The notes under the pieces are model-generated. The model worked only from the letters and a program-made list of their open reading frames with translations, was not told where the DNA came from and made no database searches. A DNA stretch of 64,000 nt from Paeniglutamicibacter sulfureus (GTDB lineage: Bacteria > Actinomycetota > Actinomycetes > Actinomycetales > Micrococcaceae): contig NZ_BAAAWO010000001.1 of assembly GCF_039535115.1 (NCBI RefSeq), positions 2,418,001 through 2,482,000 of the forward strand. The letters run 5' to 3'. Below are positions 1 to 64,000 of the stretch, piece by piece. A program made the translations under genes and the position numbers. The first letter of the stretch is position 1, and every line of letters begins with the position of its first letter.

Positions 1-2
1 GC

Positions 3-857
3 GCCGCGATCCGCTCCATGATCACCCAGCGCCCGGTGCCCGCCGCCCTGCGCCAAGTCACCAAGGACGCCTACGCCACCTTGCAGGGGAACTTCACCGC
101 AGAGGTGCCGCTGGCGGTGCGTTCCTCGGCCACCGCCGAGGACCTTCCCGATGCCTCCTTCGCCGGACAACAGGACACCTACCTCTGGCTCAACGGCTAC
201 GATGCGGTCACCGAGCACATCCGCGCCTGCTGGGCCTCGCTCTACACCTCCCGGGCCATCCTGTACCGACTGAAGAACAACATCCCCGACGAGGGCCTGT
301 CCATGGCGGTCGTCGTGCAGAAGATGGTCAACTCCGCCGCAGCCGGCGTGGCGATGACTTTGGACCCCACCAACGGGGACCGCTCCAAGATCACCATCGA
401 CGCCTCCTACGGGGTCGGCGAAATGGTCGTTTCCGGCACCGTCACCCCCGACAACATCCAGCTGGACAAGGTCACCCTGGCCATCATCACCGAGCACATC
501 GGGGCCAAGCACGCCGAACTCATTCCCGACCCGGCCACCAACTCCCTGGTGGAGGTCGAGGTCAGTGAAGAGCGCCGCGCGGTGCGCTGCCTCTCGGATG
601 CGGACCTGGCCCTGGTGGCGCAGCTGGCCAAGCGCGCCGAGAAGCACTACGGCTGCCCGCAGGACATCGAGTGGGCTCTGGATGCGGATCTGCCCGAAGG
701 CGAAAACCTGCTCCTGCTCCAGTCCCGCCCGGAAACCGTGCACTCGTCCAAGTCCACGGTTAAGCCGGACGCCGGCGGCTACGCTTCCTCCCTCGGGCTG
801 GGTTCGGGCTTCAACTTCTCCTCGATCACGTCCTCGCTGATGAACACCGCATCCTAG
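3..857 (+). CDS. creI: PEP/pyruvate-binding ATP-grasp subunit of a split aryl phosphate synthase (CreI-like), 5' truncated
   Basis: The frame is open to the left edge, so the N-terminus is missing; 284 residues remain. They match the PPDK_N ATP-binding domain of PEP synthase: a VRSSATAEDLPDASFAGQQ-type motif, then MTLDPTNGD, then a QDIEWALD motif near the C-terminus. The mobile swivelling-His domain is absent here but present in the next gene, so the two together would form one phosphotransferase. In C. glutamicum CreHI such a pair phosphorylates 4-cresol at the expense of ATP. Seen: the domain and the split. Known: the cre pathway. Inferred: the substrate. The letter creI is assigned from gene order (reverse of creCDEFGHI) and could be swapped with creH. 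A phenylphosphate-synthase-like role for another phenol is the alternative. Confidence 0.78.
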   Translation, partial: AAIRSMITQRPVPAALRQVTKDAYATLQGNFTAEVPLAVRSSATAEDLPDASFAGQQDTYLWLNGYDAVTEHIRACWASLYTSRAILYRLKNNIPDEGLSMAVVVQKMVNSAAAGVAMTLDPTNGDRSKITIDASYGVGEMVVSGTVTPDNIQLDKVTLAIITEHIGAKHAELIPDPATNSLVEVEVSEERRAVRCLSDADLALVAQLAKRAEKHYGCPQDIEWALDADLPEGENLLLLQSRPETVHSSKSTVKPDAGGYASSLGLGSGFNFSSITSSLMNTAS

Positions 858-935
858 CCGCGTTGCCCGACCCACCACCGTTCGCCGCTTTTCCCCCAAC
901 TCCGCAGCAGCATCTTTTGAAAGGCATCCACCACC

Positions 936-2801
936 ATGAGCATGAAATCCTTTCCCAAGCCTTCCGATCTCCAGGTTCCCCCGGGCGCCGAGGGCTGGGA
1001 GGAGCTCTACCCGTACTACCTGGTCTTTCAGGACGCACTAAAGGCCGAGGAAGACGAAAAGTTCTGGTTCTGCGACTCCCAGCACTGGCCCACCGTCTTC
1101 AAGCCGTTCGAGACCATCGGCGGGGAATTCGCCGTCAAGTGCCTGGGCCAGTACAACGCCCGCCACCTGATGATCCCCAACGCCAACGGCATCGACTTCC
1201 GCATCCACCTCGGCTACCTCTATATGTCTCCGCTTCCGGTGCCCAGCGAGCAGATCGCCGCCCGCGTCCCTGACTTCGAGGCCCGCATCGGCCACTACTT
1301 CGCCAATTGGGAAGAGCTCCTGAAGGCCTGGCACATCAAGGTCAAGGGAACCATCAGCGAGATGGAGTCCCTCAGCTTCGAGGCCCTGCCCGAGCAGGTC
1401 CCGATGGCGGACATCCTTTCCGGCAAGGCCAAGGACGGCTCGGAGGTGCTGCTGGAGAACTACGACCGGCTGATCCAGCTCTGTTACCAGAACTGGCAAT
1501 ACCACTTCGAATTCCTGAACCTGGGCTACATCGCCTACCTGGACTTCTTCAACTTCTGCAAGGAAGTATTCCCCAACATCCCCGACCAGTCGATCGCCAC
1601 CATGGTCCAGGGCGTGGACATGGAACTGTTCAAGCCCGACGATGAACTGAAGGAACTCGCGGCACTGGCCGTGGAACTGGATCTGTCCGGCGCGTTCTCC
1701 AACACCGACGACCCGACAGCCACGCTTGCAGCCATCGCAACCTCGCCCTCCGGCGAGCGCTGGCTGGCACGCTGGGAGGAGGCCAAGGACCCGTGGTTCA
1801 ACTTCACCATCGGCAACGGCTTCTACGGGCACGACAAGTACTGGATCGAACACCAGGAGATCCCGCTTGGCTTCATCGCCGATTACATTCACCGTCTGCA
1901 GGGCGGGGCGAACATCATGCGCCCGACCGACAAGCTGATCGCCGAGAAGGACCGCATCGTCGAGGAGTACCGGGACCTGCTGGATCCCGAGGTCCGCGAG
2001 GTCTTCGACGCCAAGCGCACCCTGGCCGCCACCGCCTACCCGTACGTGGAAAACCACAACTTCTACATCGAGCACTGGACCATGGGCGTGTTCTGGCGCA
2101 AGGTGCGCGAATTGTCCCGCATGCTGCACGCCCAGGGCCTCTGGAACGAACCCGAGGACATGCTCTACCTGGGCCGAAACGAGGTCCGTGACGTGATCTT
2201 CGACCTCGTCACTTCCTGGGGCATCGGCGCCGGCGACCCGATCGGGAACGTGGTGTGGCCGCAGGAGATCGAGCGCCGCCGCGGCATCGTCGACGCACTG
2301 AAGACCGCACGGCCGGCCCCGGCACTGAACACCCCGCCCTCGGCCATCACCGAGCCGTTCACCCGGATGCTCTGGGGCATCACCACCGAACAAGTTCAGC
2401 AGTGGCTGGGCGGGGACGAGGATTCCGAGTCGGGCGTGCTCAAGGGCATGGCCGCCTCCCCCGGACTGGTCGAGGGCATGGCCCGCGTGGTCATGCACGC
2501 GGATGACCTCTCCGACGTGCAGGCCGGCGAGATCCTGGTTGCCCCGATCACCGCCCCGAGCTGGGGCCCGATCTTCGGCAAGATCAAGGCCACGGTCACC
2601 GACATTGGCGGGATGATGAGCCACGCTGCCATCGTCTGCCGCGAGTACGGTTTGCCGGCCGTCACCGGGACCGGCAGCGCGTCCACCACCATCCGCACCG
2701 GCCAGATGCTGCGCGTGGACGGTACCAAGGGCACCGTCGAAATCCTCGAGGAGGCGCCCGTGGTCACCGGCCCCGGGGCGCACTCCCACACGCACGTCTA
2801 G
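936..2801 (+). CDS. creH: PEP-utilising swivelling-His subunit of a split aryl phosphate synthase (CreH-like)
   Basis: 621 residues. The last ~100 carry the PEP-utiliser mobile domain with the phosphorylatable histidine in GGMMSHAAIV (His563), followed by CREYGLPAV and a short His-rich tail (HSHTHV). The first ~500 residues resemble the central region of PEP-utilising phosphotransferases that act on small acceptors and probably bind the phenol. The canonical C-terminal PEP/pyruvate TIM barrel is missing, so this is not a PEP synthase or PPDK. It lies 78 bp after the ATP-grasp subunit, which supports a two-component enzyme in which ATP charges the histidine and the phosphate then passes to the aryl hydroxyl. 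The 4-cresol acceptor is inferred from the neighbouring ferredoxin, reductase, HD phosphohydrolase and dehydrogenases. Confidence 0.8.
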   Translation: MSMKSFPKPSDLQVPPGAEGWEELYPYYLVFQDALKAEEDEKFWFCDSQHWPTVFKPFETIGGEFAVKCLGQYNARHLMIPNANGIDFRIHLGYLYMSPLPVPSEQIAARVPDFEARIGHYFANWEELLKAWHIKVKGTISEMESLSFEALPEQVPMADILSGKAKDGSEVLLENYDRLIQLCYQNWQYHFEFLNLGYIAYLDFFNFCKEVFPNIPDQSIATMVQGVDMELFKPDDELKELAALAVELDLSGAFSNTDDPTATLAAIATSPSGERWLARWEEAKDPWFNFTIGNGFYGHDKYWIEHQEIPLGFIADYIHRLQGGANIMRPTDKLIAEKDRIVEEYRDLLDPEVREVFDAKRTLAATAYPYVENHNFYIEHWTMGVFWRKVRELSRMLHAQGLWNEPEDMLYLGRNEVRDVIFDLVTSWGIGAGDPIGNVVWPQEIERRRGIVDALKTARPAPALNTPPSAITEPFTRMLWGITTEQVQQWLGGDEDSESGVLKGMAASPGLVEGMARVVMHADDLSDVQAGEILVAPITAPSWGPIFGKIKATVTDIGGMMSHAAIVCREYGLPAVTGTGSASTTIRTGQMLRVDGTKGTVEILEEAPVVTGPGAHSHTHV

Positions 2802-2837
2802 GACCGCTCCCCCCATAGCGGTTTCGGACATCCGCAG

Positions 2838-2867
2838 GTGGGCGGGGCACCCCAAGGCCCCGCCCAC
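2838..2867 (+). terminator. Intercistronic GC-rich hairpin in the cre-like operon
   Basis: GTGGGCGGGGC (2838-2848) pairs perfectly with GCCCCGCCCAC (2857-2867) around an 8-nt loop. No T-tract follows. It lies 36 bp after the swivelling-His gene stop and 60 bp before the SDR start, so it may act as a partial terminator or mRNA stabiliser that separates kinase from oxidation genes. Confidence 0.5.
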
Positions 2868-2927
2868 CGCCCACCCCGATTCCCCGCCCAGAGCATTCGC
2901 CCCACTGAAAGGTCCTCGGTACAGACA

Positions 2928-3689
2928 ATGACCACCGAAGCACACACCCCGCCGGGCACGGTGTTGGTCACCGGCGCCGCCGGAGGCCTCGGCCGGGCCT
3001 TCGCCCTCGGATTCGCCCGGCGCGGCTATGCGGTTGCCGCGGCGGACATCGATCCTGCCGGCACCGCCGAGACCGCAGAAATGGTCAGGGCCGCCGGCGG
3101 CCGCGCCGAGGCCTTCACCGTCGATGTCACCAGCCCCGTCTCCACCGAAGCGCTCGCGGCCCAGGTTGCCGGCTTCGCCGGCGGCCACGTCCAGGTGCTC
3201 ATCAACAACGCCGCAATCTACGCCACCGTCACCCGCTCGCCCTTCGAGGACATCGACTTCGAGGAATGGGACCGGGTCATGGCGGTGAACCTCAAGGGAC
3301 CCTGGATGATGGCCCGGGCGCTGAGCCCGCATCTGGGTGCCGGCTCGCGCATCATCAACCTGGCCTCGGCCACCGTCTACTCCGGTTCCGAGCAGTGGGC
3401 CCACTATGTGGCTTCCAAGGGCGGGGTCATCGCCCTGAGCCGGGTCATGGCCAAGGAATTGGGCCGACGCGAAATCACAGTGAACACCATCGCCCCGGGA
3501 TTCACCCTCACGGAGGCCAGTTACGGGCTGATGGACAACGCCGAAAACTACGGGGTCGACCGCGGTGCGCTCAAGAGGGCCAGCCAGCCCGACGACATCG
3601 TGGGCGCCGCGCTCTTCCTCGCCGGTCCCGATTCCTCCTTCATCACCGGTCAGACGCTCGTCGTCGACGGTGGCCGCCAGTTCATCTAG
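2928..3689 (+). CDS. SDR-family NAD(P)-dependent alcohol dehydrogenase of the cre-like operon
   Basis: 253 residues, typical classical SDR length. Residues ~8-35 hold the TGAAGGLGRAF nucleotide-binding glycine motif; INNAAIYA follows; the catalytic motif is Tyr-x3-Lys in HYVASKGG; the C-terminus has FITGQTLVVDGG. The ATG start is preferred because the SDR fold begins a few residues later; an upstream AAAGG is rather distant. In the C. glutamicum route, 4-hydroxybenzyl alcohol produced after dephosphorylation is oxidised by a dedicated dehydrogenase, and this gene fits that job. It occupies the slot corresponding to creG, but I do not trust my memory of which letter is the alcohol and which the aldehyde dehydrogenase, so no symbol is given. 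Confidence 0.8.
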   Translation: MTTEAHTPPGTVLVTGAAGGLGRAFALGFARRGYAVAAADIDPAGTAETAEMVRAAGGRAEAFTVDVTSPVSTEALAAQVAGFAGGHVQVLINNAAIYATVTRSPFEDIDFEEWDRVMAVNLKGPWMMARALSPHLGAGSRIINLASATVYSGSEQWAHYVASKGGVIALSRVMAKELGRREITVNTIAPGFTLTEASYGLMDNAENYGVDRGALKRASQPDDIVGAALFLAGPDSSFITGQTLVVDGGRQFI

Positions 3690-3707
3690 AAAGGTCGATT
3701 GATCATC

Positions 3708-4028
3708 ATGCCTACAGTCCACTTCACCGATGCAGCCGGTACCACCACCACCATCAACGCCAACACCGGGGACTCGGTCATGGAGACCGCGGTGCGCAAC
3801 GGCGTCTCCGCCATCGTCGCCGAATGCGGCGGCTCGCTCTCCTGCGCCACCTGCCATGTCTTCGTCGCCGAGGCCGACCTGCCGAGCCTGGAGCCCATGG
3901 GCGAGATGGAGGACGAGATGCTCTACGGCACCGCCGTTGACCGCGAGGACAACTCCCGGCTCTCCTGCCAGATCCGGCTCTGCGAGGACCAGGAACTCCA
4001 CGTCACCACCCCCGAAACGCAGGTCTAG
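3708..4028 (+). CDS. creF: 2Fe-2S ferredoxin of adrenodoxin/putidaredoxin type (CreF-like)
   Basis: 106 residues. The four cluster ligands are Cys40, Cys46, Cys49 (ECGGSLSCATC) and Cys87 (SRLSC), spaced C-x5-C-x2-C-x37-C as in P450-partner ferredoxins. An in-frame TTG at 3699 lies closer to the AAAGG site (3690-3694), so three extra residues are possible; ATG at 3708 gives the usual family N-terminus. It sits 3 bp before the FAD reductase, the classic class I P450 electron chain. In CreJEF this ferredoxin reduces a P450 that oxidises the methyl group of the phosphorylated cresol. No P450 is in this window, so the partner is predicted to lie to the left. Confidence 0.88.
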   Translation: MPTVHFTDAAGTTTTINANTGDSVMETAVRNGVSAIVAECGGSLSCATCHVFVAEADLPSLEPMGEMEDEMLYGTAVDREDNSRLSCQIRLCEDQELHVTTPETQV

Positions 4029-4031
4029 GAC

Positions 4032-5330
4032 ATGGACACCGCCACCGTTCCCTCCCGTGCCGGGGCCGGCGCACCAGAGTCGGGTACCGCCACCGGTCTG
4101 CTGATCATCGGAGCCTCCCAGTCCGGGGTGCAGCTGGCCATCTCGCTGCGCGCCCTGGGCTACACCGAGCACATCACGCTGCTGGGCGACGAGGACCACC
4201 GACCCTACCAGCGCCCGGCCCTGTCCAAGGAGTTCCTGCAGGACAAGGTCGGTTCCGAATCCCTGATCTTCCGCACCAACGACTACTGGATCGAACACAA
4301 CATCACCCTCATCAAGGGCGAGCGGATCGAGTCCGTGCACTCAAACGCCGACGGCAGCGGAACCGCCCACGGCACCTCCGGTGCCACCTACCCCTATCAG
4401 CGTCTGGCCTTGACTGTCGGAGCCCGCCCGCGGCACCTCGAGGCCCCCGGCGCCGAGCTGGACGGGGTGGTCTACCTGCGCAACGCGGACGACGCACTGC
4501 GGCTGAAGGAACTTGCCCCCGCCACCACCGACGTGGTCGTGGTCGGCGGCGGGTTCATCGGCTTGGAGGCCGCCAGCTCACTGGCCGCCATGGGCAAGCG
4601 CGTCACCGTCCTGGAATACGGGCAGCGCCTCGTCGGCCGGGCCGTGGGCACCGAAACCAGCGACTACTTTCTCACCGAACACCGCAAGCGCGGCCTGGAC
4701 ATCCACATCGGGGCGCGCATCGAGCAGATCCTCGACGACGGCAACGGCGCCGTGGGCGCGGTGCGCCTCGAAGACGGGTCCCAGATCACGGCCAAGATCG
4801 TCTTGGTCGGCATCGGGGTCATCCCCAATACCGAGCTCGGCGAATCCCTCGGGCTGGAAATCAACAACGGCATCGTCGTGGACGCCGGGGCGCTCGCCTC
4901 CGACGGCACCACCATCGTCGTCGGCGACGTGGCCAACATGCCCAACCCCGTTCCCGGCGCACCGGCCGGTGAGCGCATCCGCCTCGAGTCGGTGAACAAC
5001 GCCATTGAGCACGCCAAGGTCGCCGCCTACTCGCTCATGGGACGCAGCGAGGAATACGCCGGCATCCCGTGGTTCTGGTCCAACCAGGCGGACATGAAAC
5101 TCCAGATCGCCGGCCTGTCCACCGGCTTCGAATCCACGGTCATCCGCCGCGACCCCGACAAGGGGAAGTTCACCGTCCTCTACTACCGCGGCGGGCGCAT
5201 CATTGCCGCCGACGCCGTCAACGCCCCGCTGGACTTCATGGCCGTCAAGCAGGCCCTGGCCGCCGGCAAGTCCATCGACCCGGAACGGGCCGCCGATCCG
5301 GGCACCATGCTCAAGTCCCTCATTGCCTAG
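4032..5330 (+). CDS. creE: FAD-dependent ferredoxin reductase of putidaredoxin-reductase type (CreE-like)
   Basis: 432 residues with the two-Rossmann layout of the family: an FAD-binding motif near residues 20-45 (LIIGASQSGVQLA), the NADH-binding GGGFIGLEAASSLAAMGKR motif near 165-185, and a VGDVAN FAD-ribityl motif near residue 298. A C-terminal reductase domain follows (PWFWSNQADMKLQIAG). The FAD glycine motif is GxSxSG rather than GxGxxG, a variation common in this group. It transfers electrons from NADH to the adjacent ferredoxin. The 3-bp gap to the ferredoxin gene implies translational coupling. Confidence 0.88.
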   Translation: MDTATVPSRAGAGAPESGTATGLLIIGASQSGVQLAISLRALGYTEHITLLGDEDHRPYQRPALSKEFLQDKVGSESLIFRTNDYWIEHNITLIKGERIESVHSNADGSGTAHGTSGATYPYQRLALTVGARPRHLEAPGAELDGVVYLRNADDALRLKELAPATTDVVVVGGGFIGLEAASSLAAMGKRVTVLEYGQRLVGRAVGTETSDYFLTEHRKRGLDIHIGARIEQILDDGNGAVGAVRLEDGSQITAKIVLVGIGVIPNTELGESLGLEINNGIVVDAGALASDGTTIVVGDVANMPNPVPGAPAGERIRLESVNNAIEHAKVAAYSLMGRSEEYAGIPWFWSNQADMKLQIAGLSTGFESTVIRRDPDKGKFTVLYYRGGRIIAADAVNAPLDFMAVKQALAAGKSIDPERAADPGTMLKSLIA

Positions 5331-5378
5331 CCGCCCTCCCCCACATACTCTTCCCTGACGCAAGGAGCCGCACGCGCC

Positions 5379-6083
5379 ATGAACACCCTGACCGACACCG
5401 ATCCCGGCGCCGCCTTCGCCGCTGCCTACCCACAACGCCCCATTCCCGCTCCCGGGAATGTGGACACCAGCCCTATTTGCCTCACCCCGGGCATCGAGGC
5501 GGACCTACTCCCGCTCTGGGCCGCGGTGGTTCCCGAGACCCGGGCCCGCGGCAACGACATCCACCTGCCCATTTCCCTGGCCTTCGCTCGCCGCCTGTGC
5601 GACGCCTACCCGGACGCAAACCGCGAGCTGGTGCTCGTGGCCACCTTGCTGCACGACACCGGGTGGGCCCACGTGGATGAATCCAAGATCATCTCCGAGG
5701 GCTTCCGCGGCGACTGGCGCAAGGCCGGCATCCGCTTTGAGCACGAGCGCCTGGGCTGCGATGTGGCCCGCCGTGTGCTGCCTTCGCTGGGGTACGAACC
5801 CGAATTCATCGAGGCGGTTTGCGCCATCATCGACGGGCACGATACCCGCCCGGTGGCCCATTCCCTGGAGGATGCGCTGATGCGCGACGCCGACCGGCTC
5901 TGGCGCTTTGACCACGCCGGCATCGCGCTGGCCGCGGGCTGGTTCTCGCAGAACCCCGCCGTGTACACGGACCGGCTGGAGACCGAGATCATCCCCGAGC
6001 TCATCACCCACGCCGCGGTGGACATGGCCACCACCGATCTGGACCGCTCCCGCGCCCTGCTGCAGACGGCGGTGCTGCGATGA
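5379..6083 (+). CDS. creD: HD-domain phosphohydrolase (CreD-like)
   Basis: 234 residues with the metal-binding HD signature: His62 (DIHLPIS), His92-Asp93 (LLHDTGWAHV), a later DGHDTRP and a MRDADRLWR aspartate. HD proteins of this size are metal-dependent phosphomonoesterases or diesterases. In the cre pathway CreD removes the phosphate once the methyl group has been oxidised, releasing 4-hydroxybenzyl alcohol or its oxidised products. Presence next to an aryl phosphotransferase pair and a P450 redox chain makes that role likely here. An ATGA overlap with the next gene shows coupling. General nucleotide phosphohydrolase activity is the alternative if the operon assignment is wrong. Confidence 0.78.
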   Translation: MNTLTDTDPGAAFAAAYPQRPIPAPGNVDTSPICLTPGIEADLLPLWAAVVPETRARGNDIHLPISLAFARRLCDAYPDANRELVLVATLLHDTGWAHVDESKIISEGFRGDWRKAGIRFEHERLGCDVARRVLPSLGYEPEFIEAVCAIIDGHDTRPVAHSLEDALMRDADRLWRFDHAGIALAAGWFSQNPAVYTDRLETEIIPELITHAAVDMATTDLDRSRALLQTAVLR

Positions 6084-7597
6084 GCACGCAACAGCAACAC
6101 CTCCAGCATCAGCCAGGCGCCGCTGCCGCGCGCGCTGCCCTGGCTCTTCCCTACCGCCACGTAGACACCCACTTCATTGACGGCGAGTGGCTTGCCTCAA
6201 CGGGTAGCGCCCGCAACGACGTCACCGACCCGGCCACCGGATTGGCGTGGGGTTCGGTCGCCGACGGCACCACCGAGGACCTTGAGCAGGCGGTGAACGC
6301 GGCGCGAACTGCCTTCGACTCGGGCCCCTGGCCGCGGCTGTCGCCCTCCCAGCGGGCGGCTGTGCTGTTGCGCATTGCCGATCAGATCGAGGTGCGCTCC
6401 ACCGAGCTGTCACTGACCAACACGTTGGAAAACGGCTCCCCGGTCTCCGAGACCAAGGGCGCGGCGGCAAATGCCGCCAGCATCTTCCGCTACTTTGCCT
6501 CGCTGGCCCCGCTGCTGGAATCAGAGGACGTCCGTCCCTTCCCTAACGGCCTGGGCGAGTCCTTGGTGCGCCGGGACCCGGTGGGCGTGTGCGGACTTAT
6601 TGCCCCGTGGAACTTCCCGATCAACCTGATGGTCATCAAGCTGGCACCCGCTTTGCTGGCCGGGTGCACCGTGGTGATGAAGCCGGCCTCCCCCACGCCG
6701 CTGTCATTCAGGATCATCATGGATGCGCTGGCTGCTGCCGGTGTTCCGGCAGGCGTGGCCAACCTGGTCACCGGATCCGGCCGCCTGGGAGACGCGCTGG
6801 TGCGCCATCCCAAGATCAACAAGGTCGCCTTCACCGGCTCCACGCCGGTGGGTCGCAAGATCGCCGCCGCCTGCGGTGAGCTGCTGCGCCCCGTCACCCT
6901 CGAGCTGGGAGGCAAGTCGAGTGCGTTGGTGCTGCCGGATGCGGACCTGGGCGCCATGGGCGACACCCTCATCCGTTCCTGCATGCGCAACACCGGACAG
7001 ACCTGCTACATTTCCACGCGCATCCTGGCCCCGTCCGAGCGCTACGACGAGGTCGTGGACCTGGTCACGTCCACCATTGCCACTGCACCCCAGGGGGACC
7101 CACTGGATCCGGCGACGGTCTTTGGCCCGTCGGCCACCGCCAGCCAATATCGGACCGTGCTCGAGTACATCGAGTCGGGACACGCCGAAGGTGCCCGTGC
7201 CACCACAGGCGGGCACAAGGCGCAACTGGGCGGCGACCTGGACGCCGGTTACTTTGTCGCCCCCACCGTGTTTGCGGAGGTATTGCCCGGGATGCGGATT
7301 TCCCGGGAGGAGATCTTCGGGCCGGTGGTTTCAATTCTTCGCTACGACGGAATCGATGAGGGGATCGCACTGGCGAACAACACCGAGTTCGGTTTGGGCG
7401 GTCTGGTCTTTGGCGCCGACACCGATGCCGCACAGGCAGCGGCCGACCGCATGGATACCGGCAGCGTTGGCATCAACTTCTTCGCCTCCAACCACGCGGC
7501 GCCGTTTGGCGGTCGCAACGATTCTGGGCTCGGCACCGAGTACGGCCCCGAAGGCCTGGCCGCCTATTTGAGCTACAAGTCGATTCACCGTCGCTGA
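6080..7597 (+). CDS. NAD(P)-dependent aldehyde dehydrogenase, end of the cre-like operon
   Basis: 505 residues, full ALDH-superfamily length. Landmarks in order: PWNFPINL near residue 175, FTGSTPVGRKI, the general base Glu275 in LELGGKS, the nucleophile Cys309 in NTGQTCYIS, and EEIFGPVVS. It overlaps the HD phosphohydrolase gene by 4 bp (ATGA). The expected substrate is 4-hydroxybenzaldehyde, yielding 4-hydroxybenzoate for the protocatechuate route; this is inferred from context. It occupies the slot corresponding to creC. Confidence 0.85.
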   Translation: MSTQQQHLQHQPGAAAARAALALPYRHVDTHFIDGEWLASTGSARNDVTDPATGLAWGSVADGTTEDLEQAVNAARTAFDSGPWPRLSPSQRAAVLLRIADQIEVRSTELSLTNTLENGSPVSETKGAAANAASIFRYFASLAPLLESEDVRPFPNGLGESLVRRDPVGVCGLIAPWNFPINLMVIKLAPALLAGCTVVMKPASPTPLSFRIIMDALAAAGVPAGVANLVTGSGRLGDALVRHPKINKVAFTGSTPVGRKIAAACGELLRPVTLELGGKSSALVLPDADLGAMGDTLIRSCMRNTGQTCYISTRILAPSERYDEVVDLVTSTIATAPQGDPLDPATVFGPSATASQYRTVLEYIESGHAEGARATTGGHKAQLGGDLDAGYFVAPTVFAEVLPGMRISREEIFGPVVSILRYDGIDEGIALANNTEFGLGGLVFGADTDAAQAAADRMDTGSVGINFFASNHAAPFGGRNDSGLGTEYGPEGLAAYLSYKSIHRR

Positions 7598-7619
7598 GAC
7601 CGGCCGCCGCGAACGGCCT

Positions 7620-7776
7620 TCACACCCAACGTCATGGCCAGACACATCAAATCCATAGCCTCGGACCATAGAGTCATTATCACCTCATGAAGGTGCGAGT
7701 GATGCGAGCACCGGCCGGATAAACGATTCATTCCCCCGAATCATCCGGCCGGTGCTCAAAACTTTAACGGCGGCTT
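7620..7776. repeat. ~157-bp direct repeat, copy A
   Basis: Near-identical to 9508-9664 at a constant offset of 1888 bp; about the first 98 bp differ at only a few bases, the rest diverges slightly with a 1-bp indel. Read on the minus strand both copies hold a large inverted repeat, then GAGGT, then ATG with about 20 open codons (MTLWSEAMDLMCLAMTLGV), after which the copies part abruptly at 7619/9507. This looks like the leader and first codons of a duplicated gene whose body was lost on both sides. The two copies bracket two pseudogenes. Confidence 0.85.
7706..7757. terminator. 15-bp-arm inverted repeat in repeat copy A
   Basis: GAGCACCGGCCGGAT (7706-7720) pairs with ATCCGGCCGGTGCTC (7743-7757). 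On the plus strand it follows the aldehyde dehydrogenase stop by 108 bp and is followed by AAAACTTTAA, so it could terminate the cre-like operon. The equivalent in copy B is 9594-9644. Confidence 0.6.
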
Positions 7777-7861
7777 CGCCGTTGGGACAACGCCCTGTCG
7801 ACTCCGATTCTCCGCGGCCGAAAAACGAATTCCCTCCAGTCGACTTATCCTTACTCTCCAA

Positions 7862-8274
7862 ATGCAGGTACCCGGCTTCAGGGGCAACAGCGAGGTCATG
7901 ACCATCGGAGCATCTGCACTCATCCTTGGGGTTGCAGCAATTGCCGCAGCGGTGGCGCTGGAAAGTGGCTCTACTTCGCGGCCAGGGTCATCGGCGGAAT
8001 CGGCTTCGGTGCGGGATTTCAGGGTGGACTTCGCTCGGTGCTCGAACTACTCCCGCCCCTGCAGCGCGGCGGTACACTCTCGTCGCTCTATCTGGTCAGC
8101 TACATGGCGTTCGGTGTGCCGACGCTGGTCGCCGGACTGCTCGTTCCCACGCTCGGACTGAAGATCGTCGTCAACGGATATGCGGCATTGGTCATAGTCC
8201 TCTCACTGGTAGCGCTTGCGCTCCTGCTTCGATCGCGCATCAAGCGCATCCACCGGGCCGCCGCCGCGGCCTGA
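7862..8274 (+). pseudogene. 3' remnant of an MFS transporter with a frameshift
   Basis: From 7969 onward one frame gives LYFAARVIGGIGFGAGFQGG and then LVSYMAFGVPTLVAGL, transmembrane segments characteristic of the C-terminal half of an MFS drug/sugar transporter. Upstream of about 7960 the matching sequence (MTIGASALILGVAAIAAAVA) is in a different frame, so a single-base indel lies near 7960. The N-terminal half is absent; the remnant starts just after repeat copy A. No usable start codon or ribosome site was found. Confidence 0.78.
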
Positions 8275-8546
8275 TCGCGAAACCGGCTTCTTCCCTTGTT
8301 GACAGAGGCTCAAGGCGCCGGAACGGCCAGCACATTCCTGGTGGCCGCTCTGCCGCCGACGTCTCCGCCCTCTGACCAACGGCGTCGTCGTTCGCGCTCC
8401 CCCGGGCGCCGGGCCAACCACCGTTTCACCACATAGGCTAGAATTTACTTGAAACGTCAAGTTTCATTCTTTTCGACCACGACGGGGAACTCATCATAGG
8501 CAACATCTCAGCGCGCAGTGCCGACCGCATTCGACCCCTGCGGTGG
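8275..8546. promoter_or_regulatory. Leader of the VOC pseudogene with TGAAAC-N5-GTTTCA dyad
   Basis: I see no gene in this stretch. At 8450-8466 TGAAAC and GTTTCA form an inverted repeat with a 5-bp spacer, preceded by AT-rich sequence in an otherwise GC-rich region. MarR-type regulators often control VOC/MFS gene pairs from such sites; no regulator gene survives nearby, so the assignment is only a guess. Confidence 0.4.
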
Positions 8547-9478
8547 GTGATCGCTGCGATTCTTGCGGTCCTTGCATTCGTGCTCGCGGCCTGCGGCACG
8601 ACCGCCGCGGCCGAAGACGGCCCCCCGCCCAGCGCGCTGGGCCCCGGACTGCGGATGGGACCGGTCGAATTGGTGACGTCCGACCTCGACGGGCTCCACC
8701 GCTTCTATACCGAAGGAGTGGGCCTCACTACCATCAGCAGCGGCGAGGATGACGTTGTCATGGGCACCGGGGACACCGAGCTCTTGCGTCTGATCGCTGC
8801 CGACTCCCCGGATGCGACGCCGGATGACTACACCCAGGCCGGGCTCTACCACTCCGCATTCCTTTTCCCCGACGAGGCCGAGCTAGCCACTTCCGTGCTG
8901 CGCACCGCGAACCTGGCACCAGCCTCGTTTCAAGGTTCCAGCGACCACAAGGTGAGCAAAGCTTTCTACTTCGCAGACCCCGAGGGAAACGGCGTTGAGC
9001 TCTATGTTGATATGCCCGAGGACACCTGGGAGTGGAACGACGGACTTGTCACGATGGGTTCGGCGGCGCTGGACCCGAATGCCTTCATCGCCGAGCACCT
9101 TGGAAACAGTGCTCCCGCTGCCCGCGCCACGGCTGTGGCGATGTGCACCTGCGCGGCGGCGACCTGCAGCACGCCGAGGAATTCTACGAAGACGGGCTCG
9201 GATTCGCAGTAACGGCCCGTTCGGAAGGCGCCATCTTCCTGGCGGCCAATGGCTACCACCACCACCTTGCCGTCAACACCTAGTCCTCATCCGGAGCGGG
9301 AAAACGCCCGGAAAGCCTCGGCCTGCGCACCGTCTCCATCCAAGTAGCGAATGACGCCCAACTGGATGCCATTGCCGCCCGCTTGACCGAGAACCAGATC
9401 CCGCACGAGCCCGGCAAGAGATCCCTGACTACCAGCGACCCTTGGGGAACCCGGATCACGGTACGTATCGCGGACTGA
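8547..9478 (+). pseudogene. Exported VOC (glyoxalase/extradiol-fold) lipoprotein gene, broken by a frameshift and an in-frame stop
   Basis: GTG start, a short hydrophobic signal and a lipobox (VLAACGTT), then a first VOC domain (GPVELVTSDLDGLHRFY ... FYFADPEGNGVELY). After about 9130 the second VOC domain continues in another frame (GDVHLRGGDLQHAEEFYEDG), so one indel lies near 9130. That second frame meets a TAG at 9281-9283 where Trp would fit, then continues with recognisable sequence (SLGLRTVSIQVANDAQLDA) to a TGA at 9476-9478. The intact ancestor was a two-domain VOC protein of about 310 residues, unusual in carrying a lipoprotein signal. Confidence 0.8.
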
Positions 9479-9507
9479 CCCGGGCGCGAACTTCTGGCGT
9501 GGCCCAC

Positions 9508-9664
9508 TCACACCCAACGTCATGGCCAGACACATCAAATCCATAGCCTCGGACCATAGAGTCATTACTACCTCATGAAGGTGCGAGTGATGCGAGCACC
9601 GGCTGGAAACATGATTTGTCCCCCGAATCCTCCGGCCGGTGCTCAAACCTTTAATGACGGACTT
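9508..9664. repeat. ~157-bp direct repeat, copy B
   Basis: Second copy of the element at 7620-7776. It retains the minus-strand GAGGT and ATG plus about 20 codons and the inverted repeat (9594-9607 with 9631-9644). It starts 30 bp after the stop of the VOC pseudogene. Recombination between the copies would delete both pseudogenes. Confidence 0.85.
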
Positions 9665-9697
9665 CGTGATTCTGCACAGATGGATTCACGAGCCGGT

Positions 9698-9871
9698 TCA
9701 ATCCTCGTCGTTCAAATTTTCCGGATCCGGCAATTCGATTTCCCGGGGCACCGCAGTTCTTCGTCGTTCCACCGTGAAATATTCAAGTTGTTCCTCGGGC
9801 GTCGCGTTCAGTTCGAAGACTGATGGTTCAATGCCCTGCGATTCGTTTTTCGCGCTGTCGCTGGATTTCAC
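9698..9871 (-). CDS. Small acidic protein of unknown function, downstream of the secreted protease
   Basis: 57 residues if started at the GTG at 9871. That start is chosen because a near-perfect Shine-Dalgarno (TAGGAGGTGCAAC-GTG) stands before it; an earlier in-frame ATG lies inside the adjacent hairpin. The protein is hydrophilic and acidic, ends in PDPENLNDED, has a basic RRR patch in the middle, and shows no signal peptide, membrane segment or cysteine. I do not recognise a family. It follows the protease gene on the same strand, separated only by a 17-bp-arm hairpin, so it may be a protease partner such as an inhibitor or modulator; that is a guess from position. Confidence 0.65.
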   Translation of the reverse strand: MKSSDSAKNESQGIEPSVFELNATPEEQLEYFTVERRRTAVPREIELPDPENLNDED

Positions 9872-9889
9872 GTTGCACCTCCTAAACGA

Positions 9890-9926
9890 CGGTGGGTGGA
9901 ATGCCATCATGGCATTCCACCCACCG
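9890..9926 (-). terminator. Perfect 17-bp-arm hairpin between protease and small acidic gene
   Basis: CGGTGGGTGGAATGCCA (9890-9906) pairs without mismatch with TGGCATTCCACCCACCG (9910-9926) around a 3-nt loop. On the minus strand it starts 9 nt after the protease stop and ends just before the Shine-Dalgarno of the small gene. No strong T-run follows, so it may cut read-through partly or stabilise the protease mRNA. Confidence 0.75.
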
Positions 9927-9935
9927 CTTGGACTA

Positions 9936-10883
9936 CTAGTTTTGTGCTGCCTGGTAGGCCTGTTCGATGACCGAGCCCCAGTATGGGCCGAACATCGTAT
10001 TGCGGATGCCTCCGTAGCCGAAGCTGTTCACTGAGTTCTGGAAGCCATCCGATCCACCGAGGAACCATGGCCCTCCGGAAGAGCCACCGGTCATGTCGCA
10101 CGGAATTCCCTGCGACTGCGTCTGCCCATACGGATCGTCGCTCGCGGCCCCACTGCATGATTGCAGCGTCTCTCCGTCAAATGGCCGTGCCGCCGGATAA
10201 CCGAATGCCGTGTAGGTCAGACCCCGGGCTTGGTTGAAGGCGACGCCAGAGGCTCCGACCTGATCTGCTAGGCTCACGCCACTCTGGTCCGAGACCACGG
10301 CGAAGGCCGTGTCATAGGTGATGTCTCCACCTTGCGTCCATTGTGTCGGAGCGACGAGTTCGGTTGCGGCAAAGGACCCGTAGGGAGCGCTGCCGTTTTC
10401 ATAGGCAGGGACAAAGACCCAACGAGTCGCGAAGGCACCCGGCCCCTCGTTGACGCAGTGGCCCGCAGTAGAGACGGTTGCCTCATTTGCGGCGACAACT
10501 GCGTTACCGGAGCATACGTAGTTCGCGCCACCCAAGGTGAAGAACACTTTGCCGATGTGGGACACGGGTGTTTCGGCCACGTTCTTGGTCGGTTTACCTG
10601 CAGTCGTTTTTGCTTTACTTGCGCTGCGCCCGGCAATCTTGGTTGATTCACCGATATCCAGCGGAGCATTCGACGCCGATTTGCCGCGGGTAAGGCTATC
10701 GGCGGGCTTGGCGTCTTTCATTCGCTGGGGAGTCCAATAGGACATTGCCGCTTCAGCCTGCGTCGAAGAGATCTTCTTCGTGTCGACCGCATCGGTTTCG
10801 GACCGCGGGGCCGAAGTTGCCGTGGATGCGGTTCCGCCGATCAGGGCGCCCGCGAGAAGAAGCGCAGCTACCGTCCTGCTCAT
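9936..10883 (-). CDS. Secreted trypsin-like serine protease
   Basis: 315 residues from the ATG at 10883, which has AAGGG upstream and begins a classical signal peptide (MSRTVAALLLAGALIGG, then STATSA). A ~90-residue polar propeptide-like stretch follows. The catalytic triad is visible: His142 in STAGHC, Asp191 in YDTAFAV, Ser269 in GGSSGGPW. The serine neighbourhood and the CSG/PCDM cysteines resemble actinobacterial S1 peptidases (V8/trypsin-like). It acts outside the cell, probably after removal of the propeptide. Its base composition is lower in GC than its neighbours. The next gene downstream is the small acidic ORF. Confidence 0.9.
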   Translation of the reverse strand: MSRTVAALLLAGALIGGTASTATSAPRSETDAVDTKKISSTQAEAAMSYWTPQRMKDAKPADSLTRGKSASNAPLDIGESTKIAGRSASKAKTTAGKPTKNVAETPVSHIGKVFFTLGGANYVCSGNAVVAANEATVSTAGHCVNEGPGAFATRWVFVPAYENGSAPYGSFAATELVAPTQWTQGGDITYDTAFAVVSDQSGVSLADQVGASGVAFNQARGLTYTAFGYPAARPFDGETLQSCSGAASDDPYGQTQSQGIPCDMTGGSSGGPWFLGGSDGFQNSVNSFGYGGIRNTMFGPYWGSVIEQAYQAAQN

Positions 10884-11356
10884 GGTTTTGCCCTTGGGGT
10901 GGTGACTTACGTACGTTGCTTGCACGTTTTCTTCCTGTCCGGTGACGCCGTTGTCACCTTCAAAAGTGGGTGCCGAAGCACTGGTGCACAACAGTCAAAC
11001 ACATGCTTCAAAGAGTGACTATAGACTTTTGGCTACCATCTTCGGGACCAAATATTCTGGACCATGGAAATTTATGAAACGAATCAGAGACAAAACTTGA
11101 AGGATTACCCACGAGTAGGTTCGTCATCGACACCTCCCGCTTTTCTGCAACTTGCCCCGTCTCGGGACTCACGCCACAGAATGCAGGGCGTGCCCGCGTT
11201 CACGTTTGGCCGAAGTCGCGAATCCAAATTGCATGATGAGCCCGTTCCAGGAATGTGAAGGAACTCGGCGGCAACGTAGGCGGTGGCGGCAACGTAAAAA
11301 TCTCACCCTAACTATTGATCGTGCGCTTTCCGGGGCAGCGGGTGCACAATCGAGAC
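10884..11356. other. Non-coding gap between protease and vsr
   Basis: About 470 bp. It must hold the minus-strand protease promoter; a TATAGT-like hexamer lies near 11020 on that strand but no convincing -35 pairs with it. Short frames here have no coding character. I see no repeat or structured RNA. Confidence 0.5.
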
Positions 11357-11857
11357 ATGGACAGCATGTCCGAACAAGCGCGTTCACAACTCATGGGCAA
11401 GATCCGCGGCAAGGATACTAAGCCCGAGCTGTTCGTGCGCCAACTGCTGCATGCAGCGGGATACCGCTACCGGCTTCACGGTCGCATTCCACGTGGAACA
11501 CTCGAGAAGTTGAATCGCCAATACCCGGAGGTGCGCCTGCGCGGCGGCAAGCTTCCCGGCTCTCCCGACATCGTCTTTCCCGCCCGCCATCAGGCTGTCT
11601 TCATCAATGGATGCTTCTGGCACCGACATGATTGCCCCGCCGGGCAACGTGCACCGGCGACAAATGCCCAATTCTGGGCGGACAAGCGCAACCGCACCCA
11701 CGAACGAGATAGGCAAGCGATCGAAACCCTACGGGACCTCGGCTGGGAGACCATCGTGGTGTGGGAATGTGAGCTGCGGGATCCGAAGGCCACGCTCGAA
11801 ACGCTCGCCCATTTTCTGGGCCCTCCCGCACGGGACAAGGATATCGACGGAATGTGA
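11357..11857 (+). CDS. vsr: Very-short-patch-repair endonuclease (Vsr)
   Basis: 166 residues. The N-terminal MSEQARSQLMGKIRGKDTKPE and the core PGSPDIVF, followed by NGCFWHRHDCP, contain the Vsr metal-binding aspartate, active-site histidines and zinc-ligand cysteine. It nicks 5' of the T in T:G mismatches arising by deamination of 5-methylcytosine. Start at 11357 or the ATG nine bases on; neither has a strong ribosome site. About 18 residues between YRYRLH and LPGSPD exceed the usual short linker. No cytosine methyltransferase is in the window, so this is an orphan here; a Dcm-like partner may be elsewhere. Confidence 0.9.
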   Translation: MDSMSEQARSQLMGKIRGKDTKPELFVRQLLHAAGYRYRLHGRIPRGTLEKLNRQYPEVRLRGGKLPGSPDIVFPARHQAVFINGCFWHRHDCPAGQRAPATNAQFWADKRNRTHERDRQAIETLRDLGWETIVVWECELRDPKATLETLAHFLGPPARDKDIDGM

Positions 11858-11901
11858 GGGCTCGCAGGCGAGCTGCCTGCGAGCCGACATGATCCCGCGG
11901 A

Positions 11902-12213
11902 ATCACCGTCTTCTGCGCGCTGGGCGTCTACGCCACCAGTACGGCGGTGACGGATCTGGTGATCGTGTTGCTCATCGGCGTGCTCGGTTTTGCCCTCCGC
12001 CGCTTTGGGTTCCCGCTAGCGCCGATCATGATCGGAGTCGTCCTCGGCCCGCTGGCCGAAACCAGCCTGCGAAACGCCATGATGTCCTCCGGCGGCGATG
12101 CCTCGATCGTGGTGGGTTCGCCGATCACGCTCACCCTCTACAGGGTGCTCGCTCTGGTGCTGGTCTACACACTCTGGCGCAAGGTCAACTCCCGCGCACG
12201 CCAGGACGTGTAA
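11902..12213 (+). pseudogene. 3' stump of a TctA-family tripartite tricarboxylate transporter permease
   Basis: One frame reads ITVFCALGVYATSTAVTDLV and later FGFPLAPIMIGVVLGPLAE, then TSLRNAMMSSGGD, the conserved C-terminal end of TctA permeases, ending at a normal stop. The rest of the ~500-residue permease is absent and no start codon with a ribosome site is present. An intact TctA-TctB fusion exists at 39104-41218, but this stump is a separate copy. Confidence 0.8.
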
Positions 12214-12253
12214 TCCGGGCCTGCCCGAGACTCCGCGATACCCGCAATTGACA

Positions 12254-12294
12254 GCGACCGGGGTGGCACCGAATTCCGGTGCCACCCCGGTCGC
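12254..12294 (+). terminator. 18-bp-arm terminator hairpin after the tctA stump
   Basis: GCGACCGGGGTGGCACCG (12254-12271) pairs perfectly with CGGTGCCACCCCGGTCGC (12277-12294), loop AATTC. It stands 40 bp after the stump's stop and was presumably the terminator of the lost operon. No T-run follows. Confidence 0.75.
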
Positions 12295-12342
12295 ATGTAC
12301 ACCCTTCGCAACTGCGCGGGGAATCCGGCGCTGAGTCCAACG

Positions 12343-12570
12343 AGGTTCGCCACGCAGTCGCTGGCCTTGATGCGCGAACTGAAGCTCGATGCGGGCATCG
12401 TCAACAACGACGGCGGCGCCATTGCGCCGGGCCACCCGCTGGGCTCCAGCGGTTCGCGCCTGGTGGTGACGCTGATGGGTCGGATGGAAAATGAAGACTC
12501 CAACCGTGGCTTGGCCACCATGTGTGTCGGCGTGGACCTGGGAACCTCAATGCTCCTGGAGCGCGCCTAA
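12343..12570 (+). pseudogene. 3' stump of a thiolase (acetyl-CoA acetyltransferase)
   Basis: The frame reads FATQSLALMRELKLD, NNDGGAIAPGHPLGSSG and LATMCVGVD, the C-terminal thiolase signature with the active-site His (GHPLG) and Cys (MCVG). The N-terminal ~300 residues with the nucleophilic Cys are missing; homology begins shortly after the upstream terminator. It ends 4 bp into the convergent LysR gene. Confidence 0.82.
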
Positions 12571-13427
12571 CTATCGGCATAGAGGCGGGTCACGGCGTCA
12601 ACGAGGTCGCTGAGCCCGCCGGGAGGTTCGTCCTGCCACCACACCAGCCGTACTTCGATCCGGGGGCCGTCCTTGATGGGGCGATAGGTGACGCCAGGGC
12701 GTGGATGGTGGTGTGCCGTGGCCTCGGCCGTGGATCCCACACCGCGGCCCGCGGCAATGGAGTCCAGCCAGCTGTCGACGTCGGTGGTTTCGATGAACGT
12801 GGGTTGTTGGCCCGCACCGCTCCACAAGTGGCTGTTGGTGGTCCCTGCACGGGGGTCGATGACCACGGTGCGCTGCGCGACCTCGGCCATGCTCACCTGG
12901 CGGCGCCGCACCCACTGTGCGTCGTCAGAGGCGAAGGCGACCACTCGGCGTTCCAGTCCCACCACCACCGAATCGAAGCGCCGTGCATCGGCGGGTCCGC
13001 GCATCACCGCCACATCGCAGAGCCCCTCGGCCAAGCCGGAAGTGGGCAGGTTCTGCCTGACCAGTTGGAGCTCGATGGCCTCGTGGCCACGGTCCCAGTC
13101 ACGCTGCAGGCGGGCGGTGTGCCGCCCGAGCGCCGCCCAGGCGTACCCCAGCCGCAAGACGCCGTGGCGACTGTCCAGGAATCTGGTGAACCGTACCGCC
13201 TCGGCGAGCACCTTGCGGGCCTGGGGCAACACCTGCTGACCGGTGCTGGTGAGCTCACATCCTCGCGGCACCCGGCGCAGCAGCCTCTCCCCCACGCTCT
13301 TCTCCAGTCCCGCGATGGTGCGTGAGACTGCGGCCTGCGAGACGAAGAGCCGTGCAGCGGCATCGGTGAAGGATCCTTCCTCGGCCGCAGTGACGAAGTA
13401 CCTCAATTCCCGAAGATTCCAGTCCAT
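12567..13427 (-). CDS. LysR-family transcriptional regulator
   Basis: 286 residues from the ATG at 13427. Residues ~1-60 form the winged HTH (LRELRYFVTAAEEGSFTDAA, FVSQAAVSRTIAGLEKSVG), followed by a LysR substrate-binding domain. It is divergent from an EamA exporter across a 68-bp gap containing two dyads (13435-13460 and 13471-13488), the usual arrangement for direct control of the neighbour. The effector is unknown; an amino acid is plausible because of the exporter type. Confidence 0.88.
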   Translation of the reverse strand: MDWNLRELRYFVTAAEEGSFTDAAARLFVSQAAVSRTIAGLEKSVGERLLRRVPRGCELTSTGQQVLPQARKVLAEAVRFTRFLDSRHGVLRLGYAWAALGRHTARLQRDWDRGHEAIELQLVRQNLPTSGLAEGLCDVAVMRGPADARRFDSVVVGLERRVVAFASDDAQWVRRRQVSMAEVAQRTVVIDPRAGTTNSHLWSGAGQQPTFIETTDVDSWLDSIAAGRGVGSTAEATAHHHPRPGVTYRPIKDGPRIEVRLVWWQDEPPGGLSDLVDAVTRLYADS

Positions 13428-13434
13428 AACCAAA

Positions 13435-13488
13435 GTGTATGGCAGACCCAAAACATGCACTGGGATTATGCCGTAGGGGAACCTACGG
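13435..13488. promoter_or_regulatory. Divergent operator region between lysR and eamA-type gene
   Basis: GTGTATG (13435-13441) and CATGCAC (13454-13460) form an imperfect dyad spanning the centre of the gap, a plausible LysR site. CCGTAGG (13471-13477) and CCTACGG (13482-13488) form a perfect dyad abutting the ribosome site of the exporter; as RNA it would fold into a hairpin beside the Shine-Dalgarno. Confidence 0.5.
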
Positions 13489-13495
13489 TGAGGAC

Positions 13496-14434
13496 ATGAA
13501 ACCCCTTGACGCCGCAGATCGCCGGCAGAATGCTCCCGTCGCCGTCGCGCCGTTGCGCGCCACGGCCGCCACCGGGCGTCGGCGCGGAACCGGGTTCGCA
13601 CTGATGCTGGCCAGCTCGGTCTCGAACCAGGCCGGTGCGGCCCTGGGGTCCATGGCGTTTCCGGTTATCGGGCCGGTCGGCGTCTTAGCCGTGCGACAGC
13701 TCGTCACGGCACTCGTCCTGGCTCCGGTCGTGCGCCCCCGGCTGCGCGCACTGCGCAAGGATCGGTGGCTGCCGATCCTGGGCCTGGCGCTGGTGTTCAG
13801 CATGATGAACCTTTCCCTTTACGCCGCGATCGACCGCATCGGGCTCGGCCTGGCCGTCACCCTGGAGTTCCTGGGTCCGCTCGGCGTCGCCATCGCCTTT
13901 TCCCGCCGGCCGTTTGACGTCGCCTGTGCGCTGCTCGCGGGTGTCGGGGTCATTGTCCTTATCAACCCCGGTCCGGCTACCGACATCTTGGGAATCGCAC
14001 TGGGCCTGGTTGCCGCCGCGGGGTGGGGTTCCTACATCCTGCTGAACCGCACCTTGGGGCAACGGTTGCCGGGCCTGCAGGGAACCGCCGCGGCGAGCAT
14101 CGTCACGGCCGGCATGTGGGTGCCCATCGCGATCCTCTGGTTCCTCGCCCACGTGCCGAGCATCGGCGCCCTCGGACTGGCCGCAGCCTGCGGCCTGCTG
14201 TCCTCGGTCGTCCCCGCCGTTTCCGATCTGCAGGCCCTGCGGCGGGTTCCGGCCAGGATTTTCGGGATCTTCACCAGTCTGAGTCCGGTGTGGGCGGTTC
14301 TCGCCGGATGGGTCATGCTCCACCAAGCCTTGCAGCCCAACGAATGGCTGGGAGTCGCGCTGATTGTCCTGAGCAACATCTTCGTTTCCGTGCGGGGACT
14401 GGCCACATCCCGTCCCCGGACCCGGACGGTTTGA
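13496..14434 (+). CDS. EamA/DMT-family exporter (RhtA-like)
   Basis: 312 residues from ATG 13496, preceded by GGTGAGG. After a ~35-residue cytoplasmic lead the protein has about ten hydrophobic segments in two EamA repeats (LEFLGPLGVAIAFSRR in the first, PVWAVLAGWVMLHQALQPNEW in the second). RhtA-type members export threonine, homoserine or related small molecules. Substrate here is unknown; control by the divergent LysR is likely. Confidence 0.82.
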   Translation: MKPLDAADRRQNAPVAVAPLRATAATGRRRGTGFALMLASSVSNQAGAALGSMAFPVIGPVGVLAVRQLVTALVLAPVVRPRLRALRKDRWLPILGLALVFSMMNLSLYAAIDRIGLGLAVTLEFLGPLGVAIAFSRRPFDVACALLAGVGVIVLINPGPATDILGIALGLVAAAGWGSYILLNRTLGQRLPGLQGTAAASIVTAGMWVPIAILWFLAHVPSIGALGLAAACGLLSSVVPAVSDLQALRRVPARIFGIFTSLSPVWAVLAGWVMLHQALQPNEWLGVALIVLSNIFVSVRGLATSRPRTRTV

Positions 14435-14597
14435 GGTACTCGAGGCCCGGATGCCGGCGATTGGTGAGCTTCCCGAGTGCCGCCCGCACCCGCACCATGG
14501 CTTCGATGTCCGACCGACAACGGAACCCCACTCACGTCGGTTCCGCGAGAATCGTGAGTCCATCGCCAGGCAAGTCCACATTTACGGCGCAAACCAC

Positions 14598-14652
14598 TTG
14601 ACGTTGCCACACAAACGGGCATAAAGTCATTCAAACACAGATGCATGTGTGT
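14598..14652 (+). promoter_or_regulatory. Promoter and probable DeoR/SugR-type operator of the fructose PTS operon
   Basis: TTGACG (14598-14603) and CATAAA (14620-14625) form a good -35/-10 pair with 16-bp spacing. Just downstream, TCAAACA (14631-14637) fits the TCRRACA motif I recall for corynebacterial SugR, and ACACAGATGCATGTGTGT (14635-14652) is a near-perfect dyad centred on ATGCAT. Position suggests repression by the DeoR protein encoded next. Confidence 0.6.
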
Positions 14653-14676
14653 CATGTCACTGGATGCGAGGAAGCA

Positions 14677-15453
14677 ATGTTTGCCGAAGAGCGGCACCGC
14701 CTGATCACCGAGATGATCGCCGGCAACGGGAAGGTCACCGTTGCCGAGCTCTCGGCACGCTTCGACATCACCCGCGAGACCGTGCGGCGGGATTTGGCCC
14801 AGCTCGAGTCCGAGGGCACGCTGCGCCGCGTCCACGGCGGCGCGGTCTCAACCCTTGCCGCCAGCACGCGGGAGGAAAGCCACAGCGAACGCAGCACCAT
14901 CCACGCCGAGGCCAAGGCCCGCATTGCCCAGGCCGCCCACCGGCTGCTGCCCGGCGACGGCGTCTCGGTCATGCTCGACGCGGGAACCAGCACCGAGATC
15001 CTGGCCGGGCTGATCGCGCAGAACTCCGCCAATACCCCCTCGCTGGTGATCACCCACGCACTTCCCATCGCCGCTCGCATCGCCGCAAACCCCCAGATCT
15101 CCCTGGAGCTCATCGGCGGCCGCGTCCGTGGATTGACCAGCGCCGCCACCGGCGCCGGAACCGTCGAACAGTTCTCCCGCCTCAGCGCCGACATTGCGTT
15201 CCTCGGCACCAACGCCCTGCATTCCACCTTCGGTCTCAGCACCCCGGACCCCCTGGAAGCCACGGTTAAGACCGCCATGGCCGCCAGCGCCCAACGCGTC
15301 GTCGTGCTGGCCGACTCCTCCAAATTCGAAAGGCTCACCCTCGTGCAATTCGCGAAGATCGATGCGATCGACACCCTGGTCACCGACGCCGCACCGACCG
15401 GCGAACTCGCCGCGGCCCTGGAGGCGGCGGACGTGGAGGTGGTGCTGGCATGA
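14677..15453 (+). CDS. DeoR-family repressor of fructose utilisation
   Basis: 258 residues from ATG 14677. Residues 1-57 are the DeoR HTH (EERHRLITEMIAGNGKVTVA, RFDITRETVRRDLAQLE); the rest is the DeoR sensor domain with SVMLDAGTSTEILAGL and a C-terminal VVVLADSSKFERLT. It overlaps fruK by 4 bp and is the first gene of the fructose operon, the standard actinobacterial FruR layout. The usual inducer is fructose-1-phosphate, the product of the EII encoded downstream. Confidence 0.9.
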   Translation: MFAEERHRLITEMIAGNGKVTVAELSARFDITRETVRRDLAQLESEGTLRRVHGGAVSTLAASTREESHSERSTIHAEAKARIAQAAHRLLPGDGVSVMLDAGTSTEILAGLIAQNSANTPSLVITHALPIAARIAANPQISLELIGGRVRGLTSAATGAGTVEQFSRLSADIAFLGTNALHSTFGLSTPDPLEATVKTAMAASAQRVVVLADSSKFERLTLVQFAKIDAIDTLVTDAAPTGELAAALEAADVEVVLA

Positions 15454-16430
15454 TCGTCACCTTGACCATGAACCCGGCGCTGGACACCACGATCGAACTC
15501 GGTGCCCCGCTGGCCCACGGAGGCGTCCAGCGCTCCCTGGGCAGCCACACCCAGGCCGCCGGCAAGGGCGTCAACGTCTCCCGCGCCATCGCCCACGCGG
15601 GCGTGAAGACCCTCGCGGTGCTGCCCGGCGCGGAAACCGATCCGCTGCTGCGCCGGCTGGTGGCCGATGACCTGGAGCACCGCTCGGTGCACATCGGCGC
15701 GCTGCTGCGCACCAACATCACGCTCACCGATCCCGACGGCACCACCACCAAGATCAACGAACAGGGCCCGGCTCTGAACGCCGCGGTGCTCGAGGAGATC
15801 GTGCGCGTCGTCGTGAACGTTTCCCGCTCCGCCTCGTGGCTCGTGTTGGCCGGCTCGCTGCCGCCGGGCGCGGACCCAAGCTTCTACGCGGACCTGGTGG
15901 CCACGGTGCGCGAAACCCTGGGCGATGCGGCCCCGAAAATCGCCGTGGACACCTCCGAGGCACCGCTTCGGGCGTTGTTCGCGCCGCACGTGCACCAGCT
16001 CCCGGACCTCATCAAGCCCAACGCCGAGGAACTTGCCGAGCTCTCCGGCCAGGGCTCGGCCGATGCCTTCGAGGATTCGCCCACCGCCACCGCCGCGGCG
16101 GCCCGGGCGTTGCTGGACCGAGGGGTCGGCACCGTGCTGGCCACTCTCGGCGCCAATGGCGCGGTGCTGGTCAACGCCGACGGTGCCTGGCACGCAACCC
16201 ACACACCGATCACCCCGCGCAGCACCGTTGGCGCGGGAGATTCGGCACTGGCCGGATACCTTCTGGCAGATGAAACGGGTGAAACCGCTCCCGGGCGGCT
16301 GGCCCGCGCCGTTGCCTACGGGTCAGCGGCAGCTTCCCTTCCGGGCTCCGCAATTCCCACTCCCACCCAACTGGCTCCCGACGCCGTGAGCGTCGAAGAG
16401 CTGACCCTGATCCCAAGGACGATGTCATGA
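15450..16430 (+). CDS. fruK: 1-phosphofructokinase
   Basis: 326 residues, PfkB/ribokinase fold. Motifs: TMNPALDTTIEL at the N-terminus, AAGKGVNVSRA for substrate binding, and the catalytic STVGAGDSALAGYLL near the C-terminus, with GAGD supplying the anion hole and base. It phosphorylates fructose-1-phosphate to fructose-1,6-bisphosphate. ATGA overlaps on both sides couple it to the repressor and to the PTS transporter. Confidence 0.95.
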   Translation: MIVTLTMNPALDTTIELGAPLAHGGVQRSLGSHTQAAGKGVNVSRAIAHAGVKTLAVLPGAETDPLLRRLVADDLEHRSVHIGALLRTNITLTDPDGTTTKINEQGPALNAAVLEEIVRVVVNVSRSASWLVLAGSLPPGADPSFYADLVATVRETLGDAAPKIAVDTSEAPLRALFAPHVHQLPDLIKPNAEELAELSGQGSADAFEDSPTATAAAARALLDRGVGTVLATLGANGAVLVNADGAWHATHTPITPRSTVGAGDSALAGYLLADETGETAPGRLARAVAYGSAAASLPGSAIPTPTQLAPDAVSVEELTLIPRTMS

Positions 16431-18469
16431 TCGAACTCATTAATCGCGGTCTTGTCAGCCTCGACGCCAACCTGGGCGCCAGCACCACCGAGGTCATCGA
16501 GCACCTGGCCGCCATGGTCGCGGCCGCCGGCCGCACCACCGACGCCGACGCGCTGGCCGCGGACGGCAAGGCCCGCGAGGCCAAGACCGCCACCGGCGTA
16601 CCAGGCGGCATCGCAATCCCGCATTGCCGCTCCACCGCGGTGCTCGAACCGACCCTGGCCATGGCCCGGCTGGCCCCGGCCGTGGACTTCGGAGCCAAGG
16701 ACGGCCCGGCTGACCTGGTGTTCTTCATTGCCGCACCGGAAGGCGCCGACCAGGCACACCTCAAGCTGCTCTCCAAGCTGGCCCGCGCGCTGGTCAAGAA
16801 GTCCTTCACCGCCGCCCTGCGCGCCGCCACCACCGAAGACAAGATCGTGGAGCTGGTTTCCGCCGTGCTCTCCGACGACCCGGCGGTCGCCGCTGCGGCC
16901 GTTGCCTCGAGCGCACCCGCGGCACCAGCTGCTGCTCCGGCCGCCGAGGCAGCCGCCCCGGAACGCAAGCCCCGCATCGTCGCCGTCACCGCCTGCCCCA
17001 CCGGCATCGCCCACACCTATATGGCAGCCGACTCCCTGGCCCAGACCGCCGAGGAACTCGGAGTCGAGTTCGCCGTGGAAACCCAGGGCTCCTCGGGCTC
17101 CACCCCGCTGTCCAAGGCAGTCATCGACGCCGCCGACGCCGTGATCTTCGCCGTGGACGTGGACGTCCGCGACCGCTCCCGCTTCGCCGGCAAGCCGCTG
17201 ATCCAGGTCCCGGTCAAGCGCGGCATCGACGAACCCGCCAAGCTCATCAACGACGCCATCGCCGCTTCCAGGGACCCGAAGGCCCGCCGCGTCCCGGCAG
17301 GCACCGGGGCCGAGGAGACATCCGAGTCCACGTCCAAGGAATCCTTCGGCCGCGGGCTCAAGCGCGCCCTGCTCACCGGTGTGTCCTACATGATCCCGTT
17401 CGTCGCCGGCGGCGGGCTGCTCATGGCGCTGGGCTTCCTGCTCGGCGGCTACGCGATCACCGAGGTCGCCGACACCTATCTGGCCGAAAACACGCTCTTC
17501 AACCTCCCCGACGCGGGTCTTGCCGCGTACCTGGGCGCCGCGGCGTTCAAGATCGGCAACCTGTCGATGTCCTTCCTGGTCCCGGCGCTGGCGGGCTACA
17601 TCGCCTATGCCTACGCCGACCGGCCGGGCATCGCCCCGGGCTTCACCGCCGGTGCCGTTGCCGTGTTCATGGACGCCGGATTCCTCGGCGGCATCGTGGG
17701 CGGCCTGCTGGCCGGCCTGGCAGCCCGCTGGATCACCTCGTGGAAGGTCCCGCGCTGGCTGCGCGGGCTGATGCCGGTGGTCATCGTGCCGCTGCTGGGC
17801 TCGATCATCGCCTCCGGGCTCATGTTCCTGCTCCTGGGCGGGCCCATCGCCAAGCTGACCGAGGGACTGAACGGCTGGCTCTCGGGCATGACCGGCACTG
17901 CAGCCGTGGCCCTGGGATTGATCCTGGGACTCATGATGGCGGTGGACCTGGGCGGGCCGGTGAACAAGGTCGCCTACTCCTTCGCCGTCGCGGGCCTGGG
18001 CGCCGCATCCATCGCCGAGAACCCGGCTCCGCTGATGATCATGGCAGCGGTCATGGCCGCCGGCATGGTGCCTCCGCTGGCCATGGCCCTGGCCACCGTC
18101 ATTTCGCCGAAGCTCTTCACCGGTGCCGAGCGCGAGAACGGCAAGGCCGCCTGGCTGCTGGGCGCCTCGTTCATCTCCGAGGGTGCCATCCCGTTCGCCG
18201 CCTCGGACCCGCTGCGCGTCATCCCTGCCTCCATGGTCGGCGGCGGCATCACCGGGGCCATGATCATGGGCTTCCACGTCCTGTCGCAGGCCCCGCACGG
18301 CGGCATCTTCGTCTTCTTCGCCATGAACAACACCTGGCCGATGTTCCTGGTGTCCACGATCGTCGGAACGCTGGTTTCGGCCATCCTGGTGATCGTGCTG
18401 AAGAAGTTCGTCCGCAAGGCCACCCCGCAGGCGGTCGCCGTCGAAGAGGCAGCTCCCGTCGCGGCCTAA
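16427..18469 (+). CDS. fruA: PTS fructose-specific enzyme IIABC
   Basis: 680 residues with all three domains fused. EIIA: phosphohistidine His66 in PGGIAIPHCRS. An Ala-rich linker (~150-180). EIIB: phosphocysteine Cys190 in TACPTGIAHTYMAAD. EIIC: from ~300 on, a membrane domain with about ten segments and GPVNKVAYSFA / FISEGAIPFAASDP motifs. It imports fructose and delivers it as fructose-1-phosphate for FruK. Confidence 0.95.
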   Translation: MIELINRGLVSLDANLGASTTEVIEHLAAMVAAAGRTTDADALAADGKAREAKTATGVPGGIAIPHCRSTAVLEPTLAMARLAPAVDFGAKDGPADLVFFIAAPEGADQAHLKLLSKLARALVKKSFTAALRAATTEDKIVELVSAVLSDDPAVAAAAVASSAPAAPAAAPAAEAAAPERKPRIVAVTACPTGIAHTYMAADSLAQTAEELGVEFAVETQGSSGSTPLSKAVIDAADAVIFAVDVDVRDRSRFAGKPLIQVPVKRGIDEPAKLINDAIAASRDPKARRVPAGTGAEETSESTSKESFGRGLKRALLTGVSYMIPFVAGGGLLMALGFLLGGYAITEVADTYLAENTLFNLPDAGLAAYLGAAAFKIGNLSMSFLVPALAGYIAYAYADRPGIAPGFTAGAVAVFMDAGFLGGIVGGLLAGLAARWITSWKVPRWLRGLMPVVIVPLLGSIIASGLMFLLLGGPIAKLTEGLNGWLSGMTGTAAVALGLILGLMMAVDLGGPVNKVAYSFAVAGLGAASIAENPAPLMIMAAVMAAGMVPPLAMALATVISPKLFTGAERENGKAAWLLGASFISEGAIPFAASDPLRVIPASMVGGGITGAMIMGFHVLSQAPHGGIFVFFAMNNTWPMFLVSTIVGTLVSAILVIVLKKFVRKATPQAVAVEEAAPVAA

Positions 18470-18527
18470 ACACCCCGCCCGACAAACTTCCACACAAAAA
18501 ACCAGCTCAATCCAAGGAGAACCCCCC

Positions 18528-18803
18528 ATGGCAGAACGTATTGCAACCATCGCCAGCCGCGTCGGCCTGCACGCCCGTCCGGCAGCCATCTTCGCCGAGG
18601 CAGCCGGCAACGAAGACCTCGAGGTCACCATCGCCCGCGAGGGCGAGCCGGCCGATGAAGCGATGGACGCCTCGAGCATCCTCTCGCTGATGGGCCTGGG
18701 CGCCGAGCACGGCACCAAGGTCGTGCTGCGCGCCGACGGCGAAGGCGCCGAATCGGTCCTCGAGACCCTGGCCGCGATCCTGGAAACGGACCACGACGCC
18801 TAG
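18528..18803 (+). CDS. ptsH: Phosphocarrier protein HPr
   Basis: 91 residues. The phosphorylated His15 lies in VGLHARPA, and the C-terminal half has the HPr alpha-2/beta-4 pattern (SSILSLMGLGAEHGTKV). AAGGAG stands 9 nt before the ATG. The last gene of the fructose operon, it passes phosphate from EI to FruA; no ptsI is in the window, so EI must be encoded elsewhere. Confidence 0.95.
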   Translation: MAERIATIASRVGLHARPAAIFAEAAGNEDLEVTIAREGEPADEAMDASSILSLMGLGAEHGTKVVLRADGEGAESVLETLAAILETDHDA

Positions 18804-18831
18804 GGTTCGCTGCTTCGACATACTTCTCTAC

Positions 18832-18883
18832 AACGCGTCCCGGTGGGGGCTTCGAGATGAAGCCCCCACCGGGACGCGTTTTC
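18832..18883. terminator. 22-bp-arm terminator of the fructose operon
   Basis: The arm at 18832-18853 (AACGCGTCCCGG... ending GGCTTC) pairs perfectly with 18859-18880 around a GAGAT loop, followed by TTTTC. It lies between HPr and the convergent helicase gene and can work in both directions. Confidence 0.92.
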
Positions 18884-19000
18884 ATGTGCACGACATCCCC
18901 GGTGTTTCGCAACCGCCACTGACGCGGATTGCTCCCGGGTCCTTCGCCGTCTCACCTGGTGCCGTACCGCAACTTCCTCACCGGCTCCGGCACCAGCGCA

Positions 19001-22000
19001 CTAGCCAGCCAGGCGGATCCTGCCGGCGACGGATTCCAGGCGCTGTTCGCGGACCGCCAGTTCCAGGCCCTGTTGCAGGCGCGCGGAAACCTTCTGCGTC
19101 ATGCGTCCGTATCCCAGGACACTCATGGCCTCGCGCTTGAGCTCGTCGACCCCGGACTCCCCGGCCAGCGACGCCCGGGCGCACATCACGTTGGCGATTT
19201 CCCGGAGGCAGATGTCCTCAATGTCCAGACCGTGTGACGCGAAGCCGGTGCGGTAATCGACCCACCGGGCAGGGTCCTGCTTGGAGGGCCAAATGAAGCC
19301 CTCCGCATCAACCGTGTAGGACTTCCGCGGCAGTGCCGCCAGCATGGACTTCTCCCGCGCCGCGGACATCCTGCCGGATTCGTGGGCGCCGATGGCCAAT
19401 CGTGCCAGCCTTGTTTCGTGGATCGGCCATTCCGCCCCCGCGATGTCGCCCAGCAGCGCGGCGGCCTTCTTCTTGCCGGCAGCGCTCCTGAGTTCGTCAA
19501 GGTCGCCGAGCGTCCCCGCCGTGCGCGCGTCCCACGGCGTGTACGCGGTGGCCTTGCCCGGGTAGGCTTCCGGTCGCCCATCCGCCGCGCCGTCCCGGCT
19601 GCCACGCCATGCCTGGCCTTCGCCCGGGGACTTCACGGCGGCCGGAGCCGCTTCCCGCGCCGCCCGCGCCTTGCCTGCCTTTTCCACCGCGGCATCGAGG
19701 GAGTCCAGGACGGCCCCGGCATCCTGCAGCCAGGCCGGAAGCCAGATCCGCGCGACCGATTCCCAACCGAGCAGGCCGCGCAGGATTTCCTGCGGCAGGC
19801 CGTCGCGGTCCCCCACGGTCCGGCGCCGCGCCCACGGCCCGTTGTCCAACAGGATCGCCAGCAACGGCTCGGGCGGGCGGGCGGGATTCGCAACCGTCAG
19901 ATCGATCCTGAAGTCCGAGAGTCCCACATTCGTCGCCACCGCATGGCCGCGCTCCTTCAGCGCCGCCGCCACCTGCTCGCGGTGCCGGTCCCGCGCCACG
20001 GCCGAATCCGACCCGTTTTCCAGCGTGCGGGTGCCCTCTGCGGCAAGGTCAAGGTAGGCGCGCAGGTGCTTGATGCCCAGGGCCGAGGAGTCCTCTGCCC
20101 GCAGGTCCGCGGGGTCGAAGCTGGAGAACACCACGACCTGGCGCCGTGCACGGGTGATGGCCACGTTCAGCCGGCGCTCGCCGCCGACATTGTTCAGCGG
20201 GCCGAAGTTCAGCGGCAGCCTCCCGCGTGCGTTGGCGCTGAAGGCGGTGGAAAACAGGATCACGTCGCGTTCGTCGCCCTGCACGTTCTCCAGGTTCTTC
20301 ACGAACAATCCCTCGTCGTCCGTTTCCAGCGCGGCACCCAGGCGCTCGTCCGGGTCATCACGCAGCAGGCCCTCAATCAAATCGCGTTGCGGCGCGTTGA
20401 AGGTGACCACCCCGATGGACGGCGTGGACATTGGGGAGGCATCGAATCGTTCCTTGATTTCCGCGACGATGCGCCCGGCCTCCACCGGGTTGGTGCGCAG
20501 CACCTCGGCGGGCCCCGTGCGGTGGAAGGTGCCATCGACCCGCACCAGGGAAATGCCGTAGCCGTCAGGACCCGCGTGCGCGGCACCGTGGCGCGGGGAC
20601 GGGAAGGATGAGAGCTTGCCGTCATAGTAGTGCCGGTTGCTGAAGGCGATCAGCGATTCGTCCTGGCTGCGGTAGTGCCAGGACAGCCAGCGGCGGGCCA
20701 CCCTGGCCATGACCGCCTCGGACAGGATCGATTCCTCGTCGGCGACCAGCAGCCCCGATTCCGGATCCTCGTCCGGCTCGACGGAGACCTCGGCGAAGGA
20801 GCTCGGCGGCATCTGCTTCGAATCCCCCACGATGACCGCGGACCTGGCCCGGCCCAGGGTGCCAATGGCGTCGGCCACGCGGATCTGCGAGGCCTCGTCG
20901 AAGACCACGATGTCGAATTCGCCGGCCCGCGGCGGGAAGAACCGGGCGGCGGAGTCGGGGCTGACCAGCACGCAGGGCAGGATGGTGGTGACCAGGTCCC
21001 CGTAGGAGTCCATGAGCTGGCGCACGCTGAGCCCTCCGCGCCGGCGTTCGAGTTGGCGGGCCAGCTCCCCCACGCGGCTCTCGGCCTGCTTCAGCTTCTG
21101 CGCACGCTGGCGGGTGATCGCCTCGGGCAGGGACTTGGCCACGTGCCGGCGCAGCCGGCGCGACGAGTCGGTGAATCGCGCGATGGCGCGCTCCTGGGCA
21201 GCGGTGCTGAATTCATCGAATCCGTGGGTGGCAAGCCGTTCGGCCAGGGCCGACTCGGCGGTGCCGCGCAAGAACCCGCGCAGGGCGTTCTCGGCCGGGA
21301 TCGCGCCAGTGGCAAGTTGCGTCCAGGCCGCACCGAGGCCGTGGTCCTTCAGCGGTTCAAGCGCCTCGACAAATGCGACCCAGCGTTCGAGCCCGCGCTC
21401 GGCGTCGCGCCCGGTGACCCGGTCCTGGCCGGTGCGCCGGTACCTGCCCAGGAAGCCAGCGGTGTCGGGCCAGGCCTGCCCGGCGCGCGGTTCGGGCGCA
21501 ATGGCCTCCCGCAACGCGTCCCACGCTGCGGCGACCCGCTCCAGTTCCCCGGCACGCGCCGGATCTGCGGGGGTGTTTTGTCCAAGGACCTCGCGCAGCA
21601 GCGCCGCGTACTCCCGGTCCCGCCCGGCAGGTGCGAGCAGGTCCGCCAGCTGGACCAGGTTCTCCCGCCGCCGCGCGAGCCATTCGATGTCGCCGTCGAC
21701 AAAGGGGTTCCAGTTCCCGGACAGGGTGATTCCGGCCAGGGAGCCCAGGCCCGCGACGAGTTTGGCGCACTGCGCCCGCGCCTCGATCATGCCCTCCACA
21801 CTGGCCACGAGATGTTGCGCCGTGTCCTCGCCGCCGATCCAGCGCTGGCCGAAGTGCTCGGCGATGACCTGCAGGCGCCGCCTCTTCCGGCCGATCCCCA
21901 GGAAACCGAACCTGTTGGCAAGCGTGGCTGCCTCGTGAACCGGGGCAAGATCCATTCGAAGCACCGACGGCTCCACGAGCTCCGGCAGCCAGGCCATCTC

Positions 22001-25000
22001 CTGGACCAGCGCGGTCGCTTCGGTCAGCAGCGCCCCGCTGCGCGAGCGCCACTCCACCGTTGCCGCGGCATCGAGAACCGGCAGCGGGACCCCGGCTTTC
22101 AGCAGCCGGGCCAGGGCGCGCAGGTCCTGGGGTTCCGGGGCACGTTCCACCAGGGAGGCCACGCCCGGATCGCGCGTCAGGGTGCCGGCGCCGTGCAGGG
22201 CCAGGTCGAGGGCCTGCACCGCATCGAGTACTGCCTGTTGCAGTTCACCACCCAACGGTCCGCCAATGAATCCCCAGGGATGCTCGTCCCGCGGCCTGGT
22301 CGGACCCGCGGTGTCCGGGAGCCGCACCAGCGCCTGGCGCACCTCGTCAACTGCGGCGGGGAAGGCCTGCGCGGCAAAGCGTTCGGGGATGGGCAATGTG
22401 GCAATGGCCGGATCCATGGACAGGACGGTGTTGTACGCCGCATAGGTGGAGTAGCCGGCGGGGTTTTCCTCGTGGAGGTCCCGCGCATACCCGGCCAATC
22501 GGTGGACGGAGGAGGACAGGTCGGTGGAGGCCAATTCCATCCCCGCCGTGTCGGCGAAGACCAGGTGGTCAAGGGATGCCTTGATCTGGGCGCGCACCGC
22601 GTTTGGCGAGGAGCCCTTGTCATGCAGGTCCAGGGCGAACTCGCCCAGGCCCACCTCGTTCAGCCGCTTGCTCACCACCTCGAGCGCCGCCCGTTTTTCG
22701 GCCACGAACAGCACCCGCTGCCCGGAGGCCATGGCATGGGCCAGCAGGTTGGTGATGGTTTGCGACTTGCCGGTGCCCGGCGGGCCCTCCAGGACGAAGG
22801 TGTGCCCGGCGTGCGCGGCGGCGACCGCCTCCAGCTGGGAGGCATCCGCCGGGACCGGGAGCCTGGCGGCGAGCTGGTCCAGGTCAACGCCCTGCCCGGT
22901 GCCGGTTCCGGCGGGGTCGGTGAATTCGCTGGTCGGCGTGTCCACCAGGTGTCGCACCAGCGGCGCGGACATGAAGGTTTCCCAGTTTTCGTCCAGGTCC
23001 CGCCACATCCGGAACTTGGCGAATTGCAGGATCGCCAGATCGACGGTGCCCTCCACATGGAAGGGCAGGTCGGCGTCCGCCAGAGCGGCGCGCAGCGCGC
23101 CCAGGGCGGATTCGAGGTCGATTCCCGACCCGTCGCGCACCGGATCCTCGAATCCGGGGATGCGCAGGTTGAATTGCTCGTGCAGCTTCTCGCTCAGGCA
23201 ATAGTTCGGGGCGGAGGCGCCGGTCTCGTCGATTTCCAGGCGGAAGTGCTTGCCGCGTCCCGCCGGCCGAAGGGTGACGGGCACCAGGAACAGCGGCGAG
23301 CGCAGGGCGCGTCCGTCCATCGACCAGCTCAGTGAGCCCAGTGCCAGATAGAGGTTGTTGGCGCCGCTCTCGTCAATGATCCGCTTGGCCTGGCTGGCCA
23401 GGCGGCGCAGCCGGGTGAGGTAGGTTCCCGACTCGAGCTTCGTATAGGCCCGGCCGCGGGTCAGCAGCAACTCGATCCGGCGTTCGACCGGCAGCAACGG
23501 CCCCGAGGTGTATCTCTCCTTCTCGAGCGCGCCGATCTCGTCGGCGGGCAGCAACTCGATGCTCCGCCCGTGGTTGACCAGGTCCTCAAGTCCGGCGAGA
23601 ACGGAGTCGGGGATCGCCAGCGGGAGCCGGGAACGCTCGGTGAAGTTCAGCAGGCGGTTGCGCAGGGAGAGATCCAGCAGCCCGTTCTTCCACGCCGTGA
23701 TGCGCGGCGGCGCCGCCTGGACGGTGGGGGCCGGGGCTGCCTGGCGGCGTTCTGTCCTTTCCCGGAAAAAGCGCTCGAGGGTGTCGGGCGCCGCTGCCCG
23801 GTACTCGACCACGACGGGCTTGCCGAACTCCGAGATGCCGCGGGCCGGCAGCGGACTGATGCCGCTGCGCCGCGCCTGGCGGATGTCGATGGCGTAGACC
23901 ATCGACCCGGCTGCCGACGGAAGTTGTGCGTGGGCCAGTTTGGTCGCGGCTGCGGCTTCCGCCATGGGCGGGCGCCCGTCGGTGGTGATCGCGGTGGTCT
24001 CGACGATGCGCAGGTGGTCGGCGTCTACAAGGTTCGCCAGTGACCGGGCTCCCTCGGCATCGAGGCTGCTGCTGGGCAGCGCGCCGTCCGGGGTGCGCCA
24101 ATAGGCCAGGAACGCATGGCCGCACACCAGCCAGATGACCGAGTTGATGGCCACTCGCTCGAGTAGCGCGGACATCAGCAGTGTGGTGTCCAGGGCGGTT
24201 CCGAGCCGTTCGGTGAGGACCTCCTGGGCTGCGCGGACGTGTTGTCCCCCGAGATCGGCCAGGTCCCAATTTGCGGGCAGATTGCCGAGCCGGATGCCAC
24301 GGGCGCGCAACACCTCAAAGATGCATTCGACGGACTGGTCAACCCGCTGGGCGCCGCCCTGGCGGGCGTCGAGCGAGTCGGTCCCGCTGCGCGCCCGGAA
24401 CAGGTCCCCGGCCTCGGAGAGGATCCCGGTGAGCTGCGGATGCTGCGGCTGCACGAACGCGGCCAAAAGTTCGGCATTGGCCTGCGTGCCTGCACCCGGC
24501 CAGTAACCGGCCGGAAGCAGCTCGACCGCGCCCGATTCCTCGGCGACAAGTTTTCCGTTCTCGGCCACCCTGACAATGAGCCTGCCCGGGCGGCGGGTGT
24601 CGATCAAGGCGAAGGCCGCCGGGTCCAGCGCCACGTCCAGGTCATGGAGCGTGCTCAGACCCGGCGGGAGTTCCAGGCGGCTCTCGGCCACCGCGGAGAC
24701 CGGCAGGTTGCCTGCCATCACCACGGCCGTCACCAGGATCGACAATGGTTCCGGGCGGGGGTTCTCCAGTACCACGCGTTCAAGGATTCGGGCATGGGTG
24801 TGGGCCGAGGCGTAGTTGATGGAAGGACCGTGCGCGATGTCGATCCGGACGCGTCCACCGTTCCCTGCAGGCGCCGCATCGACGGTGGATTCCTCCGTGG
24901 CCTCCGGGTCTTCGACGTGTTCCGCGGCGGCCCGGGCCAGCTCGTCCACGCGCCGTGCCGGATGTTCCAGGCCCAGGGCCCGGAGAAATTGGGCACAGGT

Positions 25001-25345
25001 CGCCAGGTTCCGCTGGACGGCAGCGGCACTAAAGCCGGCACCCAATTCCCAGTCGTTGGCCACGTCGCGCAGCCTCGCGGCCAGCTGCTCTTGCCCGGCC
25101 GAAAGCATGATCACGTGCCCCGCTGCTCCGGGAGTTGCCATTAGCCTGCCCAACTGCGCGGGCAATGCCGCGGGGACGGTCGGTGGTTCGGCCCCCAACG
25201 CATTCTCAAGCCGGTCCAGCAGACCTGTCCAGCCGGCGGTTTGGTTCTGCCGGGCAAGGTGGTCGGCCATGAATGGAGTCAGTGCACCCGAAACGATGTC
25301 CAGTGCCGCACCGACGTATTCACGCAGTCTCATCCAGTTGCCCAT
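19001..25345 (-). CDS. Giant DUF4011 / SF1 helicase / restriction-endonuclease-like / DUF3320 protein
   Basis: 2114 residues. A DUF4011-type segment begins near 545 (WKNGLLDLSLRNRLLNF). The helicase has Walker A GPPGTGKSQT with Lys860, Walker B FDEASQ with Asp1483-Glu1484, GDSKQMPP (motif III) and LNVAITRARRQ (motif VI): SF1, Upf1-like. Residues ~1780-1900 (GLSDFRIDLTVANP ... LLAILLDNGPWA) match the MTES_1575/Vsr-like nuclease fold; ~1955-2105 is DUF3320. This architecture has been reported as a stand-alone anti-phage system (Hhe, name from memory). It probably unwinds and cuts foreign nucleic acid in the cytoplasm. It is monocistronic and flanked by terminators. Start 25345 or an in-frame ATG four codons later. 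Confidence 0.85.
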   Translation of the reverse strand: MGNWMRLREYVGAALDIVSGALTPFMADHLARQNQTAGWTGLLDRLENALGAEPPTVPAALPAQLGRLMATPGAAGHVIMLSAGQEQLAARLRDVANDWELGAGFSAAAVQRNLATCAQFLRALGLEHPARRVDELARAAAEHVEDPEATEESTVDAAPAGNGGRVRIDIAHGPSINYASAHTHARILERVVLENPRPEPLSILVTAVVMAGNLPVSAVAESRLELPPGLSTLHDLDVALDPAAFALIDTRRPGRLIVRVAENGKLVAEESGAVELLPAGYWPGAGTQANAELLAAFVQPQHPQLTGILSEAGDLFRARSGTDSLDARQGGAQRVDQSVECIFEVLRARGIRLGNLPANWDLADLGGQHVRAAQEVLTERLGTALDTTLLMSALLERVAINSVIWLVCGHAFLAYWRTPDGALPSSSLDAEGARSLANLVDADHLRIVETTAITTDGRPPMAEAAAATKLAHAQLPSAAGSMVYAIDIRQARRSGISPLPARGISEFGKPVVVEYRAAAPDTLERFFRERTERRQAAPAPTVQAAPPRITAWKNGLLDLSLRNRLLNFTERSRLPLAIPDSVLAGLEDLVNHGRSIELLPADEIGALEKERYTSGPLLPVERRIELLLTRGRAYTKLESGTYLTRLRRLASQAKRIIDESGANNLYLALGSLSWSMDGRALRSPLFLVPVTLRPAGRGKHFRLEIDETGASAPNYCLSEKLHEQFNLRIPGFEDPVRDGSGIDLESALGALRAALADADLPFHVEGTVDLAILQFAKFRMWRDLDENWETFMSAPLVRHLVDTPTSEFTDPAGTGTGQGVDLDQLAARLPVPADASQLEAVAAAHAGHTFVLEGPPGTGKSQTITNLLAHAMASGQRVLFVAEKRAALEVVSKRLNEVGLGEFALDLHDKGSSPNAVRAQIKASLDHLVFADTAGMELASTDLSSSVHRLAGYARDLHEENPAGYSTYAAYNTVLSMDPAIATLPIPERFAAQAFPAAVDEVRQALVRLPDTAGPTRPRDEHPWGFIGGPLGGELQQAVLDAVQALDLALHGAGTLTRDPGVASLVERAPEPQDLRALARLLKAGVPLPVLDAAATVEWRSRSGALLTEATALVQEMAWLPELVEPSVLRMDLAPVHEAATLANRFGFLGIGRKRRRLQVIAEHFGQRWIGGEDTAQHLVASVEGMIEARAQCAKLVAGLGSLAGITLSGNWNPFVDGDIEWLARRRENLVQLADLLAPAGRDREYAALLREVLGQNTPADPARAGELERVAAAWDALREAIAPEPRAGQAWPDTAGFLGRYRRTGQDRVTGRDAERGLERWVAFVEALEPLKDHGLGAAWTQLATGAIPAENALRGFLRGTAESALAERLATHGFDEFSTAAQERAIARFTDSSRRLRRHVAKSLPEAITRQRAQKLKQAESRVGELARQLERRRGGLSVRQLMDSYGDLVTTILPCVLVSPDSAARFFPPRAGEFDIVVFDEASQIRVADAIGTLGRARSAVIVGDSKQMPPSSFAEVSVEPDEDPESGLLVADEESILSEAVMARVARRWLSWHYRSQDESLIAFSNRHYYDGKLSSFPSPRHGAAHAGPDGYGISLVRVDGTFHRTGPAEVLRTNPVEAGRIVAEIKERFDASPMSTPSIGVVTFNAPQRDLIEGLLRDDPDERLGAALETDDEGLFVKNLENVQGDERDVILFSTAFSANARGRLPLNFGPLNNVGGERRLNVAITRARRQVVVFSSFDPADLRAEDSSALGIKHLRAYLDLAAEGTRTLENGSDSAVARDRHREQVAAALKERGHAVATNVGLSDFRIDLTVANPARPPEPLLAILLDNGPWARRRTVGDRDGLPQEILRGLLGWESVARIWLPAWLQDAGAVLDSLDAAVEKAGKARAAREAAPAAVKSPGEGQAWRGSRDGAADGRPEAYPGKATAYTPWDARTAGTLGDLDELRSAAGKKKAAALLGDIAGAEWPIHETRLARLAIGAHESGRMSAAREKSMLAALPRKSYTVDAEGFIWPSKQDPARWVDYRTGFASHGLDIEDICLREIANVMCARASLAGESGVDELKREAMSVLGYGRMTQKVSARLQQGLELAVREQRLESVAGRIRLAG

Positions 25346-25455
25346 CCCCGTTGATCGCCGGGCAACCCGATCAAGGGTGCCGCTTCCCTCCTAAGAACCT
25401 ATCCCAGATGCGCAGCGGCGGCCCGTCACTCGAGGCGCAGGCCAATCGCCGCCGC

Positions 25456-25821
25456 CTATTTGTAGTCGTTCTCGGTCAGCTCGATGACGAAGGCGCGGCG
25501 TTCGGTGATTAACGCATCGCGCATCACGAAGACCTCTGCCATGGTCATGCGCATGGTCGCACCGTTGGCACGGTGTGCCTCGCCGGAGAGTTCGGCCATG
25601 ACGACGTCGTCTTCCTCGACCAGGCGCACGATTTCCAGGACCGGCGGCCCACTGAAGTCCGGGCTTTCGATCGCCCCGTCGTAGGCATCCTTGCCGCTGA
25701 GCCGGAAGTGGCCGAAGACCGTCCATTCGATGTCCTCGGTGAGACAGGAAAGGATCTGGGCATGATCTGACTTGTTGAATCCGTCGATGTACTTCCTGAC
25801 GGTGTCCTTGTTTGCCGACAT
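25456..25821 (-). CDS. SnoaL/NTF2-like protein (nuclear transport factor 2 family)
   Basis: 121 residues from ATG 25821, chosen because CGGAGG stands 8 nt upstream. The pattern DTVRKYIDGFNKSDHAQIL, then LTEDIEWTVFGHF, is typical of single-domain SnoaL-like cone folds. Members are small-molecule isomerases, hydrolases or binding proteins; nothing in the context fixes the ligand. It is transcribed away from the riboswitch operon and towards the helicase gene, 110 bp upstream of it. Confidence 0.78.
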   Translation of the reverse strand: MSANKDTVRKYIDGFNKSDHAQILSCLTEDIEWTVFGHFRLSGKDAYDGAIESPDFSGPPVLEIVRLVEEDDVVMAELSGEAHRANGATMRMTMAEVFVMRDALITERRAFVIELTENDYK

Positions 25822-26063
25822 GGATGGAACCTCCGGGAATCCTGTGTGGCGCGTTGATGGGCGGCAGGGGCGGAACGGGCACCCGCTGTCCAACAGCTCG
25901 GGCCACGGGCGCAGGCCTGCCGATTCCCAAGGCTAACCACTGGCGCGGACGGATGGGAACACTCTCCCGTAGTGGAACCAAGTCGTTGTGAAACCCCGCG
26001 TCGAGCTGGAATCACCCTCACTCCCTAGGCCATTCCTTGTCGGATCGGAAAAAAGAAATTCAT

Positions 26064-26075
26064 GACCGTTCGGTC
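26064..26075. promoter_or_regulatory. GACCGTTCGGTC palindrome, candidate TetR-type operator
   Basis: GACCG-TT-CGGTC lies in AT-rich sequence about 100 bp before the riboswitch and 240 bp from the divergent NTF2-like gene. The spacing and sequence resemble TetR-family half-sites. No TetR gene is nearby, so the regulator would be encoded elsewhere. Confidence 0.4.
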
Positions 26076-26166
26076 GGCTGAAATAAAGAGTGCCGCTGTG
26101 ACCCACGTCAAGTAATGTTGGCTTCCAGCGGACAAGCAGCCGCCGACAACTGAATAGTCTTCCGAT

Positions 26167-26350
26167 CACGCGCGGCTGGAGAGTCCCGGACACCACTCGG
26201 GCACCGAAGGGGCAAGCACCCGCAATCTCTCAGGTACCAAGAACAGCCGCGTGAGGAAACTCTGGAGAGCAGCCGCCGGGACGGGTGGCTCACCGACGAA
26301 GCACGCCGGTGCCATGGGGCACCGGTTTCACTTTCAGGTTCAGGACAGAG
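26167..26350 (+). ncRNA. Tandem glycine riboswitch
   Basis: Two glycine aptamers in series. Aptamer I (26167-26253): P1 strands CGCGGCTG and CAGCCGCG enclose GGAGAG, CACCGAAGGGGCAA and AATCTCTCAGG, the conserved core words. Aptamer II (26260-26350): CTCTGGAGAGC, CACCGACGAAG, CACTTTCAGG and CAGGACAGAG. The linker is AGGAAA. Downstream, GAGCGGGC (26349-26356) can pair with GCCCGCTC near 26390, overlapping the 3' strand of aptamer II P1, so glycine binding and this hairpin should exclude each other. The first gene starts 78 nt after the aptamers. The operon is therefore predicted to respond to glycine, probably switching on. Confidence 0.93.
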
Positions 26351-26428
26351 CGGGCACGGTGGCACCTGGCAACAACATACGCCCGCTCCCACCGCACTGA
26401 ACCCTTCGATGAACGGTAGAACTCCCCC
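26351..26428 (+). promoter_or_regulatory. Expression platform of the glycine riboswitch
   Basis: The sequence contains the partner GCCCGCTC for GAGCGGGC that overlaps aptamer II P1. No long T-run follows the hairpin, and the ribosome site before ATG 26429 is poor (ACGGTAGAACTCCCCC), so control could be by termination or at translation; I cannot decide which. Confidence 0.6.
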
Positions 26429-27178
26429 ATGCAAATACCTGCCATATTGCCCGCCGTTGCGGACAGCAACTCCACGGACATCCTCGCCGTCGCCAATTCA
26501 CCGGTCCTCTGGGCCTGCGCCATCGGTGTCTTCCTGGTCATCATCGTCCAGTCCGTCATCTACATGAAGGCAGCCAAGATTGCCGCACCCCATGTTGGGA
26601 TGACCCAGGCCGAGCTGAAGACAAGCTTCCGCGCCGGCGCCGTTTCAGCCTTGGGCCCCTCGCTTGCCGTGGTCCTTGTCGCCGTTGCCCTGCTCACGAT
26701 CTTCGGCACACCCGCGGTCTTGGTGCGCATCGGCCTGATCGGTTCGGTGTCCTACGAAACCGCCGCCGCCGCCATTGCCGCCAACACGGCCGGCGCGGAA
26801 CTCGGCGGCCCCACCTACACCCAGGCGGTCTTCGGCCTGGCCTTGGCCGCAATGAGCCTTGGCGGTGCCATGTGGATGATCGCCACCCTCATCCTCACCC
26901 CGCTCCTCAAGCGCGGCGATTCCGCCCTGCGCAAGGTCAACCCGGCCATCATGCTGGTCGTCCCGGGTGCCGCCATGGTTGCGGCCTTCATGGTGCTGGG
27001 CATCGGCGAACTGCCCAAGTCGTGGCTGCACGTTGTCGCCTTCGTGTCCTCGGCGGCGATCATGACCATCCTGATGGTCATCGCGAAACGGGTCAACAGG
27101 CCGTGGATCAAGGAATGGGCGCTGGGCATTGCCATCATCCTTGCCTTGGCCATCACCTACGCCGCCACCCGCCTCTAG
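26429..27178 (+). CDS. DUF5058-family membrane protein, glycine-regulated
   Basis: 249 residues, about seven hydrophobic segments, beginning after a short extracellular-looking lead. Recognisable pieces are SPVLWACAIGVFLVIIVQS, a conserved GAVSALGPSLAVV loop and GLIGSVSYETAAAAIAA. The family has no established function that I know. It is the first gene behind a tandem glycine riboswitch, is followed after 28 bp by a second membrane protein and then an amidohydrolase. The two membrane proteins probably form one transporter for glycine or an N-acyl-glycine. Seen: membrane topology and the riboswitch; inferred: transport role. Confidence 0.8.
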   Translation: MQIPAILPAVADSNSTDILAVANSPVLWACAIGVFLVIIVQSVIYMKAAKIAAPHVGMTQAELKTSFRAGAVSALGPSLAVVLVAVALLTIFGTPAVLVRIGLIGSVSYETAAAAIAANTAGAELGGPTYTQAVFGLALAAMSLGGAMWMIATLILTPLLKRGDSALRKVNPAIMLVVPGAAMVAAFMVLGIGELPKSWLHVVAFVSSAAIMTILMVIAKRVNRPWIKEWALGIAIILALAITYAATRL

Positions 27179-27206
27179 CCGCCGCCAAGATTTCCAGGAG
27201 CACATC

Positions 27207-27950
27207 ATGAGCAATGCAACAGAAATCCACCAGGCGCTCGGCGCCTTTGACAAGACCACTTCCCGCTGGGGCCGGATCACCATGATCATTGGCCTGTTCT
27301 TCTCCCTGGCCGCCCCTGCCTACCTGGTCTTTTTCGCCGGCCTCGACATCGAAATCGCCGGCATCATCACGGCCTTCGCCGCCCTTGCCGCGGTCTTCGG
27401 CGTCATCTGGATCGTCGAGCCGTTGACCTACTTCCCGATCCTCGGCGCCTCCTCCATGTACCAGGCTTTCATGATCGGCAACATCTCCAACAAGCTGCTG
27501 CCGGCGGCGATGATCGCCCAGGCGACCATCGGCGTGAAGCCGGGCACCCGCAAGGGCGAACTGGCCTCGGTCGCCGCCATCTGCGGCGCGGCAGCCGTCC
27601 ACCTGTCGTCCCTGTTCATCTTCGTGGGCCTGCTGGGCACCTGGCTGGTCAGCGTGATTCCGGTCGACATCATCCAAACCGTCCAGTTCTATATCCTGCC
27701 GACCGTCATGGGCGCGGTGGTCGTTCAGGCCATCGTGAGCCAGAAGGCCCCTCGATCGGCAGTGATCGCACTGGTGGTCTCGGTCATCGTGGTCTTCTTC
27801 GCCCAGCTTTACAAGCCCTTCGGACTGTTCTCCACCGCCGTTGCCGTGATTTCCACGGCCGTCCTCGCCTGGGTGTTCCGCGACCGCAAAACCCTGGGCA
27901 CCCCGGAAGACGTCCCGGTGGACGCCACCCCCGAGGGCCCGATGTACTGA
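27207..27950 (+). CDS. Membrane protein, predicted partner of the DUF5058 protein
   Basis: 247 residues from ATG 27207 with AGGAGC upstream. After a ~25-residue cytoplasmic start there are about six to seven hydrophobic segments; conserved-looking stretches are FPILGASSMYQAFMIGNIS and LLPAAMIAQATIGVKPGTRKGE, the latter reminiscent of a re-entrant or pore loop. I do not recognise a characterised family. Close spacing to the DUF5058 gene and shared riboswitch control point to a two-component carrier or channel. Confidence 0.7.
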   Translation: MSNATEIHQALGAFDKTTSRWGRITMIIGLFFSLAAPAYLVFFAGLDIEIAGIITAFAALAAVFGVIWIVEPLTYFPILGASSMYQAFMIGNISNKLLPAAMIAQATIGVKPGTRKGELASVAAICGAAAVHLSSLFIFVGLLGTWLVSVIPVDIIQTVQFYILPTVMGAVVVQAIVSQKAPRSAVIALVVSVIVVFFAQLYKPFGLFSTAVAVISTAVLAWVFRDRKTLGTPEDVPVDATPEGPMY

Positions 27951-28008
27951 CCGGCACCCCCGGCAACCGTACCGACCCGCTAAAACACTCACTGCAAAAA
28001 TACTGACC

Positions 28009-28036
28009 GGCGGCGGCACCCTGCGGTGCCGCCGCC
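28009..28036 (+). terminator. Intercistronic hairpin before the amidohydrolase gene
   Basis: GGCGGCGGCACC (28009-28020) and GGTGCCGCCGCC (28025-28036) pair perfectly around CTGC. It lies in the 113-bp gap before the M20D gene, without a T-run. It may set lower amidohydrolase expression or mark an mRNA processing point. Confidence 0.55.
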
Positions 28037-28063
28037 AACCCAAAGCAAGGAACCCCCAGCCCC

Positions 28064-29296
28064 ATGGCCAACACCACGATTCCCCAGTCCCTGAAAATGT
28101 CCGCGGCCTCGGCGGCCGAAATGGGCGAGACCTACAAGTACCTGCATGCCACCCCCGAGCTGTCCATGCAGGAACACAAGACCGCAGACTACCTGGCCAA
28201 GCGGCTCGAGGATTTGGGGCTTGAGGTGTTCCGCTGCGGCGGCACCGGCGTGGTCGGCGTGCTGCGCAACGGCGAGGGACCAGTCATCGGCATGCGCGCC
28301 GACACCGACGGGCTGCCAGTGCTCGAGGACACCGGCCTCGACTATGCCAGCACCGCGACAGGTTCCCTGGATGACGGCACCGAGGTCCCGACCATGCACG
28401 CCTGCGGCCACGACACTCACATGGCCACTGCGCTGAAGACCGCCGAGCTCTACGCCGGTGCCACCGATGCCTGGGCCGGGACCGTCGTGTTCGTGCTGCA
28501 GCCAGGCGAGGAAACCGCCGCCGGCGCCCGCGCCATGGTTGAGGACGGGCTCTGGGACAAGGCGCCCAAGCCGGAGATCATGTTCGGCCAGCATGTGATG
28601 AACGGGCTCACCGGCACGGTCTCGCTGTTGGGCGGAGCGGCCATGACCACCGCAGACTCCTTCAAGGTCACCGTCTTCGGACAGGGCTCCCACGGCTCGA
28701 TGCCCGAGCACTCCATCGACCCGATCGTGCTCGGCGCGTCCATGGTGCTGCGCCTGCAGACCATCGTCTCGCGCCAGGTCGCCCCGCAGTCCGCGGCCGT
28801 GCTGACCATCGGGTCGTTCCACGCCGGGCTCAAGGAAAACGTCATCCCCGACCGCGCCGTGTTCACCATCAATGTGCGCACCTTCGAGCCGGAGGTCAGG
28901 GACATCGTCCTCACCTCGATCCGGCGCATCATTGCCGCCGAGGCAGAGGCCTCCGGCGCGCCCGAGCCGCTGATCGAGGACATCTCCAACTTCCCGCCGC
29001 TCTACAACGACCCGGCCGAAACCGAAAAGCTGGCCGAGGAATTCCGCGCCGAGTTCGGCGAGGAGCGGGTCCTGCAGGGTTCGCCGGTCATGGGCAGCGA
29101 GGACTTCGGTGCGCTGGCCGCGGCGATCGGCGTGCCCTCGGTGTTCTGGTTCTTCGGCGGAAATGACGCCAAGACCCTGGCCGCCGGCCACCCGCCGGCA
29201 AACCACTCGCCGTTCTTCGCCCCGGTCATGGAACCGACACTGAGCACCGGCGTCGAGGCGGCTGTCCGCGCCCTGTACTCGAAGCTCGGCAAGTAG
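28064..29296 (+). CDS. M20D-family amidohydrolase (hippurate-hydrolase/N-acyl amino acid amidohydrolase type)
   Basis: 410 residues. The two-metal site is visible: Cys114 and His116 in MHACGHDTHM, the Glu pair in QPGEE, His in FGQHVM and His in ANHSPFF near the C-terminus. The Cys ligand marks the M20D branch, which hydrolyses N-acyl amino acids such as hippurate, N-acetyl amino acids or IAA conjugates. Third gene behind the glycine riboswitch, so an N-acyl-glycine substrate releasing glycine is an attractive inference. Length and motifs are intact. Other acyl amino acids remain possible. Confidence 0.88.
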   Translation: MANTTIPQSLKMSAASAAEMGETYKYLHATPELSMQEHKTADYLAKRLEDLGLEVFRCGGTGVVGVLRNGEGPVIGMRADTDGLPVLEDTGLDYASTATGSLDDGTEVPTMHACGHDTHMATALKTAELYAGATDAWAGTVVFVLQPGEETAAGARAMVEDGLWDKAPKPEIMFGQHVMNGLTGTVSLLGGAAMTTADSFKVTVFGQGSHGSMPEHSIDPIVLGASMVLRLQTIVSRQVAPQSAAVLTIGSFHAGLKENVIPDRAVFTINVRTFEPEVRDIVLTSIRRIIAAEAEASGAPEPLIEDISNFPPLYNDPAETEKLAEEFRAEFGEERVLQGSPVMGSEDFGALAAAIGVPSVFWFFGGNDAKTLAAGHPPANHSPFFAPVMEPTLSTGVEAAVRALYSKLGK

Positions 29297-29310
29297 CGAA
29301 GACCTTCAAT

Positions 29311-29349
29311 CCTCCGGCCAGGTCTTCTTACCGAAGGCCTGGCCGGAGG
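29311..29349. terminator. Bidirectional terminator between M20D gene and iclR gene
   Basis: CCTCCGGCCAGG (29311-29322) pairs with CCTGGCCGGAGG (29338-29349). It stands between two convergent genes. Confidence 0.85.
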
Positions 29350-29393
29350 CATATATACGGGCTTTCGACGGAACCGTGCGCGTGCAGGGGCCC

Positions 29394-30146
29394 TTAGCGG
29401 CTACCGCGCAACAGCGCGCTGATTTCGCCCGCGGTTCGCACGACGGCGGTGCCGTACTCTTCATACTTTGCTGGCTCGATGCGGCTCGAGGGCCCGGAAA
29501 TCGACACGCTGCCGACCGGCACTCCCGCGGAATTCACGATGGGCGCCCCCAGCGACGTGATGCCGCTGCTCAACCCCTCCTCGTTGATGGCGTAGCCGCG
29601 CTCCCGCGTTTCGCGCACCAGTTTCCACACGGACTCGGGGTCGGTGACAGTTTGCTCACTGACGCCCTCCAGCGGACCGGCAAGGACGTCGCGGACAAAC
29701 TCGTCGGCGGACGCTCCCAGGAAGGCTAACCCGGTTGCCGAGGCGTGCAGGGGAATGGGGGTTCCCAGCGCCAGAAACGCGCGCAGCACGTGCGGGGTGT
29801 CGAGCCGCTCGATGACAACCAGCGACTTGCCGTCGGGGACACACAAGTGCACCGTTTCCCGGGTGTCCAGTTGCAGGCCGTTCATCGGGCCAATGGCAAT
29901 GTCCCGCAGGTCAACGCCTAGGCCAGCACGGGCGGTCACTGCATACGCGTGAAACGAGAGCGACCAGGCCGCATCCCGCGTATCGCTTTGCTGCACCCAA
30001 TTCATCTCCTTGAGTGTCGCGAGCATGCGTAGGACCGTGGCCTTTGACCCTCCGGTCCGCTTGGCAATGTCCGAAAGCCCGATGGGCTGGTGCAGCGAGA
30101 TTGTCTCAATGACCTGGATTGCCGTCTTCACGCTTTGCGTACTCAC
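29394..30146 (-). CDS. IclR-family transcriptional regulator
   Basis: 250 residues starting at GTG 30146, with GGAAGG upstream. Residues ~1-65 are the IclR HTH (VIETISLHQPIGLSDIAKRT, GSKATVLRMLATLKEMNWV); the remainder is the IclR effector domain (ETVHLCVPDGKSLVVIERL, YAINEEGLSSGITSLGAPI). It is divergent from a MatC-like carrier, CoA transferase and enoyl-CoA hydratase, with a dyad in the gap, and most likely controls that operon in response to an organic acid. Confidence 0.9.
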   Translation of the reverse strand: MSTQSVKTAIQVIETISLHQPIGLSDIAKRTGGSKATVLRMLATLKEMNWVQQSDTRDAAWSLSFHAYAVTARAGLGVDLRDIAIGPMNGLQLDTRETVHLCVPDGKSLVVIERLDTPHVLRAFLALGTPIPLHASATGLAFLGASADEFVRDVLAGPLEGVSEQTVTDPESVWKLVRETRERGYAINEEGLSSGITSLGAPIVNSAGVPVGSVSISGPSSRIEPAKYEEYGTAVVRTAGEISALLRGSR

Positions 30147-30216
30147 CGTGGATATACCCGTTCCTTCCCTTGACCAACACCCTGTTGTGATATAGCTTAC
30201 ATCCGAATTCCGAAAA

Positions 30217-30242
30217 TGAACCGTCGGTTCAACTAGTGAACC
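30217..30242. promoter_or_regulatory. IclR-type operator: TGAACC-GTC-GGTTCA plus extra half-site
   Basis: TGAACC (30217-30222) and GGTTCA (30226-30231) form a perfect dyad; a third TGAACC follows at 30237-30242. It sits in the 123-bp gap between the divergent regulator and carrier genes, 28 bp before the carrier start. Confidence 0.65.
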
Positions 30243-30269
30243 GCAGGATGTGCAAGTGAAAGGACGAGC

Positions 30270-31655
30270 GTGAGTTCTCAAATCATTGCCTTGTTGATCT
30301 TCGTGGGAATCTTTGCCGTGGCCACGCTTCGCAAGGTGCACCTCGGTGTCATCATGTTCGCCGCGGCCGCCGGTGTCGGCATTTGGCTGGCCGACCTGGA
30401 AATGAAGCAGGTGATCGGGGGCTTCCCCGTCTCCATCCTCGTGCTGCTCGTGGGGGTGACCTATTTCTTCGCCATCGCCCAGGAGAACGGGACCGTCGAC
30501 AGGATCATCGAATCCGCCATTGCCAAGGTCGGCGACAACGCCTTTGTTCTCCCCATCGTCTTCTTCGCATTGTCCGTCGGCATATCGGCCATGGGCTCCC
30601 CGCTGGCGGGCCTCGTGCTGACCCCCATCGGCATGCCGCTGGCCAAGAAGTACGGCATCGACCGGATGCTGATGGGACTTGCCATCGGCTGCGGCCTGAG
30701 CGCCGGAGGATTCGCCCCGACCAGCCTCTTCGGCATCGTGACCTATGGGACCGCCCACTCGGTGGGAATCCCGCTGAACCCGCTGCTGCTCTTCGGCGTC
30801 GCGCTTGGCGCCAACCTCGTGCTGATGATCGCCGCCTACGCCATGTTCGGCGGTTTCGGGTTGCTCAAGTCGCGGGCGAGCGGGTCCTTCAGCCCCTCGG
30901 CAGCACCGCGCTTTGCGGGCCGCGGACCGCTTCCCGCCCACCCGTTCGAGCGCGAGGGACTGACCCGCCGCAGCGCCGAGGCTGCACGCAGCAGCCTGCA
31001 GACCCTGGAGAAGGCCGACGCCGCGCCGGCCGTGCGCACGAGGATGAACACCACCCAATTGGTCACCGTGCTGTGCATGCTCGGACTGCTCACCAGCGTC
31101 ATCGTCCTGGCAATGTGCGGACTGGACCCGGACATCGGCATCCTGTGTTTCGCCTTCGCCTCGGTCATGACCTTGGTCGACCCGAAGACCGGAAAGACCG
31201 CAGTGGCCAAGATCGACTGGTCCACGGTCCTGATGGTCGGCGGCATCATCACCTTCGTCGGCGTGCTGCAGAAAATGGGAGCCGTCGAGCTGCTGGGCGA
31301 GGCGGCCAGCCGGATCGGCGCCCCGATTGTCGCGGCCCTGGTCATCTGCCTGATTGGCGGCCTGGTCTCGGCCTTCGCCTCCACCACCGGAATGCTCGCG
31401 GCCCTGGTGCCGCTGGCCATCCCGTTGGTGGCATCCGGCGACATTGCCGGCTGGGCCCTGATCGCCGCGCTCGGTGTCTGCTCCTCGATCGTGGATGTCT
31501 CCCCGTTCTCCACCGTGGGGGCCACGCTAGTGGCCACCGTCGAGGAAGACGAGCGCCCGCGCATCAACAAGCTGTTGACCCGGTGGGGCATGTCCATGGT
31601 CGTGATCGGCCCGCTGGGCCTGGTCGGGGCGCTCGTGCTGCCCACCATGTTCTAG
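30270..31655 (+). CDS. MatC-like (SLC13/ArsB-superfamily) dicarboxylate carrier
   Basis: 461 residues, about ten to twelve hydrophobic segments. The N-terminal third (VILVLLVGVTYFFAIAQENGT) matches the dicarboxylate carrier MatC N-terminal domain; a charged cytoplasmic loop lies near residues 205-255; the second half ends with DVSPFSTVGATLVA, a typical substrate-loop motif. Followed after 11 bp by a CoA transferase, so it probably imports the acid that is then activated with CoA. A paralogue with extended N-terminus is at 35690-37138. Confidence 0.8.
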   Translation: MSSQIIALLIFVGIFAVATLRKVHLGVIMFAAAAGVGIWLADLEMKQVIGGFPVSILVLLVGVTYFFAIAQENGTVDRIIESAIAKVGDNAFVLPIVFFALSVGISAMGSPLAGLVLTPIGMPLAKKYGIDRMLMGLAIGCGLSAGGFAPTSLFGIVTYGTAHSVGIPLNPLLLFGVALGANLVLMIAAYAMFGGFGLLKSRASGSFSPSAAPRFAGRGPLPAHPFEREGLTRRSAEAARSSLQTLEKADAAPAVRTRMNTTQLVTVLCMLGLLTSVIVLAMCGLDPDIGILCFAFASVMTLVDPKTGKTAVAKIDWSTVLMVGGIITFVGVLQKMGAVELLGEAASRIGAPIVAALVICLIGGLVSAFASTTGMLAALVPLAIPLVASGDIAGWALIAALGVCSSIVDVSPFSTVGATLVATVEEDERPRINKLLTRWGMSMVVIGPLGLVGALVLPTMF

Positions 31656-31666
31656 GAACCACGGCC

Positions 31667-32920
31667 ATGTCAGATTCATTTCCCCAGAAGGAGAACCCCT
31701 TGCTGCCCTTGAGCGGTATTCGCGTCATCGACCTCAGCCGCGCGCTGGCCGGCCCCTACTGCACCGCATTGCTCGCGGACATGGGTGCGGACGTCATCAA
31801 GATCGAGACCGTCACCGGCGGGGACTCCTCGCGGTCCTGGCCGCCGTTCGATGGGGACCACAGCCTGTACTTCGATTCCACCAACCGGAACAAGAAGTCG
31901 ATCTCGCTGGATCTCTACAGCGATGCCGGACGGGAACTGCTCGCCGGGCTGCTGGCCGACGCCGATGCGCTCGTGGAGAACTTCAAGCCCGGAACCATGG
32001 AAAAGATGGGGCTTGCGGCCGAGCGGCTGCGTGCCATCAATCCACGGCTGATCGTGTCCTCGATTACCGGCTACGGCACGGCCGGACCCTGGAAGGACCG
32101 TGCCGGTCTGGACCAGGTCATCCAGGCGACCTCCGGGCTGACCTCGGTCACCGGCAGAAGCGCGGAGGAGACCTACCGCGTGGGCATTCCGATCGTCGAC
32201 ATCACCACCGGCATGGTCTCCGCTTTCGCGCTGGTCAGTGCGCTCTACGCCAGGGCACGGGGAGGGGACGCCCACAACGTCTCCACCTCGCTGTTCGAGA
32301 CCGCGCTGGGACTCTCCGCCTTCCAGGGGCAAACCGCGCTGACGCTGGATCGCGCGCCGGAACCCCAGGGCAACAACCATCCGACCATCGCGCCCTACGG
32401 GGCCTTCGCCACGGCCAGCGACGACATCGTGGTGGCGGTGGCCACCGAATCCCAGTGGGCAGCATTCTGCTCGGTGATCGGGCGAATCGACCTGGCCGAG
32501 GAGCCACGCTTCGCCACCGGCCGGGACCGGGCACTGCACCGCGAAGAACTCAACGATCTGATCACCCGGGAGTTGTCGACCCGGCCGGCCACCGCATGGA
32601 TCGAGGAGCTCAATGGCGTGGGGATCCCCAGCGGTCCCGTGTTCGACTATGTGCAGGCGGTCAGCAGCGACCAGGCCCGCGCGCTGGGACTGATTGCCGA
32701 AACCCGGCGCGCCGACGGAACCCAGCTGCGCGTGCTGCGCGGCCCCGTGAGCATCGACCGCGTGCCCACGCCGGTGCGCCAGGCACCGCCCGCCCTGGGC
32801 GAGCACAGCCGCGAGATCCTCTCCGACATGGGACTCGACGATGAACAGATCAACCGCCTGATGGCGGAGGGCATCGTGAGGGAGCCTGCCGTCCTGGCCC
32901 CGAGCGGAGCGACGGCATGA
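31667..32920 (+). CDS. Class III CoA transferase (CaiB/BaiF family)
   Basis: 417 residues. N-terminal GIRVIDLSRALAGPYCTALL and ADMGADVIKIE are family signatures; the catalytic Asp is expected in GLDQVIQATSGLTSVTG; GNNHPTIAPYGAF follows. The enzyme moves CoA from a donor to an imported carboxylate. A 4-bp ATGA overlap with the enoyl-CoA hydratase gene shows tight coupling. Substrate not readable from sequence. Confidence 0.9.
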   Translation: MSDSFPQKENPLLPLSGIRVIDLSRALAGPYCTALLADMGADVIKIETVTGGDSSRSWPPFDGDHSLYFDSTNRNKKSISLDLYSDAGRELLAGLLADADALVENFKPGTMEKMGLAAERLRAINPRLIVSSITGYGTAGPWKDRAGLDQVIQATSGLTSVTGRSAEETYRVGIPIVDITTGMVSAFALVSALYARARGGDAHNVSTSLFETALGLSAFQGQTALTLDRAPEPQGNNHPTIAPYGAFATASDDIVVAVATESQWAAFCSVIGRIDLAEEPRFATGRDRALHREELNDLITRELSTRPATAWIEELNGVGIPSGPVFDYVQAVSSDQARALGLIAETRRADGTQLRVLRGPVSIDRVPTPVRQAPPALGEHSREILSDMGLDDEQINRLMAEGIVREPAVLAPSGATA

Positions 32921-33729
32921 GCGCAACGACGGCGGCAGCCCAAACGGTGGCAGGTCGCATCTCCAGTGCAATCAAGGGCGACATCGGCGAGATTGTGATT
33001 GAGAACCCGAGCCAGCGCAATGCCCTGACCCGGAACATGTGCATCGACCTCGCCGCACAGGTGCGCCTGCTCGATGCCGACCCCCAGGTCAAGGTCATCA
33101 CGCTGCGTGGCTGCGGAGACGACTTTTCGGCCGGTGCCGCCATCAACGAACTCGGCCGGGTCTTGTTCGACGAGGGCGCGAACGGGGAAGCCATAGACCA
33201 CCTCAGTGCCGCCGATGCGGCGATCTGCGCGGCGCGCAAGCCAACAGTCGCACTGGTGCGCGGGACGTGCATGGGCGGAGGCTGGCAGATTGCCTCGGCC
33301 TGCGACATGAGCATTGCCGCCGACACCGTCAGGCTTGCGGTCACCCCGTCCAAGTTGGGCATCATCTATCCGCGTTCCGGCATTGAACGCCTGGTTCAGC
33401 GGCTGGGCGCGGACAAGGCGAAGTACGTGCTGTTCAGCGCGGACCTGATCCCGGCGCAGAAGGCAGCGGCCTGGGGGCTGTTGACGGACGTGGTCCCGGA
33501 GGACGAGTTCGAGGTCCTGAGCCAGGGTCTGGTCTCCCGCATGGCCATGCGCTCGCAATATTCGATCCACACCATGAAGTCGCTGATCGATTCCATGGTT
33601 TCCGGGAGCAGTGCGGAGGACGAGCTGTGGCGCGCGGAATGGGCGAAGCTGCCGGCCAGCGAGGACTTCGCCGTGGGCCAACGCGCGTTCCTGGAGGGCG
33701 AAAGGCCGCGCTTCACCTGGGGCGGCTGA
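32917..33729 (+). CDS. Enoyl-CoA hydratase/isomerase (crotonase family)
   Basis: 270 residues. NPSQRNALTRNM near residue 30, the oxyanion-hole FSAGAAINEL and the second oxyanion motif VRGTCMGGGWQIASACD are crotonase hallmarks. In most hydratases two Glu residues follow; here the expected first position lies in the VTPSKLGIIYP segment without an obvious Glu, so activity may be isomerase, hydrolase or decarboxylase rather than hydratase. It acts on the acyl-CoA made by the preceding transferase. Confidence 0.85.
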   Translation: MSATTAAAQTVAGRISSAIKGDIGEIVIENPSQRNALTRNMCIDLAAQVRLLDADPQVKVITLRGCGDDFSAGAAINELGRVLFDEGANGEAIDHLSAADAAICAARKPTVALVRGTCMGGGWQIASACDMSIAADTVRLAVTPSKLGIIYPRSGIERLVQRLGADKAKYVLFSADLIPAQKAAAWGLLTDVVPEDEFEVLSQGLVSRMAMRSQYSIHTMKSLIDSMVSGSSAEDELWRAEWAKLPASEDFAVGQRAFLEGERPRFTWGG

Positions 33730-33755
33730 GCCCGAAGCCGTTGCCTCGCGGGAAC

Positions 33756-33793
33756 GGTGGGCGGACATGCTCCCCGTGAAATGTCCGCCCACC
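33756..33793. terminator. Bidirectional terminator between crotonase and alcohol dehydrogenase genes
   Basis: GGTGGGCGGACAT (33756-33768) pairs with ATGTCCGCCCACC (33781-33793), between convergent genes. Confidence 0.85.
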
Positions 33794-33815
33794 CAGTACT
33801 CCGGATCCGATGGCG

Positions 33816-34913
33816 TCAGAACACGATGACCGGCTTCAGCGTCGAGCCGTCCGCGGAATCGGCGAAGGCCCGGTTGATGTCCTCGAACGGGTACTTCTTA
33901 ATCAGCTTGTCGAATGGGAACAGGCCCCTGGCGTGCAGGCTGACCAGCCGGGGAATGAATTCCTTGGGCACCGCGTCGCCCTCGATGACCATGGAAACCT
34001 TGATCCCGGTCAGCAGCAGGTTGCCGATGGCGAACGGCGCCTCGGTCCCCAGCTTGGCGGCGCCGACCAAGGCACCGTGGCCCCGGGTGGCCAATGACTG
34101 TGTCATCTGGGAGAACACCGGGGGCACCCCGGTGGTGTCCAGCGCGAAGTTGGCGCCTCCACCGGTGATTTCCTTGATCGCCTCGACCGGGTCGGTCTCC
34201 TTGGAGTTCACGGTGTGGGTGGCTCCCAGCTCCTTGGCAAAGTCCAGGCGTTCGGGGACGATGTCCACCATGATGATCGTCGTCGCGCCGGCGGCCTTGG
34301 CTGCCAGCATGCCGGCCATGCCCACCGCTCCGGTGCCGAACACCGCGATGGAGGAACCGGGCTGCGGCTGCAGGACATTGAGCACGGCCCCGGAACCGGT
34401 CATGATGCCGCAGCCCAGGGGGCCAAGGATCTCCAGCGGCACGCCATCGGGGACCTTGACCGCCCCGTGGGCCACCACGTTAGTGAGCTCGGCAAAGGAC
34501 GACTGGCCGAAGAAGTGCGACCCGATCGGTCCCTGCGCGTCGGAAAAGGACTTCGAGCCATCCGGGCGCTGGACTCCGAAGTTCCGGTCGTAGAAGTTCA
34601 CGCAATACATTGGATGCCCGGCGAGGCATTGCTCGCAGCGACCGCAGAAGGCCGGGCCGATAACGACCTTGTCACCCTCGGCGAATCCCTGCACGTCGGA
34701 CCCCATGGCCTCGACGATCCCGGCACCCTCGTGGCCCAGGACCACCGGCAGCGGCACCGGGTACCACTGGTCGCGGATGATGGCGTCGGTGTGGCAGACA
34801 CCTGAGGCAACCATCCTCACCCGCAACTCGTCGGCACGGGGTTCGTCGACTTCGACCTCCCTGATCTCCAGATCGGTTTCGGGGGCAATGGCGATTGCTG
34901 CTCTGGTTTTCAT
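33816..34913 (-). CDS. Zn-dependent NAD(P) alcohol dehydrogenase (MDR, aryl-alcohol type)
   Basis: 365 residues from ATG 34913 with AAAGG upstream. Catalytic zinc ligands: Cys in ASGVCHTD, His-Glu in GHEGAGIVE. Structural zinc: four cysteines in CGRCEQCLAGHPMYC. Cofactor motif FGTGAVGMAG followed by an Asp (MVDIVPERL), favouring NAD. The layout fits aryl- or benzyl-alcohol dehydrogenases of the AdhC/XylB type. Monocistronic, no regulator beside it. A link to the cresol pathway 26 kb away is possible but not supported by position. Confidence 0.9.
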   Translation of the reverse strand: MKTRAAIAIAPETDLEIREVEVDEPRADELRVRMVASGVCHTDAIIRDQWYPVPLPVVLGHEGAGIVEAMGSDVQGFAEGDKVVIGPAFCGRCEQCLAGHPMYCVNFYDRNFGVQRPDGSKSFSDAQGPIGSHFFGQSSFAELTNVVAHGAVKVPDGVPLEILGPLGCGIMTGSGAVLNVLQPQPGSSIAVFGTGAVGMAGMLAAKAAGATTIIMVDIVPERLDFAKELGATHTVNSKETDPVEAIKEITGGGANFALDTTGVPPVFSQMTQSLATRGHGALVGAAKLGTEAPFAIGNLLLTGIKVSMVIEGDAVPKEFIPRLVSLHARGLFPFDKLIKKYPFEDINRAFADSADGSTLKPVIVF

Positions 34914-35184
34914 CTCTGGCCTTTCGCGCATGGTGCTCGGGAAGGAATTGCGAGTGTTGCGCAGGCCCGGTCGTCTTTCACAGGGCCCGGGCGAAGCGGC
35001 GGAACCCGGGCGCGGGATCAACCGCCACTACCTTCATTCTTACCAGCGGCGCACGGATTCGTATACGGATGGCGCAGGGACGGCCGTCCCCGACTTCGGC
35101 AGTTTCCGGCGGTGCACTTGTGCACACCCCGGTGTGGCGCAAGGCTGGAGGAGACACCGATCCGATCCACGGCAAGGAAGCCAG

Positions 35185-35631
35185 ATGCTGAAACTCGAAG
35201 ATCTCGATCTGGACATGATCGCCATGGCCATGCAGGATGACGGCTCCATGGGCGTGGAGTACTACCTCAACACCCTCACGGGCGAGCTTGTCATGGCCGG
35301 ACTCGACGACGACGACCTCGAGGTCGATCCGGAGGAACTCGAAGACGAGAAGTATGCCGGGGTCGACCGCATTGAATCCTACGAGTCCTACCAACACATG
35401 GAGGATTTCACCCGTTCCCTGCCGGAAGGCGAGGTCCGCGCAAAACTCGAGCAGACGCTGATCCGCAGCAAGCCGTTCCGCCATTTCAAGGACGTGCTCG
35501 GCTTCTTCCCGGAGGAACGCGAAGCCTGGTACAGATTCAAGGACGAGGCCATGCGCCGGGTGGTCATCGAGTGGCTGGTCGGGATCGAGGCCGTAGAGGA
35601 TCCTGATCCCGCCGGAACCCGCGAAAAATAA
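35185..35631 (+). CDS. UPF0158-family protein
   Basis: 148 residues from ATG 35185, preceded by AAGGAAG. Strongly acidic first half (DDDDLEVDPEELEDE) and the family's conserved RSLPEGEVRAKLEQTL and FPEEREAWYRFKDEAM stretches. Function unknown. It is monocistronic; the 271 bp upstream hold no other gene that I can see. Ends at a strong hairpin. Confidence 0.85.
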   Translation: MLKLEDLDLDMIAMAMQDDGSMGVEYYLNTLTGELVMAGLDDDDLEVDPEELEDEKYAGVDRIESYESYQHMEDFTRSLPEGEVRAKLEQTLIRSKPFRHFKDVLGFFPEEREAWYRFKDEAMRRVVIEWLVGIEAVEDPDPAGTREK

Positions 35632-35632
35632 A

Positions 35633-35668
35633 AGTAGGCAGGGACCCTTTCTCGGGCTCCTGCCTACT
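35633..35668. terminator. Bidirectional terminator
   Basis: AGTAGGCAGG (35633-35642) pairs with CCTGCCTACT (35659-35668), preceded by an A-run and followed by CTTCG, between the convergent UPF0158 and carrier genes. Confidence 0.88.
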
Positions 35669-35689
35669 CTTCGACTGTGAATCGGGTCT

Positions 35690-37138
35690 TTACATGATCC
35701 CGGTGGGAACCAGCAATGCCCAGGTCAGCGCCGGGGCCACCAAGACGATCCCGCCTGCGTAGTACATCAGCTGCTTGTAGACGCGCTGGCGGTCGTTCTC
35801 ATGGGCGTTGGCGACGACCAGCGCTCCGGCGGTGGAGAACGGCGAAACATCCACCACGGTTGCGGCGATGGCGATGGCCGCCACCGTGCCGGAGGCGCTC
35901 AGCGAACTGACGGCCAGCAGCGGACCGGCCAGCGGAATGAAGGCGGCCAGCAGTGCGGTGGAGGAAGCGAAGGCCGAGCCGACGCCGATCACGTAGCACA
36001 GCACCAGTGCGATCAGGATGGGCGCGCCCAGGGCCAGGGCCTTGTGGGCCAGGGTGTCGATGACGCCAACATGCGTGAGCAGCGAGACGTAGGTGATCAT
36101 GCCCGCCACCAACAGGACGGTCGACCAGGAGATCCCGGCGACGAACTTTTGCTGCGCCTTGATGTTGAACAGGGCCAGCAGCAATCCGGCGCTCAACGCG
36201 ACAAAGCCGATAGGCAGACCGAAGCCCAGGGCGCAAACGAGCATCGCGCCGATCAGTGCCAGCGTGAAGATCTGCTGTCCCCGGGGACGGGTGCTGCCCG
36301 CAGCGACCTCGGCCATGTGCGCGCTGCCGTCGCCGTCGCGCAGCTTGCCCAGGAGGGCGAACACCACAACGGTCAGCACGGAAAGAATGAGGTTGATGAC
36401 GAAGCTGGCGACAAAGAGTCCGCCCGGGGAAATGGGGAAGCCGTTTTCCAGCGAGATGTCGTGGACCAGCACACCTGCCACGGACAGCGGCGAGAATCCG
36501 CCGGCGTGGGCACCATTGATGATGAACGCGCCCATGAGCACCGGGTGGATCCGCGACTCGTAGGCGAAGCCGATGGCAGCTGGGGCCAGCAGTGCGACTG
36601 CCGCCGGGGAGAAGGTGCCCAGCGACGTCAGTGCGGCGGCAACCAGGAAGAACACCCAGGGCAACAACATCGTCTTGCCGCGCACCATGCGCACGCAGCT
36701 GCGGACGATGATGTCGATGGTCCCGTTGTGCTGGGCCATGCTGAAGAAGTAGGTGACGCCGATGATGGTCAGCACGATGCTGGCGGGGAAGTCCGCCAGG
36801 ATCTCCTTGTCGCTCATGCCAAGCATGAAGTAGCCGACGCCGAAGGATGCCACCAGCCCCATCACGCCGATGTTCACTGGCCATTTCGTCGCGACGATAA
36901 ACATCACGACGAGGATGACCAGCGGGATGATCTGTGTGGAAGTCATGGGCGGCTCCGAATCAGCGGCGGCCGCCGGGGCGAAGATGGCACGCCCCATGAC
37001 GAGGGCGAGCAGACCGAGGAAGGCGATCGCGGCGACCGAAATAAGCATGACACGGCGCTTGCGGGCCGGTCGCACGGATGACGCTTCGCGAAGGTCGTTC
37101 TCTGCCGGTGGAGCTGGCTTCAATGCTGTTTTGGTCAT
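35690..37138 (-). CDS. MatC-like dicarboxylate carrier with an extra N-terminal membrane segment
   Basis: 482 residues from ATG 37138, where AGGAG stands 9 nt upstream. The core (TQIIPLVILVVMFIVATKWP, GVTYFFSMAQHNGT, VVDVSPFSTAGALVV) is clearly paralogous to the carrier at 30270. Before it lie ~65 residues with one added hydrophobic segment (VMLISVAAIAFLGLLALVMG) and an Ala-rich patch. An internal ATG (MTSTQ) about 65 codons in would give the usual length, but the strong ribosome site favours the long form. It follows a PrpF-type isomerase by 11 bp, so the imported substrate is probably an unsaturated di- or tricarboxylate. Confidence 0.8.
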   Translation of the reverse strand: MTKTALKPAPPAENDLREASSVRPARKRRVMLISVAAIAFLGLLALVMGRAIFAPAAAADSEPPMTSTQIIPLVILVVMFIVATKWPVNIGVMGLVASFGVGYFMLGMSDKEILADFPASIVLTIIGVTYFFSMAQHNGTIDIIVRSCVRMVRGKTMLLPWVFFLVAAALTSLGTFSPAAVALLAPAAIGFAYESRIHPVLMGAFIINGAHAGGFSPLSVAGVLVHDISLENGFPISPGGLFVASFVINLILSVLTVVVFALLGKLRDGDGSAHMAEVAAGSTRPRGQQIFTLALIGAMLVCALGFGLPIGFVALSAGLLLALFNIKAQQKFVAGISWSTVLLVAGMITYVSLLTHVGVIDTLAHKALALGAPILIALVLCYVIGVGSAFASSTALLAAFIPLAGPLLAVSSLSASGTVAAIAIAATVVDVSPFSTAGALVVANAHENDRQRVYKQLMYYAGGIVLVAPALTWALLVPTGIM

Positions 37139-37149
37139 GGTGTGTCTCC

Positions 37150-38265
37150 TCAGTAACTGGCGCTTGCAAGCGAGGCTTCGGCGGCGCTGCCGATGGCCTC
37201 GGGGAGGTGGATGGTGGAGCTGGCGATGGTGCGGGCGGTGCGGTCGACGCCGACCAGCAGGGAACCGTCGCGTTCCTCGCTCCAGGTCTCGATCACGCCC
37301 GCGGGGGTGCGCAGCCGCAGCGTGGCCCGCGGCATGGCACCGGTGATGTCGCCCAGCACGGTCCCGGGGGTCTGGGCTGCAAGGGTCAGCGCGATGCTTC
37401 CGGTGATGGCCAGCGCCGGGTGGGGCTTGCCCATCGAGAGCATCATGACGTTCACGTCGCACTCCGGATCGGCTGCCGGGGCTCCGACGATGGCGACCTT
37501 GGGGATGGCCCTGACGGCCTCGGCGGGGGTGGCCGCGAGTCCCATGAGCACGGCAGCCTGCCGGCGGATCTTTTCCAGGGTGTCCAGCTGCAGTTCGACT
37601 CCGTCGACCCAGGTCTCGTATCGGGCGGTGTCCAGCCCCAGGTCCTCGGCGCGGACAATCACGACCGGCGCCCCTGCGTCCACCATGGACACGGTCCATT
37701 GGGTGCCGTCAGCGTCCAGCAAGTCGTTGGCCGCACCGGAGGGCAGCAGGCTGCCGGTGGTCATTCCCGCCGGATCCCGGAAGCCGAGTCCGACCTTGTA
37801 CCCGGGAAAGACGACGCCGGGCATGTGGGCATCGGGAACGATGGGCAGGGCCCCGCCGGGGGTGGGCACGCGCTGGACGATGATCTGCCCGGTGTTCGTA
37901 TTCCGGGTGGTGATCAGGGTTGCGTCCCCGGACGGAAGCACCCAGCCCTTCTCGATGGCATACAGTCCCACGACCGCGGAGCAGTTTCCGCAGTTGCTTC
38001 CCCAGTCCACGGTGGCCTCTTCGATGCCGACCTGGGCGAAGGTGAATTCCACATCGACCTCGGGGTCGGAGGACCTGTGGAGGATCACTGCCTTGCTGGT
38101 CGTCGAGGTTGCCCCTCCGACGCCGTCAATCTGCCGTGAATCGGGACTGCCGAACATCCGGGGAAGCAGTTCATCGAGATTGGTTGCGGTCGTCTCCAGG
38201 TGATCGGTTTCGAAGACCCAGCACTTGCTGGTACCTCCGCGCATCCATTCGGCTTGTATCTTCAT
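37150..38265 (-). CDS. PrpF-family isomerase/tautomerase (4-oxalomesaconate tautomerase or methylaconitate isomerase type)
   Basis: 371 residues. Two-domain diaminopimelate-epimerase-like fold with the family signatures WMRGGTSKCWVF, QIDGVGGATSTTSKAV, VDWGSNCGNCSAVVG and MLSMGKPHPALAITGS. The catalytic Cys and Lys lie in the SKCW and NCGNC regions. PrpF proteins move double bonds in unsaturated tricarboxylates such as 2-methylaconitate or oxalomesaconate. Starts the two-gene unit with the MatC-like carrier. A paralogue begins at 43562; the two are similar across their length, suggesting local duplication or parallel substrate ranges. Confidence 0.88.
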   Translation of the reverse strand: MKIQAEWMRGGTSKCWVFETDHLETTATNLDELLPRMFGSPDSRQIDGVGGATSTTSKAVILHRSSDPEVDVEFTFAQVGIEEATVDWGSNCGNCSAVVGLYAIEKGWVLPSGDATLITTRNTNTGQIIVQRVPTPGGALPIVPDAHMPGVVFPGYKVGLGFRDPAGMTTGSLLPSGAANDLLDADGTQWTVSMVDAGAPVVIVRAEDLGLDTARYETWVDGVELQLDTLEKIRRQAAVLMGLAATPAEAVRAIPKVAIVGAPAADPECDVNVMMLSMGKPHPALAITGSIALTLAAQTPGTVLGDITGAMPRATLRLRTPAGVIETWSEERDGSLLVGVDRTARTIASSTIHLPEAIGSAAEASLASASY

Positions 38266-38615
38266 CGCAATTCCTACGTCTCGTCGTGCCGCTCATGTGG
38301 ATCGGGTCATATGAGCCGGGCGTCACAAAACAATAGGCTGGATCACAAATGAAGACCATGTGAATATGATGAAGAGGTATGTAGAAGTGCTTAATTTACT
38401 GTGATTGCGCCCCTAATGGGCTCAATTGACGCCCCGGCCAGAGGCCATAATCAATGCATTGTCGCTAATGCGCTCCGAGATTCCAGAGAATGAACCAAAG
38501 ATACACCTGGTTGAAGCATTGCTTATCAGAGATGCCGCTTCCGGGGGTCGACCGGCTCGTCACGTTCCGTGATGTATTGCCACAGGGGGCCGGACGCTGC
38601 GTGCAATTATGGGAA
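38266..38615. promoter_or_regulatory. AT-richer leader upstream of the prpF-carrier unit
   Basis: About 350 bp without a gene. It must carry the minus-strand promoter of the PrpF unit. The palindrome CAATGCATTG at 38452-38461 is the only dyad I can point to. Short frames here show no coding character. Confidence 0.4.
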
Positions 38616-38645
38616 AGGTCCGCCCGGCTGACGCCGGACGGACCT
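38616..38645. terminator. Terminator downstream of the uspA-type gene
   Basis: AGGTCCGCCCGGC (38616-38628) pairs with GCCGGACGGACCT (38633-38645) with one mismatch; CTCTCTTTT follows on the plus strand and TTTCCC on the minus. It lies 55 bp after the UspA stop and separates the Tct unit from the PrpF unit. Confidence 0.75.
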
Positions 38646-38699
38646 CTCTTTTCCCCAACGACGGCTAGCTCTGCCGATTTGTCGTGGGGGGCTTTTTGG

Positions 38700-39080
38700 T
38701 TAGACCGCCTTCAAGGTGAGGACTGGGCAGTCTGCCTCGATGAGGATGCGCTGGGCGTGGCTGCCCATGATCAGCTTCCCCACCCTGGAACGACGCCGCA
38801 GTCCGAGGACGATCAGGGTGGCATTGGTATCCTGCTGGGTTTGCAGGACCAGGTCGGCGGCATCATGGATGGACGGCGAGCGCGGCACCACCCTGACCCG
38901 GCTCGTCCCCTCGCCGGATCCGGCGAGGTCGAGCCCGCTGGTTTCATCCCCGTCGCCGGATCCGTTGCCGTCGACGTTGACAACCACCAGTTCTTCGCCC
39001 AGACGGGTCGATTCCTGGTGGGCCCTGGCAACGGCGGCGCGCCCCTCGGGGGTGTCGGTGTAGCAAGCCACAATGGCCAT
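38700..39080 (-). CDS. Universal stress protein (UspA family)
   Basis: 126 residues from ATG 39080, AAGGAG upstream. MAIVACYTDTPEGRAAVARA begins the fold, and the C-terminal GLRRRSRVGKLIMGSHAQRI resembles the ATP-binding G-x2-G-x9-G(S/T) motif. It is the last gene after TctC and TctA-TctB, 23 bp downstream; a UspA protein at the end of a tripartite tricarboxylate operon is a recurrent association, possibly sensing ATP to tune uptake. Confidence 0.9.
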   Translation of the reverse strand: MAIVACYTDTPEGRAAVARAHQESTRLGEELVVVNVDGNGSGDGDETSGLDLAGSGEGTSRVRVVPRSPSIHDAADLVLQTQQDTNATLIVLGLRRRSRVGKLIMGSHAQRILIEADCPVLTLKAV

Positions 39081-39103
39081 GTTCTTCTCCTTCGTGAAAA
39101 AGG

Positions 39104-41218
39104 TCAGGAAACGAGCTGGCCGAGCCAGCCCTGGGGCAGATCGATGGGCAGCAGGCTTGGCAGCAGCATCAACACAATGAAGAGGATGCCGGTGTAGATC
39201 ACCGTGGTCTTGACCCGCGCCCTGGCCACGATGAGTAGGAAGGCCGGGACGAAAATCATCACCGCGGCGAGGTATCCCAACAGTGCGGTCAGGACCAGGA
39301 AGCCAACCATCCATCCGAAGGTCTTGAACGCGAAGTGCGTGTCCGCCCGCGGCTTTTCCGCCTCGACAGCAGTGCCGGCCACGGTGGCGAGGTGCTGGGC
39401 AGAGCCTTCGAGCGCGGAGCTTCCCCCTGCGGGGACCAGGCTTCCCCCGGGGGTGGCCTCGCCTCGCGGCGGTGTCCCACCCATATCCGCGTTGAACGGA
39501 AGATGCGAACGCTTCTTGCGCCACACCCGGGTTTCCTGGACCAGGAGTGCCACGGTGAGCAGCAGGCCTGCCCATCCGACCAATTGCGGAACCAACCGCG
39601 CCTCGGAGGAGAACTGCGAAGACAGGGCGATGGAACCGATGAACACGATGAGGGCACCGGCGCCCGCACCGAGCGACCAGGTGCTGTTTTTCAGCGGGGC
39701 GTCGGCATCGGCCGCGGACTCGAAGCTTGCATCGTCGTCGCTGTCCAGGTTGCGGCGGGCGCGGAACCACTTGAAGATGTTCCAGAGGATCGGCAGCACG
39801 AGGATGGCGATGAAGACCATGGTTCCCGGGCGAAGCATCCATTCGAAGCCCTCATAAAGGCTGTCGGTCAGGAAGTAGTAGCGCTCCAGCGGAATGGCCA
39901 GGACGAAGCCGATGAGGAACGGTGCACGCGGGAAGCCCGTGGACTTCAGGACCCAGCCGGCCACGCCAAGCAGGACCATGACCCACAGGTCGCCGAGCTG
40001 GCCGCCTTCCTGGAAGGCGCCCAGGAGCATGATGGCGATGAGTCCGGCCGAGAGCACCGCGAAGGGAACCTTGGTGAGGGAGGACAGCGGACGAACGGCG
40101 AGGAAGCAGAACAACGCACCGAGCACGGAGGCGATCGCGAACGACCAGACGATCAGGTACATCAGGTCCAGGTGCTCGTTGATGATGGCCGGGCCCGGCT
40201 GGATGCCGTAGGTCAGCAGCATTCCCAGGAGCATGGCCGAGGGCACGCCGCCGGGGATGCCGAAGAGCAGGGTCGGGATGAGGTCGCCGGCCTCGACGGA
40301 GTTGTTGGCGCTTTCCGGTCCGACGATTCCGCGGGGGTCTCCCTTGCCGAACTTGCGCTTGTCCTTGGCGGTTGCCACGGCCTGGCCGTAGGCCAGCCAG
40401 GTTCCCGCGGTGGCACCGACGCCGGGGAGGATGCCGGCCCAGATGCCGATCAGTGATCCGCGAATGACCTGGGACCAGTGGGTGAACCATTCACGGATGC
40501 CCGATCCCCACCCGCCGGTGACCTCGATGGGCGCGTCTTCGCCGCGGCGCTGGCTGGCCCGCGATGCGATCTCGGCCAGGCCGAAGATGCCCAGGGCCAC
40601 GGCGACCAGGGAAAGGCCGTCCCCGAGGAAGAGGCTGCCGAAGGTGAAGCGTTCCTCGGCCGTGGTGGGCGAGGTGCCCATCATGCCCAGCAGCAGGCCG
40701 AGCATGCCGGCAACCAGTCCCTTGACGACGTTGCCGCGGGAGAGCACGGCTGCGAGGGCCACGCCGAGAACCGTGAGCATGAACAGCTCTGGACTGGCGA
40801 AGGAGAGAACGAGCGGACGTGCCAGCGGGATGGCGAGCGTGAGGCCCACCGCGCCGATGACGCCGCCGGCCATGGAGGAAAGGAACGCCAGGCTCAACGC
40901 GCGTTTTGCCTGGCCCTTCCGCGCCATGGAGTAGCCGTCGAGCATGGTGACGGAGGCCGAGGCCGACCCCGGGGCACCGAGCAACACGGCCGAGACGGTG
41001 TCCGAGGTGTGGACGACGGCCAGCGCCCCGATGAGCAGGGCGAGCGCGGAAGCCGGTTCCATGCCGAAGGTGACGGGCAGGAGGATGGCGACGGCACCGG
41101 TGCCGCCGAGTCCCGGGATGAGACCCATGACAAGTCCCGCCACGACTCCGATGAGGAGCATTAACAGCAACGAGGGGTCCGCCAGGGAGGCCAGTGCGGC
41201 CATGGCTGAATCGAGCAT
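39104..41218 (-). CDS. Fused TctA-TctB membrane protein of a tripartite tricarboxylate transporter
   Basis: 704 residues. Residues ~1-500 are a complete TctA permease (VMGLIPGLGGTGAVAILLPV, SVTMLDGYSMARKGQAKRAL, GPESANNSVEAGDLIPTLLFG, FPRAPFLIGFVLAIPLERYY). After a charged linker (~500-525), ~530-704 give four hydrophobic segments of a TctB-like small subunit, broken by a polar loop near 590-640. TctA and TctB are usually separate genes, so this is a fusion with TctA first. With TctC it would drive tricarboxylate uptake. The gap to TctC is 10 bp. Confidence 0.88.
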   Translation of the reverse strand: MLDSAMAALASLADPSLLLMLLIGVVAGLVMGLIPGLGGTGAVAILLPVTFGMEPASALALLIGALAVVHTSDTVSAVLLGAPGSASASVTMLDGYSMARKGQAKRALSLAFLSSMAGGVIGAVGLTLAIPLARPLVLSFASPELFMLTVLGVALAAVLSRGNVVKGLVAGMLGLLLGMMGTSPTTAEERFTFGSLFLGDGLSLVAVALGIFGLAEIASRASQRRGEDAPIEVTGGWGSGIREWFTHWSQVIRGSLIGIWAGILPGVGATAGTWLAYGQAVATAKDKRKFGKGDPRGIVGPESANNSVEAGDLIPTLLFGIPGGVPSAMLLGMLLTYGIQPGPAIINEHLDLMYLIVWSFAIASVLGALFCFLAVRPLSSLTKVPFAVLSAGLIAIMLLGAFQEGGQLGDLWVMVLLGVAGWVLKSTGFPRAPFLIGFVLAIPLERYYFLTDSLYEGFEWMLRPGTMVFIAILVLPILWNIFKWFRARRNLDSDDDASFESAADADAPLKNSTWSLGAGAGALIVFIGSIALSSQFSSEARLVPQLVGWAGLLLTVALLVQETRVWRKKRSHLPFNADMGGTPPRGEATPGGSLVPAGGSSALEGSAQHLATVAGTAVEAEKPRADTHFAFKTFGWMVGFLVLTALLGYLAAVMIFVPAFLLIVARARVKTTVIYTGILFIVLMLLPSLLPIDLPQGWLGQLVS

Positions 41219-41228
41219 GATGGGTCCT

Positions 41229-42419
41229 TTACTCGACAGTGATGTCGTAGGTGTCGTGCAGCAGGCGCTGCACGTATTGGCGGGTGCTGTCGGTCACCGT
41301 GTAGGCCTCGGCAACACGCTGCGGAAGCTGTGCGTCAGCACTGATCGGATAGCCGCCCAGGATCGTGTCGGCCTTGTCGTTGAAGGCGGTGTCCTCGGAC
41401 ATCTTGTGGGCCGATTCGCGCAGCAGCTCCACGGCCTTGGCCGGGGTTCCCGCCGGTGCCCACAGTCCCTTTTGGTAGGTGTAGGTCAGGCCCAGGAGCG
41501 TCTTGTAGGCTTCGAGCTTCTCCCCCGCCGGTTCGGTTCCGTGGATTTCCTTGTAGGCCTCCACCACGGTGGGCACGTCGGGGAAGTTCGGGTCCCTGGC
41601 CACGTTGCCCTGGGCGTCAAGCTGTCCGAAGGACATCAGCACGGTGGCCTTGTCCTCCTCGACGATGCCCTTCACGGCCGAGGCGTAGGAGCTGGTGGTC
41701 GTGTAGTCGATGTCCACCTCGCCACGCTGGAGGGCAAGGTTGACCGGGCCGCGTCCTTCGAAGCCGAAGGTTGCGGTGGTCTCGGCCTCCAGCAGGTCGA
41801 ACGCCACCAGGGTGGTCAGGTCCAGCCCGGTGGCGCTGATGCCGCCGAAGACCAACGGCTTGTCGCGGTCCACCAGGTCGGACAGGCCGTTCATGCCGGC
41901 TCCGGTGCGCCCATAGATGACGCCTCCGGTGCCGTTGACCAGGATGGGTGTGAGCTCGTCGAAGGAGTATTTCACCGCATCGCGGCCGAGCACCCAGGGA
42001 ACGACGGTGCTGGCGGTGCTGACCAGTAGCTCCGTGCCGTTGTCTCGGGCCGAGGTGGCGAAGTGGTTGGATCCGGTGATCCCCTCGCCGCCGGACTCGT
42101 TGGTCGGAGCGAAGCCCGGGGTGCCGGGAATGAAGTGGACCATTTCCGAGCCGATGAAGCGTGCCCAGGTATCGGTGCCGCCACCCTCGGCCAGCGGGAT
42201 GGTGAGCTCGATCGTCTCGCCGGCAAAGTCGCCGTCCTCCGTGGTCGCCGGAGGGTTCAGCAGGCTTCCGCCGAAGATGGTGGTGCTTAGGCCGAGCGCG
42301 GCGAAGAGGCCGACGGCCGAGAGCACCGAGCGCCGGGAATGCCGGGGCGGATCGGGAAGCTGGACGTGCCGTGGCAGCGCTGCCACGTCGTCGAGCTCGG
42401 GTTCTGGAGGGGTGGGCAT
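41229..42419 (-). CDS. TctC-type solute-binding protein with Tat-like signal
   Basis: 396 residues from the ATG at 42419, with AAGGAG 6 nt upstream (42426-42431). The N-terminus has HSRRSVLSAVGLFAALGLS, a twin-arginine-like signal after a ~30-residue hydrophilic lead. The mature part is a Bug/TctC receptor (LTIPLAEGGGTDTWARF, GVIYGRTG, PVVEAYKE-like helices). It delivers a tricarboxylate to TctA-TctB. Odd: the frame is open upstream into the PrpF gene with no stop between them, so a 777-residue read-through product is formally possible. The ribosome site and signal peptide argue for independent initiation. Confidence 0.85.
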   Translation of the reverse strand: MPTPPEPELDDVAALPRHVQLPDPPRHSRRSVLSAVGLFAALGLSTTIFGGSLLNPPATTEDGDFAGETIELTIPLAEGGGTDTWARFIGSEMVHFIPGTPGFAPTNESGGEGITGSNHFATSARDNGTELLVSTASTVVPWVLGRDAVKYSFDELTPILVNGTGGVIYGRTGAGMNGLSDLVDRDKPLVFGGISATGLDLTTLVAFDLLEAETTATFGFEGRGPVNLALQRGEVDIDYTTTSSYASAVKGIVEEDKATVLMSFGQLDAQGNVARDPNFPDVPTVVEAYKEIHGTEPAGEKLEAYKTLLGLTYTYQKGLWAPAGTPAKAVELLRESAHKMSEDTAFNDKADTILGGYPISADAQLPQRVAEAYTVTDSTRQYVQRLLHDTYDITVE

Positions 42420-43562
42420 GATGTTCTCCTTCGGTGCGGACGGGGAGTGCGCCGCGTCGGATCCGCGGGAAGGGATGGGCAGCGTGGCCCGCGCCAGTAC
42501 GCGGGCGGTTCGCGTGGAGCCGACGACGTCGCTGCCCTCGAGGGTGCGCCGCCAGGTGGAAACGATGCCCGCCGGGGTGCGGATCTTCAGGTCCTGCCCC
42601 GCCGGGGCGGCGAGGGCGCGAAACACGACGCTGTCCGGGGTGCCGGCCGCAATGGTCAGTCCCACGCTGCCGGTGATGGCCAGCGCGGGGTGCGGATTGC
42701 CCATGGAGAGCATCATGATCTGCACGGCGGCTTCCTCGGACGGATCGGCAGATGCATCGAGCGGACCGGCGATGGCCAACTTCGGGACGGCCCGCGCGGC
42801 ACTTTCGGGGCTGGGGGCCAGGCCCATGGCCACGGCGCCGGCCCGGCGGATCGCGTCGAGGCGCTCCAGCTCGGGAAGGACCTCCAGCTGCCAGTTCCCA
42901 AACGGGATCCCGGCAAGGCCGGCGGTTGCCGGGGAAATAATGACCAGCGGGGCGCCGGCGTCCAGCAGCGTGGCTTCGACTTCCACGCCCTGGACCTCCA
43001 GGACATCCACCGGGTTCCCGGTCGGCAGGAGCGAACCGGTGGTCCGCCCGGCCGGGTCGACGAATCCGAGACCCACCGCGGTGCCCGGGAAGGGTACACC
43101 CGGGATATGGGTGTCCAGTTGCGGATCCCAGCGGCCGTCGGGGGTGGAAACGCGCTGCAGGATCAGCTGGCCGGTGTTGGTGTTCCGGGTCCGCACCAGC
43201 GTTTCGCCGGGCTGGGCCCGGACCCAGCCCTGGTCCAAGGCGTAGGGGGCCACGACGGCCGAGCAGTTGCCGCAGTTGCTTCCCCAGTCGACCCTGCCTT
43301 CGTCGATGCCGACCTGGGCGAACGTGTACTCGACGTCGACGTCGGGATCGGAGGAGGGCGAAAGGATGATGGCCTTGCTGGTCGTCGAGGTGCCGCCGCC
43401 GACGCCGTCGATCTGCCGGGGGTCCGGACTGCCGTAGAGCCGCAGCAGTGTTTCATCGAGGGTGTAGCCGGGGACATCGAGGGAATCGCGTTCAAAGACC
43501 CAGCATTTGCTGGTCCCTCCCCTCATCCACACCGCGGGCACCACATGGGTCATGGTTTTCAT
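42420..43562 (-). CDS. PrpF-family isomerase lacking its own stop codon, in frame with TctC
   Basis: 381 residues before reaching the TctC start. Signatures match the family: WMRGGTSKCWVF, QIDGVGGGTSTTSKAI, VDWGSNCGNCSAVVA, MLSMGNPHPALAITGS. Start ATG 43562, alternatively the ATG three codons on; the ribosome site is weak (GGAC). Homology ends about 20 residues before the TctC ATG, and the codons between (RGSDAAHSPSAPKENI) contain no stop. Translating ribosomes must therefore continue into TctC, giving a cytoplasmic enzyme joined to an export signal unless processed. First gene of the unit divergent from the LysR at 43834. Confidence 0.82.
42426..42431 (-). promoter_or_regulatory. Internal Shine-Dalgarno deciding the TctC start
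   Basis: CTCCTT on the plus strand is AAGGAG on the coding strand, 6 nt before ATG 42419, lying inside the continuous PrpF-TctC frame. It supports a free TctC besides any fused product. Confidence 0.8.
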
Positions 43563-43833
43563 CTGCCGTCCAAGTCGATACGAGTGAAGCGCCGGTGTGA
43601 CTGCCGGCACATGTTTCTCTACCCATGGTGAGATGTGTGTGCTTGAATTACCATTTACAAAAAGTCAAGCATCATGTATAAATGCTTCATTCGTTGATTA
43701 GATTTGCCCGGAGTGGTCACCGAAGACATTCCTTGATCACCTTGTGGCACCGTCGGTACGGCCAGACATCGCGAGTGTCAAGCGAAAATCAGCACAACTA
43801 CAGATACCTGAAGCACTGCTACAAGGAGAAACG
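43563..43833. promoter_or_regulatory. Divergent promoter/operator region between prpF-tct operon and lysR
   Basis: 271 AT-rich bp. Candidate LysR sites: CTTGA (43642-43646) with TCAAG (43665-43669), and AAGCAT (43667-43672) with ATGCTT (43682-43687). The two dyads overlap, as in recognition plus activation sites of LysR promoters. Confidence 0.5.
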
Positions 43834-44778
43834 ATGCTGGATGTAAAGAGACTTCAGGTTTTACTAAGAGTCGTTGAAACGGGATCGGTTAGCGCCGCCG
43901 CCGACGAGCTCTTCTACACGCCCTCGGCCGTTTCCCAGCAGCTGCGGAAGCTCGAGGAGGAGGTCGGCCAGCCGTTGCTGCGGCGCCGGTCGCGCGGAAT
44001 GGTCCCGACGGATGCGGGCCACGTGCTCGCCGGCCACGCCCGGACGATCTTGCATCAGATGGATGCGGCGATGGCAGACCTGGCCCAGCTGGCCAGCGTC
44101 GGCGGCGGCAGCCTGAACCTCGGGACATTTCCCACGCTCGGGGGCTCATTCCTGCCCTTGGTCATCAGCCGGTTCCGCAGCCAATACCCGGCGATCAAAT
44201 TGCACGTGACCAGCAGCCGCCTCGATGGCCTGCTCGAGTTGCTCGCGCGCGGGGAATTGGGCCTCAGCCTCCTATGGGAGTATGAGTGGAACCCCTTGGA
44301 TCCCAAGAAGTTCGACTTGCTTCCGGTGTTCGAAGAGCCGACCGTTCTCCTGGTGGGAGCGGAGCACGCGCTGGCGCAACGCGGCGAGGTGTCGATGGCC
44401 GATCTCGGCGCGGAGCAGTGGATCGTTCGGGCACACAACCATCCGGTGGGCGAGGTGCTGCAGCGCTCGGCCAACGCGGCGGGGTTCTCCCCGCGCATCT
44501 CATTCCAGGCGAACGACTACCAGGAAGCCCAGGCAATGGTCAGCGTGGGGCTCGGCATCGCCCTGGCACCGCTGAGCGCCGTTGTCATCAAGCACCCCGG
44601 AGTCCAGGTCCTGCGACTGGGCGACAGTGCGCCGTCCCGGCGGGTGCTGCTGGCGCAACGGCACGACCGGGTGCGGGCCCCCGCCGAGGTGGCATTCCAG
44701 TCATTGCTGCTGCGCGTGGCGGAGGAATGGGAGCGCGATTTCGTTTCGTCGGCGGACGCGGAACTGGGGCACGCCTAA
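43834..44778 (+). CDS. LysR-family regulator of the tricarboxylate cluster
   Basis: 314 residues from ATG 43834, AAGGAG upstream. HTH in residues 1-58 (RLQVLLRVVETGSVSAAADE, YTPSAVSQQLRKLEEEVG), then a LysR effector domain (GTFPTLGGSFLPLVISRFRS). Divergent from PrpF2-TctC-TctAB-UspA, which it probably activates in response to the transported acid. Confidence 0.88.
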   Translation: MLDVKRLQVLLRVVETGSVSAAADELFYTPSAVSQQLRKLEEEVGQPLLRRRSRGMVPTDAGHVLAGHARTILHQMDAAMADLAQLASVGGGSLNLGTFPTLGGSFLPLVISRFRSQYPAIKLHVTSSRLDGLLELLARGELGLSLLWEYEWNPLDPKKFDLLPVFEEPTVLLVGAEHALAQRGEVSMADLGAEQWIVRAHNHPVGEVLQRSANAAGFSPRISFQANDYQEAQAMVSVGLGIALAPLSAVVIKHPGVQVLRLGDSAPSRRVLLAQRHDRVRAPAEVAFQSLLLRVAEEWERDFVSSADAELGHA

Positions 44779-44793
44779 CCCGGGGTGCCCGGG

Positions 44794-46254
44794 CTACCCC
44801 AGGAGTGGGAAGCCCGGACCGGGAACCAGGGATTCCACGGCTGCGGCCACGCGGAAGGCCATGGCCTCGTCGAAGGGATGGCCGATGACTTGGACGCCGG
44901 TGGGCACCGAATCGTTTGACATCCCGCTGGGAACGGCAAAGACCGGGCAGCGGTTGGCGACATTGAACGCGCTGGTCAGATGGGCCTCCCAATAGTGGCC
45001 CAGGTGCCCGCGGGCGGTGTCGATGCCGTCGAGGTAATCCCCGTCGGCGGCCAGCGAAGCCACGGCCGAGGTCGGGCACAACAGCGCATCGAGCCCCGCC
45101 ATCGCCGCGGCCAGCTCGGCCTGAAGCGCGTGGTCCATGGCCAGGGAATCGAGAAGCGAGTGCCGCTGGGCAGCCTCGGCAGCGTCCTTGATGAACCGGG
45201 CCGTGTAGGCCGCCAGCTCCGACTCAGTCCCTGCGGTTTCCGTTGCCATGGCCGGGCCCAAGATGTGCCCGAAGTGGGCGAATGTTGTCTCGGTGATGCG
45301 CGCCGTGGTCCACGGCAAGTCAACCGGCACGACCACGGCTCCCGCGGCTTCCAGCGCCCGGGCAACCGTGAGGGTGTTTTCTCGGATCTCCGCTGCCACG
45401 GGGTAGTTGCCCAGCGTGAGCGACAGCCCGATGCGCAACCCCGCAACATCCCCCGCGGCGAGCGGGTTGATGCCGTTCTCGCCCCAGGAGCCGTGATCGG
45501 TGTGGTGGCGTCCGGACATGACGCCGGCCAGCAGCGCGGTGTCTGCAACGGTGCGCCCCATTGGCCCGTCGCCGCGGTACCAGTCGGCCGCCAGCACGCC
45601 GGCCCCCGGGATCCGGCCATAGGGTGCTTTGTAGCCCACGGTCCCGGTGAACCCGGCCGGAATGCGGGTGGACCCGGCGATGTCCGAGGCAGTGGCCAGC
45701 GTGGTGAACCCGGCGGCCAGTGCCGCCCCGGAGCCTCCGGAGGATCCCCCGGGGGTGGCCCGCGTGTTCCACGGATTCCGGGTGATCCCCCACATGGGCG
45801 AGTGCGTCGTGGTGGCACAGCTGAACTCGGGGCTCGTGGTGCGGGCGTGGATGATCCCGCCGGCGGCCTTGAGGCGCTCCACCACGGGGTGGTCGACAGG
45901 CGCAATGCGTCCGCGGTGGGCGGCCAGGCCCTGTTCGAGCTTGAGCCCGGCGATCCCGTGCTTTTCCTTGGTGGCCACGGTCAGCCCCAGCAGCGCGGGG
46001 ACGACCCCGCCCTCCCGCGCCAGCCGCACGTACTGAGCCGCCGCGACACGTGCCTGCGCGCGGGCGGAGTCAAAGAGCGTCTCGGTGAAGGCATTGATAC
46101 CCGTCTCCCGGTCGCCGTTGTGCTCCTGGATCCGCTGGATCTGCGCCTCGAGGACCTCCACGGGCGAGATCTCCAGCGACCGGAAACCTGCGAGGGCCTC
46201 GGTTGCAGGCAATAGCGCCAGCGAGTCCACGGCGATGGCTGCGCCCGGGGTCAC
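44794..46254 (-). CDS. Amidase-signature family hydrolase
   Basis: 486 residues from GTG 46254. The Ser-cisSer-Lys triad is intact: Lys96 in TVATKEKHG, Ser171 in PGGSSGGS, Ser195 in DIAGSTRIPA. Members hydrolyse aliphatic, aryl or carbamoyl amides. It overlaps the preceding carbamoylase-type gene by 4 bp (GTGA), so the two enzymes are made together, perhaps acting in succession on an imported carbamoylated or ureido compound (allophanate-hydrolase-like amidases are relatives). Confidence 0.88.
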   Translation of the reverse strand: MTPGAAIAVDSLALLPATEALAGFRSLEISPVEVLEAQIQRIQEHNGDRETGINAFTETLFDSARAQARVAAAQYVRLAREGGVVPALLGLTVATKEKHGIAGLKLEQGLAAHRGRIAPVDHPVVERLKAAGGIIHARTTSPEFSCATTTHSPMWGITRNPWNTRATPGGSSGGSGAALAAGFTTLATASDIAGSTRIPAGFTGTVGYKAPYGRIPGAGVLAADWYRGDGPMGRTVADTALLAGVMSGRHHTDHGSWGENGINPLAAGDVAGLRIGLSLTLGNYPVAAEIRENTLTVARALEAAGAVVVPVDLPWTTARITETTFAHFGHILGPAMATETAGTESELAAYTARFIKDAAEAAQRHSLLDSLAMDHALQAELAAAMAGLDALLCPTSAVASLAADGDYLDGIDTARGHLGHYWEAHLTSAFNVANRCPVFAVPSGMSNDSVPTGVQVIGHPFDEAMAFRVAAAVESLVPGPGFPLLG

Positions 46255-47528
46255 GCGGCACCGGCCTTCGAGAGTTCCTGTTCGGTCGAGTCGATGGGGG
46301 CCAGCGCGCCATTGACCATTTCCCGGGCCACGGATTCCAGCGCCTTCACCCCGGCCACCATGTCGGCATCGGTGGTGAATTCGCGTTCGCAGTGGCTCAC
46401 CCCGTCGACCGACGGAATGAACATCATCACGGTGGGGACGATGCGGTTCATGGCTACCGAGTCGTGTCCGGCCATGGTGCGGATCCGGCGCACCGAAAGC
46501 CCCAGGTTCGCGGCGACCTTCTCGGTCAGCTCCAGCCCGTCCTCGGGGTAGTACTGGATGCCGCGCACATCGAAGTCGTTGACGTTGATGCGGATGTCGT
46601 GCTCCTGGGCGATCTGAGCAATGTCCGCCAGCAGCGAGGCCCGGGCCTCGGCGACGATCTCCGGGCTTGCCGAACGCAGGTCCGCGACCAGGTGCACCCG
46701 GCGGGCCACCACGATCGGGGAGTTCGGTTCCAGGGTCAGCTGGCCGACCGAGGACACCAAGGCCTCGGGGGCGAACTTCTGGGTGACATCATGGACCAGC
46801 AGCACCACCTTGGAGGCGGCCACCAGCGCGTCGTGGCGGTCGGCCATGGCCGTGGCCCCGGTGTGCGACTGCTCGCCTAGCACCTCGATGTCCAGTTTCT
46901 GGGTGTGCCAGGAGTAGTCGACGGCTCCGAGGGTGATGCCCTCGCGCTCCAGGATCCTGCCCTGCTCGATGTGGATCTCCGCATAGCCGGCAAGGTCCGG
47001 GCGTTCGTCGGTGCCCAGGTAGCCGATGGCTTCCAACGCCTGCGCGACGGAGGTCCCGGCCAGGTCCTTGACGGCGAGCATCTTCTCCTGGTCCATCAGC
47101 CCGGCGAAGACCGAGGAACCCATGATGGAGGGGGCAAAGCGTCCGCCCTCCTCGTTGAACCAATTGACCACGGCCAAATTGAAGACCGGGATGGTGTCCG
47201 TGGCGGCCAGGGATTCGGCCACGCGTTCGGCGGCGTGCAGACCCGCCAGCACCCCATAGGCCCCGTCGAAGCGCCCGCCCAGCGGCTGGGAATCCAGGTG
47301 GGATCCGAGCAGGATATACGGGGCCCCGGGAACCAGCTCGATCAGGGCGAACATATTCCCGATCCCGTCGACGCGCACCTCCCAGTTTCGTTCCCTGGCG
47401 AAGGCGGCAAACCAGTCGCGGGTTGCCTTGTCGGCCTCGGTGGCGGCCTGGCGCTCGACGCCGCTGTTCTCGGTGGCACCGATGGCGGCGACGTGGTGGA
47501 AATCGGTCAGGAATGTTGCATCGCTCAT
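46251..47528 (-). CDS. M20-family hydantoinase/carbamoylase-type amidase (AllC/HyuC/beta-ureidopropionase group)
   Basis: 425 residues from ATG 47528, AAGGAG upstream. Metal-site motifs: LLGSHLDSQPLGGRFDGAYG (His, Asp), NEEGGRF (Glu pair), IEIHIEQG-type AEIHIEQGRILE, and AGHDSVAMNRIVPT. These define the N-carbamoyl-L-amino-acid hydrolase/allantoate amidohydrolase branch. It removes carbamoyl groups, releasing ammonia, CO2 and an amino acid or ureidoglycolate-type product. Operon: MFS carrier upstream, amidase downstream. Confidence 0.9.
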   Translation of the reverse strand: MSDATFLTDFHHVAAIGATENSGVERQAATEADKATRDWFAAFARERNWEVRVDGIGNMFALIELVPGAPYILLGSHLDSQPLGGRFDGAYGVLAGLHAAERVAESLAATDTIPVFNLAVVNWFNEEGGRFAPSIMGSSVFAGLMDQEKMLAVKDLAGTSVAQALEAIGYLGTDERPDLAGYAEIHIEQGRILEREGITLGAVDYSWHTQKLDIEVLGEQSHTGATAMADRHDALVAASKVVLLVHDVTQKFAPEALVSSVGQLTLEPNSPIVVARRVHLVADLRSASPEIVAEARASLLADIAQIAQEHDIRINVNDFDVRGIQYYPEDGLELTEKVAANLGLSVRRIRTMAGHDSVAMNRIVPTVMMFIPSVDGVSHCEREFTTDADMVAGVKALESVAREMVNGALAPIDSTEQELSKAGAA

Positions 47529-47584
47529 GGGGTGGTTGCTCCTTGCAGTGGTTCGGTGGTTCGCCTGGGGGTGTCGGGAAGTGG

Positions 47585-48916
47585 TCAGCCGACGCGGTGG
47601 TGAGTCTCCGGGACCTTGGTGAGGGTCAGCAGCAGGAACACGATCACCGCTGCTCCCGCCATGTAGTAGCCCGGTGCGGCGCTCAGCCCGGTCTGGGAAA
47701 CCAGGAAGGTTCCGACAAAGGGGGCTGATCCACCGAAGATCGCGTAGCCGACGTTGTAGCTGATCGCGGCCGAGGTGAAGCGGGTGCGGGTGGTGAAGAT
47801 TTCGACGAAGAAGGTGTAGCAGCCGCCGCCGTAGATGCACATCGGGACCACGAAGAGCAGCTGGCCGGCAATGGCCAGCGGCAGCGAGCCGGAGGTGACG
47901 AGCATGAAGCACGGAATGGACAGCAGGGCCAGTGCCGCGGAGCCCGCGATCAACATCGGCTTGCGGCCCACCTTGTCGCCGATGATCCCGCCGACGGGCA
48001 GCAGCAGCGCGTAGAAAAGCATGGCCGCGGCGTTGGCCAGCAGCGACTGGTCACGGCTGAGGTTTCCGGTGACCTGTACGTAGGACACGAAGTAGCCCGA
48101 GAGGAAATAGAAGCCCATGGCGGTCAGTCCCATCACGAAGATGACCTGCAACATGCGGACCTTGTTCTCGGCGAAGGCCTCGCGGATGGGGCTGTATTCC
48201 TTGGATTTTTCCTTGGCAAGCACGGCCTTGAAGGCCTCGGATTCCTCGGTCTTGGCGCGGATCCACAGGCCGAAGAAGGCCATGGGCAGGGCCAAGAGGA
48301 ACGGGATGCGCCAGCCCCAGGACATGAATGCCTCGGAGGACATGGAGCTGGAGAGCACCAGGATCAGCGTGCCGCCGAAGACCGAGGGCAACGCGGTGGC
48401 GGCCAGGGTGATGTTCAGCCAGAAGCCGCGCTTGTTGATCGGTGCGTGTTCGAAGACGAAGGCCGGGGCCCCGACCGATTCGCCGCCGGCGGAGAACCCC
48501 TGGATCATCCGGCAGAGGACGAGCAAGATGGGCGCAGCCGCGCCGATGGCCGCGTGCGTGGGCAGCAGGCCGATCAATGCGGTGGCCGAGCCGATGGACA
48601 GCAGGGTGATAAACAGGACCTTGCGGCGCCCGATCTTGTCCCCCAGTGCCCCGAAGAACAGTCCGCCCAGCGGGCGAACCAGGAAGGCGACGCCGAAGGT
48701 CGCGAAGGTGGCCAAGAGCCCGGCCAGTGCACTGGTGCCGGGGAAGAAGAGCTGGGAGAGCACCACCGCGGAGAGACCATAGAGGGTGAAGTCGTAGAAT
48801 TCGATGAACTGGCCGATGCTGCCGCCGGCGAGCACCCGCTTTTGCATGCCGTTGGCGGCGTTGCGCTCTCGTTGGAGCACTGCCTGGGGCTGTGGTGAAT
48901 GGATCTCGGTCTTCAT
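47585..48916 (-). CDS. MFS transporter of the metabolite:H+ symporter (ProP/KgtP-like) family
   Basis: 443 residues, about twelve membrane segments. The family marks are GSIGQFIEFYDFTLYG near the start, the loop GALGDKIGRRKVL and the AGGESVGAPAFVFEHAP stretch after segment 4. It imports small carboxylates or zwitterions with protons. 57 bp upstream of the carbamoylase gene and behind a LysR box, so it probably takes up the carbamoyl amino acid or ureide used by the two hydrolases. Confidence 0.9.
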   Translation of the reverse strand: MKTEIHSPQPQAVLQRERNAANGMQKRVLAGGSIGQFIEFYDFTLYGLSAVVLSQLFFPGTSALAGLLATFATFGVAFLVRPLGGLFFGALGDKIGRRKVLFITLLSIGSATALIGLLPTHAAIGAAAPILLVLCRMIQGFSAGGESVGAPAFVFEHAPINKRGFWLNITLAATALPSVFGGTLILVLSSSMSSEAFMSWGWRIPFLLALPMAFFGLWIRAKTEESEAFKAVLAKEKSKEYSPIREAFAENKVRMLQVIFVMGLTAMGFYFLSGYFVSYVQVTGNLSRDQSLLANAAAMLFYALLLPVGGIIGDKVGRKPMLIAGSAALALLSIPCFMLVTSGSLPLAIAGQLLFVVPMCIYGGGCYTFFVEIFTTRTRFTSAAISYNVGYAIFGGSAPFVGTFLVSQTGLSAAPGYYMAGAAVIVFLLLTLTKVPETHHRVG

Positions 48917-49015
48917 CGACGCTCCTGAGTGTGCGGTCCGCTCGACTCATTGACTCAAGCGGCGGCTTTTGATGTTTACCCTTGGAACCATTGTGGTGAT
49001 TGCCGTCACATGGGT

Positions 49016-49036
49016 CTAACGAATAATTTCGGTTAG
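49016..49036. promoter_or_regulatory. LysR box CTAAC-N11-GTTAG
   Basis: CTAAC (49016-49020) and GTTAG (49032-49036) with 11 bp between give the classic T-N11-A LysR site. It lies 100 bp before the MFS start and 30 bp beyond the end of the LysR gene. Confidence 0.7.
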
Positions 49037-49065
49037 GCCCATCGAGCGAATCGATTGGAGCTCGG

Positions 49066-49998
49066 TCAGGCGGAGGCCGCTTCACCGGAGACAGACCCGT
49101 AGAGCCCGATGCAGACCTGCTCGAACGCGAGCGATTTGCGCGTCGGCTTGGCTCCGACGGGGCGGACCAGCGACATCTCGATCGGCGGCAGGTTCTCGAT
49201 GATGTCCAGCGGAACCACGGAGCCGCCGGCATAGGTCAATTCGTTGGTCAGCCGCTGGTTCAGCAGCGAATACCCGTGGCCGCGGGCCACATAGGAGCGG
49301 ACCGTCTCGTAGCCGGAGACCACGTGGCGGATGGATGGACGGATTCCGAGCTGGCTGAACATGTCCAGGTAGTACTCGCGGGTGTGTTTGGCATCCAGCA
49401 GGATCAACGGCTCGTCGGCGAAGTCCCGCAGGCTGACGGGCATATTCGGGGTGGCTGCCCGGGGGTGGTTGGCCGGGACCAGGACGTGCGGCGGGATCCG
49501 CTCCAGGACCCGCCGGTCGAACTCGGCACCCACCCCCTGGTCGTACATCAGCGCCAGCTCGCAGACCCCGTCGAGCAGCGCCTGGCGCAGCGACTCTTGG
49601 TCCCCCTCATGGAAACTGACCTTCACGTTGGGGTGCGCGGCCTCGAATTCCTGCAGGATGACGGGGGCCTTGAACGGCGCCAGCGGCGAGTACATGCCGA
49701 CCACCAGCTCCCCGGCGAGCGCTTCGCCCTCGTCGAGGACCGCTTGGTAGAGCAGGTCGGCCTCCTCCAGAAAAGCCTGGGATCCCAGCAGCAGGCGCTT
49801 GCCCGAAGGGGTCAGCCGCAGCCCCTTGCTGGAGAGCCGGGTGAACAGGGACGCGCCGAACTCCTCCTCGAGCCGGGCGATGGCCGAGGAAAGCGTGGAC
49901 TGGGTGACGTTCAGCTCGGCCGCGGCCGCTGTCATGTTCTCCAGCCGGGCCACCGCTCCGAAGTAGCGCAACTGCACCAGCGTGAAGGATTTGCTCAT
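49066..49998 (-). CDS. LysR-family regulator of the carbamoylase operon
   Basis: 310 residues from ATG 49998. HTH: TLVQLRYFGAVARLENMTAA, NVTQSTLSSAIARLEEEFG; effector domain follows (PLAPFKAPVILQEFEAAHPN). It is transcribed in the same direction as, and just before, the MFS-carbamoylase-amidase genes, with a LysR box in the 149-bp gap between. Upstream of its own start (49999-50176) I see no dyad or gene. Confidence 0.88.
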   Translation of the reverse strand: MSKSFTLVQLRYFGAVARLENMTAAAAELNVTQSTLSSAIARLEEEFGASLFTRLSSKGLRLTPSGKRLLLGSQAFLEEADLLYQAVLDEGEALAGELVVGMYSPLAPFKAPVILQEFEAAHPNVKVSFHEGDQESLRQALLDGVCELALMYDQGVGAEFDRRVLERIPPHVLVPANHPRAATPNMPVSLRDFADEPLILLDAKHTREYYLDMFSQLGIRPSIRHVVSGYETVRSYVARGHGYSLLNQRLTNELTYAGGSVVPLDIIENLPPIEMSLVRPVGAKPTRKSLAFEQVCIGLYGSVSGEAASA

Positions 49999-50176
49999 GA
50001 GTGCATTATGGAGGAGTTTCGCACTTTTGAGTAAGCCACCCCTGTTTGATCGAGATTCGCAGATTTCCGTGCAGATATACTCCAGATGCCGCCTGGCGGT
50101 GTCCCAGCCACACAATGACCGGACCTCAATCTGGCACCCCTTGCACGAAACATTCAATGTTTTTCAATGTTTGGGC

Positions 50177-51274
50177 CTACTTCACGATTCGAGTCAAAAA
50201 TTCGTAGCCTATGGAATAGACAACATTCATTCGAAGACGATGCTTCACCATTTTTCCATCCCGTATCGATTCAAGAAGTTCTGCTTCTCTGAGTTTCCGG
50301 AGATGGCGCGATACCTGCGGAGCTCCAATGCCAAGTCGTCTCGATAGATCGCTGGTGGTGCAATATTCGTTTACGAGGTGCCGACGCAGCTCCAAACGGG
50401 CGCTATCGGCTAGGACTGCCATTTGATTTTGGATTTCGTGGATGCTTCTGTTGACGGTTCCCATGTCAGAGATCGGGAATTGCACAATGATGGGGATCTC
50501 GTAGCCCGCGTACTCGTCGTCGTACTTCACGACCACGTGAGGCTTCGTCAGGTTACTTGGGACAAGGACGAATTTGCGGCCGCTGCCATTGACGAAGGCA
50601 TTCTGAAGTTTGTCATAAGCGACCTAAGAGGTCTGAGGAAAGAAATGTGCGCCTGGAGTCAAAGAGGCCAGCACCATCGAAGCGGATCCCCCGGCCAGCC
50701 GTCGTTGGACTTCAACTTCGCTGGCTTTAAGCCGTGCGGAACCAGATTCCCAGCGCGAGTGAAAGCAGGTGTCATGGAAAGTTCGCAGAAACGCAGTCAG
50801 GACCTGACGGAAGAGCTCGGGATCGCGAGCCAAACGAGCCCCTAGCTCTTCGCGCTCTTCACTCCGTGTCCGGCAGATCTCTATAAAATCAGCACGGTCG
50901 CTGCTGTCGTTCATGATGTCCAGGGTACGGTCGGATCGACCACCGATGATCGCTTGAACGCTCATCTGCACAAATGCTTCGAGAGGCAGCGCTGCGACGC
51001 TTGCCAGCTCAGAATCAAAGCCTTGGCTGGCCCTAGAGTTCAATGGCATTAATGCGCGGAATCTGAATCGCGCCCACAGCGGTGAGAACGAACGCATGGT
51101 CCGTCTCAACTGAGCGGATATTTCGGCATCAATCGCTTTGAGTTCTCGCGAGAGTTCAAGATGATGGCCAGGCTCCGCAATGCAGTGGAGCATGGCCATC
51201 ATCTCGGCCATCTCTGAAACCCTGACAGTAACGTTCGCTGGTTCGACGTCGGTCAGGTCAAAGATGATCGGCAT
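50177..51274 (-). pseudogene. DUF5937/ArsR-like transcriptional regulator split by an in-frame TAG
   Basis: The first 216 codons (51274-50627) encode the DUF5937-type N-terminal domain (MPIIFDLTDVEPANVTVRVS). A TAG at 50624-50626 interrupts. The same frame then continues VAYDKLQNAFVNGSGRKF to VVVKYDDEYAGYEIPIIVQ and ends in an ArsR-like winged helix (TTSDLSRRLGIGAPQVSRHL) at 50177. Without the TAG it would be 365 residues, the normal family length. All else is intact, so the mutation is recent or the codon is misread; the truncated product would lack the DNA-binding domain. It precedes the hydrolase/ABC operon convergently placed after it and was presumably its regulator. Confidence 0.85.
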
Positions 51275-51339
51275 GAGACGAGCTTAGCTGACCTCGGCTA
51301 GCGACAAGGTGCATCACAACCCCAAGGCAACAACCGCAT

Positions 51340-52704
51340 TTAGAAGCGCAATTCCTCTGCAGAAAGCCGCAGCTCTTCAGCATCAACACGGTGCAAAAAC
51401 CCTTGCAACATCAGACGGTCAATAACTCGAGCAAGGACACGACGGTAGCTATCAATATCGCCATAGATCTCTTGCAAGCGCTGTCCATCAAACGGTGTCT
51501 CATTGCCGTGGTACCACGAGGGCCGACCCATGGGCGTCGCAGCTACCAGGGTCGACGTCGGCGCATCGGTGTAGGTGCTTCGCACACCTCCAAGAGCGTT
51601 GCCCCACTGATCACGCGAAATGGTATCGGTGTGCCCCTCGGTTTCGAGTAATTGGGAGGGAGGCGGCACTAGCTTTCCCTCAGCCCAATCTGCAAGCAGT
51701 CCCAGTAGTGCTCCGTAAATATGGGAATTCGGGAAGGTCGACCAGTGTGCTCCGGGAGGCAGCGGGCAGTCCTTGAGTCTAAGTACATCCTTCTGACTCA
51801 TATGGCGTGTTTCCCGATGTGCCATCCCTGCGATCTCGTAAAGGCGGAATGTTTCGGAATCTGCTCGGCGATGGCTCAGTCCGCGAACCTGCCCAGATAC
51901 CCCGCAATCCCAGCGAACGGACTGGAATTCCGCTTCACCCAATACCTCAATCACCGGAACATCTATATCCGGTAGTGCTTCACCGCCTGAGGCTCCAGGC
52001 AGGTATCCGTCAAAGAGGGGCCCTCCATCCGCCCGGCGCATGGCATCGTGGTGTTGCTCAACAAAGCGACGAACCACACCGCCGGTTTGGGATATCCCGG
52101 CGAAGAGAAGGGTCTTGACTTCCGAATTCCTGATTCCCGGCAGACCTCCACGAAGTGCGTGTGCGACTTGTGCAATGATTTCAAATGACTGGGGTGTCGC
52201 CTTCCACCATCGTTCCTTGAACGCATCGTATTGTTCAGCAAGAATCTCGGGGCTTGGGTTCTCTGTGAAGGGAATCGATCCTGCGAAGTCGCTTGCCAGC
52301 TCCCCCGCCGTAAACACCATGTCCCGATACCGTTCGGGATTGCCGCCCTGGATCAGGTCCAGCGCCGACGGAGCCTGTGAGTCAATTTCTATCCACATGT
52401 ACCCATCACGCATCAGCGCACGGTTGTAGGCGCGCCAGACCGAGGTTCCTCCCCAGATATGACTTACCTCCGTGAGCGTTCGACCATTGAATTTGCCCAT
52501 GTCTTCAGGCCGTCGAACCAAGATGCGTGTGAGAAATGGTGCCTCGGCTGCGTTACCCGAGACAAAATATTCTTCCTGGATGTATCCATATGAGGGCATT
52601 CGTTCGGTTCCGTAGGATTCGAGCACAACGGCTCGATTTCCTTCGGTTTCCGGGATCGGGCCCGAAATTTGGGCGCACGGAACTAGGGTCTGTGAGGTGG
52701 TCAT
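51340..52704 (-). CDS. Alpha/beta hydrolase of the Abhydrolase_10 type
   Basis: 454 residues from ATG 52704, AGGAG upstream. The nucleophile elbow is GISQTGG (FAGISQTGGVVRRF); the downstream IAGMAHRETRH probably supplies the histidine. Relatives are large intracellular esterases/lactonases of unknown substrate. Lower-GC sequence than the core of the window. Last gene of the ABC-transporter operon (46 bp after the second ATPase), so it probably hydrolyses the imported ester- or amide-containing compound. Confidence 0.78.
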   Translation of the reverse strand: MTTSQTLVPCAQISGPIPETEGNRAVVLESYGTERMPSYGYIQEEYFVSGNAAEAPFLTRILVRRPEDMGKFNGRTLTEVSHIWGGTSVWRAYNRALMRDGYMWIEIDSQAPSALDLIQGGNPERYRDMVFTAGELASDFAGSIPFTENPSPEILAEQYDAFKERWWKATPQSFEIIAQVAHALRGGLPGIRNSEVKTLLFAGISQTGGVVRRFVEQHHDAMRRADGGPLFDGYLPGASGGEALPDIDVPVIEVLGEAEFQSVRWDCGVSGQVRGLSHRRADSETFRLYEIAGMAHRETRHMSQKDVLRLKDCPLPPGAHWSTFPNSHIYGALLGLLADWAEGKLVPPPSQLLETEGHTDTISRDQWGNALGGVRSTYTDAPTSTLVAATPMGRPSWYHGNETPFDGQRLQEIYGDIDSYRRVLARVIDRLMLQGFLHRVDAEELRLSAEELRF

Positions 52705-52750
52705 GTTCTAAATCTCCTGTTTTGAAGCCAAATGCCAGCGAGAGAGCGCG

Positions 52751-53554
52751 CTAAAGACTGGGCGAAGAGTCCAGCAATGTACGCGTGTATGCGCTTTTCG
52801 GGTTAGCGAAAACGTCTTCCGCTGACCCGTTTTCCATAATTTTCCCGTTGTAAAGCACCGCTACCTGATCACTCATGAATTCCACGACGGCCATATCGTG
52901 GCTCACGAAGATCATCGAGAGGCTTCGCGATTCTTGGATGTCCTTGAGCAGGTTCAAGACGCGTGCCTGAACCGAAACATCCAGCGCGGAAACCGGTTCG
53001 TCAGCAACGATAAGTTCCGGTTCGAGTGCCAAACCGCGCGCAATAGATATACGTTGCCGCTGGCCACCTGAGAACTCATGCGCGTAGCGTCCCAACCAGC
53101 CCTCGGCCAGCTGCACTTCATCTGCAAGGGCTCGAGCCCGTATGCGACGTTCCTCGGCAGAATATAGATTCTGTACGCGCATCGGCTCTTCAATGAGCTC
53201 TTGCAAACTCATCCGCGGATTCAGCGAATTTGATGAATCCTGAAAGATCATCTGCATCTTGCGACGGTACAAACGCAATTCGTCTTTGCCCAAGGCGAAA
53301 ATGTCTTGGCCCAGAACGCGGACAGATCCAGAGGTCGGTTTGATGAGCCCAATGGAGATTCGACCCAGGGTGGACTTTCCGGATCCGGATTCGCCGACCA
53401 GCCCCACGACTTGATTTCGTTTGACCGAAAGCGAGGCGTTGTCTACGGCGACGTGCTTGGAACGCTTGAACATGCCGCCAACCTTGAACTCTTTGCTGAC
53501 GTTGGTAAGCTCCAGGACGAGGTCGTTTTGGGTTTCGAGCTGATCCGTTTTCAT
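52751..53554 (-). CDS. Opp/Dpp-type ABC transporter ATP-binding protein (OppF/DppF-like)
   Basis: 267 residues. Walker [10 protein letters not shown], signature LSGGQ-type FSGGQRQRISIARG, Walker B LIVADEPVSALD, switch His SHDMAVV. Shorter than the usual ~320 because the C-terminal oligopeptide-transporter extension is minimal. Overlaps the partner ATPase gene by 4 bp. Confidence 0.93.
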   Translation of the reverse strand: MKTDQLETQNDLVLELTNVSKEFKVGGMFKRSKHVAVDNASLSVKRNQVVGLVGESGSGKSTLGRISIGLIKPTSGSVRVLGQDIFALGKDELRLYRRKMQMIFQDSSNSLNPRMSLQELIEEPMRVQNLYSAEERRIRARALADEVQLAEGWLGRYAHEFSGGQRQRISIARGLALEPELIVADEPVSALDVSVQARVLNLLKDIQESRSLSMIFVSHDMAVVEFMSDQVAVLYNGKIMENGSAEDVFANPKSAYTRTLLDSSPSL

Positions 53555-54405
53555 GGCGTCACCTTTGAATAGATGGACTTATCGATCACCGGGAGTCGGT
53601 GTGGTTGACGGCCCAGCCGCGGCGCCGCTTCCAAAAGGCCTTGGGTGTAACCAGATTTCGGGTTGGTAATGACTTCTTGGGTAGCGCCCTGCTCCATTTC
53701 GTATCCATCCAGCATGACGACGACGTCGTCGGTATATTGCGACACCAAACCAAGGTCGTGACTGATCAGGACCAATGCCAGGTCGAGGTCATCGCGCAAT
53801 TTCAGCAGCAAATCCAGGATCTGTTTTTGAATAGTGGCGTCCAGGGCGGTTGTCGGTTCATCTGCGAGCAGCAGGGCCGGGTTGCAAGAAATACTCATTG
53901 CGATCATGACGCGTTGTCGCATGCCCCCGGAGAGCTGGTGAACACAGGATCCCAGTACACCTCGCGTCGGAGGAATCCCCACGAGATCCAGCAGCTCACT
54001 GGCGCGATTATGTGCCTGTTTTTTGTCCAGGCCCAAGTGCATACGCATGGGACGAATCATTTGCTCGCCAATAGTCATCGTCGGGTGCAGCGCACTCATT
54101 GGTTCTTGAAAAATGAAGCCGATCTCGGAACCGCTTAGTTTGCGCCGTTCTGCATGAGTCGCTGTGAGCAGATCCTTGCCCTTGTACAAGATTTTGCCCG
54201 AAGCAACCGCTACATCCGGCAGGATCCCCATGATCGCGGTGGCAGTCATGGATTTTCCGGAACCGGATTCGCCGACAACGCCCAGTGTCTTCCCCGCTTC
54301 AAGCGAGAAGCTCAGCGAATGAACGACTCTGCTTGGACCTTCTGGCTTGAGGATGTCGACGTTCAGGTCGCAAACTTCGAGTAACACTTTTTCACCTACG
54401 CGCAT
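53551..54405 (-). CDS. Opp/Dpp-type ABC transporter ATP-binding protein (OppD/DppD-like)
   Basis: 284 residues. Walker [11 protein letters not shown], signature [13 protein letters not shown], Walker [13 protein letters not shown], switch SHDLGLV. Pairs with the adjacent ATPase to power the two permeases. Within the low-GC island. Confidence 0.93.
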
Positions 54406-54409
54406 GGCG

Positions 54410-55363
54410 CTAGTCCTTGCTGTCTATACGGATACGCGGATCGATCAGTGCACAGACCACATCCACCAAGAGATTCACCAACACAAAGATGATGGCAATG
54501 AGGAAAATGCATCCTTCGATGAGCGGGTAGTCACGGCGATCTACGGCTGTGAGCAGGAGCTTGCCCAATCCTGGAAGCGAGAAGACGTTTTCGGTAACTA
54601 CTGCGCCTCCGAGCAATGAAGCCATGGAAAGCCCAACCACCGTAACGACCGGTACCAGCGCCGCGCGGAACACATACTTTCCAGTAATGGTCTTCTCGCC
54701 AAGGCCCTGAGCACGCGCGGTATTGACGAAAGGCTGGAATTTCGCATCCAGGACGCCATTACGTGAATACCTGAAGAGCGTGGCCGCCTCCAGGACGCCC
54801 AGCGCCAGGGCCGGCATCGCCATGAAGGAGAGAAACTGAACGAAGTTTTCCGTTGGGGCCACATAGCCGGCGACAGGGAACCATCGTAAGATCACACCGA
54901 ACACCAAGACCATCAAGATGGCCAGCCAGAACGTCGGCATGGCAATGCCGACCGCCGAACCAACGACCATGGCCTTATCCGTGATCTTTGATGTGGTTGA
55001 TGCCGCAATCGCTCCCAGAAGTGGTCCAAGCAAGACGGCAACAATCAATGCCAGAACGGCAAGTTGGGCAGTCACTGTGGCTGCAGCAAGTACTAGCTCG
55101 CTCACCGGGGCCCGGAGAAATATCGAGTCCCCGAAATCGAATCGCACCATACGTCCGAGCCAGACAATGAATTGAAGGATGATGGGCTCGTTGAGTCCCA
55201 TCTCTTCTCGAAGCTTTTCAATGTCAGTAGCAGTGGCTTCTTCGCCAAGGATGACCGCGGCGGGGTCTCCGGGAGTCAGCCGCAGCAATACGAAGAGCAG
55301 AACCATGGGCACGGCGATGGTTGGCAGCAACGCCAATAGGCGCTTGAGAATGTAATTGAGCAT
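54410..55363 (-). CDS. Opp/Dpp-type ABC permease (OppB/DppB-like)
   Basis: 317 residues, six hydrophobic segments, N-terminal LNYILKRLLALLPTIAVPMV and the EAA-loop region (TARAQGLGEKTITGKYVFRA) that docks the ATPase. Overlaps the upstream permease stop by a base (TAATG-type junction). Confidence 0.93.
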   Translation of the reverse strand: MLNYILKRLLALLPTIAVPMVLLFVLLRLTPGDPAAVILGEEATATDIEKLREEMGLNEPIILQFIVWLGRMVRFDFGDSIFLRAPVSELVLAAATVTAQLAVLALIVAVLLGPLLGAIAASTTSKITDKAMVVGSAVGIAMPTFWLAILMVLVFGVILRWFPVAGYVAPTENFVQFLSFMAMPALALGVLEAATLFRYSRNGVLDAKFQPFVNTARAQGLGEKTITGKYVFRAALVPVVTVVGLSMASLLGGAVVTENVFSLPGLGKLLLTAVDRRDYPLIEGCIFLIAIIFVLVNLLVDVVCALIDPRIRIDSKD

Positions 55364-56247
55364 TAGTGCTGTCCTTCCTTTGACGTGACCTTGGCAAGTG
55401 GCTTGAGTTTTGCGAGGCCCGCGATGCGGCGTGCTCGAGGATCCATGGAGTCTCGCAGCCCGTCACCTAGGAGAATGAGGCCCAGCACCGTAACCAAAAT
55501 GGCCGCACCGGGGAAGACGCCGATCCACCAGGCAACGGCGATGTATTTCTGCGCGGCCGAGAGGCTGGCACCCCAGCTCGGTACTTCGGGTGGGATTCCG
55601 ATGCCCAAGAAGCTCAAGGCGGCGATGGAGAGCACAGTTGCAGCGAAACCCATTGTTGCTTGAACGATCAGGACGGAGACGGCTTCTGGGGCAACATATT
55701 TGGACAGAATCCAAGAGTCCTTGGCACCCATTGCCCGGGCGGATTCGACCATGGGAGTCGATTTCACGCTGAGTGATGCCGAACGAACCACGCGCGCAAT
55801 CGGGGGAATCAAGACCACTGTTAGTCCGAAGACCACCGGCCCTACGCCCCGGCCTAGAACGCCAACCAGGCTCATAACCAAAATGATGTTTGGGAACGAC
55901 ATCATCCCATCGATGATGCGCATGACCACTGCATCAACCTTTGGGAAGTACCCGCAGATGATTCCGATCAGGTAACCGATGACTATGGCCAGGACCGTAC
56001 AAAGCGCGGAGATTCCGAGGGCAGTTTGGGCACCAAAGAGCAGCATGGTCCACATGTCGCGCCCTTGGTCATCAGTACCCAGCGGGAATGCCGCTTGGGG
56101 CGCTTTCAGCCGGTTTACCGGATCGACAAAATTTGGGTCCCCGCCAAGAACCGGCGCTAACAGGGCTAGGCAGGCCACCAGCAAAATGATGACTGCACCC
56201 GTCATCGCTGAGGGGTCCCTTAGCAGGGCCTTTAATGTTGGTTTCAT
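55363..56247 (-). CDS. Opp/Dpp-type ABC permease (OppC/DppC-like)
   Basis: 294 residues, N-terminal LLRDPSAMTGAVIILLVACL, ATPase-docking loop SARAMGAKDSWILSKYVAPE and C-terminal SWGASLSAAQKYIAVAWWIG. Completes the heterodimeric membrane part. In this operon layout the two permeases lie between binding protein and ATPases. Confidence 0.93.
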   Translation of the reverse strand: MKPTLKALLRDPSAMTGAVIILLVACLALLAPVLGGDPNFVDPVNRLKAPQAAFPLGTDDQGRDMWTMLLFGAQTALGISALCTVLAIVIGYLIGIICGYFPKVDAVVMRIIDGMMSFPNIILVMSLVGVLGRGVGPVVFGLTVVLIPPIARVVRSASLSVKSTPMVESARAMGAKDSWILSKYVAPEAVSVLIVQATMGFAATVLSIAALSFLGIGIPPEVPSWGASLSAAQKYIAVAWWIGVFPGAAILVTVLGLILLGDGLRDSMDPRARRIAGLAKLKPLAKVTSKEGQH

Positions 56248-56300
56248 GTTTCTCTTCTTATCCGCGAACGATCAACAGCGAGATTTCTTGCGCAGGCTGG

Positions 56301-56343
56301 GGGTGGTTCCGTCATCTTGAATCACACGGAGACGGAACCACCC
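56301..56343 (-). terminator. Hairpin between binding-protein gene and permease genes
   Basis: GGGTGGTTCCGTC (56301-56313) pairs perfectly with GACGGAACCACCC (56331-56343). On the minus strand it begins 20 nt after the binding-protein stop. Such hairpins usually raise the ratio of binding protein to permease. Confidence 0.8.
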
Positions 56344-56363
56344 GCCCACACCCTCGGGTGTGC

Positions 56364-57930
56364 TTAGTTGCCGATCCATACGTTATAGAAGCCGCGCACA
56401 GTCCCTTGCGTCGGTTCAAACCCACCGATACTGGCTCCGATGACGCTCAACCGCGGTTCGTGCCCGAGCTTCACAAATGGCAGCTCGTCCCAGATCAGCT
56501 GTTGCATTTCATTCCAGGCAGGCAGACGGGCTTCGATGTTTTTGCCCGCAGTGACATCAGCCATCAACGACTTCTTTTCATCCGTGGTCCACCATCCCGG
56601 GAAATCGTCGTTGAGGAACACTACTGTCAGCGGATCCGAATAGGCGGTACCGCCGGCAAGGAAAATATCCCACTTGGAGGGATCAGTGCGGGCGGAGCCG
56701 AAGGTGGCCGCATCCATGGCCTGCAGGTCCACTACAAAACCGATGCCTTCCAGCTGCTGCTTGAGCAGGGGGCCGTAGCCATCGGAGTCGGGACGGTAGA
56801 GCACACGGACCGGAGTGCCGTCGTATCCTGCCTCTTGAAGCAAAGCCTTACCGGCATCAACACTTCTGTTCTTGTAAATGTCTGCACCGGCATCCGAATA
56901 CCATGGCGAGCCCTTGGGGAACAGGCTCGAGTCATCAGCAAAGTACTCGGTCCCGCCAAGTTGCTGGGTGGCAATCGCTACCGGATCTACGGAGTTCAAT
57001 ACCGCCTGGCGCATTTTCAGATCTGCCATCAGTCCGGATTTGTTGTTCAGTTGCAGCAGCGAGAATCCAGCGCCCTCACTCACCACTGGTTCCAGTGATG
57101 GGTCCGCCTCATAGACAGAAAGCTGATCCATGCTCATGAACTGTGGAACGATGTGCGCCTGACCGGTACGAACTTGGTTCAGGGCATTGGCGTCGTTAAA
57201 GGGGATGAACTTAATCGTGTCAGCATAGGCTGTCTTGGCCCCGGTTGCACCATCTGCTTTTTCGCTGCGTGCGGCGTAGTCGTCAAAACGCGTGATCGAG
57301 GTTGCCAGGGACGGTGGCGAAGTTGTCCAGCTTGTAGGGACCGGTGCAATCCAGTGAGGTCAGGTCCTTTGAACCGGCCGCTTCCAATGAAGCGGCTGAC
57401 ATGATGTAGGCACCAGTGTCCGGTGTTGCCAGCAGCGCTGGGATGGCACCCGACGGTTGGTTCGTGGAGATGGAAACGGTCAGCGGGCCAGCCGCCGAAA
57501 TTTCCTTGGTCAATGAGCTGAACAGCTCACCGGCATCCCCGCTGCCATAACGCTCCAGCGAGGCGACCACATCAGCTGCCGTCAGTTCGCCGCCGCCATG
57601 GAATTTGACGCCTTCACGAATCTTGATGGTGTAAACACCGGTCTGTTCGTCATACTCGTAGCTTTCGGCAAGCCCGTTGTCCACCGTGGTGTTCGCTGCG
57701 TTGGCAAAGAGGCCCTCGCACGTTGAGGCTGCAACCATCCAGTTCGACCGCGAGGTCGTTACATATGGGTCGATCATCGCTGGGAGTGATGCAACGACAA
57801 GCTCACCACCGGTAACCGGTTCGCTGGATCCGGCAGCAGCATCCGAGCTTGGTCCGCCGCCGCAGGCAGAGAGTGCCATTGCGGCACAGAGCAGAGTGCC
57901 GATCTTCACAGCACTACGTTTCGAAATCAT
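56364..57930 (-). pseudogene. Extracellular solute-binding lipoprotein (family 5) gene with a frameshift
   Basis: Starts at ATG 57930 (AAAGG upstream) with a lipoprotein signal ending MALSACGGG. The frame runs to about residue 215 (LDCTGPYKLDNFATVPG) and stops at a TGA near 57288. The correct continuation lies one frame over: TRFDDYAARSEKADG, then IKFIPFNDANALNQVRTGQA and MSMDQLSVYE, ending at 56364 with RGFYNVWIGN. One single-base indel near 57300 explains everything; otherwise the gene is intact at ~520 residues. Either the transporter has lost its receptor recently or the base is a sequencing error. Confidence 0.88.
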
Positions 57931-58013
57931 GGCGCAGCCTTTCAATAAATTCCAGGTGGGGAGCCCGCGAGTGGGGTTCAATCAGAGTAGGGGGTTTCGA
58001 ATGTGACACCCGT

Positions 58014-58041
58014 TTCATTTACCGCAGTCGCGGTAAATGAA
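58014..58041. promoter_or_regulatory. 12-bp-arm palindrome upstream of the ABC operon
   Basis: TTCATTTACCGC (58014-58025) pairs perfectly with GCGGTAAATGAA (58030-58041), 4-bp spacer, 84 bp before the binding-protein start. Position suits an operator; as RNA it would also fold. The candidate regulator is the truncated DUF5937/ArsR protein. Confidence 0.6.
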
Positions 58042-58149
58042 GAGTATGCAGGGCCTGGGGGTTGGTTTCCATCCAAAATTCTTGATCGTCCGGGACATCA
58101 GAAGTACATGTCGACAGCCAACAATGATCTGCACCGTGAACCGTCCTGT

Positions 58150-58700
58150 GGTCGGCCCCTTCATTCGGGTTTTCTCCGCAGCCATATCGCCCACGAGCTG
58201 GAACACCACTGAGGCCGATAGCCGTGTCACCATCGGAGTACGCCAGATCCACGACGAAGTGAGTTGTGGTACCGGGTGAACAAAACCGGGCAGGTGGGTC
58301 ACATAATCGTTCAGGACCCCTCAGGACGCTGATACCGATGACTACTTTTTCACCACCGATCTCACTGCCAGCGCGGTGCACGTCCTCTCTCGTCATGCTG
58401 CTGCACGCTGGAGGATCGAGGTCCCGTTCCGGGATGCCACGTAAGACCTCGGCGGGCACGACCCGCAGTCCCGATAGCGGCATGGGCCCGAACGGGCAGC
58501 CGCACCGTCACCATGGTTGCATGCCGCCACATGGTGCTGGTATCTGGAAGCCCACCCTGACGGGCGGACGGCGATCGTCCGGCCGTGGGACCGATCCAAG
58601 GCCGGCCCAAGATTCATCGCTTGTCCCGCCGCGCTACGACGGGCGATATGGTCCCGCAATGTTCCGCGAACCGGCCGAGCGGTGGAATTTGGCATTGATA
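58150..58700 (+). mobile_element. Decayed DDE transposase (IS4/IS701-like), C-terminal part
   Basis: One frame reads LWYRVNKTGQVGHIIVQDPS, then DDYFFTTDLTASAVHVLSRH, WRIEVPFRDA, then a TAA, DLGGHDPQSR, a TAG, and GPERAAA ... WLHAATWCWYLEAHPDG ... WDRSKAGPRF. This is the region around the catalytic Glu of the Y-R-E-K signature. The Lys codon has become ACG and the next Gln codon TAA. Several further stops lie upstream of 58330. No terminal inverted repeats or target duplication were found. It marks the right edge of the lower-GC island. Confidence 0.82.
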
Positions 58701-58773
58701 CGCGCGCCCGACCGCACACCCACCGGCGTCACCGTGGGGCAACCGGAAAATGCTGTCGGGTCATGCGGGGATT

Positions 58774-58995
58774 TAGCCGGCGCAGTCCAGTTGGAAGGCC
58801 TCCAGGCGTGCCTGCATTTCCCAATACGGCGTGGCGGTCGGGATCGGCATGCCGTCGCGCAGGGCGTTGACACTCTCCACTGCGGCGTCCACCGCGGCGC
58901 GGTACGGCAAGGATCCGGAGCTGACACGACGCACGCCCAGCTTCCCCAGTTCGGCAACGCCCAGCGTGGGATGGGGACTCCGGCCACGCGCACCA
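58774..58995 (-). pseudogene. 3' remnant of an isocitrate-lyase/PEP-mutase family gene
   Basis: On the minus strand the frame ending at TAA 58774-58776 reads ELGKLGVRRVSSGSLPYRAA, VDAAVESVNALRDG and TPYWEMQARLEAFQ, matching the C-terminus of PEP-mutase/2-methylisocitrate-lyase-like proteins. Sequence further upstream (to ~59090) contains frame changes and no clear barrel motifs, so only the tail survives. Confidence 0.6.
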
Positions 58996-59166
58996 GACCT
59001 TCGTGCGGCGCGCTACGGAGAATGGGCAGAATATCAATGCCTTCAAGGAGGGCCGGCCACTGAGCAATACCTTCAAGCGCTTCTAGTCCCGCTGCATTTT
59101 GCTGACTTTCTATCCGTGGTGGTTTACGCTCGCCACGTATCGGCACAGGCAACGGAGGGATCTTTC

Positions 59167-59619
59167 ATGGAACATGACCGAGAAAAACCGAGTCCGGATC
59201 ATGTGGCGCCGCCGGGCACTTCGGAAGGCACTATCAGGGCAATGGGCAAACTCTCCGAGGCCTTTGAAGTCATTGAAGAGGCGCGCGGGAATCTCTACCG
59301 TTTTCATCGCCTCACCGGCAGGGCAGACCTGGCACTGGGAGAGGCGGTGGACCTGTTCAGAGAGGCAGGACACGAGGAGATTGCAAAGGAGTTGCAGGAC
59401 AGCCTAGTGGGACGCAATGTTTTGGAAGGCCGCTGGACCTTCCAGATCATGGAGGAATACGACGATGGGTACTACAACGATTTCAAGTCCCTTGAGCAGG
59501 GGATCCGCGAACAGCTCGTGCAGGGACGCCGCCACCTTTTCGAGGCCCAAATGAAGGAAGAGCGCCGCACCCACGGCCGACGCCACCATGAGGCAACCGC
59601 ACCGAAGGAGCCCACGTAG
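59167..59619 (+). CDS. Conserved hypothetical protein, actinobacterial
   Basis: 150 residues from ATG 59167 with GGAGGG upstream. Mostly helical and charged; GKLSEAFEVIEEARGNLYRF and FREAGHEEIAKELQDSLVGR look like a helical bundle, and IMEEYDDGYYNDFKSLEQGI follows. The C-terminal ~30 residues are Arg/His-rich. No signal peptide, membrane segment or catalytic motif. I do not recognise a characterised family. The promoter-proximal ribosome site and consistent codon use support a real gene. Confidence 0.75.
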   Translation: MEHDREKPSPDHVAPPGTSEGTIRAMGKLSEAFEVIEEARGNLYRFHRLTGRADLALGEAVDLFREAGHEEIAKELQDSLVGRNVLEGRWTFQIMEEYDDGYYNDFKSLEQGIREQLVQGRRHLFEAQMKEERRTHGRRHHEATAPKEPT

Positions 59620-59827
59620 GCAGACGCCGGCCGGTTCGGCATCGGCTCCGGTGGAGCCGCGGAACAGCGCATTGCCGGAGACTCCGCGCCCCCAACATTT
59701 CGTCCTCGGTCACCGGCTGCTGCTTCGTTGTTCCCGGACAGGGCGGGATTCAGCAGGCTTGCTCGTTCACCTAATATTTGGCCAGCAGCTATGGACGATG
59801 CCGTGGCTCCCGTGTTGGACTGTCCCC

Positions 59828-60430
59828 ATGACTCAATACAACATTGGTTATATCGTCGGTTCCCTGTCCACCGGATCCATCAACCGCACTCTTTCCAAGG
59901 CGTTGATCAAGCTCGCTCCGGACAACCTTCAATTCACCGAGATCTCCATCAAGGATCTCCCGTTGTACAACTACGATTTCGACGCCAGCTACCCTCCGGA
60001 GGGCACGGCATTCAAGCAGGCCGTAGAGTCTTCGGACGGCCTGCTGTTCGTCTCCCCCGAATACAACCGTTCCATCCCCGGCGCGTTGAAGAACGCCATC
60101 GACTGGGGATCACGTCCCTGGGGCGCCAACTCCTTCGCCCGCAAACCCAGCGGGATCATCGGTGCCTCCGTCGGTGCCATCGGCACCGCGGTCATGCAAT
60201 CGAACATGCGCAGCGTGCTCAGCTTCCTCGATGCCCCGCAGCTGAACTCCCCCGAGGCTTACATCGCCTTCAAGCCCGAGATCTTCGATGATGAAGGCAA
60301 CGTCTCCGACAGCGGGACGGCCGATTTCCTCGGCCACTACATGAGTGAATTCGGCGCATTCGTCGCACGCGTCCTTGACGCCAACGCCGAAGGCCACATC
60401 GGCGATGTGGACCCGGTCGAAGCGCCATAG
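59828..60430 (+). CDS. NADPH-dependent FMN reductase (flavodoxin-like quinone reductase)
   Basis: 200 residues from ATG 59828. Phosphate-binding loop GSLSTGSINRTLSKAL near residue 12, flavin-contact FVSPEYNRSIPGALKNAIDW near 75-95, then SFARKPSGIIGAS. This is the ArsH/ChrR/YieF-like group reducing FMN, quinones or metal ions in the cytoplasm. Monocistronic and followed by a strong terminator. Confidence 0.9.
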   Translation: MTQYNIGYIVGSLSTGSINRTLSKALIKLAPDNLQFTEISIKDLPLYNYDFDASYPPEGTAFKQAVESSDGLLFVSPEYNRSIPGALKNAIDWGSRPWGANSFARKPSGIIGASVGAIGTAVMQSNMRSVLSFLDAPQLNSPEAYIAFKPEIFDDEGNVSDSGTADFLGHYMSEFGAFVARVLDANAEGHIGDVDPVEAP

Positions 60431-60448
60431 TAGTAGCCATCATCCAAT

Positions 60449-60484
60449 AGTGCTGGGATCGGGCCGGAGCCCGATCCCAGCACT
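60449..60484. terminator. Bidirectional terminator, 16-bp arms
   Basis: AGTGCTGGGATCGGGC (60449-60464) pairs with GCCCGATCCCAGCACT (60469-60484), followed by TT; between convergent genes. Confidence 0.92.
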
Positions 60485-60499
60485 TTGTCGTTCTCTCCG

Positions 60500-62047
60500 T
60501 CAGTCGCGGAAGCGGGCGAACACCTTATACATGTAGTCGCTGCCCTGGCGCAGCGCCTCGACATAGATGCGCTCGTCATTGCCGTGCATTCCGATGAGCT
60601 GGTCGTTGTCCAGCACGTAGGGGTAGACGCCGTAGCCGGGAATACCGCGGGCGCGCCACGGGGCCAGGGAGGTGCCGGCCTCGAAGAGCGCCGGCGCGAA
60701 GGCCGCATCCGGGTAGGTCTCCTCCGCCGCTTCGCCCAAGGCCTTGAACAGCGGGGTGTCGATGTCCGCCGGCGGCGTGGCCCAGGTCTTGTCGAGTTCG
60801 GCCAGCGTTTCCTCCTCGCTCACTCCCTCGGTCACGGCCAGCGCCACCTCCACGTCGCGTGCGGCCATCATCTCGCGCACCTGCGCCAGGAACTCGCGCG
60901 GCTTCTGCCCGCCGGGGATCGCCCGGCAGTTGATGCGCACGTGGGCCGAGGAGGGAATCACGTTCTCCTTGTAGCCGGCGTCCTCGATCACGAAGGCATG
61001 CGTGGTGCGCAGCAGGGCGCTGTGCAGCCACGGGTAGTTGGACTTGGACACCATGACGCGGGCCGCGCGCTCGCGGGCGTTCTGGCTGCGGGCAGAGAGC
61101 AGCAATTCGACTGCACGCTTGAATCCGGCGTCCTCCGAGGCCTTGGCAAGGGCGGAGAAGTACTCGCGGGTAACCTCCGTGAGGTGGACCGGCGCCTGCC
61201 AGTCGCCGAGTTCGGCCACCGCGCGGGAGAGCGCGACGATGGCGGAGTCGGGCTTGGGCTTGGAGGAGTGGGTCGCTGTCCCGCCAGCGGTCAGATCCAG
61301 GTTGAAGTAGACCTTGTCCTGCCGGGTGGCGGTGATGAGCATCGGCGTAGTCTTGTCCTTCTGCGCCAGGAACCAGCCGCCCTCGGTCAGCACCATACCG
61401 GCGTCCAGCTTGTCCCAGTGGTTGGCGGCCAGCCACCGCGAGCCGAAGGATCCGGCCTCCTCGTCGCAATCGGTAAGCACGATGATGTCCCGGTCGAACG
61501 TGGCACCTTCGGAGATGTGCCGCAGCAGCGCACTGATGGTGGCCGAGTTGGCGCCCTTCATGTCCAGGGCCCCACGCCCGTAGACCTCGCCGTCGCGCAC
61601 CTCTCCGGAAAACGGATCCACTGTCCAGTTCTCCCGTTCCACCGGCACAACGTCGGAGTGGCCGAGAATGAGCAACGGCTTCTCGGTGCCCGTTCCGGGG
61701 ATGCGCGCAATCAGGTGGACGTTGTTCGGTTGCGGGGTGTCGATGATTTCCACGGGAATGCCCGCGTTCTCCCACACGGCCTTGAGCATCTCGGCATGCG
61801 GCCGGGTGTCGGCGCCCTGACCGAAGTTCTGCGTGTCGAAGCGGAGCATTCGCTGGAGCAGGTCGAGTGCGTCCTTGTCTGCTTCCGGCACCGCCGAGGC
61901 GGCCGCTGCGGGATGGGCCCCGGTTGTCGAGGCAAAGACTCCCCCGCCGACAACGCCGGCGGCACCCAGCGCGGCAACGCCTCCCAGGAATGTGCGGCGG
62001 CGCAGCTGCGTCTTTGCGGCCTCGCCCAAATCACGTGTGATGTCCAT
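60500..62047 (-). CDS. Tat-exported M20 peptidase/carboxypeptidase-like hydrolase
   Basis: 515 residues from ATG 62047, GAGGG upstream. The N-terminus has a twin-arginine signal (LRRRTFLGGVAALG, then AHPAAAA). M20 metal motifs follow: LLILGHSDVVPVE, YGRGALDMKG, DCDEEAGSFGS, and the late GMHGNDERIYVE. Export by Tat means it folds and acquires metal inside and acts outside the membrane, trimming peptides or N-acyl amino acids. Divergent from the MFS gene across ~540 bp. Confidence 0.9.
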   Translation of the reverse strand: MDITRDLGEAAKTQLRRRTFLGGVAALGAAGVVGGGVFASTTGAHPAAAASAVPEADKDALDLLQRMLRFDTQNFGQGADTRPHAEMLKAVWENAGIPVEIIDTPQPNNVHLIARIPGTGTEKPLLILGHSDVVPVERENWTVDPFSGEVRDGEVYGRGALDMKGANSATISALLRHISEGATFDRDIIVLTDCDEEAGSFGSRWLAANHWDKLDAGMVLTEGGWFLAQKDKTTPMLITATRQDKVYFNLDLTAGGTATHSSKPKPDSAIVALSRAVAELGDWQAPVHLTEVTREYFSALAKASEDAGFKRAVELLLSARSQNARERAARVMVSKSNYPWLHSALLRTTHAFVIEDAGYKENVIPSSAHVRINCRAIPGGQKPREFLAQVREMMAARDVEVALAVTEGVSEEETLAELDKTWATPPADIDTPLFKALGEAAEETYPDAAFAPALFEAGTSLAPWRARGIPGYGVYPYVLDNDQLIGMHGNDERIYVEALRQGSDYMYKVFARFRD

Positions 62048-62583
62048 GTTTATACCCTCTTTGGTCTTGTGCAGTGCGAGTGCAAGACCCACGCTTGCCG
62101 AGCGTCCCCGCACTGGTCAATGGGTGACCGTCGTCACAAGCGCCAAGCGGCCCCGAATGCGAGACGAACGGCGCGCGGGACCCAATCGTGACGACAATGC
62201 GACGCCAAAACCGCACTGACATGGGTTTCGACCTATTCGGCGACGGCTCGGGAGGGCATGTGGTGCAGACTCAGGCCGGTCGGCGATATTCTCGCCCTGG
62301 AACGGATGGAGGCAGGTATTTTCTTCCCTGAGGCTCGGGTAGCGGGCGAGATTTGGCAAGCACATTTCTCCGGTTTCCTTCTAGGCTTGCCATTAGTTAC
62401 CTGTATGGCGGAGATTCTGTCCAAGATTTCCCGCCATCTTCGACGTCGCACCATCAGCCGGAGTCTGTAGACCGGAGCCCACCCGACGATCCGTTTCCAC
62501 GGGAATCGCGTGACATACTTCGACCAACTGACCTGGATGTGCAACCGTTGGATCAGCCCCGCCCTTGCCAGAAAGCCAAGCCC
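62048..62583. other. Long divergent leader between M20 peptidase and MFS genes
   Basis: About 535 bp without a convincing gene. GTGAC-CGTC-GTCAC at 62124-62137 is a small dyad ~80 bp before the peptidase start. CTCGCCC (62291-62297) can pair with GGGCGAG (62344-62350) around a ~46-nt loop that contains a second possible stem, so a structured leader RNA is possible, but no riboswitch class was recognised. Confidence 0.4.
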
Positions 62584-63945
62584 TTGACACTGCCCTCATC
62601 GCCCGCCGATCCCGTCCGCAACACGGTGCCGCGAAAAACGCCTCGTATCCACCGCGCCTGGCTAGTGGCCGCGGTGACGGTGCTCGCCCTCGTGGCGGCA
62701 GCCGCCTTCCGCTCCACCACCGGCGCGTTCTTTGAGCCGCTGGAATCCGAGTTCGGGTGGACGCGCTCCCAGCTCTCCACTGCGGTGACCATCAACCTCG
62801 TGGTCTACGGATTGGTGGCGCCGTTCGCGGCGACGCTGCTGGAGCGGTTCTCGATGCGCTTCGTTGCCGCCATGGCCTTGGGTCTGGTCTCGGCCGGTGC
62901 AGGGCTGGCGGTCTTCGTGTCCGAGGTGTGGCAGCTCTGGCTCCTGTGGGGCGGGCTGGTGGGAATCGGCACCGGTGCCATTGCCCTGGTCTTCGGAGCG
63001 GTGGTGGCGAACCGCTGGTTCGCGGCGCGGCGAGGCCTGGTAATGGGAATCTTCTCCGCTGCCAACGCCTGCGGCCAGCTGATCTTCCTGCCCACCATCG
63101 TGCATCTCACCGGACTCCACGGCTGGCGCACCGCCTCGCTGCTGGTGGCGGGATTTGCGCTGGCGATCGTTCCCCTGCTGTTCTGGCCGTTCGCCAACAG
63201 CCCTGCCGAGGCGAAGACCACGGCTTACGGAGCCGCCGAGGCGAACGCCACGACGGCAACGACCAAGACCCGCCCCGCCGGCAACGCCATGGCCGAGACC
63301 CTGGGGGTGCTTCGCCACGCGATGAGGTTCCGGGCCTTTTGGATCCTGGCCTTCACATTCTGGATCTGCGGCTGGTCGACGAACGGCCTGATCCAGACCC
63401 ACTTCATTCCCGCATCCCACGACCACGGCATGCCGGCGACCACCGCATCCGGACTATTGGCGCTGATCGGCGTCTTCGACATCATCGGCACCATTGCCTC
63501 GGGCTGGCTGACCGACCGGGTGCGCCCGTGGCTGCTGCTGGTCTTCTACTACGGGTTGCGCGGGGCATCGCTGCTGACCGTCCACTCGCTGCTCGGTCCC
63601 ACGGTGGAGCCGGTGCTCTGGATCTTCATCCTCTTCTACGGGCTGGACTGGGTGGCCACCGTCCCGCCCACCGTCGTGCTGTGCAGGCAATACTTCGGCC
63701 CGGTGCGGGCCGCGGTGGTCTTCGGCTGGGTCTTCGCCTTCCACATGGTCGGCGCCGGCGTAGGCGCACTCACCGCGGGTATCGGCCGCGACCTCTCAGG
63801 CAGCTACCTGATCGCCTGGATCACCGCCGCTGTTCTGTGCTTCCTTGCCGCCGCCAGCCTGTTCCTGCTGCCCGGCTCGCGGAAGGCCGTTGAGGCGGAA
63901 CCCGAAAGCGTCCCCGACGAACTGGATCCCTCGCGCGTGGACTAG
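62584..63945 (+). CDS. MFS transporter (monocarboxylate/OFA-like)
   Basis: About 453 residues if started at TTG 62584; GTG 62626 is the alternative, and neither has a clear ribosome site. Twelve hydrophobic segments. FRSTTGAFFEPLESEFGWTR at the first loop, ANRWFAARRGLVMGIFSAAN after segment 5, and GWSTNGLIQTHFIPASHDHG in the second half are typical of MFS carriers of the monocarboxylate/oxalate-formate type. Substrate unknown; the exported peptidase next door suggests a hydrolysis product. Ends at a strong hairpin. Confidence 0.85.
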   Translation: MTLPSSPADPVRNTVPRKTPRIHRAWLVAAVTVLALVAAAAFRSTTGAFFEPLESEFGWTRSQLSTAVTINLVVYGLVAPFAATLLERFSMRFVAAMALGLVSAGAGLAVFVSEVWQLWLLWGGLVGIGTGAIALVFGAVVANRWFAARRGLVMGIFSAANACGQLIFLPTIVHLTGLHGWRTASLLVAGFALAIVPLLFWPFANSPAEAKTTAYGAAEANATTATTKTRPAGNAMAETLGVLRHAMRFRAFWILAFTFWICGWSTNGLIQTHFIPASHDHGMPATTASGLLALIGVFDIIGTIASGWLTDRVRPWLLLVFYYGLRGASLLTVHSLLGPTVEPVLWIFILFYGLDWVATVPPTVVLCRQYFGPVRAAVVFGWVFAFHMVGAGVGALTAGIGRDLSGSYLIAWITAAVLCFLAAASLFLLPGSRKAVEAEPESVPDELDPSRVD

Positions 63946-63950
63946 ACGCC

Positions 63951-63986
63951 AAGAAGGCCGGCCCGCGATCGCGGGCCGGCCTTCTT
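63951..63986 (+). terminator. 18-bp-arm terminator after the MFS gene
   Basis: AAGAAGGCCGGCCCGCGA and its perfect complement form a loop-less palindrome at 63951-63986, 5 bp after the stop. Confidence 0.92.
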
Positions 63987-64000
63987 CGTGAAAGTTAGTT

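Follow-up and report, generated by a model that had tools for sequence, protein, structure and literature searches.

A tandem glycine riboswitch precedes a membrane protein pair and an M20 amidohydrolase in Paeniglutamicibacter sulfureus

Organization of the locus

The locus under study (positions 26,064-29,296) lies in a 64,000-nt stretch of the genome of Paeniglutamicibacter sulfureus (GCF_039535115.1, contig NZ_BAAAWO010000001.1, 2,418,001-2,482,000, forward strand), a soil bacterium of the Micrococcaceae (GTDB lineage Actinomycetota); this whole stretch is referred to as the window. Within it, a tandem glycine riboswitch is followed by genes for a DUF5058 protein, a second polytopic membrane protein (ORF2) and an M20 amidohydrolase:

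26166-26256, + strand: glycine riboswitch aptamer 1 (RF00504, 68.4 bits, E 4e-12, model positions 1-94 of 94)
26260-26350, + strand: glycine riboswitch aptamer 2, the weaker tandem partner (RF00504)
26351-26428, + strand: remainder of the leader, presumed expression platform
26429-27178, + strand: DUF5058 membrane protein, 249 aa (PF16481)
27207-27950, + strand: ORF2, second polytopic membrane protein, 247 aa, without a named family
28009-28036, + strand: perfect hairpin of 12 bp separating the ORF2 and amidohydrolase genes (predicted fold)
28064-29296, + strand: M20 amidohydrolase, 410 aa (TIGR01891, PF01546, PF07687)

The riboswitch occupies the 5' leader on the same strand as the genes (78 bases separate the aptamer end from the DUF5058 start), and the next predicted gene on its 5' side (25456-25821) is divergent, on the opposite strand. 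Pfam and NCBIfam profiles bore out the DUF5058 and M20 amidohydrolase members of the three-gene set (DUF5058, second polytopic protein, M20 amidohydrolase) proposed in a preliminary description of this DNA. The same description had noted that glycine-cleavage genes are missing here, and tblastn agreed, as relatives of gcvP, gcvT, gcvH, glyA and sdaA were absent from window positions 18001-36000; such genes are present elsewhere in the genome, behind a riboswitch of their own.

The riboswitch leader

The tandem glycine riboswitch heading the operon, earlier placed at 26167-26350, was confirmed by covariance-model search against RF00504. Aptamer 1 (E value calculated over the 64-kb window; gathering score 32) was the sole Rfam match at gathering threshold in the entire window, while aptamer 2 scored slightly below it (29.8 bits, E 4.7e-4 in a 501-base search) and its site reached 38.7 bits over 26252-26358 in a whole-genome search. 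Eight related loci, chosen for their riboswitch matches, were all confirmed with Rfam (59.8-70.5 bits); aptamer 2 exceeded the gathering score in four of these orthologous loci (L026, 33.4; L027, 36.6; L163, 39.4; L030, 42.1) whereas in the remaining four, likewise riboswitch-led (L016, L020, L151 and L184), the matches at this threshold did not include it.

Two further tandem glycine riboswitches were recovered by a whole-genome RF00504 search of P. sulfureus, one preceding gcvP (with gcvT and glyA downstream; gcvT and glyA were confirmed in L011) and the other a CycA-type permease that passes the NCBIfam cut-off for D-serine/D-alanine/glycine transporters (751.2 versus 732). Covariation among the genome's six aptamers follows the RF00504 fold, with 92.4% of cells paired (slid controls: at most 40.3%) and both sides changed in 9 of 20 pairs. 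By its membership in this class, the leader is a candidate glycine sensor.

A consensus scan found no terminator-like site in 26351-26428, and a terminator-like match at 26305-26326 was discounted because it falls within aptamer 2. Neither folding of whole orthologous leaders (start-codon index one base off in 10 of 11 cassette leaders) nor folding of the stretch behind aptamer 2 (L016 row cut at the wrong place) yielded a consistent expression platform or consensus fold. Aptamer 1 is described as the better conserved one in the glycine-cleavage (GCV) context of Bacillaceae in the accessible part of PMC6944388. As aptamer 1 outscores aptamer 2 in all three tandem riboswitches of the P. sulfureus genome, this pattern does not tell ON from OFF control by glycine; we regard ON (induction together with catabolism) as somewhat likelier than OFF.

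The membrane protein pair

The DUF5058 protein matched PF16481 over its full profile (208.8 bits versus a cut-off of 28.2, positions 1-222 of 222), has several hydrophobic segments and was modelled by AlphaFold2 as all-helical (mean pLDDT 82). ORF2 matched nothing in Pfam or NCBIfam at E 0.1, and for 56 members of its family the Pfam matches were never better than E 0.002; it has 1294 homologues at E 0.001 and a conserved stretch around MYQAFMIGNI. The two proteins travel together: ORF2 adjoins DUF5058 in all 82 loci of our set and is present in each of the 95 regions fetched by DUF5058.

Sequence links of either protein to other families were limited to weak, scattered Pfam matches and were rejected (19 of the 57 DUF5058 members weakly matched DUF485, the lowest E value being 0.0061). 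When solved structures were searched with profiles, DUF5058 had no match and ORF2 two unconvincing ones, at E 1, and the structure models of both proteins were without a solved-structure match at E 0.001.

The amidohydrolase and the intergenic hairpin

The third gene product matched TIGR01891 well above its cut-off (260.7 versus 153.75 bits), as well as PF01546 and PF07687, and fell below the equivalog cut-offs for carboxypeptidase CpsA (265.1 versus 500) and DoeB2 (220.6 versus 550); COG1473 presumably corresponds to this kind of M20 protein. Its motifs are intact (HACGHD at 112, QPGEE at 146, GQHV at 175, NHSPFF at 380) and hold what we take to be the metal-ligand and catalytic residues of M20. 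In an alignment of 94 M20s, C114, H116, E149, E150, H177 and H381 belong to the positions conserved in 98% or more of the sequences. The nearest solved structure is an N-alpha-acyl-glutamine aminoacylase (PDB 6slf, E 1e-89, residues 12-402 aligned), a likeness that fits amide hydrolysis and names no glycine substrate: by its name the relative acts on acyl-glutamine. At the thresholds used, no alignment column told the 24 M20s of glycine-linked cassettes apart from the 39 of amidase-linked ones.

The hairpin at 28009-28036 recurs in the same 12-bp form in L016, L027 and L155, and in an interrupted form in L024. It may attenuate or process the transcript, and would leave open whether the amidohydrolase gene is co-transcribed in this genus.

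Distribution and genomic context of related cassettes

A survey of DUF5058 loci for upstream glycine aptamers, as the preliminary description had suggested, showed 14 of 112 distinct cassettes to be riboswitch-led. Broken down by sample (the three sets overlap), a riboswitch lies directly 5' of the cassette in 11 of the 82 loci (L012, L015-L018, L020, L024, L026, L027, L030, L044), in 9 of 62 sources obtained by sampling 149 Micrococcaceae genomes, and in one (L184, from the same genome as L012) of 35 additional regions from an order-wide draw. Genes for glycine cleavage (gcv), glyA, sdaA, Gly_transporter (PF03458) or cycA were found within about 11 kb of 13 of the 112 cassettes. Altogether, riboswitch or glycine genes accompany 26 of the 112, a distribution that needs at least ten changes on the tree. 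In L030 (a Rhodococcus MAG) a riboswitch with gcvP/gcvT is followed by lipoyl synthase and then by the riboswitch-led cassette; since this is a MAG contig, the genus label could be a binning error. In L184 the riboswitch-led cassette converges on gcvT-gcvH-gcvP, which has its own riboswitch. The tie to glycine put forward in the preliminary description is well supported by comparative evidence within the Micrococcaceae, where the riboswitch occurs in several lineages and gcv, glyA, sdaA, Gly_transporter or cycA are neighbours, and we consider it very probable that the cassette belongs to glycine metabolism. The uptake and the hippurate-like or N-acyl-glycine hydrolysis suggested there are candidate functions.

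Of the 95 regions retrieved through DUF5058, 85 retain the window-type M20; it was not found in the other 10, nor in 9 of the 82 loci, some of these being contig ends. Cassettes without it would suit a membrane pair taking up free glycine, or a small amino acid like it, with the M20 acting on an unrelated or peptide substrate and merely co-regulated, and riboswitch-controlled glycine transporters are a known kind (accessible text of PMC3766115 and PMC5829553). Yet a riboswitch-controlled glycine permease is already encoded in the genome, the hydrolase is kept in most regions, and in L184, where riboswitch and membrane pair are retained, the window-type M20 is replaced by a different TIGR01891 hydrolase (234.5 bits) of the same subfamily, all of which make this explanation unlikely.

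A relative of AsnC-type regulators was found near 76 of the 112 cassettes (two representatives were checked with Pfam). It was near none of the 14 riboswitch-led ones, but near 11 of the 12 that have glycine genes and no riboswitch. The layout with such a regulator resembles that of BrnFE of Corynebacterium, an Lrp-controlled two-part exporter, and lends itself to the main rival explanation, in which the membrane pair exports glycine: high glycine (released, e.g., by M20 cleavage of peptides or amides) would turn the riboswitch on, and the pair would relieve toxicity as gcv does from inside. The glycine links of the cassette (riboswitch and glycine-gene neighbours) also fit export. The accessible portion of PMC5829553 gives it as a general rule that expression of glycine-cleavage or glycine-export genes goes up when glycine riboswitches bind their ligand, and describes a detoxification system of Streptomyces griseus activated by such a riboswitch. 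Against export, the presence in the operon of a hydrolase that works in the cytoplasm is best understood if its substrate is imported, and the amidase and CoA-transferase/carboxyltransferase genes that neighbour sister cassettes look catabolic; on balance we consider an exporter rather improbable, if less so than the import of free glycine.

None of the 50 amidase- or carboxyltransferase-linked cassettes has a glycine link, as against 26 of the 62 others (Fisher 1e-8, a value that ignores shared descent); an independent-pairs sign test on this contrast was not significant, and 36 of the 112 cassettes have neither kind of link. Outside the Micrococcaceae the glycine link is rare: besides the Rhodococcus MAG (L030), it occurs in L184 alone among the 35 additional regions from the order draw, of which 25 have an amidase match. 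The exclusion, the rarity of the glycine link in the order draw and the acyl-glutamine aminoacylase as nearest solved relative could all be accommodated if the riboswitch were a general amino-acid-excess signal or a chance capture, and the cassette handled other N-acyl amino acids, e.g. acyl-glutamine. However, the linkage to gcv, glyA, sdaA, Gly_transporter and cycA recurs in lineages without the riboswitch, and we judge this the least probable of the alternatives, and quite unlikely.

A proposed role in glycine supply

We reason that DUF5058, ORF2 and the M20 most likely handle some glycine-containing compound, because a riboswitch of the glycine class controls them and some relatives keep them beside glycine-breakdown genes. 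The operon would then be part of the glycine regulon of the cell. We infer that DUF5058 and ORF2 together form a two-subunit transporter of the cytoplasmic membrane, working in the direction of import on a small compound with amide-linked glycine (an N-acylglycine or a glycine dipeptide), which the cytoplasmic M20 would split; the freed glycine would pass to glycine cleavage, GlyA and SdaA. The tandem riboswitch would set expression by the cellular glycine level, in parallel to those that precede gcv and the CycA-type permease gene, and in relatives the AsnC-type regulator would take its place. To this explanation, a glycine-riboswitch-controlled two-part importer with a hydrolase freeing glycine from an amide or peptide, we assign an even chance. 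A broader proposal, made a little more tentatively, is that DUF5058 and ORF2 may be the two obligate components of a so far undescribed family of transporters that carry amino acids in N-acylated or peptide-linked form, in which hydrolase (M20 or amidase) and regulator (AsnC-type or glycine riboswitch) are interchangeable modules, the window's branch being dedicated to glycine and feeding the glycine-cleavage pathway.

Relation to known systems and significance

The word DUF5058 was not found in the literature searched, which likewise held, supplementary tables aside, no description of a glycine-riboswitch target of the DUF5058/ORF2/M20 kind; the accessible texts contained nothing usable on the M20 enzyme and hippurate-type operons. 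The riboswitch class is known; the regulated target appears to be new. Its nearest counterparts, as far as they are described in the accessible parts of the sources, differ in their components. The metNIQ-amhX operons (PMC12452182) also place a riboswitch ahead of a transporter and an amidohydrolase (of COG1473), but combine SAM or T-box control with an ABC transporter, instead of a glycine riboswitch with the DUF5058/ORF2 pair. Glycine-cleavage operons of Actinomycetota, with glyA and serine dehydratase (PMC12452182, PMC6944388), carry the same tandem riboswitch class, and such genes neighbour the cassette in several relatives, whereas the targets here are membrane proteins without assigned function and an amidohydrolase rather than glycine breakdown itself. 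Glycine riboswitches that control a gene of the sodium:alanine symporter family or genes for other glycine transporters (PMC5829553, PMC3766115) share with this one the control of a likely glycine-related membrane transporter; here the protein families are others, the putative subunits are two, and a hydrolase is the partner.

With the leader as a ready-made reporter, a small set of candidate substrates and soil bacteria as hosts, two membrane families without assigned function become directly testable. The operon would extend the glycine riboswitch regulon by one target and, like metNIQ-amhX, would place a transporter and an amidohydrolase jointly under riboswitch control.

Glycine riboswitches of the operon and its genome

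The operon set out in the preliminary description (a tandem glycine riboswitch leading a DUF5058 gene, a polytopic protein and an M20 amidohydrolase) was borne out by Rfam, Pfam and NCBIfam searches, with its coordinates placed to within a few bases. The glycine riboswitch was the sole Rfam family in the window at the gathering threshold, and the gene predicted upstream of the leader is divergent.

26166-26256, glycine riboswitch (68.4 bits, E = 4e-12)
26260-26350, aptamer 2 (29.8 bits in the window scan, against a gathering score of 32, and 38.7 bits when the whole genome was scanned)
26429-27178, same strand as the riboswitch and downstream of it, DUF5058 gene
27207-27950, same strand as the riboswitch, ORF2, polytopic protein matched by neither Pfam nor NCBIfam
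28064-29296, same strand as the riboswitch, M20 amidohydrolase gene

ORF2 is 100% identical to its counterpart in Paeniglutamicibacter sulfureus As4PL (L015). A perfect 12-bp GC-rich hairpin lies between ORF2 and the amidohydrolase gene (28009-28036); among the 19 loci folded it recurred in the same form in L016, L027 and L155, and was interrupted in L024. The adjoining cluster (29394-34913) encodes an IclR regulator, a MatC/CitMHS carrier, a family III CoA-transferase, an enoyl-CoA hydratase and a zinc alcohol dehydrogenase, and it also adjoins the cassette in L015, L016 and L018. On the minus strand (19001-25345), a helicase/nuclease-like protein of 2114 aa (DUF4011, AAA_11, AAA_12, MTES_1575) scores 863.7 bits against PDC-S37, a candidate defence model of PADLOC.

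The whole genome (4.57 Mb, one contig) holds six glycine aptamers arranged as three tandem pairs: one upstream of gcvP (with gcvT and glyA farther along the same strand), another upstream of a permease that clears NCBIfam's D-serine/D-alanine/glycine transporter equivalog cut-off, and that of the window. At the cycA-type permease locus (L010), an open frame (~1184-1612) lies between the tandem riboswitch end and the permease, its long form overlapping the riboswitch. A paralogous cassette of the same genome (L009) gave no riboswitch match and adjoins an amidase and a relative of the AsnC-type regulator.

Conservation of the cassette

The first locus set (n = 82) combined the best 80 of 171 relatives retrieved with ORF2, all of them named loci, with L012 and L013. 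DUF5058 stood directly 5' of ORF2 in all 82. M20 turned up in 73, and some contigs stop short of its position. Within Actinomycetota, to which all surveyed genomes belong, PF16481 was present in 48/149 genomes of the family draw, 44/396 of the order draw (42 over the cut-off) and 4/396 of the phylum draw (3 over the cut-off). Fetching by DUF5058 gave 95 regions, 60 from the family draw, among them two overlapping pairs, plus 35 from the order draw (over the cut-off and new to the set). Since ORF2 was present in all 95 (in L218 adjoining a DUF5058 fragment missed by tblastn), DUF5058 and ORF2 look, from sequence, like one unit. The window-type M20 occurred in 85 regions and was not found in L135, L147, L148, L152, L165, L182, L184, L196, L203 and L215, some of which are cut by contig ends. 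In Glutamicibacter nicotianae (L025 and L171, 8001-8750) the gene calls split ORF2 into two frames, and it looks broken.

Recurrence of the riboswitch

The preliminary description had proposed a survey of DUF5058 loci for upstream glycine aptamers, and these proved recurrent. With a covariance model built from the window genome's own six aptamers, a riboswitch was detected directly 5' of the cassette in 11/82 loci of the first set, 9/62 sources of the family set (window counted) and 1/35 order-draw regions (L184); the three sets overlap, and one cassette can bear two handles (L184 is the larger piece of L012's genome). The Rfam model confirmed all eight loci chosen for such matches. Applied earlier to eight other loci, it had placed a riboswitch 5' of the cassette in L015 and L044 and one farther downstream in L025, the remaining five having none. 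L019 (duplicate L149) carries an apparent decayed riboswitch at the same place (23.4 bits, with letters lost in the alignment). By our arithmetic, chance would place a riboswitch within 0.5 kb of a given gene in well below one of the surveyed loci. The cassette is a real, recurrent glycine-riboswitch target. In Nesterenkonia (L044), a gene set directly 5' of the riboswitch-led cassette (2615-6870) resembles, by its motifs, the genes of a 5-oxoprolinase, with a LamB/YcsF-like protein, a biotin carboxylase and their partners.

Neighbouring glycine genes and regulators

Glycine genes recur in loci that lack the riboswitch: the cassette adjoins gcvP, gcvT, gcvH, glyA and sdaA in Kocuria polaris (L035), Arthrobacter mangrovi (L052) and L138, the same set without glyA in Zhihengliuella (L079), and without sdaA in Arthrobacter subterraneus (L093). 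Curated cut-offs were applied to gcvP, gcvT and gcvH of L079 and to glyA and sdaA of L035, the remaining copies being matched to them by BLAST. Gly_transporter (PF03458) or a relative adjoins L033, L075, L076, L079, L092, L165 and L168 (PF03458 checked in L033 and L079), and in Glutamicibacter (L025) the cassette is followed by a CycA homologue that scores over the NCBIfam cut-off and is itself led by the riboswitch.

Riboswitch and glycine genes occur together in two loci. In a Rhodococcus MAG (L030), gcvP and gcvT, led by one riboswitch, are followed by lipoyl synthase and then by the riboswitch-led cassette. In L184, which belongs to a different family in the order, the riboswitch-led cassette converges on a gcvT-gcvH-gcvP operon with its own riboswitch. 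There, a different TIGR01891 hydrolase (234.5 bits) occupies the place of the window-type M20, and therefore the hydrolase role appears kept and the protein swapped.

Relatives of an AsnC-type regulator were found near 76/112 cassettes (PF13404 in the two representatives checked) and were common where the riboswitch was absent. As none of the 14 riboswitch-led cassettes had such a neighbour, versus 11 of the 12 glycine-gene cassettes that have no riboswitch, it is as if riboswitch and regulator substituted for each other. A large group of sister cassettes (e.g., L046, L047, L062) is tied to an amidase (PF01425), and also to an acyl-CoA carboxyltransferase (PF01039/PF03255), a CoA-transferase and an AsnC-type regulator.

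The DUF5058+ORF2 tree (112 distinct cassettes, quick method, simple model, order-draw regions left out) had several backbone branches with support below 30. Its rows included 14 with a riboswitch and 13 with glycine genes within ~11 kb (26 with either, L030 having both), 50 with amidase or carboxyltransferase, and 36 with neither kind of link. The glycine link occurred in 0/50 amidase/carboxyltransferase rows versus 26/62 others (Fisher 1e-8, shared descent ignored); an independent-pairs sign test on the same tree was not significant. The minimum number of changes was 6 for the riboswitch label and 10 for the glycine label. A single clade of all riboswitch rows was rejected, and their scatter could stem from losses in addition to independent gains. 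Because L184 alone of the 35 order-draw regions shows the glycine link (25 had an amidase match), the glycine branch is mainly a Micrococcaceae feature.

Proposed function

Among 606 actinobacterial glycine aptamers, the targets are reported to be mainly GCV (74%) and other glycine-metabolism genes (22%) (PMC6944388), and Streptomyces has gcvT-gcvH-glyA-sdhA operons under contiguous glycine riboswitches (PMC12452182). The latter source also describes riboswitch-controlled metNIQ operons, nearly a third of which include amhX, a COG1473 amidohydrolase; the 'amidohydrolase' of PMC9943018 is an enzyme under a guanidine riboswitch. In the available text of PMC6944388 the words peptidase, uncharacterized, hypothetical and transporter are absent ('transport proteins' appears instead), and the targets named in that of PMC3766115 and PMC2211319 do not include the cassette. 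The literature searched held no mention of DUF5058, and searches on glycine riboswitches in Arthrobacter, or together with a membrane protein and an amidohydrolase, turned up no description of the cassette; genome-wide lists in supplementary tables, outside the search, may hold the operon unnamed.

The M20 catalytic motifs are intact, and among solved structures the enzyme is closest to N-alpha-acyl-glutamine aminoacylase (E = 1e-89). A simple hydropathy scan found no N-terminal hydrophobic segment, so that a cytoplasmic enzyme acting on an imported substrate would be the simplest layout. From these features and the glycine links of the cassettes we infer, as the best reading, that the DUF5058/ORF2 pair would import a glycine amide or peptide, M20 would hydrolyse it, and the released glycine would be broken down by gcv, GlyA and SdaA, with glycine somewhat likelier to turn the operon on than off. 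The main rival holds that the pair is a glycine exporter induced by glycine excess. PMC5829553 reports a symporter gene repressed by glycine and cites glycine detoxification in Streptomyces griseus as activated. Structure prediction added nothing to the mechanism. That the cassette belongs to glycine metabolism in Micrococcaceae is, on genomic grounds, well supported.
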